From a virus: 38,879 nucleotides of DNA. Where the stretch lies: positions 1 through 38,879 of IMG/VR virus record IMGVR_UViG_3300013004_004504; one strand, 5' to 3'. Below, one piece after another: positions 1-38,879 of this stretch. Both the position numbers and the translations under genes were made by a program. A model generated the notes under the pieces. The model did no database searches and was not told where the DNA came from. It saw only the letters and a list, made by a program, of their open reading frames with translations. Positions within the stretch are counted from its first letter, which is position 1. Every line of letters begins with the position of its first letter.

Positions 1-1
1 C

Positions 2-934
2 GACGGCTTGCCTTCTGCATCGGAGGGGAAGGCACTTGGCAAGGAAGCGAGCGAAGCTGTTGCGAAGCTTCTGGCCGAATTGGTGCTGCTAGAAAGCCGG
101 ATCAGGGACTACCCCTTCCTCACTGCTGTAACGCCAGTCGTTGAGAAGCTGCGCGAGTTGGAGAACAAGCCCTATGGCTGGTACTTCACCGACCTCTCAA
201 AGCATGAAGATGCATTGCTGGATGCCAAGGAGCAGGTGATAGATCCGGTCCGTCGCTTCATGTCAGGCGCGCAGATCAAGATCTATGATGAGGCGCGGGA
301 CTACCTCTCCCTCCACGCTGAAAACATCTCCTACGTTGGCGGTAATGAGGCGGGGGCTATCCAGACAGCTCTGGGAGACCCCCAGTTCTTCAAGGGCAAC
401 GGAATTCAGCAGGTGAAGTCGCATCTGGATGCGCTTCGTCTGCGGATTGATGGCTTCGTAGCGAACGAACGCAAGAATGCCCTTGCAGAGATTGAGCAGC
501 GCGTTGGCCAGATCGAACTTGTGGCTTCACAAGAGGCTATTCCCGAGTTGCCGCAAGAGATCCGTGACATCTGTGACGGGGCGCTGGAAACTGTTCGAAC
601 TGCAACGCTCGTGGCCGTCATTCGCGAACGGCAAAGCTTCTTTGCCTCAAACACCTTCCCGGACCTGCTGAGCAGAGTTCAGAACCTCTCGCTGCGACCA
701 ATCGCCGAGCCGATTACCACTGAAGGTGAGGGGGGAGCAGACGCAACTGGGCAGGGCGCACCAGCGCCGGTGGCACCTGCAACTCCAAAGATTGAGAACG
801 TCGCGATCTCAAACCTGAGGGTTGGCTTTACGAGCCCCTGGCTGGCCAATGAGGGTGACGTGGACGCCTACCTTGAAACATACCGTGAAAAGCTGCTCTG
901 CGAGATCCGCAGTGGCAAAAGGATTACCCTCTGA
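2..934 (+). CDS. brxC: BrxC, C-terminal part (BREX P-loop ATPase), cut by window start
   Basis: An open frame runs from the window edge (first full codon at base 2) to a TGA at 932-934, giving about 310 residues. The true start lies upstream. The segment is mostly helical and charged and contains no Walker motifs, as expected for the end of BrxC, a protein of roughly 1200 residues whose ATPase domain is N-terminal. A low-complexity Gly/Ala/Pro patch around residues 245-265 separates a helical part from a short conserved tail. Identity rests mainly on position: in type 1 BREX the order is brxA-brxB-brxC-pglX-pglZ-brxL, and this gene precedes a clear pglX with a TGATG stop/start overlap. BrxC is a large NTPase needed for defence and methylation; its exact role is unsettled. 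brxA and brxB, if present, are outside the window. Confidence 0.78.
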   Translation, partial: DGLPSASEGKALGKEASEAVAKLLAELVLLESRIRDYPFLTAVTPVVEKLRELENKPYGWYFTDLSKHEDALLDAKEQVIDPVRRFMSGAQIKIYDEARDYLSLHAENISYVGGNEAGAIQTALGDPQFFKGNGIQQVKSHLDALRLRIDGFVANERKNALAEIEQRVGQIELVASQEAIPELPQEIRDICDGALETVRTATLVAVIRERQSFFASNTFPDLLSRVQNLSLRPIAEPITTEGEGGADATGQGAPAPVAPATPKIENVAISNLRVGFTSPWLANEGDVDAYLETYREKLLCEIRSGKRITL

Positions 935-3900
935 TGGATACCTCGAAGCTCAAGCCCTTTGCCCAAGACGCACGCAGAATTCTGAAAGCGCAGGTGTCAG
1001 CGCGGCTGGATCAGGTGTTGGCGGAGCAAAGCGCGGCCCGGCGCGAGCAGCCCAAGGCTGTTTCTGAGCTAGAAACGGAAATAGCCAAGAGCGCTCGGGA
1101 GCAGGTGATCGAGAAGGTCGCATACACCTGGTTCAATCGCTTCACCGCGCTAAGGTTCATGGATGCCAACGACTACACGCGGATCAAGGTGGTTTCTCCG
1201 GCCGAAGGACAAACACGCCCTGAGACACTCGCTGAAGCTGCTGCAGGAAACATTGATGAGGACGCTCCTGCAGATGTGAGAAACAAGGTTGCGGCCCTGC
1301 TGGATGGTCGCACACCATCACGTGATCCCCAGGGAGAGGCCTACCGTCTGCTGCTGGTCGCGGCCTGTAACCAATGGCATGCAACCATGCCCTTCATGTT
1401 CGAGAAAATCGCGGACTACACCGAACTGTTGATGCCGGAGGATCTGCTGTCGGCTGATAGCATCCTTGCGAAAGCTCGGGCCGTGATGACGGAAGAGGCC
1501 TGCCAGGACGTCGAGGTCATCGGCTGGCTCTACCAGTTCTACATCTCGGAAAAGAAGGACGAGGTTTTCGCCGGGCTAAAGAAGAACAAGAAGATCACAG
1601 CGGAAAACATTCCGGCGGCAACTCAGCTTTTTACCCCGCACTGGATCGTGCGTTATCTGGTGGAGAATTCGCTGGGGCGGCTGTGGCTGCTGAACCGCCC
1701 GAACTCAAAGCTGCCGTCCATGATGGACTATTACATAGCGCCGGAAGTGCCAGAAACCGATTTCCTGCGCATCTCCCGGCCAGAGGACATCCGCATCTGC
1801 GATCCGGCCTGCGGGTCAGGCCATATGCTGACCTATGCCTTTGATCTGCTATACGCGATCTATGAGGAAGAGGGATATGAAGCGACCGAAATCCCCGGAC
1901 TGATCCTGTCCAACAATCTGCATGGGATCGAGATCGATGACCGTGCGGGTGCGTTGGCTGCCTTTGCGCTTGCGATGAAGGTTGCGACTAAGCTCGGACG
2001 ACGCAGATTCCTTCGGCAGACTGTGCAGCCGAACATCTGCATAATGCAGGATGTATGTTTCTCCGCCTCCGAGATGCACGACGTTGCAGCCTTGGTGGGA
2101 CGCGATCTGTTCACCGCCGATTTTCGCGAGACCATGGGGCAGTTCGAGCAGGCCAAGAACTTCGGTTCGCTGATCGTGCCCAAGTTGCATAAGCCTGCCG
2201 AAGTGGCCCGTGTTGTACGCTTGATGGATTTCAGTGGCGACCTTCTGCGGCGCGAACTGCAGGAGCGAGTTCTGAAGGTGCTAGAGATGGCAGCGGCGCT
2301 CTCGCCGATTTACCATGTAGTAGTAGCTAACCCGCCGTATGCGGGAAGCAAAAACCTGAACTCATCGGTCTCCGTTTTTGCTAAGAAGCATTACCCAAAT
2401 AGTAAGACCGACTTATACACAATGTTTATGGAGCGCGGGCTTTCATTGATTATTGATTATGGCCTTATGGCTATGATTAATATGCAAACCTGGATGTTTT
2501 TATCAACATTTGAAAAGCTTCGTTTTGACTTGTTGAATAAATCAACAGTTGTTTCAATGGCTCATCTTGGGGAGCGAGCTTTTGACACAATTGGCGGAGC
2601 AGTTGTATCGACAACCGCTTTCATCCTAAAGAAGTCGGAAGATGTTGATCTTGAGGGGGTATTCGTCCGGCTTGTTTCTGGACAGAACGAAAAGCAGAAG
2701 TCCCATAGCCTTATGGCGGCGGTTAAATGTCCCGCGGATCCTAATCGATATAGTTCTACCACTCGAAAGTTGAAAGCTATACCCGGCCTGCCTTTGGCAT
2801 ATTGGCTGAGTGAAGAATTTTTGAATTTAATTTCAGCAAATAATAAAATGGGCGATGTTCTCGACTCTAAGCAAGGATTGGCAACGGCAAATAATGAAAG
2901 ATTTTTGCGGAGTTGGCACGAAGTCAATTTCAGAGGAATTGGAATTGGTTTGCATAGTTCTGCGGACGCCAAGATCACCGGCTTGCGCTGGTTTCCAGTA
3001 AATAAAGGTGGAGATTTCAGGAGATGGTATGGGAATCAAGATCTTGTAGTAAACTGGCAGAATGATGGCCAAGAAATTAGGGAATATGTAAATAAGCAAT
3101 ACCCATACCTCAATGGCAATATTGATTATGTTATCAAAGATCGAGGTAAATTTTTTGTGGAGAGCATAAGCTGGTCAGATGTAGCCAGTAAACGGAATGT
3201 TTTCCGATTTTATCCGCATGGATTTTTGTACGAAGCCAAGGGTCACTCAGCGTTCTATGGCGACCGCTCGCAGCGCGACGTTGCCTTGGCTTTCCTCAAT
3301 ACAAAAATCACTAACGAGATCGTGGCCGCCATTAGCCCCTCGGTTAGTTTCCACATTGGCTACTTTGATCGCTTGCCTTGGCCCAGTTTGGTCCCATGCG
3401 ATAAGGTCACTGCACAAACTACGCGATGTATCTCTCTCTCACAGCGAGACTGGGACGCCTACGAAACCTCCTGGAATTTTGCGACACTGCCGCTACTCTC
3501 GCCCGATTATCATGACCAGACGTTACAAGGGTCTTATGCCCGTCTCAGCATGCATTGGCGTGAGATAATCGATGAAATGCAACGGCTGGAAGAGCTGAAC
3601 AACGGCATATTCATTGAAGCCTACAACCTGCAGGGCGAGCTAACTCCTGATGTGCCGCTTGAGGAAATTTCCCTCACTTGCAACCCAGCCTATCGCTATG
3701 GCGGTAAATCAACCCCCGAAGAGTTAGAGGAGCGGTTACTAGCCGACACTATCGCCGAATTCCTTCACTATGCTGTGGGCTGCATGTTCGGACGCTATAG
3801 CCTTGATGCGCCGGGCCTGATCCTTGCCAATCAGGGAGAGGGGCTGGCCGAATACCTTGCTCGCGTCCCAGAGCCCTCATTCGAACCGGATGCCGACAAT

Positions 3901-4476
3901 GTCATCCCGATGCTGGAGGGCGACTGGTTTGCCGACGACATCGTGGAGCGTTTCCGCAAGTTCCTGCGTGTGACGTTTGGCGAGGCGAAGTTTCAGGAAA
4001 ATATGGCCTTCATTGAAAGCGCCTTGGGCAAGGACGTCCGCAAGTGGTTCACGCGCGATTTTTACGACTACCATGTCCGTCGCTATAAGAAGCGCCCCAT
4101 CTACTGGATGTTCTCCAGCCCCAAGGGTAGCTTCCAGGCGCTGATCTATATGCACCGTTACCAACCGGACACGGTCAGCGTGGTGCTGAACGATTATTTG
4201 CGTGAGTATCGCAATAAGCTAGAGGCGCATCGCAAGAGCCTAGAAGCGCTCAGCTCGAGCAGCGATGCCTTGCCTGCGCAGAAGGCAAAGGCCGAAAAGG
4301 AGATTGGCGAAGTTGCCAAGGTAATCGCCGAGCTCGATGCCTATGAGCGGGACGTGCTGTTCCCGCTCGCTACCCAGAAGGTCGAAATCGATCTGGATGA
4401 TGGCGTGAAGGCCAACTACCCGAAGTTTGGCGATGCCTTAAAGCCCATTAAAGGCCTCTCAGATGCGGATGACTGA
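934..4476 (+). CDS. pglX: PglX, BREX-1 adenine-specific DNA methyltransferase
   Basis: The 1180-residue protein has the usual length for type 1 PglX. The SAM-binding motif DPACGSG is at residues 290-296 and the catalytic NPPY motif at 466-469, the order of N6-adenine methyltransferases with a large C-terminal recognition region. By family knowledge, PglX methylates one strand of a short asymmetric site on host DNA, marking it as self and directing BREX against unmodified phage DNA. The ATG overlaps the brxC stop (TGATG), and pglZ starts two bases after its stop, so the genes are translationally linked. The stretch from roughly 2340 to 3240 (residues about 470-770) is much richer in A and T than either side, and lies just after NPPY, where target recognition is expected. 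The reading frame is intact, so the enzyme is probably functional. Confidence 0.95.
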   Translation: MDTSKLKPFAQDARRILKAQVSARLDQVLAEQSAARREQPKAVSELETEIAKSAREQVIEKVAYTWFNRFTALRFMDANDYTRIKVVSPAEGQTRPETLAEAAAGNIDEDAPADVRNKVAALLDGRTPSRDPQGEAYRLLLVAACNQWHATMPFMFEKIADYTELLMPEDLLSADSILAKARAVMTEEACQDVEVIGWLYQFYISEKKDEVFAGLKKNKKITAENIPAATQLFTPHWIVRYLVENSLGRLWLLNRPNSKLPSMMDYYIAPEVPETDFLRISRPEDIRICDPACGSGHMLTYAFDLLYAIYEEEGYEATEIPGLILSNNLHGIEIDDRAGALAAFALAMKVATKLGRRRFLRQTVQPNICIMQDVCFSASEMHDVAALVGRDLFTADFRETMGQFEQAKNFGSLIVPKLHKPAEVARVVRLMDFSGDLLRRELQERVLKVLEMAAALSPIYHVVVANPPYAGSKNLNSSVSVFAKKHYPNSKTDLYTMFMERGLSLIIDYGLMAMINMQTWMFLSTFEKLRFDLLNKSTVVSMAHLGERAFDTIGGAVVSTTAFILKKSEDVDLEGVFVRLVSGQNEKQKSHSLMAAVKCPADPNRYSSTTRKLKAIPGLPLAYWLSEEFLNLISANNKMGDVLDSKQGLATANNERFLRSWHEVNFRGIGIGLHSSADAKITGLRWFPVNKGGDFRRWYGNQDLVVNWQNDGQEIREYVNKQYPYLNGNIDYVIKDRGKFFVESISWSDVASKRNVFRFYPHGFLYEAKGHSAFYGDRSQRDVALAFLNTKITNEIVAAISPSVSFHIGYFDRLPWPSLVPCDKVTAQTTRCISLSQRDWDAYETSWNFATLPLLSPDYHDQTLQGSYARLSMHWREIIDEMQRLEELNNGIFIEAYNLQGELTPDVPLEEISLTCNPAYRYGGKSTPEELEERLLADTIAEFLHYAVGCMFGRYSLDAPGLILANQGEGLAEYLARVPEPSFEPDADNVIPMLEGDWFADDIVERFRKFLRVTFGEAKFQENMAFIESALGKDVRKWFTRDFYDYHVRRYKKRPIYWMFSSPKGSFQALIYMHRYQPDTVSVVLNDYLREYRNKLEAHRKSLEALSSSSDALPAQKAKAEKEIGEVAKVIAELDAYERDVLFPLATQKVEIDLDDGVKANYPKFGDALKPIKGLSDADD
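2340..3240 (+). other. AT-rich inserted or exchanged segment inside pglX (target-recognition region)
   Basis: Lines of sequence in this interval fall to about 33-48% G+C by eye, with runs such as ttgaatttaatttcagcaaa, while the flanking parts of the same gene are near 55% or more. The boundaries are approximate. The segment starts directly after the NPPY motif and ends before the conserved C-terminal half, which fits the part that reads the DNA target. The frame is uninterrupted. Inference: the specificity domain was replaced by recombination from a lower-GC donor. Confidence 0.7.
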
Positions 4477-4478
4477 CG

Positions 4479-6986
4479 ATGAATGATCGCATCTCAAAGG
4501 GCCTGACCGCCGCATTCGAAAGACACCGCGTCGTGTTCTGGACGGACTCGGCGCGCGAGCTCCGCGGTACTTTTGATAGCCTGGAGCTCCCAGGGATCGA
4601 AAAGCTTGTGCTCGAGAACAACGAATTCGGCGTGAAGCACAGGATCCTGCGGGGGCAGCCAGAGCAGCGCTTTCTTATATACAGAGAAGGAGCCGAGCCC
4701 GCGCATCTCGAAAACTGGCTGCTTGATATCCAGCTCGCCAACGGCGCATTCAAGGCCGACCAGGCGGCTCTGTGGCTGACCGAACTTGGTCTCGGCCTAG
4801 ATATGGAGGGCGCAGTTCGAGGGCACGAAGAATTTTTCCGATCCGCCCGCCGTGTAGAGCAGTTGAAATCGATGGCGCGAGGCGACGATCGGCTGGAAGT
4901 CATCAAGCTCAAGATGCTGTTGGTCTGCGCCAAAGCCGGTGCCGGTTCGGGCTTTGAGGAAATCATCGAACAGCTCCTGTCTGAACACGCAGAGAATGAC
5001 GATGAGACGATCCGACTGATAGAGCGGGTCAAGCTTGATGAGCTGCTTTGGCAACTTATCGGACGACATTTTGGCTATAATTCCGCCAGCCCCAGTGTGA
5101 GCGATTTCGCCATCACCCTTTTCAAGTCAGCCCATGCAGCTGGGCTGGGTGGCACGCCTCAACTTTCATCCGAAGCCTTGGTCTTCTTCAGGCGCTGGAA
5201 GAACAACCGCCACAACTCTATCGTGTTCGAGAAGCTGTCGGCCGCGTATGCGCAAGTCCTTCCAGTCCGGGACGATCTGGCCAGTCGAGACTTCCGCGAC
5301 CTGATGGAGCTCGATACGTTTGAGGATGTCGATCGAGCCATCATCGTTGCTCTGGTTCGAGGCGTGGCGTCCAAGACGCTATCTCACGGCGAAGTCGCGG
5401 TGTGGATCAGACAGCGCCGTCAGAGCCATTGGTTTGAGCGTTACCGGGACCTTTACGAGGCGGTTGGCTTCGCTGCAGAGTTCCAATTCGCGCTGTCCCA
5501 GGTGAACCTAGGTATGACCAGCCTTGAAGAGGGCATCAAACGCTACGCAAGCACATGGTTCCGCGTGGATCAGCTCTATCGCAAGTTCATTCATCGCATG
5601 CAGCGATCTGGGCAGGCGAGCCTGATGAGTGAGCTCTTCGAGCAGGTGGAGAACCATTACGTGAACAGCTACCTGCTCAGGCTCAATGACGCTTGGCAGG
5701 TTCATATAGATGGCGCGTCAAAGTGGGATGTGCCCGGGGTAGTCAGGCAGCGAGACTTCTACCAGACGCACGTTGGAGAGTTCCGGCGAAAGGGGCAGAA
5801 GATCTGCGTCATTATTTCAGACGCAATGCGATACGAAGTGGCCGACGAGCTTCTCGCAAGAGTTCGCGAGCTAGATAAATACGACGCCGAGCTCCAGCCT
5901 ATGCTCGGGTCGTTGCCGACCTACACGCAACTGGGCATGGCCTCACTCCTGCCGAACAAGGATCTGCAGATTGCAGATAACGAGACGAGTGCCGTGATAG
6001 TTGACGGACAGAGTTCGCTCGGGCTTGAGAACCGTAAGAAGATCTTGGCCAAGGGGCGGGAAGGGGACCGGACAACGGCGCTACCTGCCGATGAGCTTAT
6101 GTCCATGCCCAAAGACGATTGTCGGGCGCTGTTCCGTGATCATGACGTCATCTACGTCTACCACAATCTGATCGACGCAATTGGTGACAAGCCCGCGACT
6201 GAAGAGCGGGTATTCGAGGCTGCCGAGGACACGCTTGAGGCGCTCGTCCAACTGGTGAAGAAGCTGACGGCGGCAAATGCAAGCAGCCTGCTGATCACCT
6301 CGGACCACGGGTTTATCTACCAGCACCGCCCGATTGAAGAGAGCGACTTCTCGGGATCTGAGGTGGCCGGTGAGACCATTCTGTTCCGTAATCGTAGGTT
6401 TGTTCTGGGGCACGGACTCAAAGCCCAGCAGGGCCTGCGACATTACACTGCAGAAGCCGCGGGCCAGCAGGGAAATGTTGAAATCCTGATACCGAAGTCG
6501 ATAAACCGCCTTCGCCTGAAGGGTTCCGGCAGCCGGTTTGTGCACGGTGGCGCGACGCTCCAAGAAGCCATTGTGCCGGTTTTGAGGATCAACAAGAGCC
6601 GGCAAAGCGACACTTCTCATGTGGAAGTCGAGATCATTGCCAGCACGACGCAGGTCATTACCTCCGGCCAGATCTCGGTCCGTTTCTACCAGCAAGATGC
6701 AGTCACGGAGAAAAGCCGGTCCCGGCATCTACGGGCAGGGATCTACTCACAATCCGGCGAGCTGATCTCGGATAGCCACGATCTGGTGTTCGACTTCAGG
6801 TCGGAGAACCCGCGGGAGAGGGAACATCAGGTTCGTTTTCTGATGTCTCGTAAGGCCGACGAGTATAACGGGCAGGAGGTCATCCTGAAGCTCGAAGAGC
6901 AACACGGGGAAACCAGCCATTACCGAGAATATCGAAGCGCTCGCTATGTTCTGCGACGCAGCTTCACCAATGACTTTGACTTTTGA
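4479..6986 (+). CDS. pglZ: PglZ, BREX-1 alkaline-phosphatase-superfamily protein (type A)
   Basis: The 835-residue protein matches the length and N-terminal style of type A PglZ. The alkaline-phosphatase-like core is seen as IISDAMR (Asp448, predicted metal ligand) and ITSDHGFIY (Asp609, His610), with a helical N-terminal region of about 400 residues before it. PglZ is a core BREX component required for defence. It is a predicted metal-dependent phosphohydrolase or nuclease that works with PglX; its natural substrate is not established. It begins two bases after the pglX stop. The following brxL start at 6998 lies 11 bases beyond its TGA. Composition is even, with no sign of frameshift or truncation. 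Confidence 0.94.
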   Translation: MNDRISKGLTAAFERHRVVFWTDSARELRGTFDSLELPGIEKLVLENNEFGVKHRILRGQPEQRFLIYREGAEPAHLENWLLDIQLANGAFKADQAALWLTELGLGLDMEGAVRGHEEFFRSARRVEQLKSMARGDDRLEVIKLKMLLVCAKAGAGSGFEEIIEQLLSEHAENDDETIRLIERVKLDELLWQLIGRHFGYNSASPSVSDFAITLFKSAHAAGLGGTPQLSSEALVFFRRWKNNRHNSIVFEKLSAAYAQVLPVRDDLASRDFRDLMELDTFEDVDRAIIVALVRGVASKTLSHGEVAVWIRQRRQSHWFERYRDLYEAVGFAAEFQFALSQVNLGMTSLEEGIKRYASTWFRVDQLYRKFIHRMQRSGQASLMSELFEQVENHYVNSYLLRLNDAWQVHIDGASKWDVPGVVRQRDFYQTHVGEFRRKGQKICVIISDAMRYEVADELLARVRELDKYDAELQPMLGSLPTYTQLGMASLLPNKDLQIADNETSAVIVDGQSSLGLENRKKILAKGREGDRTTALPADELMSMPKDDCRALFRDHDVIYVYHNLIDAIGDKPATEERVFEAAEDTLEALVQLVKKLTAANASSLLITSDHGFIYQHRPIEESDFSGSEVAGETILFRNRRFVLGHGLKAQQGLRHYTAEAAGQQGNVEILIPKSINRLRLKGSGSRFVHGGATLQEAIVPVLRINKSRQSDTSHVEVEIIASTTQVITSGQISVRFYQQDAVTEKSRSRHLRAGIYSQSGELISDSHDLVFDFRSENPREREHQVRFLMSRKADEYNGQEVILKLEEQHGETSHYREYRSARYVLRRSFTNDFDF

Positions 6987-6997
6987 GGGGCCGTGGG

Positions 6998-9079
6998 ATG
7001 ACCGCACTGGACGACAAAATCAATGAACGCTTCCCAGGCCTTGTCGTGCGCAAGGATTTGGTCAAAGCGGTCAAGGGGAACGCCATCGTCCCCACCTATG
7101 TGCTTGAGTATCTGTTGGGGCAGTATTGCGCCACCAACGATGAAACGTCGATCCAGTCAGGGATCGAAACGGTACGCGAGATCCTGCGCAAGCATTACGT
7201 CCATCGCAATGAGGCTGGGCTGATCAAGTCCAACATCCGCGAGAAGGGACGCTGGAAGATCATTGATCGGATCAGCGTGGCCCTGAACGAGAAAAGCGAC
7301 ACCTACGAGGCGAGCTTTGCGAACCTCGGCATCTCGAAGGTTCTGATCGACTCCGGAACCGTCAAGGCGCACCCGAAGCTTCTGGTTGGAGGCGTGTGGT
7401 GCATTGCCGACATCGAATACGACTACACAGAGGACAAGAGCGTCACTCCCTGGATCCTGGGCACCATGAAGCCGATCCAGCTTTCCCACTTCGATTATGA
7501 GGCATATCTTGAGGCCCGAAAGGGTTTCTCGACAGACGAGTGGATTGATCTCCTTTTCCAGACAGTGGGCTTCGACCCGGAGATGTTTGGAAGGCGATCA
7601 AAGCTCATCCAGCTGATGCGCCTGATCCCGTTTGTGGAGCGCAATTACAACCTCATCGAGCTTGGACCTAAGGGAACCGGCAAATCGCACATCTTCTCGG
7701 AGTTCTCTCCGCACGGCATCCTCATCTCCGGTGGCGAAGTGACCGTGCCCAAACTGTTCGTGAGCAACAGCTCCGGCAAGCTCGGTCTTGTCGGTTATTG
7801 GGACGTGGTCGCGCTCGACGAATTTGCCGGCAAGCAAAAGAAGGTCGACAAGGCGCTGGTCGACATCCTTAAAAACTACATGGCTAACAAGACCTTCTCC
7901 CGTGGCGTCGAGCCATTGGGGGCAGAGGCCTCGATGGTCTTTGTCGGCAACACGAAACACACCGTCCCTTACATGCTCAAAAACACAGACCTGTTTGACG
8001 AGCTTCCTGACAAGTACTACGATTCCGCCTTCATCGACCGTCTTCATACCTACATCCCTGGCTGGGAGGTCGGCGTCATCCGCGGTGAGATGTTCTCAAG
8101 TGGATACGGCTTCGTTGTCGACTACCTTGCCGAAATCCTTCGCCATCTGAGAAATGACGATTATTCCGACCGATACCGGCCGCACTTTGATCTTTCTGCC
8201 GACATCTCAACGCGCGATCGAGACGGCGTTCATAAGACCTTCTCCGGCCTCATGAAGCTGCTTTACCCCTCCGGGGACGCTACGGCCGATGAAATGGAGG
8301 AGATCCTCAAGCTCGCGCTGGAAGGGCGCAAGCGGGTCAAAGATCAGCTGATGCGGATCGACACCACCTATCCTGAGGTGGACTTTTCATTCTCTCGCAA
8401 GAGCGGTGAGAAGGTTAGCGTTGCAACGCTCGAAGAGAGCGAATTTCCGGCATTTTATTATCGGCGAGCGGCAGAGCCTGCGGCCGCAACGCATGAGCCA
8501 GAAGCTACCAAGCCCCAAGCACCGTCATCCAATCAGAGTGTTGGGGAGGGGGGGCAGCCCGCTGTTACCGAACCAGTGGGGCCGCAAACTGGACATTTCA
8601 GCTACCATGAGAACCAGCGCGGCGTGACCTTCGATGCGCTGTTTGGTCCCTATCTCGTGGGCGCTCAGAAGATCACGATTACTGATCCCTACATTCGAGC
8701 GTTTCATCAAGTCCGCAATGTTATGGAGCTCATCGAAACGATCGCGAAAACCAAGTATCCGGCGGACGAGGTTGAGGTGCATCTGATCACATGTCTGGAC
8801 GGAATTCGACCGGAGAAGCAGGCTGAAAACCTAGCCGCGATTGCCGCATCTTGTGAGGGCGTCGGGATCAAATTCACGTGGGAGTTTGATGAAACAAACA
8901 CCATTCATGCCCGCCATATCGTTACGGATACTGGCTGGAAAATTGCCTTAGATCGAGGCCTCGACATCTTCCAGCAATATGAGTTGAACGACGCCTTTAG
9001 CTTTGCCAACCGGCTCCAGCAGTTCCGGTCTGTCAAAGCCTTTGAGGTGATCTACCTAAAGACCCCTAAGGTTGATTGA
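6998..9079 (+). CDS. brxL: BrxL-type AAA+ ATPase with a C-terminal MIT_C-like domain instead of Lon protease
   Basis: The ATG at 6998 is preceded by a GAGGGG ribosome site at 6985-6990; a TTG at 6983 in frame is less likely. The 693-residue protein has the BrxL N-terminal region (residues about 1-200) and an AAA+ core with Walker A GPKGTGKS at 223-230 and Walker B around Asp274-Glu275. A Pro/Ala/Gln-rich linker follows (about 495-540). Known BrxL proteins form DNA-binding rings and end in a Lon-like protease domain. Here the last about 150 residues instead carry DPYIRAFHQ (from Asp563), HLITCLDGI, and GWKIALDRGLDIFQQYE. This is the pattern I know from the PLD-like C-terminal domain of MITD1 (PF16565), and no Ser-Lys protease region is recognisable. 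The gene ends just before the ATG of the GIY-YIG gene, so it is part of the same operon. Confidence 0.9.
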   Translation: MTALDDKINERFPGLVVRKDLVKAVKGNAIVPTYVLEYLLGQYCATNDETSIQSGIETVREILRKHYVHRNEAGLIKSNIREKGRWKIIDRISVALNEKSDTYEASFANLGISKVLIDSGTVKAHPKLLVGGVWCIADIEYDYTEDKSVTPWILGTMKPIQLSHFDYEAYLEARKGFSTDEWIDLLFQTVGFDPEMFGRRSKLIQLMRLIPFVERNYNLIELGPKGTGKSHIFSEFSPHGILISGGEVTVPKLFVSNSSGKLGLVGYWDVVALDEFAGKQKKVDKALVDILKNYMANKTFSRGVEPLGAEASMVFVGNTKHTVPYMLKNTDLFDELPDKYYDSAFIDRLHTYIPGWEVGVIRGEMFSSGYGFVVDYLAEILRHLRNDDYSDRYRPHFDLSADISTRDRDGVHKTFSGLMKLLYPSGDATADEMEEILKLALEGRKRVKDQLMRIDTTYPEVDFSFSRKSGEKVSVATLEESEFPAFYYRRAAEPAAATHEPEATKPQAPSSNQSVGEGGQPAVTEPVGPQTGHFSYHENQRGVTFDALFGPYLVGAQKITITDPYIRAFHQVRNVMELIETIAKTKYPADEVEVHLITCLDGIRPEKQAENLAAIAASCEGVGIKFTWEFDETNTIHARHIVTDTGWKIALDRGLDIFQQYELNDAFSFANRLQQFRSVKAFEVIYLKTPKVD

Positions 9080-9080
9080 T

Positions 9081-10028
9081 ATGCGCCCGCGCTCAATCAA
9101 CATCTTTCTGCTCGACGGGGATCCGGATGGCATACGTGTAGCCCAGATTTCGATGTCCACAATCCAGGCGATCGCTTTCCGCAAACTGCAGATGAAGCAG
9201 GTGCGTGGGACATTTCCTGAATTGGCCCGACCGGGCGTTTACCTCCTGCTTGGCTTCGATGAAGCGCAGCCGGATCGTCTCATGGCTTATATCGGTGAAT
9301 CCGAAGGCGTGGCCAATCGACTGCAGTATCATGCCGGTAATGATAAGGGCGTAGATAGCAAACCGTTCTGGACTGAGACGATTGTGTTGGTCAGCAAGGA
9401 TGAGAACCTTACCAAATCCCACGCCCGATATGTTGAAGCCAGACTGATCGCAGATGCAGGGCTCAACCCACGTTGGTCGCTGCTGAACTCCCAGAAGGCA
9501 AGCGAGGTCGGCAAACTGCCGCTACCGGATCGGGCCGCGATGGAAGAGTTCATCGACCAGACGAAGACATTGGTTGGTGCACTTGGCTGCGATTTGTTCA
9601 AAGTCGTCTCAGGTGACCTCACAAATGGTGGCAGGTTGGAAATCAAAGGTGCGATCGACGTTCCCAATGTTGTTTTTGCATATCGAGGCCAAGGTTTCGC
9701 CGCTCAAATGTTGATCACTGCCAGCAGCGAGTTCGTGGTGAAGAGGGGATCTGTCGCCCGGATCAAAACGACTAATACCATCCCCAAGGGGACTGTAGGC
9801 TTGCGCTCCGATTTGCTCGCCAAGGGTATTCTGGTGGAACAGAATGACGGCCTTCTGTTCACCTCCGACTACATATTTTCGTCGGTTTCCGCAGCCGCAG
9901 CCACGGTAACAGGGGCGGCGGCAAATGGCAGAATTCTCTGGCGATTACCGGATGGTAGAACCTATGCGGAGTGGGAGGAGGCAGAAAACAGCGTCCCGCC
10001 ATCTGATGGCGCAGACTACGACGCATAG
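9081..10028 (+). CDS. GIY-YIG nuclease with C-terminal DUF4357-like domain (BREX-associated)
   Basis: The start is taken as ATG 9081, one base after the brxL stop; TTG 9072 is the alternative. The 315-residue protein has a GIY-YIG domain at about residues 45-140: GVY (52-54), YIG (70-72), an Arg in ANRLQYHAG, and a candidate metal-binding Glu119 in YVEARLI. The C-terminal about 120 residues, with LRSDLL..GIL and a final GR.YAEWEEAE, fit DUF4357, a small domain often attached to restriction or GIY-YIG proteins. GIY-YIG enzymes cut DNA with one metal ion. Its place at the end of the BREX operon suggests an effector or accessory restriction nuclease, but that role is inferred. Its last 13 bases overlap the 3' end of the opposing sulfotransferase gene. 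Confidence 0.85.
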   Translation: MRPRSINIFLLDGDPDGIRVAQISMSTIQAIAFRKLQMKQVRGTFPELARPGVYLLLGFDEAQPDRLMAYIGESEGVANRLQYHAGNDKGVDSKPFWTETIVLVSKDENLTKSHARYVEARLIADAGLNPRWSLLNSQKASEVGKLPLPDRAAMEEFIDQTKTLVGALGCDLFKVVSGDLTNGGRLEIKGAIDVPNVVFAYRGQGFAAQMLITASSEFVVKRGSVARIKTTNTIPKGTVGLRSDLLAKGILVEQNDGLLFTSDYIFSSVSAAAATVTGAAANGRILWRLPDGRTYAEWEEAENSVPPSDGADYDA

Positions 10029-10684
10029 AAATTGCGAATTAATTCTGCCTCTGCGGCGTTTGTCACAGGCAACGGGTTTTCGGCCGCATTGATCTGCGGA
10101 ATTTCCACCGAAGCGCCATCCCCACCAAACCAATCAACAATCGCCCTAAGTCCGGCATCGTAATCCGCAAAAGACAAAATGGTCATGGCAGCGCTATCAA
10201 GCCATTCCGACTGCGATCTATAGAAACTGAGATTGCCTGCCCTTGGCCGGGATAGGCCGCCTGGGACAGAAGGCGGCGGCAAAACCGCAAGGATGTCGAG
10301 CGGCAGAATGCTGTCGATGACCGTGCGCAAATCTTGAGTAATGGTCTCGGGATTAGTTTCGAACCATCGCGGGTGCGGCTCGATACCGACAAACCGATCC
10401 GGGAACAGCTGAATGAACGAGTTCGGCAGGCACCGCTTGTGGAATTCCAAGGCCGAGCAGAACCGCTCAACAGGATCCCGCCAGAATGCATAGATCGCCG
10501 TTGGCGCGATAGCCTCGCCTGGAAACCGCTCCTTAGCCAGCCGGATCGCTTCTGGAACGTTAGGATGCCACCCCATCTCACCAACCAGATCCACCCCAAT
10601 CTGCCCAAGGACAGCTCGGGCCGTCTGTGATCCGTTCTTGGGCACGCCAATGAACAGCATCTGGCGGTCATGCGAAATGATCAT
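10016..10684 (-). CDS. sulfotransferase-family protein at the distal end of the phage tail cluster
   Basis: The 222-residue protein carries both PAPS-binding signatures of sulfotransferases: the 5'-phosphosulfate loop PKNGSQTA (residues 15-22) near the N-terminus and the 3'-phosphate motif RDPVERFCS (69-77). Such enzymes move a sulfate from PAPS to a hydroxyl or amine, commonly on a carbohydrate. It starts 3 bases after the stop of the propeller-type tail gene and is the last gene of the leftward phage operon. In that position it could modify host surface polysaccharide (lysogenic conversion) or a phage structural protein; neither is shown. Its stop codon lies inside the 3' end of the convergent GIY-YIG gene, a 13-bp overlap. 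The protein is compact, with no membrane segment or signal peptide evident. Confidence 0.8.
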   Translation of the reverse strand: MIISHDRQMLFIGVPKNGSQTARAVLGQIGVDLVGEMGWHPNVPEAIRLAKERFPGEAIAPTAIYAFWRDPVERFCSALEFHKRCLPNSFIQLFPDRFVGIEPHPRWFETNPETITQDLRTVIDSILPLDILAVLPPPSVPGGLSRPRAGNLSFYRSQSEWLDSAAMTILSFADYDAGLRAIVDWFGGDGASVEIPQINAAENPLPVTNAAEAELIRNFYAS

Positions 10685-10687
10685 GGT

Positions 10688-12079
10688 TCAGATCCCGGTA
10701 GTAGTGTTCGTGTAGGTCCCGACAGCGAAGCTGTAGGAGGGCGTGCCTGAGGCCAGGGATCGGCTCAGCAGCGAGAAGCTTCGGAAAGTCAGCGACCAGA
10801 AGGTGGTGCCGATGCTGGGCGACAAGGCGCTGTAGGTCACACCCTGGGTCGAAGCACCGGCCACTGACCATGTGCCGGTCTTTGAGCCATCTATGGGCAC
10901 TTTGAAGATGGCGCCGCACAGATCCATGTAACCGTAGGGCGAGAAGTCCATCATCGTGTAGATCGAGAACACCATGGCCGTAGAGTTGACCGCCAGACCG
11001 GTGAGGCTGAACGAGTTCGCGCCATTGCTCGTGTCGAGACTGATGGAGCGGGACAGCAGCAATGTGCCATCAGTCGAAAACTGATAGATGTCCGCCCCGG
11101 CATAGATCGGCGCAAAGACCCGCAGATTGCCGTCCGGCCCCAGATTCACCGAGCCACTGCCGTAGCTGGACGGAAGAGACTTCTGCCACTGAATAACGGC
11201 CCCAGAACTGATCTTAAGCAGGCTCAGCGTGCCGTTGATGCCTGCGAGCCAGTAGATGTTGTTGCTGCTGTCTACCGCAACGCCATAGCCGTAATCATAA
11301 CCCGTACTCCCGATTGAGCGCTGCCAGCTCACCGAGGGGGTGGCCGTATTGATGACGGTGATCAGGGCGTCGATATTTCCGGCAGTCGACGTCGAGGTGT
11401 TGCCCGAAAGGACCAGCAGGCTGCCGTCTGGGCTGAGGGCCATCTGGCTGGCATATTCGTTGCCGGAGCCACCAATCGACCGCTGCCACAGCAGGGTGCC
11501 GGCGCTATTGTATTTGGCGATCAGCGCGTCGGCATTTCCGGAGCCACCGCTCGATGTTGAATAGCCTGCGACGTAGACGCTACCGGACGCATCCACCGCC
11601 CCATTGTACCATATTTCCTGGCCCGAGCCGTTGAGGCTGCGCTGCCATTGCAGGGTTCCCGAGGTGTCGAGCTTGGCCAGCCAGCCAAAGTAGTTGCTCG
11701 AGTAGTAGGCGCCAGCGAGGTAGATATTGCCGGCGGCATCGATCCAGCCGCCGTTGATGAATGGCCCAGAGACGTTTCGGGCCCACAAAAGCGCGCCGTC
11801 CCGGTTCCATTTGAACACCGCGCTGGTGGCGCTGGCGTAGATGTTTCCGCTGCCGTCAGTGCCGAGGATCTGGAAATTGACTACGGTTGAACCAAACGTC
11901 GCATACCAGAAGCTCTCGTTCGATTTGCCGTAGAGATTGGAGAGCGAGACCGGACCCGATGCAACGCCGGCAAGAGAACGCACGGCCGCCTCGCCAAGTG
12001 AAGTCGTGGTGGTTGATGTACGTTCCAGTTCGACCGCGACATTGCCAAGCGATATAGGCCCTGAGGTCTGCAGCGTCAT
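10688..12079 (-). CDS. phage tail protein with beta-propeller-like repeats
   Basis: The 463-residue protein opens with a tail-fibre type N-terminus (PISLGNVAVELERTST, then AVRSLAGVASGPVSLSNLYG), a motif I recognise from collar and fibre proteins, where it probably docks to the virion. From about residue 55 a unit of about 50 residues recurs, built around DxSGNIYxAG and GTLLWQRSIGGSG. This resembles SBBP-type beta-propeller blades; I count at least five, the later ones more diverged. Such a domain could bind carbohydrate on the host surface. Its ATG overlaps the stop of the preceding chaperone-tailed fibre gene (ATGA), so the two are co-translated. No enzyme motif is visible. Confidence 0.75.
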   Translation of the reverse strand: MTLQTSGPISLGNVAVELERTSTTTTSLGEAAVRSLAGVASGPVSLSNLYGKSNESFWYATFGSTVVNFQILGTDGSGNIYASATSAVFKWNRDGALLWARNVSGPFINGGWIDAAGNIYLAGAYYSSNYFGWLAKLDTSGTLQWQRSLNGSGQEIWYNGAVDASGSVYVAGYSTSSGGSGNADALIAKYNSAGTLLWQRSIGGSGNEYASQMALSPDGSLLVLSGNTSTSTAGNIDALITVINTATPSVSWQRSIGSTGYDYGYGVAVDSSNNIYWLAGINGTLSLLKISSGAVIQWQKSLPSSYGSGSVNLGPDGNLRVFAPIYAGADIYQFSTDGTLLLSRSISLDTSNGANSFSLTGLAVNSTAMVFSIYTMMDFSPYGYMDLCGAIFKVPIDGSKTGTWSVAGASTQGVTYSALSPSIGTTFWSLTFRSFSLLSRSLASGTPSYSFAVGTYTNTTTGI

Positions 12080-12936
12080 GCGCGGGCCTCGAGGCGATCG
12101 ACCTTGTCAGCCAACTCTTTCACGGCTTCGACCAGCATGCCAACCAGATTGCCATAGGCGACAGACAGCAGGCCATCGTCGTGGGCCATCACCGCCTCGG
12201 GCACGATCGGCGCCAATTCCTGAGCCACTAGGCCAATCCCGCGGCTACCAGTGTCGCGCCGCGTAAAGATAACCCCTCGCAGGCTTCGCACTTGGTCAAG
12301 CGCACCTGCGATGGTTGTAATGTCGGCTTTGAGCCGGGCATCGGAATAGGCTGTGATATCGCCGGTCGCGGTGATTGAGCCCGACACGGAGATGCTGCCG
12401 GTGAAGCTGTCGCCCGCCTTGTTGGCAGGCGTAAATCCAAGCGCGCCGGTCACATCGCCGGAGGTCATGGACGAGCCAGCGGTGACCCGGCCTTTCGCAT
12501 CGACGGTGACCTTGAGATAGGTCCCGGCCGTCACGCCGGAGTTTGCCAGGGTCGCGGCGAACGACAGGTTTGCAGAGCCGTCAAAGCTGCCGCTGGTGCC
12601 AGTGACATCGCCTGTGAGCGCAATGGTCCGCCCTGTCGCCCACTTGGTCGCAGTGGCAGCATTGCCGGTGCAGGAGCCGGATGAACCCGTGATCGATCCG
12701 CTGCTGGTGATGTAGCCGCTTGGGTTGGTGGAATTGTAGGGCGTGAAGCCTAGCGCGGTCGTCACCATGGCCGAGGTCAGATTGCCAAAGCCTACCTGGA
12801 CGACGGTGCCGCCTGCGGTCTTCGAAAATAGCTTCTGGTCGGCCAGATTGACCGCGAGTTCGCCCGCCTGAAGCGAAGCGGCCGCAGGGACGCTGGATGC
12901 GGTCGAGGACCGTTTAAGCAGGATGGTGCTCGGCAT
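12076..12936 (-). CDS. tail fibre with C-terminal S74 intramolecular chaperone domain
   Basis: The 286-residue protein has an N-terminal block (LLKRSSTASSVPAAASLQ, then GELAVNLADQKLF) shared with the fibre encoded just upstream. A repetitive Gly/Ser/Thr shaft follows, then a C-terminal Peptidase_S74 domain from about residue 195. The latter shows SDARLK, with Ser198 and Lys203 as the expected self-cleavage pair, and ends in a heptad-like helix (LVEAVKELADKVDRLEARA). By family knowledge this domain trimerises, helps fold the fibre and then cuts itself off. The shaft repeats GNAATATKWATGRTIALTGD and [11 protein letters not shown], near copies of stretches in the neighbouring fibre. It is joined by TGATG and ATGA overlaps to both neighbours. 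Confidence 0.85.
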   Translation of the reverse strand: MPSTILLKRSSTASSVPAAASLQAGELAVNLADQKLFSKTAGGTVVQVGFGNLTSAMVTTALGFTPYNSTNPSGYITSSGSITGSSGSCTGNAATATKWATGRTIALTGDVTGTSGSFDGSANLSFAATLANSGVTAGTYLKVTVDAKGRVTAGSSMTSGDVTGALGFTPANKAGDSFTGSISVSGSITATGDITAYSDARLKADITTIAGALDQVRSLRGVIFTRRDTGSRGIGLVAQELAPIVPEAVMAHDDGLLSVAYGNLVGMLVEAVKELADKVDRLEARA

Positions 12937-14477
12937 CAGAAAGTACCACCATCCAGTGTCACGCCATCAATCGAGCCACCGGTGATTGCGACGTTGCTCG
13001 CTGCCTGCGTCGACATGGTGCCAAGGCCAGAAATGTCGGTGTTGGGGATCGTGGCCGATGCGGTGAAGGCTGCGGTGCCGTTACCCTTGAGGTAGCCGGT
13101 AAGCGTGGTTGCCCCCGAACCGCCCTTCGCCACGCCGAGCGTACCGCCGATATTGCCCAGCGTCAGGTTCGCTTCGTTAACATCGACTGTTGGGTTACCG
13201 GCCACACCATCGCCATTGGTGACTGCGATCTTGGTCGAGCCGGCCGCTAGGGTGCGTGCTGCCACAGTTCCTGCTGCTGTCCGGGCAATGATCCCATTGG
13301 TGGCAAGGTTATGGAGTGCGAGCGCCTGACCGGTCAGCCCAACGCTGTCAGCAGCTACGGTAATGCCTGTGCCGGCACCCACGTCGATCGTGTTGCCAGT
13401 CTTGGTGAGGCCATTGCCGGCGACGATCTGCCCTGCGCCATTGAACTGGACGAAGGTGATCGCTGTCGTGCCCAGAGTGCCGCCAACATCAACCGTGCAG
13501 AGATAGCCGACGTCGGCGTTCACCGAGCCTTGTTCGACAAAGAGGTAGGCCGAGACATGCTCGTCCCAGGTCGAGAGATCGACGGCCCGGGACCAGGCGC
13601 CAGCGGCAACGACATAGACGCCATTTGCCGAAGTCGAGGTCTGGTCCTTCACCAGCACACGGTCACCAACGGCAAGAGCTACCCCGTCGATGGTCATTGC
13701 CCCGGAAAGCGAGGCGATGTTCGCGGTCGATGCAGCTTTCACCGAAGCCTTGGGATCGAGCCCCTGAACGGTCAGATCAACGTAGTTCTTGGTGGCTGCG
13801 TCCTGGGCAGCTGTCGGGTCAGCAAGACCAGTGATGCGCTGGCTATTGAAGTCCAGCGCAGCGGTAGGTGCAGCCAGCTGGTCGAGCCGGTTCGCCCGCA
13901 CTCTGGCATCAGTGAAGTAGAGGTTGGTGCCTTCCGCAACATCGCTGCTCGAGAGCGTGATTGCGCCGGTCCGGCCAGCAACCGAGGTCACCGGGAAGGT
14001 GATCGCAACATTGCTGGCCGCCGTCACGCGCCCCTTGGCATCGACTGCGACCTGGCCAACCTGTGTAGCGGAGCCATAAGTCCCAGCGGTGGCGCCACTA
14101 TTGGCGAGTGTCAGCGCAATCGAGGCGTTCGCAGAGCCATCAAAAGTCGCAGAGCCCGTGCCGTCACCCGTGATCGAAAAGGTCCTCGCAGTCGCAAGCT
14201 TGGTCGCGGTTCCTGCATTGCCGTCGATGGAGCCCGAAATTGTCGAGGTGAAGGTCTTGACCCCGGCGATGGTCTGGGCACCGGTCGTCGCCACAAAAGC
14301 ACCCGAGCCGCCGATCGCGATGACCGAGGTCGCCGTGCCGCCAGCGCCGCCCGTGCCGGTGCCGTAATAGAGGGTGTTGTCCTGTTCGTTGAACGCGAGC
14401 TCGGCATTGGCAAGCGAAGCCGGAGCCCCAGCCGCACCGCCTGCAGCCCGCCGCTTGATGCGCAGGGTATTGGCCAT
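12936..14477 (-). CDS. large phage tail fibre protein
   Basis: The 513-residue protein is Ala/Gly/Thr-rich with typical fibre repeats. Its N-terminus ([11 protein letters not shown], then [15 protein letters not shown]) parallels that of the S74-tailed fibre. A shaft stretch ([20 protein letters not shown], then [11 protein letters not shown]) is also shared, so the two look like duplicates that diverged. A central region with [18 protein letters not shown] and [20 protein letters not shown] is a well-known segment of phage fibres, followed by a beta-rich module with [18 protein letters not shown]. No chaperone domain is present at its end, so it may be assembled with help from elsewhere. The gene is coupled by TGATG overlaps to the collagen-like gene before it and the S74 fibre after it. 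Confidence 0.85.
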
Positions 14478-14761
14478 CAGAAATTACCTCCGTCGACCAG
14501 TCTGGTCGCTTTCTCGTTGATCCATGTGTTGGTGGGGGATGAGTAAGTGAGGACGTCCCCGCCCTCGGGCGTAGCGAGATCGACATCGCTGAGATCGGTC
14601 AGCGCGCTCAGCGGCCCGGGTGGGCCAGGAGGACCCTGTGGCCCGGTGAACCCGCGTGGGCCCGAGATCCCGGCACTCGAGACATCTAGGGTGATGCTCG
14701 TGCCGTCACTCTCGACAAGGATGGTCTGGACCGCCTCGACGATCTGAAGCGCTGCACTCAT
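14477..14761 (-). CDS. small collagen-like phage tail protein
   Basis: The 94-residue protein has a short collagen-type run of Gly-X-Y triplets at about residues 34-51 ([18 protein letters not shown]). Before it is a predicted beta-strand N-terminus; after it come [18 protein letters not shown] and [14 protein letters not shown], a motif seen in fibre-adapter proteins. The collagen stretch would form a short trimeric helix, so it probably acts as a trimeric linker or adapter for the fibres encoded just downstream. It overlaps the previous gene (ATGA) and the next (TGATG). Confidence 0.75.
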
Positions 14762-15069
14762 TCGACATCAAACGTGAGGGTCGGAAGAACCTCACGCTCC
14801 CCGCTGTCGTTCTCGAAGCCGAGGGTCAGCCAAACCCGACCAGCGCCGGGTGCAAGCGGAGCAGTCTGCTCGTCGGTCCATAGAACCTCGATCTGCCCGC
14901 CCGAAGCTGGGATCAGGATCGCAAGCGCGGGCGGTGCAATGTTCGGACTTTGATCGATGACCATGAGCGTGAGCCCGGAAAGATCCCGGGCCAGTCCTGC
15001 GCTTTGGTCGGCAAAAAAGGTGGCGCGCACGCGCTTGGTGCCGCCCCGGCGAATGGTCAGCCTGGTCAT
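14758..15069 (-). CDS. hypothetical phage protein (fibre-module, beta-rich)
   Basis: A 103-residue protein starting MTRLTIRRGGTKRVRATFFA, predicted mostly beta-strand, without a family I can name. The start at 15069 has a modest AGGTG ribosome site. An in-frame ATG at 15126 that overlaps the stop of the holin-like gene would add 19 residues of poor-looking sequence, and cannot be excluded because coupling by TGATG is common here. Its stop overlaps the ATG of the collagen-like gene. The position suggests a small structural or adapter protein of the distal fibre module. Confidence 0.6.
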   Translation of the reverse strand: MTRLTIRRGGTKRVRATFFADQSAGLARDLSGLTLMVIDQSPNIAPPALAILIPASGGQIEVLWTDEQTAPLAPGAGRVWLTLGFENDSGEREVLPTLTFDVE

Positions 15070-15125
15070 GCCTGCACCTGATTGGAAAAGAGGGTGGCGG
15101 GAGCCGCAGCCCCCGCCCTGGGGCA

Positions 15126-15320
15126 TCAGCCGATGCGGGCCGTAGCCGTCTTGCGGAACAGGACGCCGCCGATACCGGTCAGTGCCAGCACCACGGTCAG
15201 GACGTCAGTCTGATCGAGCCCGGCGGGCAGAACGCCGAGCGTACCGGCAATGCCCCAGAGGCTGCCAATGACGCCGGTCCAGATGGCCTTCGAGGTCCAC
15301 CAAGGTTTGAGGTCTTCCAT
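15126..15320 (-). CDS. small two-helix membrane protein, holin-like
   Basis: The 64-residue protein has two hydrophobic segments (about residues 11-31 and 38-55), a charged N-terminus containing KPWWTSKAIWTG and a basic C-terminal tail (FRKTATARIG). This layout is common in small phage holins. A strong GGAG site at 15326-15329 precedes the ATG. It lies just downstream of the lysin gene but separated from it by an intrinsic terminator hairpin only 20 bases before its start codon. Holin function (timed holes in the inner membrane that release lysin) is inferred from topology and neighbourhood. Confidence 0.65.
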   Translation of the reverse strand: MEDLKPWWTSKAIWTGVIGSLWGIAGTLGVLPAGLDQTDVLTVVLALTGIGGVLFRKTATARIG

Positions 15321-15333
15321 GTCATTTCTCCAA

Positions 15334-15357
15334 TAAAAAACCCGCCATAAGGCGGGC
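15334..15357 (-). terminator. intrinsic terminator between lysin and the distal module
   Basis: Read on the - strand the sequence is CCCGCC-TTAT-GGCGGG followed by six T residues. This is a perfect 6-bp GC stem (15341-15346 with 15351-15356), a 4-base loop and a U-tract (15335-15340), the textbook rho-independent form. It follows the lysin stop (15395) and ends a few bases before the ribosome site of the holin-like gene. Confidence 0.88.
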
Positions 15358-15394
15358 GGGATGATCCAGCGGCAATGCGCAGTGGATGGGTGGG

Positions 15395-15934
15395 TCAGGC
15401 TTCGTTTGTGGAGAGCGCACCGGTTGCTGCCAGTTCGACTGGTTTCGCGGTTGCGGGTGCAGCCTTATAGACGGGACGACGGACCGCGATGCAGCGATCC
15501 TTGGCAATGCGGGTGATGGTCACGCCATCTGACTGGTTTCCGCCAAGCACATGAAAGGCGCCATAGTCCTCGCCGATGTAGAGCCCGACATGGCCGGAGA
15601 CCTCACCACGCCGGAACACGAGCACATCACCAAGCTGGGGCTTTGCGCTCCCGTCCTTGCCGAAGTTCACCCAGCTCCTCGCCCAAAGTGGCTGGCTTGG
15701 CAGCGCCTTTCCGGCACGTTTGGCGACAATGGCCGCGAAGAGCCCGCACCAGGGGATCTCGTCGCGGTTGTAGACCTTGGCGAGCCCCAATTCCTTGGCC
15801 CAGCCGAGGATTACCGGATTATCGGCGGAGCCCTGCGCTTCAACGGTGCCGAAGAGCTTCCGGGCTTCTGACACCATCTTTGGCAAAGGTTGCAAGTCAT
15901 CGAGCCAGCGGTAAGCTGGCGGTAGCGGGTTCAT
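15395..15934 (-). CDS. endolysin, TIGR02594-like cysteine peptidase (NlpC/P60-CHAP type)
   Basis: The ATG at 15934 follows a clear AAGGAG site. The 179-residue protein has a catalytic Cys63 in IPWCGLFAAIV and a His115 in GHVGLYIGED, with ARSWVNFGK and LGDVLVFRRG between them and FHVLGGNQSD following. This matches the TIGR02594 family of phage cell-wall peptidases, which cut peptide cross-links of peptidoglycan. No signal peptide is seen, so release probably needs a holin. It lies between a small coiled-coil membrane protein and the holin-like gene, forming a lysis cassette with them. An Ala-rich C-terminal tail of about 25 residues looks disordered. Confidence 0.85.
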   Translation of the reverse strand: MNPLPPAYRWLDDLQPLPKMVSEARKLFGTVEAQGSADNPVILGWAKELGLAKVYNRDEIPWCGLFAAIVAKRAGKALPSQPLWARSWVNFGKDGSAKPQLGDVLVFRRGEVSGHVGLYIGEDYGAFHVLGGNQSDGVTITRIAKDRCIAVRRPVYKAAPATAKPVELAATGALSTNEA

Positions 15935-15954
15935 GGGTTCTCTCCTTTGGGAGG

Positions 15955-16170
15955 TTAGCGGCCTGAGAAGCCTTTGAAGGCGGCAGTGATCACTGCGATC
16001 GCCGCAACCAGGGTCGATAGCCATTTGACGAAGCGCACAACGCCAGTGGCCGTGTTCCAGGCGTCAAGCAGGTCTTTCAGTTCCTTGCGCACGGCCTTGA
16101 GCTCTGCCTGGACGGCTTCGAGGTCAGCACGGATCAGGGCCATTTCCACTGCGGGGTCTTGTTCGGGCAT
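15955..16170 (-). CDS. small coiled-coil membrane protein of the lysis cassette
   Basis: The 71-residue protein has a charged heptad-like helix (about residues 9-40, DLEAVQAELKAVRKELKDLL) and one C-terminal hydrophobic segment (about 46-65, FVKWLSTLVAAIAVITAAF). It ends 20 bases before the lysin start. A one-helix protein with a coiled coil at this place could be an accessory holin or a lysis regulator; the family is not recognised. No good ribosome site precedes ATG 16170, and an internal Met at residue 10 is an alternative start. Confidence 0.6.
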   Translation of the reverse strand: MPEQDPAVEMALIRADLEAVQAELKAVRKELKDLLDAWNTATGVVRFVKWLSTLVAAIAVITAAFKGFSGR

Positions 16171-16178
16171 GGGAGGTC

Positions 16179-16760
16179 TCAGCGGATCGAGCAGATGATA
16201 GCGATGTCACCGGGCGAGAGATCGACAGAGTAGCCCGGCATCGGATTGAAGTCGGTCTCCCGCTGGCGTGAGCCGGTGGCGTAGTGGACGAACAGCGCGG
16301 GCTCGCTCAGCACGTGAGGCTCGGTCAGCACCTCCAAACGGTACTGAACACCCGGCGTCCGCTTCAATTTCTGCACCACGCAGCACAGCGTAAAGTCGTC
16401 TTGGAAGTGGCGGGTGAACTCGCCAGCAGGCAGATAACCGCCGCCGTTCTCGACGTTGTGGCAGCCGGGCGTCCAGGCTTGCGAGATAGGGCCATCCGGC
16501 CCCTCGAAGACGTACTCGGCCGATCCGTTGATGCAGATGGACACATGCTCGCACAGGGTCCAACCGACACCAGCCTCGTGCATCTCGGCGATGGTGGCAT
16601 TGAGACGGGGCGGCACAAAGTCCAGCATCGGCCAGAGCCTCCACGAGTTTGCTGGCCGGCGGAACGTGAAGTCGTTCTTGAACACCCCGTAGTTGATCTC
16701 GAGGTCGTCGTTGATCGCGATCACCTCGTCGGTGACCGTCGGCCTGCGCTCTGCCTGCAT
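16179..16760 (-). CDS. unknown phage protein, 193 aa
   Basis: The start at 16760 is chosen because GAGGA lies just upstream. An earlier in-frame start at 16853 would lie inside the previous gene. The protein shows no signal peptide or membrane segment. Notable stretches are VIAINDDLEINYGVFKNDF, HEAGVGWTLCEHVSICINGS and PGCHNVENGGGYLPAGEF, and it contains four Cys residues. I do not recognise the family. It sits between the minor tail proteins and the lysis cassette, so a virion or receptor-recognition role is possible but unproven. Confidence 0.65.
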   Translation of the reverse strand: MQAERRPTVTDEVIAINDDLEINYGVFKNDFTFRRPANSWRLWPMLDFVPPRLNATIAEMHEAGVGWTLCEHVSICINGSAEYVFEGPDGPISQAWTPGCHNVENGGGYLPAGEFTRHFQDDFTLCCVVQKLKRTPGVQYRLEVLTEPHVLSEPALFVHYATGSRQRETDFNPMPGYSVDLSPGDIAIICSIR

Positions 16761-16773
16761 GTCCTGTTTTCCT

Positions 16774-17682
16774 CTAGCTAACCGTGACCGAGACAACCTC
16801 GCGCACAATGTGGGCGCCGGACTGGCCGCCCAATGTGCTGATCGCGGCGCCACCCTGGGTCGCGGAGAGGTTGAACGTGTCGGTCGCGGCGTTGACGACG
16901 AAGTAGGTTGTGTTGGCGAAGATTCCGGCCGGAAGCACTCCGGAGGTCGTGAACTGGACCCGCTTGCCGTTTGTCAGTCCGTGACCTGCTGAAGTGACCG
17001 TCGCCGGAGTTGCGATGGTGATCGTGGCGGTGCGCGGCAGCATGCAAGCAAAGACGTTGCCGCTCAGCGTGCCATTGGCCTGATAAGCTGTGATCGGGTC
17101 TTTGTAGCCGTAGCGGGTGCCAGAGCCGGAGCCTGTGAAGCTGAGCGCCGCGCCGCCGGGAGTGGCCGCGATCTTGAACGCGCTCGCACTGACCACCGAT
17201 TGGACATAGTAGATGGAGAATGCCGTCAGCCCGCTGGGCATTCCACCGCTGCAATAGAACTGGACCGGATCGCCGACGGCAAGCCCATGCGACGTCCAGT
17301 TGATAGTGTTGGTTGGCGATGGACTGAAGGTGATGCCGGTGACGTTGGTCGCCCAGGAAACCGCGCCTGCGCTCAAGAGATAGACCGTGCCGTTGATGCA
17401 CAAACGGCTGGGCTCGGGTGTCAAACCGTATCCGTCGAGACCGATCAGCGTGCGAGACGTAGCGGCGTAGAAATCATACTCATGGGCAATCGCGCGGATA
17501 ACGCGACCTTGCCAGTTGGCAGGCGTGAAAACCCCGCCACCAAGCGATGTGAAATAACCGCCATCAGCGCCATACTGTTCGCCGGCGCTGTATTTGTCGC
17601 CCCACGAGTAATAGCTGACGGGCAGATCGACCTGTCGTTCGTCGCCTCCCGATCCGAGTAGGATACCGAGTACGCCTGACAT
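16774..17682 (-). CDS. tail protein with two FCCH-like repeats
   Basis: The ATG at 17682 overlaps the stop of the preceding fibre gene (TGATG) and gives 302 residues starting MSGVLGILLGSGG. The C-terminal half holds two copies of a unit of about 74 residues at roughly 117-190 and 219-292. Each has a SHGL or GHGL turn, G-x-x-VQF, a Gly-Pro loop (MPSGL, LPAGIF), YxV and a final F-x-(I/L)-S/A-A-T-x-GGAA. This resembles the module annotated in phages as ubiquitin-activating E1 FCCH-like, a beta-barrel repeat of virion proteins. The N-terminal part is unknown, with DLPVSYYSWGDKYSAGEQYG. It is probably a minor tail or baseplate component. Confidence 0.7.
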   Translation of the reverse strand: MSGVLGILLGSGGDERQVDLPVSYYSWGDKYSAGEQYGADGGYFTSLGGGVFTPANWQGRVIRAIAHEYDFYAATSRTLIGLDGYGLTPEPSRLCINGTVYLLSAGAVSWATNVTGITFSPSPTNTINWTSHGLAVGDPVQFYCSGGMPSGLTAFSIYYVQSVVSASAFKIAATPGGAALSFTGSGSGTRYGYKDPITAYQANGTLSGNVFACMLPRTATITIATPATVTSAGHGLTNGKRVQFTTSGVLPAGIFANTTYFVVNAATDTFNLSATQGGAAISTLGGQSGAHIVREVVSVTVS

Positions 17683-18770
17683 CAACTGATCCCCGTTCCG
17701 GAGACGAACCAAACGTTGGCCTCGACCTTTATCAGCGTAGCCAGGCCGCGCACGGCGAGCGTCCGGTTGCCAGTGCTGGTGGTGCCCGCCTGACAGAGGG
17801 TCACGCCCGAGCCCTGAGCGATCGTGATGGCTGCGCCGCCATTGTTGACGATGGTGATGGTCGTTCCGAGCGGGAAGCCGACAGTGCCATTTGGGGGCAC
17901 AGTGATGGTCTGGGCTGCGGAATTGAGCGAATAGATGTGTTTGCCATTGTCAGCCGCGACCAGCTGGTAGGAAGCGCTCTGGGCATTCTGAGGCACTTCG
18001 CGAAATCCGATCGCCCAAGCCGAACCGCCGGCATCATTGACTGAGGAGCCACTGGCCGCACCCGAGATCGTCTTGTTGGACAGCGTCTGGCTATCTGTCG
18101 TCCCGACAACTGCACCGGTGGGAACCGACCTGCCGGACCAGGAGGCGAGATTGGCGCTATAACCCTGGACATCACTGCCGATGACCAACCCAAGATTGCT
18201 GCGAGCGGTTGGCGCATCGGGTGCGCCGGTTCCGCCATTGGCCACGGCTACCGTGCCCGTAATTTTGGCGCCGGACAGTGAGGTCAGCCAGGCGGGATCT
18301 GCATAGGAGCTGGTGGTAAGCACGGCATTGCCGGAAACCGAAGGCGCGGAGAGCGCCACAGTCCAGGATGCTATCGTGCCACTGCCACCTACCATCGCCA
18401 CATTGACGACGAGCGCACCAGTGCCGCTGGTGTAGGCGGTGATTTGGCCATGCATCCAGTTGGTCGGCGTCGCCGTGCTGGTTATGGTCACCCATTGGCC
18501 AACGACGAAGGCTTTCCCAGTCTGGACGGTCAGGGATTTGGAGCCGGTGCCGATGGCGAGCGAGGTGGTGCTGGTGGCGCTGGTGCCCGGCGCGTTGACC
18601 GCCGTTGAGGCGCTGGCGGCCGCGTTGGTCGCGTAACCGTTGACCTCGACCGCCAGAGCATTGGCTTCGGTGCCAAAAGTCGGCAGCGCGCCGAGGAAGG
18701 CGTCCGCACGCGCAGAGAAGTTCGCCGCGTCCGTCCGGGACGGCGGAGTGGGCAGTGCTGTGATAGGCAT
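17682..18770 (-). CDS. phage tail fibre or spike-like protein
   Basis: The 362-residue protein begins with a helical adapter (ITALPTPPSRTDAANFSARA, then DAFLGALPTFGTEANALAVE) that I know as a common N-terminus of phage fibre or stalk proteins. A Ser/Thr/Gly-rich shaft with VANGGTGAPDAPTARSNLGL and TDSQTLSNKTISGA follows. The C-terminal about 85 residues (SYQLVAADNGKHIYSLNSAA, PPNGTVGFPLGTTITIVNNG) match a small beta-domain found at the end of many fibres. It is probably a host-recognition fibre. It is 21 bases downstream of the minor tail gene and overlaps the FCCH-type gene by TGATG. Confidence 0.8.
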   Translation of the reverse strand: MPITALPTPPSRTDAANFSARADAFLGALPTFGTEANALAVEVNGYATNAAASASTAVNAPGTSATSTTSLAIGTGSKSLTVQTGKAFVVGQWVTITSTATPTNWMHGQITAYTSGTGALVVNVAMVGGSGTIASWTVALSAPSVSGNAVLTTSSYADPAWLTSLSGAKITGTVAVANGGTGAPDAPTARSNLGLVIGSDVQGYSANLASWSGRSVPTGAVVGTTDSQTLSNKTISGAASGSSVNDAGGSAWAIGFREVPQNAQSASYQLVAADNGKHIYSLNSAAQTITVPPNGTVGFPLGTTITIVNNGGAAITIAQGSGVTLCQAGTTSTGNRTLAVRGLATLIKVEANVWFVSGTGIS

Positions 18771-18791
18771 GAAATTACCCCTCGGGGTGGA

Positions 18792-19685
18792 TCAGGTGAG
18801 CCCTTCAATGGTCAGGCTGCAGTAGCTGACCGTCGGGTAGGCAAGGTCGATCGAGAACTCTTTGTAGAAGCCGTAGACCGTGAGGCTCTCAAAGCTCTCC
18901 GAACCGATCCAGAGGACCGGCGACGCGCGAAGAGCGGCCAAGTTGCGGGCCACGTCGTCGATAGCACTGGTCGGCATGACGACCCTGGCCGTCATGCGCT
19001 TGGCAAAGGCGCGTTCAACCACCGAGGTCACACCGAACTGGTCGGTTTCTTTCCTCGAATAGTCGATGATCCCGATGTCCGCGCCGTGCTCGGTCTCGCC
19101 GATCGTAAACTGCCTTCCGAATAGCAGCGCGCCGCAGGAGGCGAGGTCTGCCGGATTGTCGCGCGTGACCGTGACGGTGATGATGCCCGCCTCGTAGACC
19201 GGCACATCGAGGAACAGAAGGCTCGACTTGCGTCCGACCGGCTCGAAGAACCAGCTGAACCAGTTGTCGATCGCCGTGCCGCCGACATTGAAGCTCTGGG
19301 TCTTGGTGTAAAGCGTGGAGCCCGACACTGTCAGCGATACCGTCGCGCTCTCTGCATCGGTGTCGATCAGCGCGACGCCATCCGTGGCACCGGGAGCCAG
19401 GACGACCTGCAAACTTCCGGCTCGTGTCGTGGCGGTGCCAACCCGGTCGTCGAACATGGCCCAGCGGTTGGTCGGCCCGAGATCGAGCCATTTCGTCGGG
19501 TCGCTGGCCGGGTTCACGCCGGTCGAAGCCGACAAGGCCTCATACTTGCGGTGCGTCGTGGTCAGGATGACCCGGGCGCCAACCGCATAGGCTGTGCTTG
19601 AGGACCACACCGCATGATCGTTTTCGGGCGCTGTGCTGCTGGTGAGCATCGCGTCCGTCAGCGTCGTCGGACGGATCAGCTTCAT
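18792..19685 (-). CDS. minor tail protein with carbohydrate-binding-like segment
   Basis: The 297-residue protein directly follows the tape measure (ATGA overlap), the position of distal tail proteins in siphoviruses. Residues about 22-70 (VWSSSTAYAVGARVIL, then the W of PTKWLDLGPTN) look like a chitin-type carbohydrate-binding fold (CBM5/12) of the kind often used in tail tips. The remainder is beta-rich, with NWFSWFFEPVGRKSSLLFLD and a final domain ending TVSYCSLTIEGLT. I infer a tail-tip component contacting the tape measure and the fibres. No enzymatic motif is visible. Confidence 0.72.
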   Translation of the reverse strand: MKLIRPTTLTDAMLTSSTAPENDHAVWSSSTAYAVGARVILTTTHRKYEALSASTGVNPASDPTKWLDLGPTNRWAMFDDRVGTATTRAGSLQVVLAPGATDGVALIDTDAESATVSLTVSGSTLYTKTQSFNVGGTAIDNWFSWFFEPVGRKSSLLFLDVPVYEAGIITVTVTRDNPADLASCGALLFGRQFTIGETEHGADIGIIDYSRKETDQFGVTSVVERAFAKRMTARVVMPTSAIDDVARNLAALRASPVLWIGSESFESLTVYGFYKEFSIDLAYPTVSYCSLTIEGLT

Positions 19686-22600
19686 GCCGCCGTCCTCACA
19701 GCCAGCGCGTCACCATCCGGCGTCACCCGTTCGAGAATGCGGGCGGTCTTGCTGGTGCCCGAGGCAATGGTAGCGGATGCAAGCCGCTGCTCATCGCGAA
19801 GATCCGAGAGCTCCTGTTTGAGTGCCGCCAGCCCATCGATCAGCACAGTCGCGCTGTCATTGGCGGCCGACGTCGCTGTCGCGGTCTGGGTACTCGAAAA
19901 CTGCTCCCACCAGCTGGGTGTGGTTGAAGCGGCGGCCGCAGCGGTTGCCGTGTCTGTGTTGAGCCCTGCCATGGCGTTGATGATCGCCACAGTCTGCTCA
20001 AGGCTGGCCGCCGTCTGCCCCTGAATGCGGGCCAGATCCTGCGCCGAGGTCGCTGCATCAGCAGCTGCAGTCAGAAGGCCTTGACTGAGGCCGGGGAGCG
20101 ACTTGGCCGCCTCCTGATCGCCGGCACGTGCCGCGAGCGTCGCTGCATTGAACTCGGAGAGCGCCTGCGCGTAGCTCTTGGTGCCGCCATCCATGGTCCC
20201 GCGGATACGCGCGACCTCGGAAAGCAGGCTGTCGGTGATCTGCGACCATACCGAGCGAAGTTTCTCGGCAGCGGCAGCAGCTTCATTAGTGGCCTTTTGC
20301 TGATCCTGCAGCGCCCAGATCTGCTCCTGCAGCGCCTGGTTGGACGCATCAAGCTGGGCCAGATCCAGCGCCCGGAGAGCTGCCGTGTTACCCTGCAGTT
20401 CGAGCAGCTGACGTTCCAGCGACAGACGTTCATCCGCAATGGCCGCTGCACTTGCCGCATCCTGCGCAGCGCCAATCACTTCGGCAAAGGCAGGCGCAAG
20501 CTGGATCAGCGCGACATAAGCTGCACGGCCCGCCTCGGTGGTGAGATCCTGCGCTTCGACCAGCGAGCGGAACCCCGAAATGCTGTCCGGCAGGATGAGC
20601 CCAAGGCTCTCGAAGATCTTAGCCATCTGCGCCGTCTGGGCAGCTGCCTGTTCAGCCTTGGTGTAGAACAGCGAGAAAAAGTCGCCGGTGGCGGAGGCCA
20701 TGTCGCTGGCCGAACCGAACAGGTCAAAGAGGTTCATCTTTGCCGAGAGCGACAGGCCCTCGACCGATGTGCCAAGCAGGCTCAGCGACGAGTTTACCGC
20801 CTCGATGCTGGAGGCCACGCGGACCAACGTCTCGAAGTAGCCTTCGCCCACCTTCTGGAACTGATCGAGGCCAGGGATTGCGGCGCGCGCGATGCTGTCA
20901 GCTGCCGCGCCAAAGATCGCGGTCAACTTCTCCTGGATCTGGTCACCGGTCAGGCCCTTCAGATCAATTTTGCCGATGTCGATGACGAAGGCACCCAGCC
21001 GCGACTGCACTTCGTCAAGCGATAGTCCCAAAGGACCAGCCGCCGCCGAGATCGCATCGTAGAAGCCTCGGAAGATGAGGCCAAACTGCTGCTCCAGCTC
21101 GGCGCTCGCGGCAGAATACTGCGTCGAGTAGCTCGAGCCGACGCTGATCCCGAAGAACTTCTTCGTCTTCTTGATGTCGGAGTAATAGCTCGCATCGAAG
21201 CCGCCCGAGAGGATCGAGCCCAGCGACTGCGCTCCGCCGTAGATGCCCTGTCCGACAATGCTCGTCTTGGTCCCGAAGAGCGCGTTGACGATGCTGCCGA
21301 GCACCTTGCCAAGACCGCCGAGCAGTTTGGCGCCAAGGAACCCGATTGCCGCACCAATGGGTCCGGCAATGGCCATGCCGATGCCTGCACCGATCAGCGA
21401 TCCGGTCTTGGAACCCACGAAGTTCGAAACACTGGTCAGCACAGAGTTGGTTGCACCCAGCAGGCCTGTCAGCTTCGTGCCGGTCTGGACCCCGGCGGCC
21501 GACGCTTCGATCCCGCCAGTGCGAATGATGAGGTTGGTGAGCCCGCCAATGTTGGCCTCGATATTCTTCAAGGCGGCAAGCATGGCAGCGGAATAGCGCA
21601 TGGTGAGCGTGTCGACCTCGCGCAGATGATCAATGGCATTTGCGATGCTTTCGGACTTCGCGCTGGCATCGCCAAACACCGTGCCGATCCCTTCATTGGC
21701 TGCCGGCAGTTTTTGCGAACCACCAAACGCGCCGCCGATCGCAATACCCAGCGAGGCGATGACGCCCGCCGTAATGGCGCCGGCGGCAATGTTGAGCGGG
21801 AACGGCAACGAGCGGATGGCGTTCACCACTGCTTCGACCGCCTTGATACCAGTCGTGATGATCGAGTTGCCCTGTTCGACCCCGGCACGCGCCGTGTCGG
21901 AAGCAGCCATGGCGGTGTCGCTGGTCACTTTGGCTGCGGTCTGCGCGCCAATGAGGCCGATCTTCACCGCTGCATTCTTGATCGCGATCGCGAGCTCGAA
22001 GGTGCGGAACACCTTTTCGGCGGCGAGCATCGCCTTGTAGCCGCCAGAGCCTTCCTTGAAGAACCCCTTCGCAGCGGAGGCAAGGTTGCCATAGTGATTG
22101 ATCTCGGCCGAGGCCTGTGCGGTGCGCGCGTCGGCATACTGGAAAGAGGTCTTGCCGTATTCGCGTTCGGCATCGGCGACGCGCTTGGCGGCCGCCGCCT
22201 GCTCGGAGGCAAAGCGGGTGATCTCGACCGTGATACTGCCGATCGCGCCGCCGACCGAGCCAAAGGCATCGGCCATGCCGCGGGCAGCTGCTTCCGTTGC
22301 CGAGACCATGTCCTCGAGGCTCTTGAGGTAGTCCTCTTGGCCTTTCTGCGCGTAATCCGCCTCGATGAGCGCTGTCTTGGCTGTCCGATATCGCTCCCAG
22401 GCAGCGGCCCCGCGTTCGAGGACGATCTGCTCTTTTTCGGCTTCGAGATTGGCGAGCGCCTGCGCCTTGGTTGACTTGCCCAGCATCGCGACCTGCAGTT
22501 CGAGCGGGGCGACGGTGTTGCGGACGAAATCCTTCTCGGCCTGCGCCCTGGTTGCCTGTTCCCATGCTTCACCAGCCTGAAGGATAGCGAGGCGCGCTTC

Positions 22601-23875
22601 ATCAGTCGGCGCCTTGAGGGCAGCCATTGCGACTTCCATACGCTTGATCTCGATCGAGGTCTTCCCGATCTTGGCGGTCTCGATCTCGAGATTGCGAGCA
22701 AAGTCTTGGGCTGCCTTGAGCGCCTTTTCCGCTTCGGTCGTCTTGGGGCCCTTGGCGGCCTTGTCGGTCTTGTCGCCGCGGATTTCCTCGGCCTTCGCAG
22801 CAAGCCGGGCTTTGGCAGCCGCAATGCTGTTCTCGCGCCACTTGGCCGAGAAGCTGTCCATCATCGACATGGCATCGCCAAAGGCTGAGGCAAATTCGCC
22901 GCGCACCTGGGCGCCCATTCGCGCGGTGGAACCAGCAAAACTGTTCTCCATGCGTGGCAGAGCAACGTTCTCGATCCGCGAGATCGAGGAGAGCCCGACC
23001 CGGTCGAGCAACGGGTTCACCCGGTCGACCAGCCAATTGATCGCGGCGATCGCCTTGTTGGCCATGAACTCGACGCCGCTGATCGTAAGATTGGCGGCGC
23101 CTACAGCGGCCTCGCTGATCACGCCCGGCAACGACGACCAGATAATCCTGATCGCGTTGAAACCGCCGACCCAGCCCGCATAGACGAAGGCAATGGCGTA
23201 TTTGCCGACCGTCATGACGGTCTCGAAGGCGGTCACCGCCCAGTCCTTGAGGGTCGAGAAAACCGAGCCGAGGCTGAGCCCGTCGGACACCGTCTTCCAA
23301 AGACCCTTCATGGTATCGCCAACAGTGATCCCAACCGGTCCGAGCTTCTCCATCTCCTTTTTCGTGAGACCAAGGCTCTGGGCGTATTTGTCGAGCTCGC
23401 CGGTCTGCTTCACGCTGGACTGGAACATCTTGAATGCGCCAAACGCGAGGGCAGCAGCGGCGGCTGCGGCTAGCAGATAGGGGTTGGTGAGCGCAGCTGC
23501 AGCCGAGCTTGCCGCGAGCCCCATAAGCGCCCGAGCCATGCCGCCGATCCCAACGCCGGCCTGCATTCCGATCTGCCCGATCTGGGTGCCCTGCTGCATA
23601 AACACGGTCAGAGGCTTCTGTCCGGAGAACAGACCGACGACCATGTCATTCAGCTGATAAACGAGGTTCTGGACGTGGTGGCCGGCAAGCTTGGCGGAGC
23701 CGCCCATGCGGGTGACGCCGCCACCGCCCACCGCGTTCAGCGCCTTGTCGGCCCGGGCAGCGGAATCCGCCACATCGCCCATGGCGCCGGCCACCGTGCG
23801 CTTCATGTCGGCCATCTCCTTTTGGAGACGGGCGACATTGGTGATCATCTCGATCTCGAGGGTGCCAGCCTTCAT
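19682..23875 (-). CDS. tail tape measure protein
   Basis: At 1397 residues this is the longest phage gene here. The N-terminus (MITNVARLQKEMADMKRTVA, then LNDMVVGLFSGQKPLTVFMQ) is characteristic of lambda H-type tape measures. Hydrophobic Ala/Gly stretches occur at about residues 125-160, 690-715 and 815-860, with long coiled-coil regions between and near the C-terminus. By the usual rule of about 0.15 nm per residue it would set a tail of roughly 200 nm, a long-tailed siphovirus. It begins with an ATGA overlap with the chaperone T frame and ends with an ATGA overlap into the minor tail gene. Confidence 0.95.
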   Translation of the reverse strand: MKAGTLEIEMITNVARLQKEMADMKRTVAGAMGDVADSAARADKALNAVGGGGVTRMGGSAKLAGHHVQNLVYQLNDMVVGLFSGQKPLTVFMQQGTQIGQIGMQAGVGIGGMARALMGLAASSAAAALTNPYLLAAAAAAALAFGAFKMFQSSVKQTGELDKYAQSLGLTKKEMEKLGPVGITVGDTMKGLWKTVSDGLSLGSVFSTLKDWAVTAFETVMTVGKYAIAFVYAGWVGGFNAIRIIWSSLPGVISEAAVGAANLTISGVEFMANKAIAAINWLVDRVNPLLDRVGLSSISRIENVALPRMENSFAGSTARMGAQVRGEFASAFGDAMSMMDSFSAKWRENSIAAAKARLAAKAEEIRGDKTDKAAKGPKTTEAEKALKAAQDFARNLEIETAKIGKTSIEIKRMEVAMAALKAPTDEARLAILQAGEAWEQATRAQAEKDFVRNTVAPLELQVAMLGKSTKAQALANLEAEKEQIVLERGAAAWERYRTAKTALIEADYAQKGQEDYLKSLEDMVSATEAAARGMADAFGSVGGAIGSITVEITRFASEQAAAAKRVADAEREYGKTSFQYADARTAQASAEINHYGNLASAAKGFFKEGSGGYKAMLAAEKVFRTFELAIAIKNAAVKIGLIGAQTAAKVTSDTAMAASDTARAGVEQGNSIITTGIKAVEAVVNAIRSLPFPLNIAAGAITAGVIASLGIAIGGAFGGSQKLPAANEGIGTVFGDASAKSESIANAIDHLREVDTLTMRYSAAMLAALKNIEANIGGLTNLIIRTGGIEASAAGVQTGTKLTGLLGATNSVLTSVSNFVGSKTGSLIGAGIGMAIAGPIGAAIGFLGAKLLGGLGKVLGSIVNALFGTKTSIVGQGIYGGAQSLGSILSGGFDASYYSDIKKTKKFFGISVGSSYSTQYSAASAELEQQFGLIFRGFYDAISAAAGPLGLSLDEVQSRLGAFVIDIGKIDLKGLTGDQIQEKLTAIFGAAADSIARAAIPGLDQFQKVGEGYFETLVRVASSIEAVNSSLSLLGTSVEGLSLSAKMNLFDLFGSASDMASATGDFFSLFYTKAEQAAAQTAQMAKIFESLGLILPDSISGFRSLVEAQDLTTEAGRAAYVALIQLAPAFAEVIGAAQDAASAAAIADERLSLERQLLELQGNTAALRALDLAQLDASNQALQEQIWALQDQQKATNEAAAAAEKLRSVWSQITDSLLSEVARIRGTMDGGTKSYAQALSEFNAATLAARAGDQEAAKSLPGLSQGLLTAAADAATSAQDLARIQGQTAASLEQTVAIINAMAGLNTDTATAAAAASTTPSWWEQFSSTQTATATSAANDSATVLIDGLAALKQELSDLRDEQRLASATIASGTSKTARILERVTPDGDALAVRTAA

Positions 23876-24354
23876 GTTGCAGGCTCCTTCGGCAGCATCA
23901 TCGCCCGGAAAGCATTGGTGACCTTCCGGGAGACTTCCTCTCGGTTGAGACTGGAGGTGGCGGTCCAGGGCGGCGGACAGTCGGGTTCACGGGCCCGGGC
24001 GGTTTCTGCGACGAACTCGACCGACAAGCGGCGCAGCAGCTTGGCGATCCAAGGCGGCAGGTCATGCCCCATGCATTGCTGCCAGTGCTCAATGGAACTC
24101 CAAGTGATGGGAACTGCCCCCATCGCGCCGGGATCGGTCGGCCCCACTTCCATGAGCCAGTCGATCACCCAAGGGGTGCGGATCGGTGGAAAGTCAGGTG
24201 CAAGATCGTCAATGGCCATCCGCTGCAGCCGGGTCAGCGGCTCAGCATCAGTGTCCGGCTTCGTGTGTTTGGTGGAGCGCGGCTTGGGTGCCGTACCGAG
24301 CCAGGCCAGTTGGCGGACGTAAAGGCTCAGCTCTCGGCCGAGCTCTTCGTAAAA
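23872..24354 (-). CDS. tail assembly chaperone T extension, reached by -1 frameshift
   Basis: This frame is open from just after a stop at 24364-24366 down to 23872, and overlaps the end of the G gene. Read after the slip it adds about 159 residues, giving a G-T fusion of about 290. An internal ATG at 24219 has no ribosome site, which fits production by frameshifting and not by separate initiation. The part after 24219 contains TPWVIDWLMEVG and EHWQQCMGHDLPPWIAKLLR. By analogy with lambda gpGT, the fusion recruits tail tube subunits to the tape measure. Its stop overlaps the tape measure start (ATGA). Confidence 0.78.
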   Translation of the reverse strand, partial: FYEELGRELSLYVRQLAWLGTAPKPRSTKHTKPDTDAEPLTRLQRMAIDDLAPDFPPIRTPWVIDWLMEVGPTDPGAMGAVPITWSSIEHWQQCMGHDLPPWIAKLLRRLSVEFVAETARAREPDCPPPWTATSSLNREEVSRKVTNAFRAMMLPKEPAT

Positions 24355-24743
24355 TTTGCCCAGTCATTGATGTGAGCGGCAACCTGCGTCGCGATGAAGC
24401 CGATCGAGGGATCGGCATAGGCCTTGCGGAACAGCTCCTGGCCTTCGAGGCCGTCAGCAGGCGGATAGGTAAAGCCGTTGAAGCTGACAGTGCAGGCGGC
24501 GAGAAAATCAGCCTGTTCGGCGAGCTTTTCCTCGGCCGACTGGTCCATTTTGCCGCGCTTCTTGATCTTGTCCATCAGCTGGTTCTGCTGGCGGGCCTGC
24601 GCGCGCTGGTAGACCTTCGAGCCGGGCCCATAGACCGTGATCGAAAGGCGCTTGCCCTTGTCGTCGAAGAGCGGGGCATCGTCGCCGCCAACCAGATCCA
24701 CCGTCGAGGTGTCGGTCGCGGCAAGCGTGGTGATGTCAAACAT
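24327..24743 (-). CDS. tail assembly chaperone G
   Basis: The 138-residue protein starts after a GGAG site. It has an N-terminal beta part (MFDITTLAATDT, then LVGGDDAPLFDDKGKRLSI) and a helical remainder ending in the slippery site. Size, place between tail tube and tape measure, and the frameshift signal identify it as the lambda gpG equivalent. Such chaperones coat the tape measure during tail assembly and are absent from the virion. The ratio of G to G-T is fixed by the slip frequency. Confidence 0.85.
   Translation of the reverse strand: MFDITTLAATDTSTVDLVGGDDAPLFDDKGKRLSITVYGPGSKVYQRAQARQQNQLMDKIKKRGKMDQSAEEKLAEQADFLAACTVSFNGFTYPPADGLEGQELFRKAYADPSIGFIATQVAAHINDWANFTKSSAES
24351..24357 (-). 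other. -1 programmed frameshift slippery heptamer A AAT TTT
   Basis: In the G reading frame the codons are GCA AAT TTT ACG, so the heptamer A AAT TTT has the exact X XXY YYZ form. Slipping back one base re-pairs as AAA TTT and enters the T frame, which is open to 23872. The site lies 8 codons before the G stop at 24327, the expected place. Confidence 0.85.
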
Positions 24744-24770
24744 GAGATATCTCCGTCAGGGTGTCATGGA

Positions 24771-25232
24771 TCAGGGAGCGAGAACTTCGACGATGCCCAC
24801 ACCGGCGGAGTTCGTGGTAAGTTCGAGGGCCACCGTGGCGGTCGTGATCTGATCAACCGATCCCACATTGACCTTGAAGCTCATCACCTGTGCCTGGAAG
24901 TAGTACTTGTCGCCGTTCTGGGTAGTGACAAGGAAGCTGTGATCGGCATCGGAGATCGAGGCGGATTTCAGCAGGATCTGGCCTGCGTCATCGGTATCGA
25001 GCCCGAGCTGGATCTGCATCGTGCCCTGGTTGAAGCTGCCCTTCTTCTTGACGACGCCGCGGCTGCCGACAGGGTTGAAGGTGACGAGATTGAACTCGCG
25101 GCCGAACTCACCAAGGTCCGACACTTCGCCAACCACGGTCATGGAAAGTGCGTTGTAGCCAGTGGCATCGAAGGTCGCAGGGGTAGAGGCCGACACCTTC
25201 AGAGTGGTGCCGGCGGAAGTCCGAACGGTCAT
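24771..25232 (-). CDS. major tail tube protein
   Basis: The 153-residue beta-rich protein carries features of phage tail tube proteins: STPATFDATGYNALSMTVVG near the N-terminus, KGSFNQGTMQIQLGLDTDDA in the middle, and a C-terminal VELTTNSAGVGIVEVLAP. These proteins stack as hexameric rings around the tape measure. It lies between the DUF3168 tail-completion gene and the G chaperone, the usual order in HK97/lambda-type phages. AAGGA precedes the start. Confidence 0.85.
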   Translation of the reverse strand: MTVRTSAGTTLKVSASTPATFDATGYNALSMTVVGEVSDLGEFGREFNLVTFNPVGSRGVVKKKGSFNQGTMQIQLGLDTDDAGQILLKSASISDADHSFLVTTQNGDKYYFQAQVMSFKVNVGSVDQITTATVALELTTNSAGVGIVEVLAP

Positions 25233-25259
25233 AGTCTAGGTCCTTGTGAAGGTGAGGCC

Positions 25260-25664
25260 TCAACGCGCCTCGTTGAATGAGACGCGGAAGTCCTGCGTCT
25301 GCATGTGGATGCCGGTCTCCTCGTCGAGGAAGTCAGGCCCGGCGGAATCGGTGTGCACGGTGACGTCGGTAAGTCCGTCGATTGCAGGCATCTGGTCGGC
25401 GGCGGCCGTGCGGATGGCGGCAAGAATGGCCTTGGTTTCGGGATAGGCTCGCGCCAGCACAGTGATCTGGACACGCTCGGTGACCCGGCGCTTTGGGCCC
25501 GGTGCGGGGATGTTGCGATCAACGCTGCTGACCGACATCAGCGAGATTGCTGGAAGTTCTGTGCCTTGCGGCAGGCTGCCAGCTGCGATCCGCGCCTCCG
25601 GCACGAGCGCCGTCAGCCCGGTGTCGGCGACCAGGAGCGATCGAACCGCGATCACCCCGTTCAT
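25260..25664 (-). CDS. DUF3168 family tail completion/terminator protein
   Basis: The 134-residue protein has ALVPEARIAAGSLPQGTELP followed by AISLMSVSSVD, the DUF3168 hallmark. It ends with a strand stretch, DSAGPDFLDEETGIHMQTQD. Members resemble lambda gpU, which caps the tail and fixes its length. It is coupled by an ATGA overlap to the gp10-like gene before it, with the tail tube gene next. Confidence 0.85.
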   Translation of the reverse strand: MNGVIAVRSLLVADTGLTALVPEARIAAGSLPQGTELPAISLMSVSSVDRNIPAPGPKRRVTERVQITVLARAYPETKAILAAIRTAAADQMPAIDGLTDVTVHTDSAGPDFLDEETGIHMQTQDFRVSFNEAR

Positions 25665-26224
25665 TCGTCGTCGACCTCAAGGGTTGGGGCACGCAGATCA
25701 CCAATCTGGACGCGGTGGGCGATGTAGACGCCCATCGCATTGACGGCTTCTTCAGCCTTCTGATCGAGCGCCGGGCGCAGAAACGGCCTGGCAGCGTGCC
25801 CGGGATGCATGACGACGGGCCCGACGAAGTTCTCGCCAATCTTGAGGCTGCCGCGCTTCAGCATCTTGTTCATCGTCCCGATCGAGACCGCACGCGGGCC
25901 ATGCCGAGTCTGGCGGACCGGTTTGTCGGCCTCGGACACCGAGATCAGGTGGGGCGTAACGCCGTATTCGACGAAGAGGCCGAGATAGGAGCCGCTCCCA
26001 CGCAGTTTGACGTAGGATGAGAGCTTCGATCCATCGGTGCGGGTGCCGATCCCGATCGCTTTCTTGAGCTTGCCCGTCCGAACCGGGACATTGGCCTTGG
26101 CCTGCTGCTGAATGACCTTGGCGCCTGCACGCAATCCGCCACGAATGACGTTGCGCTCAAGGTTCTTGGGCAGTTCATCGAGCAGACGCAGCAGCTCGGG
26201 GCCGCCCTTGAGCCTGATGGTCAT
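25661..26224 (-). CDS. HK97 gp10-like head-tail joining protein
   Basis: The 187-residue protein has the family pattern: GGLRAGAKVIQQQAKANVPV, then RTGKLKKAIG, a LGLFVEYGVTPH segment and the closing HAARPFLRPALDQKAEEAV. The region from about 100 to 135 (SVSEADKPVRQTRHGPRAVS) is longer than in short members. gp10-family proteins join the tail to the neck. ATGA overlaps link it to both neighbours. Confidence 0.88.
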   Translation of the reverse strand: MTIRLKGGPELLRLLDELPKNLERNVIRGGLRAGAKVIQQQAKANVPVRTGKLKKAIGIGTRTDGSKLSSYVKLRGSGSYLGLFVEYGVTPHLISVSEADKPVRQTRHGPRAVSIGTMNKMLKRGSLKIGENFVGPVVMHPGHAARPFLRPALDQKAEEAVNAMGVYIAHRVQIGDLRAPTLEVDDE

Positions 26225-26574
26225 GGGGCCGCTCCTTCACTGGAGAGTTCATCGACCATGATCTCCATGGCCTCTCGACGCCCCAGTATTGCCGGACCGG
26301 AAACGATCTGATGGGTGCGATTATCGATGATGATCCGCATGTTCGAGGAGAGGCCGGGCAGATAGCGGATGCGAATTCGGGCAGGCCGGCGGCCGATCTG
26401 GATGCTGTCGGCGAGACGCTCGGCCCGTGAGGGCAGAATGTCCTTCACCTCGGCCCAGACGCAGGCAAATTCGGTCCAGGTGATGGCTTCAGTGCCGTAT
26501 TGCTGGTCACGCGCCACCACTTTGTGTTCAATCCGGATCCGGGCGTCGAGCTTCGAGGCTAGATCCAACGGCAT
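26221..26574 (-). CDS. head closure / head-tail adaptor protein (PF05521-like)
   Basis: The 117-residue beta-barrel type protein contains LDARIRIEHKVVARDQQYGT, AWAEV-like VWAEVKDILPSRAERLADS and RYLPGLSSNMRIIIDNRTHQ, which match the SPP1 gp16/HK97 head-tail adaptor family. It closes the connector channel after DNA filling. Its start lies inside the end of the connector gene (16-bp overlap) and its stop overlaps the gp10-like start. Confidence 0.85.
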   Translation of the reverse strand: MPLDLASKLDARIRIEHKVVARDQQYGTEAITWTEFACVWAEVKDILPSRAERLADSIQIGRRPARIRIRYLPGLSSNMRIIIDNRTHQIVSGPAILGRREAMEIMVDELSSEGAAP

Positions 26575-27101
26575 TGGAGCTGACCCACCAGCGTATCGAA
26601 GGCGAGACAGGGCGCGCCTTCGCGGTTTTCAAACATTGAGGCGGTTTTGACCAAGATTGCGGCCCGGGCAATCTGGAGATCGGGGTCGGTATCGGCGAAC
26701 CCGGCTGAAAGAGTGATGCGGATCAGGCCGTCATCAGCCAGTTGGGGCCAAGACTTGCCTGATGCGGGACGGATGCGGGTGAACCCATTACGCCGCCTCG
26801 CAACATAATCGCCCTCGGGCAGAATTACCTCGCCGCCATTTGCCGCCGTGTAGTGGATCTCGGCCACCGTCACCGGTCGGACCGGCACGGTGATCTCGGG
26901 CAACCAGCTTTCCAGCTGCAATTCGAGGGACTGCTCGCAAAGCTTGAGCCCGGTCAGCAGTTCCAGTTCGGCCTGGGCGGCATCGAGCTTCGCGCCCAGC
27001 AGCAGATCCTCGTCACGACCATCAATGCGCAGCTGCTGGCGCGCTTCCTCGAGCGTCACGGCCCGGTCCTGTGGCGGCTCGAGCGTGACGATCTCGGACA
27101 T
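26559..27101 (-). CDS. head-tail connector protein (gp6/phiE125 gp8 type)
   Basis: The 180-residue protein opens with EPPQDRAVTLEEARQQLRID, then DLLLGAKLDAAQAELELLTG. This is the helical core of phage gp6-like connectors that add a ring below the portal. A beta segment (EIHYTAANGGEVILPEGDYV) follows and a helical C-terminus ends VGQLQCRWI. It sits in the normal place between capsid and closure genes and overlaps the stop of the small upstream gene. Confidence 0.85.
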   Translation of the reverse strand: MSEIVTLEPPQDRAVTLEEARQQLRIDGRDEDLLLGAKLDAAQAELELLTGLKLCEQSLELQLESWLPEITVPVRPVTVAEIHYTAANGGEVILPEGDYVARRRNGFTRIRPASGKSWPQLADDGLIRITLSAGFADTDPDLQIARAAILVKTASMFENREGAPCLAFDTLVGQLQCRWI

Positions 27102-27331
27102 TAGTCAGCCTTGGTACGATGCGTGGAGCCGGACTTGCGGGTCACGGGCTCATCGTCGCTCGCGGCCGTTTGAGCGGGCGCCGGTGCCTCAAGTGCGTCG
27201 ACTTCGATAGCGAGGCCGCGTTCAATCAGGCTGCGACCGGCCTGGTCGTCGACCTCGAAGGTCTGGCCGGTGGTGATGTTGTTAGAGCTCACCGAGCTCA
27301 CATGGACAGTGTCCAGGGCTTTGACGATCAT
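27101..27331 (-). CDS. small hypothetical head-region protein, 76 aa
   Basis: A GGAGGG site precedes the ATG. The protein has a beta-type N-terminal half (IVKALDTVHVSSVSSNNITT, then GQTFEVDDQAGRSLIERGLA) and a disordered, charged C-terminal tail rich in Ala, Pro, Ser and Lys. Many phages have a similar small gene between capsid and connector, sometimes a decoration or head-fibre component. I cannot assign it further. Its stop overlaps the connector start. Confidence 0.7.
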   Translation of the reverse strand: MIVKALDTVHVSSVSSNNITTGQTFEVDDQAGRSLIERGLAIEVDALEAPAPAQTAASDDEPVTRKSGSTHRTKAD

Positions 27332-27351
27332 GGCGTCCCTCCAGAGGTTAT

Positions 27352-27375
27352 GGGGCCGACCGTGAGGCCGACCCC
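27352..27375 (-). other. strong RNA hairpin just after the capsid gene
   Basis: Read on the - strand, GGGGTCGGCC-TCAC-GGTCGGCCCC forms a 10-bp stem with two G-U pairs and a 4-base loop, 7 bases past the capsid stop codon. No U-tract follows, so it is not a standard terminator. It may weaken read-through or protect the capsid mRNA 3' end. Confidence 0.55.
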
Positions 27376-27381
27376 GTCAGA

Positions 27382-28647
27382 TCAGACCTTGGTCGCGGCG
27401 GTGGCCGAGGCCGTGAAGTCACCCTTCACGAAGGCCTCGGGGCGGTAGACCGCGAGCGCGAGACGCTCTTCGGCGAGCACCGTGACCAGGTTCTTGCGGA
27501 AGTTCTGGTCGTCCTCGGTCGAGATCTCGACCACGGCATCCATGCGATCAAAGATCTGGGCGCCCAGCTGGAAGGCGCCGGTCAGGAACTTTCCCGACGC
27601 CATCGACTGGGTGGAAACCACCGGCTGACCCCAGAGCGTCGGCGACAGGTTGCCCTGCGGATTGCCGATGATGAACTGGCCAGTCGTGTCCTTGAGCAGT
27701 TCGATGCTCGCCCAGTCAGCCGGGTGCAGCACGACGCCGGTGGACATCAGTTCCGACAGCGCGGTCTGCAGCATGGCGAGACGCAGGACATCGATCTTGG
27801 TGACCGGAGCCGGGATTGTGATTGGCGGCGTGAACGCAGTTGCCTGCGTGTAGATGCCGTTCAGATCCGTGCCCGTGCCGCCGCCGTTCAGCAGCTGGTT
27901 TTCCTCGACCAGCGCCAGGCCGTAGGTCAGACGACCGTCGATGTAGGACTGGAGCATCGGCACGTCGTCAAGGATCTGGCGGGTCGCCAGTACCCAGTGA
28001 GCGATCGTGGTAACACTGCTGGTCACGACATCGAATTTGATGTCCGTCTGCGGCTTGGTGGCGCCTGCCGTTTCCGAGACGGTGGCAGCCGCGTTGGTGA
28101 AGCCCGTTTCCTTGACGTACTGCACCGCATTGCTGGCAGTCCGCCCGGGCGTGAGAAGGTCACGCACGGTAAGGCGCCGCTGCCCCGGGGCAATGACGCC
28201 CGGAATGCGGTCCGGGACGATCAGATCACCCGCCGAGCCATTGGCATCGGTGGTGAGCGAGGAGATGATCGATTTTACCTCGACGCTGGCGCGGCCGCGC
28301 GCGGTCTTGCTGTTCAGGAAAGGCTGGATCGCCTCGTTGGTGACGACCTGTTCGCCGAGCGTGCGGGCCTCGACGCGTTCGTCATCCTGCTTCTTGCGGG
28401 CGAGCTTCTGCTCGACCTCATCAAGGCGGGCCTTGGCTTCGTTGAGGGCGGTCAGCGCCTCGTCGGCCAGCTGCTTGGTCGAGGCAGACAGTTCTTCACC
28501 CTTGGCAGCCTTGCCGAGGGCTTCCTCGGCGAGCGCCTTGACCTCGTCATGGCGGGTGTCGAAGTCCTTCTTTACGGCTTGCTGCTGCGCATCGAACGCA
28601 GCCTTCACTTCGCCGGCAAGCTGCTCGGCGCTCTTGGTGTCAGTCAT
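27382..28647 (-). CDS. HK97-type major capsid protein with N-terminal scaffold domain
   Basis: The 421-residue protein has a charged coiled coil at residues about 1-105 (KAAFDAQQQAVKKDFDTRHD, then EEALGKAAKGEELS), the delta domain that scaffolds assembly and is later cleaved. The HK97 fold follows: SLTTDANGSAGDLIVPDRIP, AHWVLATRQILDDVPMLQSY, LLNGGGTGTDLNGIY, and a C-terminal LVTVLAEERLALAVYRPEAF. The prohead protease lies immediately upstream in the operon. A GGAG site precedes the start. Confidence 0.95.
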   Translation of the reverse strand: MTDTKSAEQLAGEVKAAFDAQQQAVKKDFDTRHDEVKALAEEALGKAAKGEELSASTKQLADEALTALNEAKARLDEVEQKLARKKQDDERVEARTLGEQVVTNEAIQPFLNSKTARGRASVEVKSIISSLTTDANGSAGDLIVPDRIPGVIAPGQRRLTVRDLLTPGRTASNAVQYVKETGFTNAAATVSETAGATKPQTDIKFDVVTSSVTTIAHWVLATRQILDDVPMLQSYIDGRLTYGLALVEENQLLNGGGTGTDLNGIYTQATAFTPPITIPAPVTKIDVLRLAMLQTALSELMSTGVVLHPADWASIELLKDTTGQFIIGNPQGNLSPTLWGQPVVSTQSMASGKFLTGAFQLGAQIFDRMDAVVEISTEDDQNFRKNLVTVLAEERLALAVYRPEAFVKGDFTASATAATKV

Positions 28648-28670
28648 GGGTAGCTCCGTGGGAGTGAGGT

Positions 28671-29330
28671 TCAGCCGCGAATTTGTGCGGCGAGTGCCGA
28701 CAGGAAGTCGGTGGTGTTCTCACTGCCGGACTCACTCCGGAGCAGTGACTTGAGGCCTTTGCCCGCGATTGCGGTGGCCTGGCTTTTCGAGAACCCTGCC
28801 TCGCGCAGGAAATTCTCAAAATCGGGAAGCGATGGAAGGATCTGGCCGTCGGTCACGGTCTTAACCGCGGTGACCTTCGCCTCGGTATTCATGGGCATGG
28901 TGACGAGGCTGATTTCGCGAAGATCGATCTTCTTCAGCCGCAGCACACCTGCCTTGTAGGGATCAGGCGCGGCGCCGCCCTTGGGGATGGTGTAGCCGAT
29001 CGAGAGACCGCCAAGCGCCCCGTGCTTCAGCTTGCCATAGGCGCGCTGGGCGACCGGATCGCCGTCGAGAATGAGCTGTCCACGCACAAACAGGCCGCGA
29101 TCATCCTCGAAGATGTCGCGCCACACGCCGATCGGTTCGCGCTGGTCGTGCTGCCATAGCATCGGGATGCCCCAGCCTTCGGCGCGGGCCTTGGCGACGC
29201 TTTCGCGGAATGCGCCCGGTTCGATGAGGTCACCGCCCTGGTCGACATTGCCAAAGGTCGAAGCATAGCCTTCGAACTGGCCGGTGTCCTGCAGATCACT
29301 GGATTTGAGGGTCAGAGTGAGATGTTTCAT
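28671..29330 (-). CDS. HK97-family prohead protease
   Basis: The 219-residue protein has the family motifs in order: GYASTFGNVDQGGDLIEPGA, then FRES, His61 in MLWQHDQREPIGVW and Ser110 in GGLSIGY. His and Ser are the expected catalytic residues of this serine peptidase (S78-like). It processes the capsid delta domain during maturation. The C-terminal about 65 residues (LPDFENFLREAGFSKSQATA, then IAGKGL) are helical and may hold it to the capsid. It is coupled to the portal gene by ATGA. Confidence 0.93.
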   Translation of the reverse strand: MKHLTLTLKSSDLQDTGQFEGYASTFGNVDQGGDLIEPGAFRESVAKARAEGWGIPMLWQHDQREPIGVWRDIFEDDRGLFVRGQLILDGDPVAQRAYGKLKHGALGGLSIGYTIPKGGAAPDPYKAGVLRLKKIDLREISLVTMPMNTEAKVTAVKTVTDGQILPSLPDFENFLREAGFSKSQATAIAGKGLKSLLRSESGSENTTDFLSALAAQIRG

Positions 29331-30574
29331 TTAGGGGGCTCCGATGGGGCAATAGCTCCGGTGTGCGACAGCAATCCTGCCTGGGTGATGGGCACGTTCT
29401 GCATCTGCATGCGGGGGACATCGCCACCGTCGACCGGCGGCAGGTTCTCAAGGGCGCGGACCTCGTTGATGGTCATCACGCCATTGGACAGCATCTGCTG
29501 GTAGAAGGAGGCGCGCGCACCACTGTCGCCGCGCAGCAGACCTTCCAGGTTAAATTCGATCACAAGCCCAGCTTGGCGGTCAGCAGGGGAGAGCAGTTGT
29601 TTCGCCAGCGCCTGCTCGATGCGTTTGAGACGCCGCCGCAGCGTGAACTTCTGAAACCCCAGCGTCTGCTGTTCGAGGCCGGTGCCCCAACTGGTTGTCT
29701 TCTCGGTGTGTCCGACCATGAACGGCGGCACGCCGAAGAAGCGGCAAACTTCCTCGACCGAGAATGCCCGGCTCTGCAGCATCTGCGCATCTTCCGGGCT
29801 GATCGAGAGCTGGACCCAGTCCATGCCGCGATCGAGCAGCATGGGCCGCCCGGCATTGATTGCCCCGGCAAACTTCTCCTGCAACAGTTCCTCGGCCATC
29901 TTCCGCTGGTCGAGGGTAAGCGTGTCGGCGGTCTTCAAAAGACCTGAGGGCCGGACCCCGTTACGGAACGTGTCTCCCGAGGCCCGTTCGATTGCCTGCG
30001 CGAGGCCAAAGGTCTGTCGGCCGAACGAAAGTGTAGAAAGACCGCCCAGCGGATTGCCGCCAAAGCCCCGGATGTGGAGCATGTTGTCCTGGCTGACCAC
30101 CGACCGGACGCCGTCGTCAGACCACTCATATTCTAGGCTACCGTCGCGCAGACGGCGCACCGTCATCAGTTCCGGCGCGATAGGAACACTGAGCGCCACT
30201 ACCCGGCCGTTGCTGCCTCGGATGATCTCGGCATAGGCATTGCCATTGAGTTCAATGCAGGCGCAGATGAATTCCCAGAAGTCGACCGCAGTCTGATCCG
30301 CATTGGGGCTGTCGTGCAGGATCCGGTAAAGCGGATGATCGGTTGCGACCATCCTTGTGCCGCCTCGGGTGCGGTAAACCATGAGCGGCAGCGAGGCGAT
30401 CGTGCCAGCGAGCAGATTAACGCACGCCCATGCCGAGGCGAGCCCCAGCACTGAAGTCGTCGAGACCACTTCGCCCGTCGTCGTGGTGCGCCCGCCTACC
30501 GGCTGCACCAGCCGCGGATCAGTAAGGCCGATGGAGCGCGCGATGTATCCGAGCGCCTTTTGAAAGAGGTTCAT
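29327..30574 (-). CDS. HK97-family portal protein
   Basis: The 415-residue protein has typical portal features: SAWACVNLLAGTIASLPLMV followed by YRTRGG, LYRILHDSPNADQTAVDFWE, the NAYAEIIRGSNGRV strand, and the clip/stem helices with FRNGVRPSGLLK and VCRFFGVPPFMVGHTEKTT. The portal forms the twelve-subunit ring for DNA entry. ATGA overlaps connect it to TerL and the protease. No anomalies are seen. Confidence 0.94.
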   Translation of the reverse strand: MNLFQKALGYIARSIGLTDPRLVQPVGGRTTTTGEVVSTTSVLGLASAWACVNLLAGTIASLPLMVYRTRGGTRMVATDHPLYRILHDSPNADQTAVDFWEFICACIELNGNAYAEIIRGSNGRVVALSVPIAPELMTVRRLRDGSLEYEWSDDGVRSVVSQDNMLHIRGFGGNPLGGLSTLSFGRQTFGLAQAIERASGDTFRNGVRPSGLLKTADTLTLDQRKMAEELLQEKFAGAINAGRPMLLDRGMDWVQLSISPEDAQMLQSRAFSVEEVCRFFGVPPFMVGHTEKTTSWGTGLEQQTLGFQKFTLRRRLKRIEQALAKQLLSPADRQAGLVIEFNLEGLLRGDSGARASFYQQMLSNGVMTINEVRALENLPPVDGGDVPRMQMQNVPITQAGLLSHTGAIAPSEPPK

Positions 30575-32355
30575 GCCGTCAGGCTCTTCAGCCAGTCGTC
30601 AATGGAGCCGCCAGTGTCGCCCGCCATCGCTGCCCCCACTGCCATGCACAGCGCCACGGCTGCGTCGATTTTGTTGATGGCTCGCTGCTTGGAGAGCCAC
30701 TTGTTGTCCCAGCGGTCGGTCTCGGTGACCGCCGACATCATTGCGGAAATGAGGACCGGATTGCGCTTCAGGCGGATCCGGCCCTCAAGGATCAGTTCTT
30801 CCAGATGCCGAAGCGAGCCCGGCATCCAGAGACCTTCGGTCATCTCGCCCGCTGGCTTGGCCCGCTTGGTGCCGCCCTGCGGGTGCTCGACAAAGGTCAG
30901 GTCGAGCCCGAGTTCAGCGACTTCCTCCTCGAACCGGCGAAAAGCGTATCGATCGTATGCGACCGCCTCGACCCGGTAGTCCGAAGCCATCTCGGCCAGA
31001 GCCTGCGCCACATGGCGAAAGCTGATGTTCTCGCCTTGCGGCGCATTCAGAAATCCGTCTGCGACCCAGAGGTCGTAAGGCTGCTTGTCCCGCAGAACCC
31101 GGGCAGCCAGCGTGTCGCCCGGCGTCCAGACTTCGACCCAGGCATCAAAGCAGGGTTTGCCATCCTTCTCGCCGCTGCGCTGAACCGCCGCCAGTGCGGT
31201 CAAATCCCGGTTCTGACTAAGGTCGAGGCCGAGCCAGACAGGCTGGCCGACCTTCGGTTCGAACTCCGCCAGCAGCGGCTCGAGCGTTGCCCGGGCCATC
31301 CAAGCGGTCTCGGCGTCGGTCCACACGCAGAAGTGAAGACGCAGGATCCCGTTGAGCTGTCCTGGAATCGCCTTGGCCTGCGCCACAACCTCAGTCAGGT
31401 ACTGCTCGGTGATCGTGACGCCCAGAAGCGGGTTCGCCTTGATCCAGCAACTGGGGTCGGTCAGCGGATCGTCGCTCTCATCGAGAGCGCAAACATAGCT
31501 GAACGTCGTGTCATCTATGACCTGCCCGAAAAAGGTCGGGTCGGTCACCGCATCGGGGTTGCCAGCAGCTACCCGGACAGCGTGTTCGTGTTCCTCCCAG
31601 GCAACTGAATTGCGGTCTGAACCGGAGTTCGTGATCATGAACAGCAGCGGATCGCGGCGGAACTTGAAGCCACGCTCCAGCATTTCGATGATCGAGCGGT
31701 CTGGCAGCTCGTGGATCTCGTCAGCGAGCACGAAGTAGGGGCGGGGCCCCGATCCGGTCTTGCCCGTATCTCGCGACACTGGTCGGAAAAAGCTCCCTGT
31801 AGGCAAGTGTGCGATGTTAAACTCGCGACTTGGACCACCTGAGAAGCTTAGGCGGCGGGCGAGAGAAGGGGACTGGCGTACCATCCTCACTGCGTCACGG
31901 AACAGGATGTTGGCCTGCTCTTTCTTGGCCGCGGCCGCGTAGATCTGGGCGCCGGCCTCCTTGCAGGCGGTCATGCCATAGATGCCGATGCCGCCTGCTA
32001 CCGGCGACTTCCCGTTGCCTTTGCCTTGCTCGATGTAGGCTCGACGGAACCGGCGCCTGCCATCCTTGCGCTTCCAGCCGAAAACCGAACCGATGATGAA
32101 GGCTTGGCTCGGTTGAAGCTCGAAGGGTTGACCCTCAAACTGACCTTCCGAAAGCTTCAGCACCTCCTCGAAGAAAGCGAAGGCGTGGTTTGCGGCATCG
32201 TGATCAAACCAGATGCCATCCTTACGCTTAAGGTCGGCGATGTGCCTCTTGCAGGCGTTACGAACGTGGGGTCCGGCGACAATCTCGCCCGACACCACAG
32301 CCGTGGCATAGGCCAGCGTGCGGTCAGGCGAAGAACCGGTCGGCGGGGTCGCCAC
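30571..32355 (-). CDS. terminase large subunit
   Basis: The start is taken as GTG 32355, with GGAAGA just upstream. A GTG at 32394 would extend it by 13 residues. The protein of about 594 residues has an N-terminal ATPase with Walker A GKGNGKS (about 111-117) and Walker B FVLADEIHEL, and a C-terminal RNase H-like nuclease with LGLDLSQNRDLTALAAV holding the first metal-binding Asp. It cuts and pumps phage DNA through the portal. The start overlaps the end of the small terminase gene, and the stop overlaps the portal ATG. Confidence 0.93.
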   Translation of the reverse strand: MATPPTGSSPDRTLAYATAVVSGEIVAGPHVRNACKRHIADLKRKDGIWFDHDAANHAFAFFEEVLKLSEGQFEGQPFELQPSQAFIIGSVFGWKRKDGRRRFRRAYIEQGKGNGKSPVAGGIGIYGMTACKEAGAQIYAAAAKKEQANILFRDAVRMVRQSPSLARRLSFSGGPSREFNIAHLPTGSFFRPVSRDTGKTGSGPRPYFVLADEIHELPDRSIIEMLERGFKFRRDPLLFMITNSGSDRNSVAWEEHEHAVRVAAGNPDAVTDPTFFGQVIDDTTFSYVCALDESDDPLTDPSCWIKANPLLGVTITEQYLTEVVAQAKAIPGQLNGILRLHFCVWTDAETAWMARATLEPLLAEFEPKVGQPVWLGLDLSQNRDLTALAAVQRSGEKDGKPCFDAWVEVWTPGDTLAARVLRDKQPYDLWVADGFLNAPQGENISFRHVAQALAEMASDYRVEAVAYDRYAFRRFEEEVAELGLDLTFVEHPQGGTKRAKPAGEMTEGLWMPGSLRHLEELILEGRIRLKRNPVLISAMMSAVTETDRWDNKWLSKQRAINKIDAAVALCMAVGAAMAGDTGGSIDDWLKSLTA

Positions 32356-32806
32356 TTTCTTCCGGCGGCTCGGCCGAGATCCTGCTCCTTGCACTGGGCG
32401 TCATCCCGAATTCTGCGGCGTAACGCATCATGTCCGCCGCCGCCTTGTTGGCAGTTCCCACCAGCGGGTTCTGGATCGCGTTGCCGTTCGATGTCTTGAT
32501 CATGAGGCCGCCGGTCAGCTGGTCCTTCTCGGCCATCTTGGCGATGGCCCGTTCGGCCTGGACCCAGCGTCCATAGGCCATGGCGTAGGCAGCAAGTGCC
32601 GCCCGGTCGATCTCGGACAAGATGCCGAGGTTGAAGAGCTCGGTTGCCACCCGGTTCCATTCCTCGACCGCATCGGAGGTGAGGTGGGCTGGCGGCGCTG
32701 GTATTGCAGCCTTGGTCTTGGCCTCTTTGCGGTTGACCTTTCGCTTACCCGGATTGGAGGTCACAAGCTTGAGCTGCGTAGGCTTCGGCTTTCTGCCGGT
32801 AATCAT
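32324..32806 (-). CDS. terminase small subunit, P27 family
   Basis: The 160-residue protein opens with a Lys-rich MITGRKPKPTQLKLVTSNPG, then KRKVNRKEAKT, and continues with IPAPPAHLTSDAVEEWNRVA and DRAALAAYAMAYGRWVQAER. These are the signature of P27-type small terminases. It recognises phage DNA and recruits TerL. It overlaps TerL at its end and the methyltransferase stop at its start (ATGA), so the three are co-translated. Confidence 0.92.
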   Translation of the reverse strand: MITGRKPKPTQLKLVTSNPGKRKVNRKEAKTKAAIPAPPAHLTSDAVEEWNRVATELFNLGILSEIDRAALAAYAMAYGRWVQAERAIAKMAEKDQLTGGLMIKTSNGNAIQNPLVGTANKAAADMMRYAAEFGMTPSARSRISAEPPEESGDPADRFFA

Positions 32807-34056
32807 GCGGCCTCAGCTATTCTCCCGCCTGCAATTTCGTCGAAAGTCCGGCCGTCCCCTTCAAGGGTCGCAGCCTGGCCGGTGAAATCCTGCCAGCGCT
32901 TCACGGCCACATCGATGTAAGCGGGATTAAGCTCGATGGCGTGGATGGCGCGGCCGGTCATCTCACCGGCGATGATAGTGGTGCCCGAGCCAGAGAAAGG
33001 CTCGTAGACAGCCTGGCCCGGGCTGGAATTGTTCTCGATCGGGCGCTTCATGCACTCGACCGGCTTTTGGGTGCCGTGGCCGGTTTCGTTCTTCTTGGGC
33101 TTGGCGATGTGCCAAACGGTGGTCTGCTTGCGGTCACCGGCCCAGTGACCTTTGGCCCCCTTCTTCACGGCATACCAGCAGGGCTCATGTTCCCAGTGGT
33201 AATCGCCTCGTGAAAGGACAAGCTGGCCCTTGTCCCAGATGATCTGGGAACGCAGGTGGAAATCGCAGGCAGCGAGACTGTCGCCGACAACACCGGCAAA
33301 CAGACCTGCATGCCAAACGTAGGCAACATCGCCTGGGAACAGTGCCCACGCGTCGCGCCAGTCGGCCTTGTCATCGTTCAACACCTTGCCCTTGGCTGAG
33401 CCCGAGGCGGCAACGCCAGCTTTCTCGCGCCAGCCTGGATCATACTCTACGCCGTAAGGAGGATCGGTGACCATCAGGTGGGGTGAAACGCCGTTCAGCG
33501 CCTTGGCGACGGCTTCGGCATCGGTGCTGTCGCCGCAGACCAGCCGGTGCTTGCCGAGCAGCCAGACATCGCCGGATTTGGTGATGGGCTCGATCGGCGC
33601 TTCCGGAATTGCGTCGGGGTCGGTCAGGCCATCGGTCTTCTCGGTCAGCAGCTTTGACAACTCGTCGGCCGAGAACCCGGTCAGCATCAGGTCGAAATCG
33701 AAACCCTGCAGATCGCCCAGTTCGACGGCCAGCAGTTCAAGGTCCCAGCCAGCATTCAACGCCAGCTTATTGTCGGCGATGACGTAGGCCTTCTTCTGGG
33801 CCTCGCTCCAGCCCTTGGCGACCATGGTCGGTATCTGCGTCAGCCCCAGCTTGCGCGCAGCAAGCAGACGTCCATGGCCAGCAATCAGCCCGCCATCTTC
33901 ATCAACGAGGATCGGATTGGTCCAGCCCCATTCACGGATTGAGGCAGCGATCTGCGCAACCTGTTCATCCGAGTGCGTGCGGGAGTTGCGCGCATAGGGC
34001 GTGATCTTCTCTATCGGCCAGAACTCACTGCTCTGGGCCGGCCAGTTCTGATCCAT
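32803..34056 (-). CDS. ParB-like domain fused to DNA methyltransferase (N6/N4 type)
   Basis: The 417-residue protein has an N-terminal ParB/Srx-like domain at about 10-75 (KITPYARNSRTHSDEQVAQI, then GGLIAGHGRLLAARKLG). The methyltransferase follows, with the catalytic DPPY at 198-201 before the SAM motif FSGSG at 354-358, the beta-class order. A Cys/Trp-rich middle (YHWEHEPCWYAVKKGAKGHW) is typical. Such phage enzymes methylate adenine or cytosine in short sites, which could evade restriction or BREX, or tune packaging. AAGGA precedes the start, and the stop overlaps the TerS ATG. The target sequence cannot be read from sequence. Confidence 0.9.
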   Translation of the reverse strand: MDQNWPAQSSEFWPIEKITPYARNSRTHSDEQVAQIAASIREWGWTNPILVDEDGGLIAGHGRLLAARKLGLTQIPTMVAKGWSEAQKKAYVIADNKLALNAGWDLELLAVELGDLQGFDFDLMLTGFSADELSKLLTEKTDGLTDPDAIPEAPIEPITKSGDVWLLGKHRLVCGDSTDAEAVAKALNGVSPHLMVTDPPYGVEYDPGWREKAGVAASGSAKGKVLNDDKADWRDAWALFPGDVAYVWHAGLFAGVVGDSLAACDFHLRSQIIWDKGQLVLSRGDYHWEHEPCWYAVKKGAKGHWAGDRKQTTVWHIAKPKKNETGHGTQKPVECMKRPIENNSSPGQAVYEPFSGSGTTIIAGEMTGRAIHAIELNPAYIDVAVKRWQDFTGQAATLEGDGRTFDEIAGGRIAEAA

Positions 34057-34156
34057 AGATATCCTTGGATAGCGTTTGGCCGCGGAAGCCTTCAGGCTCG
34101 CGGCGCGCGGTAAAAATGTCAGGTCGAAGGGTAGTTGGGGGGCTATTGCCCTCGGG

Positions 34157-34381
34157 TCAGACCAGTTCGAGCTCGTTCAGTACCTTGGCCGTGTCGAGCA
34201 ACTGGCCGGTCCGGACCGTGATTTCGATAGTTAAACTGCCGGCGGTCGCGCTAGCGTAGGCGCCGCCTTCGTAGAGTGCTTTTTCAATCGTCTCGATTAA
34301 ATTGACGATCCGGCTGCGCTCGAAGTTCTCGGGCTTCGTGCGGATTGCGAGGCGGATCGTGCTGGTTGCACTTGCGCTCAT
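34157..34381 (-). CDS. small hypothetical phage protein, 74 aa
   Basis: The protein is Ser/Thr/Ile-rich (TSTIRLAIRTKPENFERSRI, then VNLIETIEKALYEGGA) with an alpha-beta pattern and no recognised domain. Its ATG overlaps the stop of the 120-residue gene (ATGA), so they form a pair. About 100 bases without a clear gene or terminator separate it from the methyltransferase start. Confidence 0.65.
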   Translation of the reverse strand: MSASATSTIRLAIRTKPENFERSRIVNLIETIEKALYEGGAYASATAGSLTIEITVRTGQLLDTAKVLNELELV

Positions 34382-34740
34382 GCGGCCTGCGCCTTGAGAC
34401 TAAAATGGAGCACATAGCCCTTGAGGTAGGGAAGCCCGGTCGGCACTGAGAGCTCTCGACCTGTATGGCGATCAACAACCCATTTCATCCAGCGATTTAC
34501 AGCAATTTCAATGGCATCACTCAAGGCCACCCCTGAATACATGCTGCTACCGACATAGTCAGCGAAATGCCTGCCATGTCGGCTATCGAGAAAGTCACGG
34601 ACCCCTTTCGCATTACCTCCAGCCGCCTTCGAAATAGCCTGAAAGGCGATCGGCCATGCCACCTTCGCATCTGTGAAGCCTCCACTGGTGCCGTAGAAGC
34701 CCCACGCTTCGTTGGCAGTGGGCAAGGTCGAGTTGGTCAT
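34378..34740 (-). CDS. hypothetical phage protein, 120 aa
   Basis: A GGAG site lies 9 bases before the ATG. The sequence contains ANEAWGFYGTSGGFTDAKVA, AISKAAGGNAKGVRDFLDSR and HGRHFADYVGSSM, followed by AIEIAVNRWMKWVVDRHTGR. It is soluble and helix-rich and lacks known motifs. This conserved-looking type occurs in phage and plasmid accessory regions, but I cannot name its function. It is transcribed toward the packaging genes. Confidence 0.68.
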   Translation of the reverse strand: MTNSTLPTANEAWGFYGTSGGFTDAKVAWPIAFQAISKAAGGNAKGVRDFLDSRHGRHFADYVGSSMYSGVALSDAIEIAVNRWMKWVVDRHTGRELSVPTGLPYLKGYVLHFSLKAQAA

Positions 34741-34964
34741 TTGTATCGCTCCGTTTCCGTGAAGCGACTACCGCTCTTGTCGCGACGACTATCCAGTCAA
34801 TTCGACGAAATTCTGCGACTTTCTGCTTTCTGACCCCCGGTCGCCAACTCGCGGTTACGTGAATTTTGGACCATGCGCGGTTTCCGTCCCGCAGGCCCCA
34901 GAGTTTCGACCCGCCCCCCGGTTTTCGCTTTCGGCCGAATGTGTCTAAATGGGCGGAGAGGTGG
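34741..34964. promoter_or_regulatory. divergent intergenic region, probable promoters
   Basis: These 224 bases separate the leftward operon start (34740) from the rightward 62-residue gene, so promoters for both directions are expected here. No convincing -35/-10 pair was found. On the - strand a TTGACT lies at about 34796-34801 without a good -10 at the right spacing. No ORF with a ribosome site is seen inside. Confidence 0.4.
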
Positions 34965-35153
34965 ATGATGGCGGATATTCAGAAGGAATTGGCGCTTCGG
35001 TTGGCCTGGTACATTGATCGCTATGGCGAGATACCTGAGCGCGATATGATCAAACTTTGGGGCGCGGCGACACTAGGACGCAAAGATGACGAGGCTGAGC
35101 GGATCACTGCCTTGGCTGACGATGTCCTCGAGTATTTCCGATCGATGGATTAA
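34965..35153 (+). CDS. small hypothetical protein, 62 aa, on the opposite strand
   Basis: Two adjacent ATGs (34965, 34968) follow GGAGAGG. The protein is acidic and helical (DIQKELALRLAWYIDRYGEI, then DDEAERITALADDVLEYFRS), with no family recognised. Its TAA overlaps the TAA of the convergent HNH gene within the four bases TTAA. It runs against the phage late genes, which hints at a regulator or a prophage-expressed accessory gene. Confidence 0.6.
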   Translation: MMADIQKELALRLAWYIDRYGEIPERDMIKLWGAATLGRKDDEAERITALADDVLEYFRSMD

Positions 35154-35425
35154 CCGGCTCTCCCGATCGGCCACCCGTCAGGGTCCACTTCAACCGTCCT
35201 GCGATGACCGAACTGCTCGGCCGTGCGTGCCTGGTGGCAGTCAGCGCAGAGGCAGCGGATGTTGCTGTCATCGTCCGAGCCACCCAAGGTGAGCGGCACG
35301 ATATGGTCAGGCACGGTGGCTGCGCGAACGATGCCCTTGGCAGCGCAGTTCTTACAGACTGGTTCAGCCTGAAGGCGACGCAAACGCTGGATGACCGCGC
35401 GGCGCCCACGCATTCTTGTAGTCAT
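35150..35425 (-). CDS. HNH endonuclease
   Basis: The protein has CKNC and CLCADCH zinc-binding pairs around the core DHIVPLTLGGSDDDSN, the HNH layout. With ATG 35425 it is 91 residues; an upstream in-frame start at 35578 would run into the DUF3800 gene and gives unlikely sequence. HNH enzymes next to terminase genes are often needed for cos-type cutting in HK97-like phages. Here the gene is several genes upstream of TerS, so that role is inferred. No good ribosome site is visible. Confidence 0.85.
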   Translation of the reverse strand: MTTRMRGRRAVIQRLRRLQAEPVCKNCAAKGIVRAATVPDHIVPLTLGGSDDDSNIRCLCADCHQARTAEQFGHRRTVEVDPDGWPIGRAG

Positions 35426-35480
35426 TTGGCGTTCGGGTAAAAAGCGTTGGACATCAAAGCGGCCGAGCCTTGGAGGGATT

Positions 35481-36293
35481 ATGATTTCGGATGAGTTCCA
35501 GCAGGCAGTGAAGGCGGGCGTGTATGGCTTACTTATCGACGATACCGGTTCGCCGGGAGTACAGGCAAATAATCCCAACCTGCCAAAAGAAACGAAATCG
35601 TTGGTTGGTGTGCTTGTTCCACCACACGCGATGCCGGTTATTGCGGATCAATTACCAGGTGTTATTGATGAAATCCGAAGCATAACAGGCGCCAACGAAA
35701 TGCATTTCGTTGACATATATGGTGCACGTAAAAATTGGAAAGGCGTCGATCCAAAAGTCAGGCTGGGAATTTTCGGGTTCATGTCTTGGATTTTCGATAC
35801 ATACGGTCTTAAACTGATTGTTCAGAGTTTCACGGCTGCGCAGCACCAAGATGTTATTAGTAGGCTTGGCATCGATAATGCCGGTCCATTCGACCTTAAG
35901 AAGATCGAAGATGCAGCCCTATTGTTTCTGCTTATTCAAGCAAAATGGCATCTCAAAAGTCTGAGTCATGCGCCTGGGGCTAAGGCTGGTGTTTTTATAG
36001 ATGCCGGGAACGGATGGAAGAGATCCGATAGCAAGCATCAGGTTAATATTTTTAGTGATGTATTTATGAACGGCGAATTTGGTTTTTATGATTCAGCAAA
36101 AATGCCGCCCATACAAATTGCGGACTTTGCCGCATTCTTTCACAATCGAGTTAACCTCATTATAAATAAGGTTTCACCAGAACTATTTGACCGCCAATTG
36201 GTCGAAATTCTTCAACCTCTGCAAACTGGGTATTTAAATATACCAACCCTGTCCTGGGACGTAATTTTCCCGGAATTTCCGTCATATCAATAG
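35481..36293 (+). CDS. DUF3800 family protein, putative RNase H-like nuclease
   Basis: GGAGGG precedes ATG 35481 and gives 270 residues. The DUF3800 pattern is visible: LLIDDTGSPG (Asp20/21), EMHF (Glu73, His75), VFIDAGNGW (Asp174), and PPIQIADFAAFFHNR (Asp215). Together they form a likely metal site of an RNase H-like fold. The substrate is unknown; members occur in phages, plasmids and defence regions. The gene is more AT-rich than its neighbours and is transcribed opposite to the late operon. This suggests a cargo gene acquired separately (a moron). Start choice is secure because of the ribosome site. Confidence 0.85.
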   Translation: MISDEFQQAVKAGVYGLLIDDTGSPGVQANNPNLPKETKSLVGVLVPPHAMPVIADQLPGVIDEIRSITGANEMHFVDIYGARKNWKGVDPKVRLGIFGFMSWIFDTYGLKLIVQSFTAAQHQDVISRLGIDNAGPFDLKKIEDAALLFLLIQAKWHLKSLSHAPGAKAGVFIDAGNGWKRSDSKHQVNIFSDVFMNGEFGFYDSAKMPPIQIADFAAFFHNRVNLIINKVSPELFDRQLVEILQPLQTGYLNIPTLSWDVIFPEFPSYQ

Positions 36294-36317
36294 CGTGGCT
36301 TATTCAAAATCGAACAA

Positions 36318-36344
36318 CGCCCGGAAGCTGGTTGGCTCCGGGCG
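36318..36344. terminator. possible bidirectional hairpin between converging genes
   Basis: CGCCCGG and CCGGGCG pair across AGC-TGGTTG-GCT with a one-base bulge. The hairpin lies 25 bases after the DUF3800 stop and before the end of the opposite gene at 36420. No T-tract follows on either side, so a termination role is uncertain. Confidence 0.35.
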
Positions 36345-36419
36345 CAGTTCTCAATCCTCGATTTCGGAACAATGCCGAAGAACGTCCATAAAAACAAGGG
36401 AATCGGCCAGTTTTAGGCG

Positions 36420-37016
36420 TTATGTCAGCACTTTGCGGTTACTATCCCGCGCCATGCCGAACAGTTCTGCCAGCGCATCAAGGGCAAAGCTGAGGTTGGT
36501 GCGATCGGCCTGCGGCCAGCCACCCGCATCCTCATCTATGCAGACGAGCCGATAGGCGAGCACGCCGGGTGCCTTGCCCGGTGCGTCCTGTCGATCCCGG
36601 TCGCACTGGCCGAGCACATCGAGCACGGCGCCGTAGTGCCGCTGCACCTTCTCGACCAGAGTCCGGCTGGGAGGTGCGCCCACGCCGCCGAGCACGCCGT
36701 CGCTGGCCAGGATGCCTGTAACTGAAGCGGGGAACGGCATCGGCCAGCCCATCACCGCATGATGCCGGTGATAGATCTCGGCGTACTTCTGCCCAGCAGC
36801 AAACTGCTCAGCGTCGATCACACCACAAAACGCCAACCGCCCCAGCGCCGTGCCCAGCCGTTCGTCACGGGCCTGCCTGGCGGTCACCCCGTAATGGCGC
36901 TGACGTGCTTCCAGCACGGTGGCTATGACCTCACGCTGGGTTTCGCCAGCTCTGGGCTGCACCAGCTTGCCACAAGGGTGGCGCTTGCCGGCTTTGCGCT
37001 TACGCCCTTTTGCCAT
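36420..37016 (-). CDS. hypothetical phage protein, 198 aa, basic N-terminus
   Basis: A GGAGG site precedes ATG 37016. The N-terminus is strongly basic (AKGRKRKAGKRHPCGKLVQP), suggesting nucleic-acid contact. Helical segments follow (REVIATVLEARQRHYGVTAR, then a YAEIYHRHHAVMG stretch and LVEKVQRHYGAVLDVLGQCD). I do not recognise a family. It is the last gene of the early-type cluster before the DUF3800 region and could be a late regulator, but this is only a guess from place and charge. The start overlaps the end of the 62-residue gene. Confidence 0.65.
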   Translation of the reverse strand: MAKGRKRKAGKRHPCGKLVQPRAGETQREVIATVLEARQRHYGVTARQARDERLGTALGRLAFCGVIDAEQFAAGQKYAEIYHRHHAVMGWPMPFPASVTGILASDGVLGGVGAPPSRTLVEKVQRHYGAVLDVLGQCDRDRQDAPGKAPGVLAYRLVCIDEDAGGWPQADRTNLSFALDALAELFGMARDSNRKVLT

Positions 37017-37188
37017 GGGTGCCTCCGTAGAGCCGTTCGCCGATCGAACGGACGAGTTCCCGCTCCGTTTGGCTCAAGCGCTGGTCACTGACCGAGACGG
37101 CAAGGATGCCGCTTCGCCAGCCGTCGCGTTTGAGTTCTTCGCCGTCACGCTGCCGTGCGCTGTCGTAGATCCGGGAGGTAACGCTCAT
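37000..37188 (-). CDS. small hypothetical phage protein, 62 aa
   Basis: The protein (IYDSARQRDGEELKRDGWRS, then SDQRLSQTERELVRSIGERL) is charged and helical. Its ATG overlaps the stop of the DUF6378 gene (ATGA) and its end overlaps the next gene by 17 bases, so it is translated in the same chain. No function can be assigned. Confidence 0.58.
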   Translation of the reverse strand: MSVTSRIYDSARQRDGEELKRDGWRSGILAVSVSDQRLSQTERELVRSIGERLYGGTHGKRA

Positions 37189-37442
37189 GTGCGGATCTCC
37201 CTCAGCAGGGCGGCATAGCCGATGACATCAATCACGCTGTCGACGTGCCCGGGATCGTAGGCTAGCCGGACCAGCTTCAGGTCGATCATGCACAGCGCGA
37301 CCTGTGCCGGGGTCACCGGCATACCGAGCGTGATCGACCAGCGAGCAGCGATCGATTTGAACTGATCAGCGGGATCACCGTAATCGTCGCGCCGTTCCTC
37401 CAAAACCTTGGCCGTATGGCCGAGAATGGACCAGCTGGTCAT
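37185..37442 (-). CDS. DUF6378 / MazG-like nucleotide pyrophosphohydrolase-type protein
   Basis: The 85-residue protein has the family's R-x-x-YG and FKSIAARWS block near the start (EERRDDYGDPADQFKSIAAR), then CMIDLKLVRLAYDPGHVDSV and the closing DVIGYAALL. This is an all-alpha NTP pyrophosphatase-like fold. It may clean nucleotides during phage replication; that role is inferred. It is linked by ATGA overlaps to the RuvC-like gene and the 62-residue gene. Confidence 0.8.
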   Translation of the reverse strand: MTSWSILGHTAKVLEERRDDYGDPADQFKSIAARWSITLGMPVTPAQVALCMIDLKLVRLAYDPGHVDSVIDVIGYAALLREIRT

Positions 37443-37975
37443 CGCACACCCCCGCGGGTCTCGATGGCCCAGATCAGGATGGCGATCGCATCGGCCTCGT
37501 TGTCATCGGCGGGTGCAAAGCCTTTCGCCTGGACGGCGGCGATGACAGCGGCCTTGTCGGCATTGCCCTTGCCGGTGATGAACTGCTTGATCGTGCCAAC
37601 CGGCACACCTTGGTAGGCAACCAGATGCTCTTCGCACCAGGCGCTCAGGACAGCGAGAAGGCCGCCGTAGACATGGGCCGCATCGGTTCCGACGTGGCGC
37701 CGCACTTCCTCGAAGTGGATCGCCTCGATCGGTCCAGCATCGAGGTCGAGCTGTTCCAGCCAGCGGCGGAAGCGCAGGAAGCGCATCCCGCCGCCATCGA
37801 AGCGGGTGTGCTTGAACGACACTGTGCCGCTCGAGATGAAGTCATCGCCCGTCTGCAGCGCCCAGCCTGTGCTGGTGCCGAGGTCGAGAGCCAGCATAGC
37901 TCCGGTTGTAATCGTCTGCCGGGAGGCCGGCGGGGTTGCCCTGCGCGCTGGCACAGGCAAAGTCAGAACATCCAT
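37439..37975 (-). CDS. RuvC-like Holliday junction resolvase
   Basis: The 178-residue protein has the RuvC-fold acidic residues in place: Asp31 in MLALDLGTSTGWAL, Glu89/Glu90 in AIHFEEVRRHVG and acidic residues in DDNEADAIAI (Asp157-Asp162), with a GTIKQFITGKGNADKAAVI stretch. RuvC-type phage resolvases trim branched DNA before packaging or during recombination. It heads a chain of overlapping early-type genes. No mutated catalytic residue is seen. Confidence 0.85.
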   Translation of the reverse strand: MDVLTLPVPARRATPPASRQTITTGAMLALDLGTSTGWALQTGDDFISSGTVSFKHTRFDGGGMRFLRFRRWLEQLDLDAGPIEAIHFEEVRRHVGTDAAHVYGGLLAVLSAWCEEHLVAYQGVPVGTIKQFITGKGNADKAAVIAAVQAKGFAPADDNEADAIAILIWAIETRGGVR

Positions 37976-38092
37976 GATTGTTCTCCTGAAAATGGAATCG
38001 GTCGTGGTGAGGACGGCGGCAGCCTGGTGCTTGGCGGTACTGGCTGCCGTCGTCCGATCTGGGCTGGTGGGTTCACGTCATCGGCTGCTCCA

Positions 38093-38635
38093 TCAGAACG
38101 GGATATCTGAGAGCTCGTCATTGAGCTGATCGAGCGCGGCGCGACTGGGACGGACGCTCACCACCTGTGCGTCCGGGAACGCGTTTTTGGCGGCGGCCAG
38201 GATCGGATGGCAGCGGATGACGTTGGCGATCTCATCGAGCGACCAGACCTGAGCTTGACGGCCGTGACGCTGGGCCCGTCCGGTATCGCGCAGGTCCCGC
38301 ACCAGGATGACGAGGCCTTGCTCCGTCTCGAACTCCCACTGGTCGACCGGCAGCGTTTCGCCCTTGGCTTCCCGGGCAAGCTGGTCGAGCTTGTCATAGG
38401 CCCGCAGCATGGCATCGCCGTGCTGGCGAACGAGCTTGAGGTCGAACTCCCACACCGCAGCGTTGAACAGCTTATGCTGGGCATGGAACCGTTCAGCCCA
38501 CTCGATCGGCACAAGCATGGGCAGACGCCCGATGCCCCAATGCTGGTCCAGTTCCCGGCCGCGCTGGTCGACGCAGTTGATGATGACCTGGATGTCGCTG
38601 ATCTGACCATGCCGGGTCGGTGGCGCGCCCTTCAT
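38093..38635 (-). CDS. hypothetical phage early protein, 180 aa
   Basis: The protein contains GRELDQHWGIGRLPMLVPIE, AAVWEFDLKLVRQHGDAMLR and WSLDEIANVIRCHPILAAAK, and ends in an acidic tail. It is soluble and helix-rich, with no recognised domain. A 117-base gap with no ORF lies before the RuvC-like gene. Its ATG overlaps the stop of the small upstream gene (ATGA), so it belongs to the same early operon. Function is unknown. Confidence 0.65.
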   Translation of the reverse strand: MKGAPPTRHGQISDIQVIINCVDQRGRELDQHWGIGRLPMLVPIEWAERFHAQHKLFNAAVWEFDLKLVRQHGDAMLRAYDKLDQLAREAKGETLPVDQWEFETEQGLVILVRDLRDTGRAQRHGRQAQVWSLDEIANVIRCHPILAAAKNAFPDAQVVSVRPSRAALDQLNDELSDIPF

Positions 38636-38832
38636 GCGCCCCTCCTTTCTTTGTTAAAAACGAGGCTGACGATGCGCCTGAAGCGCAGTCGGAAGCCCTT
38701 AGGGGGTATGGGGGGGAAGCGACTGCGCGTTCCGACAGCTTCCGACCGTGCTTCCGCCGCCTTCCGACTGGCTTCCGACTGACGCAAAACCGTGCTTCCG
38801 ACTGCTTCCGACAACTGGATTTTAGGGCTCAT
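38632..38832 (-). CDS. small hypothetical protein, 66 aa, overlapping a repeat cluster
   Basis: GGAG lies 9 bases before the ATG, and the gene overlaps the upstream partial gene (ATGA) and the next gene (ATGA), which supports translation. The protein is short and basic (KAAEARSEAVGTRSRFPPIP, then PKGFRLRFRRIVSLVF). Its first half is encoded by the TTCCGAC repeats, so its amino-acid sequence may be incidental to a DNA function. Confidence 0.5.
   Translation of the reverse strand: MSPKIQLSEAVGSTVLRQSEASRKAAEARSEAVGTRSRFPPIPPKGFRLRFRRIVSLVFNKERRGA
38683..38728. repeat. 9-bp inverted repeat beside the TTCCGAC cluster
   Basis: GCGCAGTCG (38683-38691) is the exact reverse complement of CGACTGCGC (38720-38728), with a 28-base G-rich spacer. 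The left arm continues into GAAGC, so it also carries an inverted copy of GCTTCCGACTG. It may be part of the same protein-binding region. Confidence 0.55.
38730..38812 (+). repeat. cluster of seven TTCCGAC direct repeats, helical spacing
   Basis: Copies start at 38730, 38740, 38752 (TTCCGCC), 38762, 38773, 38796 and 38806. Spacings are 10, 12, 10, 11, 23 and 10 bases, close to one (or two) turns of DNA. Several are extended to GCTTCCGACTG. The copies fall in all three codon phases, so protein coding does not explain them. They look like iterons or protein-binding boxes. Confidence 0.75.
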
Positions 38833-38879
38833 CGGTCGGGCTCCAGGTACTTCACAACCCTGAGACCAGAGGCCTTGCC
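38829..38879 (-). CDS. C-terminal end of an upstream gene, cut by window end
   Basis: Reading from the window end, 16 codons (ending GLRVVKYLEPDR) lead to a TGA at 38829 that overlaps the next ATG (ATGA). The other overlaps in this strand follow the same form, so it is probably the real end of an early gene. It is too short to identify. Confidence 0.45.
   Translation of the reverse strand, partial: GKASGLRVVKYLEPDR

What the first reader, a model, noticed from the sequence alone, without database searches (positions are those of the whole stretch)
8600..9079. BrxL whose protease domain is replaced by a MITD1-like (MIT_C) domain
Seen: after the AAA+ core and a Pro/Ala-rich linker, the last 150 residues carry DPYIRAFHQ, HLITCLDGI and GWKIALDRGLDIFQQYE. 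Known from the family: these match the PLD-like C-terminal domain of MITD1, a eukaryotic ESCRT-linked protein, while standard BrxL ends in a Lon-like protease. Inference: this BREX variant swaps a proteolytic output for a binding or membrane-contacting module, which could change how the defence acts.
Basis: partly seen in the sequence, partly recalled or inferred. Interest (0 to 1): 0.72.

Follow-up and report, generated by a model that had tools for sequence, protein, structure and literature searches.

The report
BREX BrxL with MITD1-like C-terminal domain
This bacterial anti-phage protein (BrxL) really does end in the same phospholipase-D-like domain found in the human protein MITD1, but this form is common and was published in January 2026 as a BrxL with a predicted nuclease tail; the less expected point is how close one group of bacterial BrxL tails is to the human domain.

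Summary
Observation confirmed. ORF 6983-9079 (+), probably starting at the ATG at 6998 (693 aa), is a type I BREX BrxL. Its last ~150 residues match Pfam MIT_C (E = 3e-40), match human MITD1 by sequence (E = 3e-15) and fold (Z 21.9, 1.8 A), and show no Lon similarity.

No proteolytic output was swapped away: Lon-type BrxL tails are reported not to carry a protease site and showed no Ser-Lys dyad here. The variant is not new: Rakesh & Krishnan (NAR 2026, PMC12839542) report 1030 of 2913 type-1 BrxLs with LonP replaced by an 'HKD-endoDNase' carrying an HRD motif. The window has that motif (H642-x-R644-x4-D649). My sample gave 7 of 17 BrxLs with MIT_C; the other 10 had Lon_C.

A predicted nuclease is the leading mechanism but unproven. 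The same H, R and RGLD residues are kept in MITD1, which binds membranes, and in bacterial dynamin and Sel1-repeat fusions, so their conservation does not separate cleavage from phosphate or lipid binding.

Additional result: human MITD1's domain groups with one BrxL lineage (45-48% identity, 100/99 support), closer than that lineage is to most other BrxL tails. Direction of transfer unresolved.

The parts
2..934 (+). brxC, C-terminal part (cut by the window start)
   Evidence: PF25792 2.4e-19; PADLOC BrxC 1.2e-65
934..4476 (+). pglX/brxX, BREX-1 adenine methyltransferase
   Evidence: NF033452, 1423 bits
4479..6986 (+). pglZ, BREX-1 type A
   Evidence: TIGR02687, 900 bits
6983..9079 (+). brxL (TTG at 6983; more likely start ATG at 6998)
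7028..7420 (+). BrxL_N domain (residues 16-146)
   Evidence: PF20442 6.4e-49
7454..8386 (+). BrxL AAA+ ATPase (158-468), Walker A GPKGTGKS, Walker B region with E280
   Evidence: PF13337 6.5e-126; alignment
8462..8575 (+). disordered linker (residues 494-531), Pro/Ala-rich
   Evidence: pLDDT below 50
8621..9058 (+). MIT_C / PLD-like domain (547-692)
   Evidence: PF16565 3e-40; same range; fold MITD1 Z 21.9
8684..8698 (+). DPYIR (568-572); D, Y and R invariant in 91 of 91
8906..8929 (+). HARHIVTD = HxRx4D, degenerate HKD motif (H642, R644, D649)
   Evidence: H 91/91, R 91/91, D 85/91 (N 5, G 1)
8954..8965 (+). RGLD (658-661), in the place of GSxN
   Evidence: R and G 91/91, D 90/91
9072..10028 (+). 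PDC-S14-like gene with C-terminal DUF4357; N-terminus reads like GIY-YIG (GVYLL...AYIGES)
   Evidence: PADLOC PDC-S14 1.6e-87, DUF4357 1.9e-17; GIY-YIG by eye only

Best explanation
A type I BREX BrxL of the MIT_C subfamily: N-terminal DNA-binding region, AAA+ ring ATPase, disordered linker, and a single PLD-superfamily domain with an HxRx4D site in place of the Lon-like fold. Proposed mechanism (inferred): BrxL rings assemble on DNA as in Acinetobacter BrxL, and the tethered PLD-like domains, which by analogy with single-HKD nucleases (Nuc, BfiI; own knowledge) would need to pair, form a composite phosphodiesterase site that cuts or clamps non-self DNA. Shown: domain identity, fold, conserved site, operon context, wide distribution. 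Inferred: DNA as substrate, cleavage, pairing.
For: MIT_C E = 3e-40. AF2 model of the domain pLDDT 89.4, pTM 0.85. VIA: MITD1 Z 21.9; next the PLD-family restriction nucleases SauUSI 7clg Z 11.0 and NgoAVII 4rct Z 9.8, then Nuc 1byr 9.2 and BfiI 2c1l 8.4. H642 and R644 in 91/91, D649 in 85/91. Published: 1030 of 2913 type-1 BrxLs carry an HKD-endoDNase with an HRD motif (PMC12839542). Lon-type BrxL assembles on dsDNA, its C-terminal domain joining two rings (PMC10164562). Type I operon neighbours brxC, pglX, pglZ.
Against: No activity data found. R replaces the catalytic K, RGLD replaces GSxN, and D649 is N or G in 6 of 91. The nearest fold by far is MITD1, a membrane-binding domain, which keeps the same H and R. 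PglZ is already reported as the BREX-1 nuclease, so another is not required.
Confidence: 0.5

Rival explanations
1. Non-catalytic phosphate, lipid or membrane docking domain, as in MITD1: BrxL is held at the membrane, for instance at the site of phage DNA entry.
For: 26 of 34 BrxL-conserved residues are identical in human MITD1 against 19% elsewhere, p = 6.5e-9. MITD1's domain is described as membrane-binding and needed for abscission (PMC6015221). A Thiodictyon plasmid protein joins a dynamin GTPase domain to MIT_C with HDRYVVCD...GRGLD.
Against: No lipid-binding data for any bacterial member were found. Other bacterial carriers (Sel1 repeats; IF2_N) are not obviously membrane proteins. BrxL works on DNA (PMC10164562).
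Confidence: 0.27
2. Mainly structural: the domain pairs rings tail to tail or docks other BREX proteins, the role reported for the Lon-like tail, with no chemistry.
For: The Lon-like tail it replaces has no catalytic dyad and dimerises rings; Type-4 BrxL has no C-terminal extension.
Against: A purely structural role would not be expected to keep an invariant H-x-R and RGLD set as far as human MITD1.
Confidence: 0.2
3. A divergent active Lon protease domain.
For: Only the family name 'Lon protease-like'.
Against: No Lon_C hit; PLD fold; the Lon-type BrxLs themselves show no Ser-Lys dyad.
Confidence: 0.01

Closest known systems
BrxL with C-terminal 'HKD-endoDNase' (Rakesh & Krishnan 2026, PMC12839542, citing Li et al. 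2025, whose text is not held)
   Same: Type I BREX BrxL, LonP substituted, HRD motif, about a third of type-1 BrxLs
   Different: The paper's main text does not name MITD1; that its domain is PF16565 is my inference from motif, position and frequency
Human MITD1 C-terminal domain (4a5z, 2ymb)
   Same: Fold (Z 21.9), H-x-R, RGLD, DPYIR..Q
   Different: MITD1 has an N-terminal MIT domain and N in place of D649; it is an ESCRT-III partner
Acinetobacter BrxL (8emc)
   Same: N-terminal and AAA+ regions, aligned over 8-471 (E = 2.9e-138)
   Different: Lon/RadA-like tail instead of PLD-like
PLD-family restriction nucleases SauUSI, NgoAVII, BfiI, and the nuclease Nuc
   Same: PLD fold
   Different: Only 8-12% identity; by own knowledge they carry HxK, this carries HxR

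Membership tests
BrxL | BrxL_N plus BrxL AAA+ ATPase domains | tested here: met
   PF20442 and PF13337; TIGR02688 626 bits against 329
BrxL | gene directly after pglZ in a type I BREX operon | tested here: met
   brxC-pglX-pglZ-brxL; brxA and brxB lie outside the window
BrxL, Lon-type (TIGR02653) | full-length match including the Lon-like tail | tested here: not met
   575 bits against a cut-off of 628, matching only 8-472
MIT_C (PF16565) | score above the gathering cut-off over the full domain | tested here: met
   137.9 against 25 bits, profile 1-141 of 142
MITD1 | N-terminal MIT domain | tested here: not met
   no MIT domain hit in the protein
PLD superfamily | PLD fold | tested here: met
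PLD superfamily, catalytic | HxKx4D with GSxN | tested here: not met
   HxRx4D with RGLD: H and D present, K replaced by R, GSxN absent
PLD superfamily, catalytic | two motifs facing each other (dimer or tandem) | not testable with these tools
   one motif per chain; no complex prediction available
Lon protease (S16) | Lon_C domain with Ser-Lys dyad | tested here: not met
   no Lon_C hit; PLD fold
HKD-type DNA endonuclease | DNA cleavage | not testable with these tools
   needs an assay

The most novel reading that the evidence does not exclude
The PLD-like domain of the human ESCRT-III partner MITD1 and the tail of one BrxL lineage share a recent common origin (gene transfer between BREX and eukaryotes, either way) and one phosphate site (HxRx4[DN] with RGLD), so the BREX effector and the cytokinesis factor share biochemistry: either MITD1 is an unrecognised phosphodiesterase or BrxL docks on membranes.
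Probability: 0.35. Interest if true: 0.65.

Novelty: already known. Interest (0 to 1): 0.35.

Why it matters
How BrxL stops phage is open, and two alternative tails (a Lon-like fold without protease residues, or a PLD-like domain with a conserved site) offer a natural comparison. The PLD-like form has a specific pair of residues (H642, R644) to mutate, which would test directly whether BrxL is an enzyme. The closeness of one BrxL lineage to human MITD1 links a phage-defence domain to a cytokinesis factor whose site has the same residues, so work on one bears on the other.

Tried and rejected
Full-length AF2 model of BrxL: pLDDT 65.5, AAA+ region unusable; used only for the linker. Profile comparison of the tail with the rest of BrxL: no similarity, so no internal duplication. 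Phage collection tblastn for the tail: no match. Megablast of the phage part: no match. No tRNA in the window and no convincing repeat near the BREX/phage junction, so no attachment site was found. One pattern search was uninformative. Li et al. 2025 and Goldfarb et al. 2015 are not held, so they are cited only through other papers. Core tree: does not resolve whether MIT_C entered BrxL once or twice; very long branch for L174. The first core tree showed one MIT clade, but its MIT rows were mostly gathered by closeness to the window, so it does not speak for all MIT_C BrxLs. No Lon structure appeared among the listed fold matches, which is an absence, not a test.

Full report
Observation. ORF 6983-9079 on the + strand encodes 698 aa from TTG; the family consensus suggests the ATG at 6998, giving 693 aa. 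It has BrxL_N, BrxL_ATPase and, from residue 547 to 692, MIT_C at E = 3e-40; there is no Lon_C hit and no MIT domain. PADLOC's BrxL model PDLC02508 fits the whole length, tail included, so this form was already in a defence library in 2023. phmmer finds human MITD1 at E = 3.2e-15.

Fold. The tail modelled with 51 homologues has pLDDT 89.4 and pTM 0.85. Foldseek and VIA put MITD1 first (Z 21.9, rmsd 1.8, 152 residues, 30% identity), then the PLD-family restriction nucleases SauUSI (Z 11.0) and NgoAVII R (9.8), E. coli phosphatidylserine synthase (9.7), Nuc (9.2) and BfiI (8.4). No Lon structure was among the matches shown.

Site. The classical HxKx4D motif appears as H642-A-R644-HIVT-D649. Across 91 sequences H and R are invariant; D is kept in 85, N in 5, G in 1. 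R658, G659 and W652 are invariant. The first 80 relatives came from a scan with the window protein and span Pseudomonadota, Cyanobacteriota, Bacteroidota, Thermodesulfobacteriota, Campylobacterota, Synergistota and others.

Survey. In 398 Pseudomonadota genomes PF13337 is over its cut-off in 17 and PF16565 in 7; all 7 are BrxL-bearing genomes and the two domains lie close together in one frame. The other 10 BrxLs all give a Lon_C match, one of them just under the family cut-off. PF16565 is over its cut-off in 26 of 394 Bacteroidota genomes and 15 of 386 genomes of the cyanobacterial sample; nearly all strong matches fetched are in BrxL frames. This fits the published count of 1030 of 2913 (PMC12839542). 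That paper calls the domain an HKD-endoDNase with an HRD motif; its identity with PF16565 is my inference from motif, position and frequency.

The 'proteolytic' contrast. The Acinetobacter BrxL tail has a Lon/RadA-like fold without the Lon active-site motif and joins two rings (PMC10164562). The ten Lon-type tails aligned here show neither a conserved Ser nor Lys in the Lon positions (alignment; Lon motif positions from own knowledge). The swap therefore replaces a fold without protease residues, not a working protease.

Mechanism. A nuclease is the published reading and I put it first at about 0.5. Against over-confidence: of 34 positions conserved among BrxL tails, 26 are identical in human MITD1, against 19% of the remaining positions (p = 6.5e-9); these include H642, R644, DPY-R and RGLD, while D649 is N. 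MITD1 is described as membrane-binding (PMC6015221). The domain also occurs outside BrxL: fused to a dynamin GTPase (L115), to IF2_N (L117) and to Sel1 repeats (L175), each with the H-x-R and RGLD residues. Conservation of H and R therefore does not by itself show DNA cleavage.

MITD1-like BrxLs. Tails of a BrxL lineage in Bacteroidota and in plasmids of Thioflavicoccus and Hymenobacter match human MITD1 far better than the window does: L118 at E = 8.5e-39, 45-48% identity. L118/L172 lies on a 1.57-Mb contig with BrxL_N, ATPase and MIT_C, next to PglZ and an Eco57I-type methyltransferase. In two domain trees MITD1 and these tails form one group (100/99; 200 of 200 bootstrap trees). A tree that keeps the bacterial ones with L174 to the exclusion of MITD1 is rejected only weakly (p-AU 0.048, group named after seeing the tree). 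Only one eukaryotic sequence was available and the tree is unrooted, so the direction of transfer is open. I found no paper that states this link, within a library that lacks most subscription journals.

Context. The window is an IMG/VR virus record. BREX genes run on the + strand to 10028, then phage genes (tail fibre, tape measure, capsid, portal, terminase) on the - strand fill the rest. Two other IMG/VR contigs, L083 and L084, show the same meeting of a BREX operon and phage tail genes, with other restriction-like genes nearby in L083's record. Whether the phage carries BREX or sits beside a host defence island is not decided.

Noticed in passing
L118/L172 (7508-9571), L173, L167 (3384-5483), L168 (1402-3480): A BrxL lineage whose MIT_C tail is 45-48% identical to human MITD1 (E = 8.5e-39 for L118) and groups with it at 100/99, closer than to most other BrxL tails. 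Possible gene transfer between BREX and eukaryotes.
   Followed up: partly
L115 3637-6480: Thiodictyon plasmid protein with an N-terminal dynamin GTPase domain and a C-terminal MIT_C domain keeping HDR...GRGLD.
   Followed up: partly
L175 4098-7307; L117 6443-7492: MIT_C outside BrxL: joined to Sel1 repeats (Bacteroidota) and to IF2_N (Paenarthrobacter plasmid).
   Followed up: partly
window 9072-10028: PDC-S14-like gene with DUF4357 directly after brxL, overlapping it by 8 bases; N-terminus reads like GIY-YIG. Not found after brxL in the 80 closest loci, but DNA similarity extends into it in L092/L112.
   Followed up: partly
window 10016-38877 (-): Phage structural genes convergent with the BREX operon; L083 and L084 show a similar junction with unrelated tail genes. 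BREX as phage cargo or as a host island next to a prophage is undecided.
   Followed up: partly
window 32803-34056 (-): ParB_N plus N6_N4_Mtase protein next to the terminase, and an HNH nuclease at 35150-35578.
   Followed up: no

Follow-up and report, generated by a model that had tools for sequence, protein, structure and literature searches.

Results and discussion

Sequence and position of the repeat array

The locus described here raises the question of why a seven-letter word is repeated at short, regular distances between two genes of a virus and which protein, if any, recognizes it. The window, that is, the whole stretch of DNA that was analysed, is an entire IMG/VR record of 38,879 bases, and this record ends beside the array. 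Terminase (TerL), portal and capsid genes are present in the window, and the element is a tailed phage. The array occupies positions 38688-38812 and consists of the word GTCGGAA on the minus strand, with six exact copies, one near copy and one inverted copy. Iterons 1 to 4 are found at 38806-38812, 38796-38802, 38773-38779 and 38762-38768. Iteron 5 is a variant, GGCGGAA (38752-38758, TTCCGCC on the plus strand at 38752), with one mismatch, and reads GTCGGAA in some relatives. Iterons 6 and 7 follow at 38740-38746 and 38730-38736, all seven being on the minus strand, so that exact plus-strand copies of TTCCGAC begin at 38730, 38740, 38762, 38773, 38796 and 38806. The inverted iteron has GTCGGAA on the plus strand (38688-38694), and between it and the direct iterons lies a C-run/TA/G-run core (38696-38716, minus strand CCCCCCCATACCCCCTAAGGG), in which the G-run of the window is only 3 long. 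On the minus strand the order is thus the end of a helicase gene, the seven GTCGGAA-like words, the core, the inverted word, AAGGAGGGG, which resembles a ribosome-binding site, and the start of a 180-aa gene. The distance from the helicase stop to the start of the array is at most 20 nt.

The initial annotation had described seven copies of TTCCGAC, spaced by 10-12 bases and once by 23, in all three frames of a 66-codon gene. The array is real, and the count of seven is correct if the imperfect TTCCGCC is included. The spacings were also as described: in the consensus of 24 aligned rows they are 10, 23, 11, 10, 12 and 10, and the codon phases are 2, 0, 2, 1, 2, 2 and 0. The word was counted seven times, both strands taken together, in the first 200 bp after the helicase stop, and 2000 dinucleotide shuffles gave at most three copies, which rules out a chance origin of the array. 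Among 774 sliding 200-bp intervals of the whole sequence, only two, both overlapping the array, held any 7-mer in at least five copies. The total for the word in the window was 15 against 5.8 expected, with seven of these inside the array and the remainder near the level expected by chance.

A 9-bp inverted repeat holding a reversed copy of the word had also been reported. The repeat exists (38683-38691 and 38720-38728) and the inverted iteron is conserved, but the 9-bp repeat itself was missing from 11 of 27 distinct rows in an alignment judged by eye. It was rejected as a functional part because it is not conserved. No clear AT-rich unwinding element was found in the array region of the window.

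Genes adjoining the array

A replication initiator was sought nearby, as the initial annotation had proposed, and a primase-helicase with a CHC2 Zn finger, a Toprim domain and an AAA_25 domain was found to adjoin the array, just past the window edge. The window holds just the 16 final codons of its gene and the stop codon (38829-38879, minus strand; translation GKASGLRVVKYLEPDR), and the remainder lies beyond the edge. The terminal residues of the relatives' helicases are identical to those at the window edge. Wherever a locus was long enough, the gene upstream of the array encoded a primase-helicase of about 700 aa, and Pfam assigned Zn_ribbon_DnaG, Toprim_3 and AAA_25 to the three helicases tested. 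Close relatives of the helicase were found in Novosphingobium sp. ST904, where the gene belongs to a prophage (L177), an Erythrobacteraceae MAG and Sphingomonadaceae/Sphingomonadales MAGs, and remoter ones in a Hyphomicrobiales MAG, an alphaproteobacterial MAG and Micromonospora rubida. In genome searches, a match at E 1e-40 was present in 5 of 396 and 3 of 385 genomes.

The helicase tail, modelled alone, is predicted to form a winged helix (mean pLDDT 81.6). The structural neighbours of this model were the winged-helix protein SAMD1 with DNA (Z 8.1, 71 residues, rmsd 2.7), LexA (Z 7.5) and proteins of the DtxR and MarR types (Z about 6); Foldseek returned no match for the tail model below E 0.001. 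A 345-aa helicase model had low quality in the ATPase portion (mean pLDDT 58.2), and its matches to DnaB, T7 gp4 and KaiC (Z about 8) carry little weight.

On the other side of the array, directly behind the putative origin, is the conserved 180-aa gene, whose function is unassigned (38093-38635, minus strand). Its protein has relatives with 82-95% identity in 31 viral loci, 11 of which were aligned. A DNA similarity search with positions 34800-38879 against named phages gave matches only over a resolvase-like gene.

Conservation of the array in close relatives

In 25 of the 31 relatives, the interval from the helicase stop to the 180-aa gene holds at least four copies of GTCGGAA. Two others (L126 and L141) have the identical layout with the word TGCGGAA, and their inverted copy is altered too; in these two and in L183 the inverted iteron has become TTCCGCA on the sense strand alongside the direct copies. 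Three of the 31 loci (L122, L127 and L152) carry a different repeat array, and L133 offers 160 nt of upstream sequence only, in which no array was seen. These four were left out of the alignment of the array, which has 27 distinct rows. Across 24 distinct rows, 6 of 49 iteron columns were variable compared to 16 of 34 spacer columns.

A search that allowed up to two mismatches recovered the pair unit of the array from 8 of 8 records, one of them a 6.3-Mb Novosphingobium genome. In each record the matches lay within 100 bp of one another, and dispersal of the motif over the host genome was rejected on this basis. A second cluster was found in none of the eight records, in a search that covered the pair-unit word only and viral records that may be fragments.

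Replacement of the array together with the helicase C-terminal half

Comparison of two related viruses (L127 and L131) showed how the array changes. Identity between them was 89% for a 267-aa exonuclease-like protein, 78% for a 221-aa protein, 75% for the primase half of the primase-helicase and 93% for the 180-aa protein. The helicase ATPase half was 24% identical, and the array DNA had no similarity at that place except for a 14-base scrap; L127 carries repeats of its own. L123 has a different helicase, with candidate repeats of that helicase's own type (TTTGGCGCA/CGCGCCA, 3 copies) directly behind it and, after these, the old GTCGGAA/GTCGCAA array, which is intact. The candidate repeats of L123 were not significant when taken alone (p 0.106), and relatives of its helicase type (L205, L208 and L223) have TGCGCCA in 5-8 copies. 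As judged from these sequences, related viruses exchange the repeat and the C-terminal half of the helicase as a unit while the flanking genes stay.

The relation between the word and the helicase tail was also examined in 26 family-I helicases. In 125 same-word pairs with less than 84% identity in the ATPase part, mean identity was 78.6% for the ATPase and 85.2% for the tail, with a minimum of 76.5 for the tail. In 48 different-word pairs the means were 82.1% for the ATPase and 55.8% for the tail. The tail therefore changes faster where the word changes. Besides the module swaps, this covariation rests on one event, because the change from GTCGGAA to TGCGGAA belongs to one lineage (L126, L141 and L183). 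Some tail residues differ strictly between the two word types; among them, positions 62 and 66 of the tail model, in the predicted recognition helix, are K/E in 8 of 8 GTCGGAA rows and A/L in 2 of 2 TGCGGAA rows.

The region L123:3249-3640 is of separate note as a recombinant phage sequence with two stacked origin-like repeat regions.

Survey of AAA_25 primase-helicases

A wider survey covered 79 helicases with adequate downstream sequence, forming 39 clusters at 80% identity. The copies of any 7-mer on either strand were counted over the 250 bp that follow the helicase stop and in 733 control intervals from the same loci. A 7-mer with at least four copies was found in 24 of 39 clusters compared to 14 of 733 controls, and one with at least five copies in 17 of 39 compared to 4 of 733. 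The cluster count omits three fragments (L184, L202 and L224), four loci that repeat earlier places (L188-L191) and one second weak match (L192), and the nine phage records in the survey were picked among 40 of 787 matching records and are not a random sample. The remaining 15 clusters had fewer than four copies, and no array was found behind the helicase in the clusters L206, L226, L227, L233, L238 and L198; the helicase family is therefore not always array-bearing. Two control intervals were outliers with seven copies each in 250 bp, ACGTTCA at L233:1251-1500 and CGGGTCC at L187:10001-10250.

The words differed among lineages. Rhizobium phage RHph_N65 has GCGGAGA 12 times, EBPR siphovirus 5 has CTTCCGC nine times, Alteromonas phage XX1924 has TGAACCA eight times and L194 has CGGGACA eight times. 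A CGGA core is common to the words of six family-I lineages, and the words of other lineages occur in both orientations and with differing sequence. A core of the form C4+ N0-10 G4+ was present within these 250 bp in 16 of 39 clusters compared to 27 of 733 controls, and the words flank the core on both sides in some distant relatives. C-run/TA/G-run palindromes were also seen behind the helicase in L197, L198 and L235, even without a strong iteron array. In three distant relatives (L185, L186 and L230) the iterons are interspersed with two copies of an AT-rich element like AAGTCATTGAAATCATTG, which is possibly an unwinding element and has no counterpart in the window. The GC skew of Rhizobium phage RHph_N65 had its extremes at 24.3 and 46.0 kb, off the array at 34.9 kb, a point against an origin there.

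A putative replication origin

The initial annotation had offered two readings, a replication origin or an operator, and our findings support the origin. On comparative sequence grounds, the array most likely provides the initiator-binding sites of the phage replication origin, recognized by the winged helix of the adjoining helicase, which would load the helicase there. From the position of the array and its exchange with the helicase, we infer binding, unwinding, origin activity and a place of opening as follows. The GTCGGAA iterons are probably bound by the winged helix of the Zn-finger/Toprim/AAA_25 (RecA-fold) protein, whose gene lies directly upstream. Since the iterons are about one helical turn apart, several copies of the protein would line up along a single face of the double helix. 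The helicase might then be loaded and open the DNA, either near the C-run/G-run core or in the short T-rich stretch that separates iterons 2 and 3, before synthesis is started by the primase domain.

Several known systems have a comparable arrangement. The C-terminal domain of SaPI Rep is described as recognizing iterons directly downstream of its own gene, and the SaPI-type Rep helicases are placed in DUF927 or Primase_Cterm/D5-like groups (PMC7581432). Gram-negative PICIs have the same layout, which is claimed for no other known bacterial replicon (PMC6092414). The pri-rep-ori region of SaPIs and PICIs is like the present locus in having short iterons directly 3' of a helicase-initiator gene, with the origin here being a putative one. 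It differs in that the AT-rich region of PICIs lies between two sets of iterons, whereas the window has seven direct copies, a C-run/G-run core and one inverted copy. The helicase also differs, being here an AAA_25 protein with Zn_ribbon_DnaG and Toprim_3 by Pfam. SaPIs and PICIs are satellites without a full capsid and packaging set of their own, in contrast to the present element, which as a tailed phage carries genes for terminase, portal and capsid.

P4 alpha combines a Toprim primase, a helicase and a C-terminal winged helix that binds repeats (PMC4234260). The protein described here would likewise hold a Toprim primase, a helicase and a predicted C-terminal winged helix in one chain. P4 is a satellite that also requires a second site, crr, away from its origin, and its helicase is of another class. 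ORF904 of pRN1 has a C-terminal winged helix and an origin downstream of its own gene (PMC4234260). It is, like the protein described here, a multidomain primase-helicase ending in a winged helix, and its origin directly follows the gene, as would the putative origin of the window, but pRN1 has a long stem-loop, no iterons and an archaeal-type primase. The present locus appears to work like SaPIs/PICIs, P4 and pRN1, and we do not class it as a member of any of these groups because the helicase class, the core and the host element differ. The origin of lambda has its iterons within the initiator gene O, a translated sequence of the replication operon, whereas the iterons here are in a separate, poorly conserved reading frame behind the helicase gene. 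Iteron plasmid origins of the P1, RK2 and R6K type differ as well, with repeats of about 20 bp beside a Rep initiator, compared to a 7-9 bp word with a 10-12 bp period adjoining a primase-helicase.

In the literature that we covered, which took in a minority of the subscription papers, we found neither this array nor any iterons downstream of an AAA_25 primase-helicase gene of a tailed phage described; this is weak evidence of absence. The arrangement of a helicase with iterons directly downstream would now extend to tailed phages, with another helicase class and a word of its own for each lineage. The paired winged helices and DNA words would form a natural series for reading origin specificity. 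Prediction of phage origins could also be made simple by inspecting the sequence right behind the AAA_25 primase-helicase gene.

Alternative functions of the array

Another possible explanation is an operator, at which a repressor or the helicase itself would bind to control transcription of the downstream early genes. Phased repeats fit cooperative binding by any regulator, and an S24-type repressor gene is present in the same early region of L131. However, this gene is about 4 kb off, at the opposite end of the operon. A promoter/terminator scan, limited to sigma-70, found no promoter-like site in 38000-38879 and nothing at the array, and in the swaps the array accompanies the helicase C-terminal half. 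An operator is thus disfavoured, since the array is mid-operon without a promoter-like site, and we regard this part of the initial annotation as improbable.

The repeats could also merely reflect a small repetitive protein gene. A 66-codon open reading frame does run across the array (38632-38832, minus strand), with its ATG overlapping the helicase stop (ATGA) and its TGA overlapping the next start (ATGA), and 26 of 27 distinct rows keep it open, compared to 0 and 3 of 27 for the other two frames. The sequence changes do not look like those of a protein gene, however. Variable columns at codon positions 1, 2 and 3 numbered 11, 12 and 12 of 43 (24 rows), and there is therefore no third-position excess; mean dN was 0.092 compared to a mean dS of 0.132 in the same rows, and the iterons occupy all codon phases. 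In the TGCGGAA relatives the array is read in another frame and the peptide is unrelated, and the peptide also changes where the alignment shows offsetting indels. Neither Pfam nor PHROG gave a match for the 66-codon frame. The protein-repeat reading was rejected on the codon-position, dN/dS and phase evidence, and there is very little chance that the array is a by-product of coding. As the initial annotation had anticipated, relatives share the DNA pattern and not a protein pattern, and the opposite outcome, a protein kept while its repeats vary synonymously, was not observed in them.

An RNA function, in which the transcribed repeats would bind a protein or fold into a leader ahead of the 180-aa gene, seems about equally remote. 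Direct and inverted copies could pair in the transcript, but no Rfam family scored above its gathering threshold in 37900-38879, the words of other lineages have different sequences in both orientations, and the 180-aa gene remains 82-95% identical regardless of the array that precedes it. Host-factor, partition, packaging or recombination sites also use short repeated words, but the position of the array is tied to the helicase gene and different words stand beside nearly identical neighbouring genes, which makes a common host factor unlikely and this the least credible reading.

The open frame across the array

The 66-codon gene of the initial annotation is not a conserved protein gene, but an open frame does seem to be maintained. 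A start codon overlapping the helicase stop was found in 23 of 39 clusters. The frame was open for at least 180 nt in 17 of these 23, compared to 1 of the 16 clusters without the overlapping start, and each of the other frames was open for this length in 3 of 39. The stop of the frame overlaps the next gene start in 10 of 23 clusters. In L123 the frame stays open for 939 nt, crosses both repeat regions and enters the 180-aa gene in frame. This locus, which has three copies, was counted as an array locus because relatives of its helicase carry 5-8 copies. The pattern is suggestive only, because ordinary small genes could produce it, overlapping starts are common in phage operons and the loci are related.

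The 66-codon frame is perhaps a translated bridge across the putative origin, joining the helicase and the next gene in most relatives. A broader proposal, which we would put forward as tentative and rather less probable than its opposite, is that these origins lie within a translated bridge, a frame running from the helicase stop through the iterons to or near the next start, whose openness is selected while the peptide is free to vary. Tail, word and bridge would then make up a portable module for replication that has reached many tailed phages, with the word diverging together with the winged helix. Since the frame runs through the iterons, ribosomes would cross the putative origin. If the open frame is selected, this would be an unusual solution for an origin inside an operon.

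Other features of the window

Positions 1-10028 (plus strand) hold BREX defence genes, namely the end of BrxC, PglX, PglZ, BrxL and a PDC-S14/DUF4357 gene. They directly abut the phage late genes and are either host flank or phage cargo. Near the packaging genes, at 32803-34056 (minus strand), is a gene for a DNA methylase (N6_N4_Mtase) with an N-terminal ParB_N domain.
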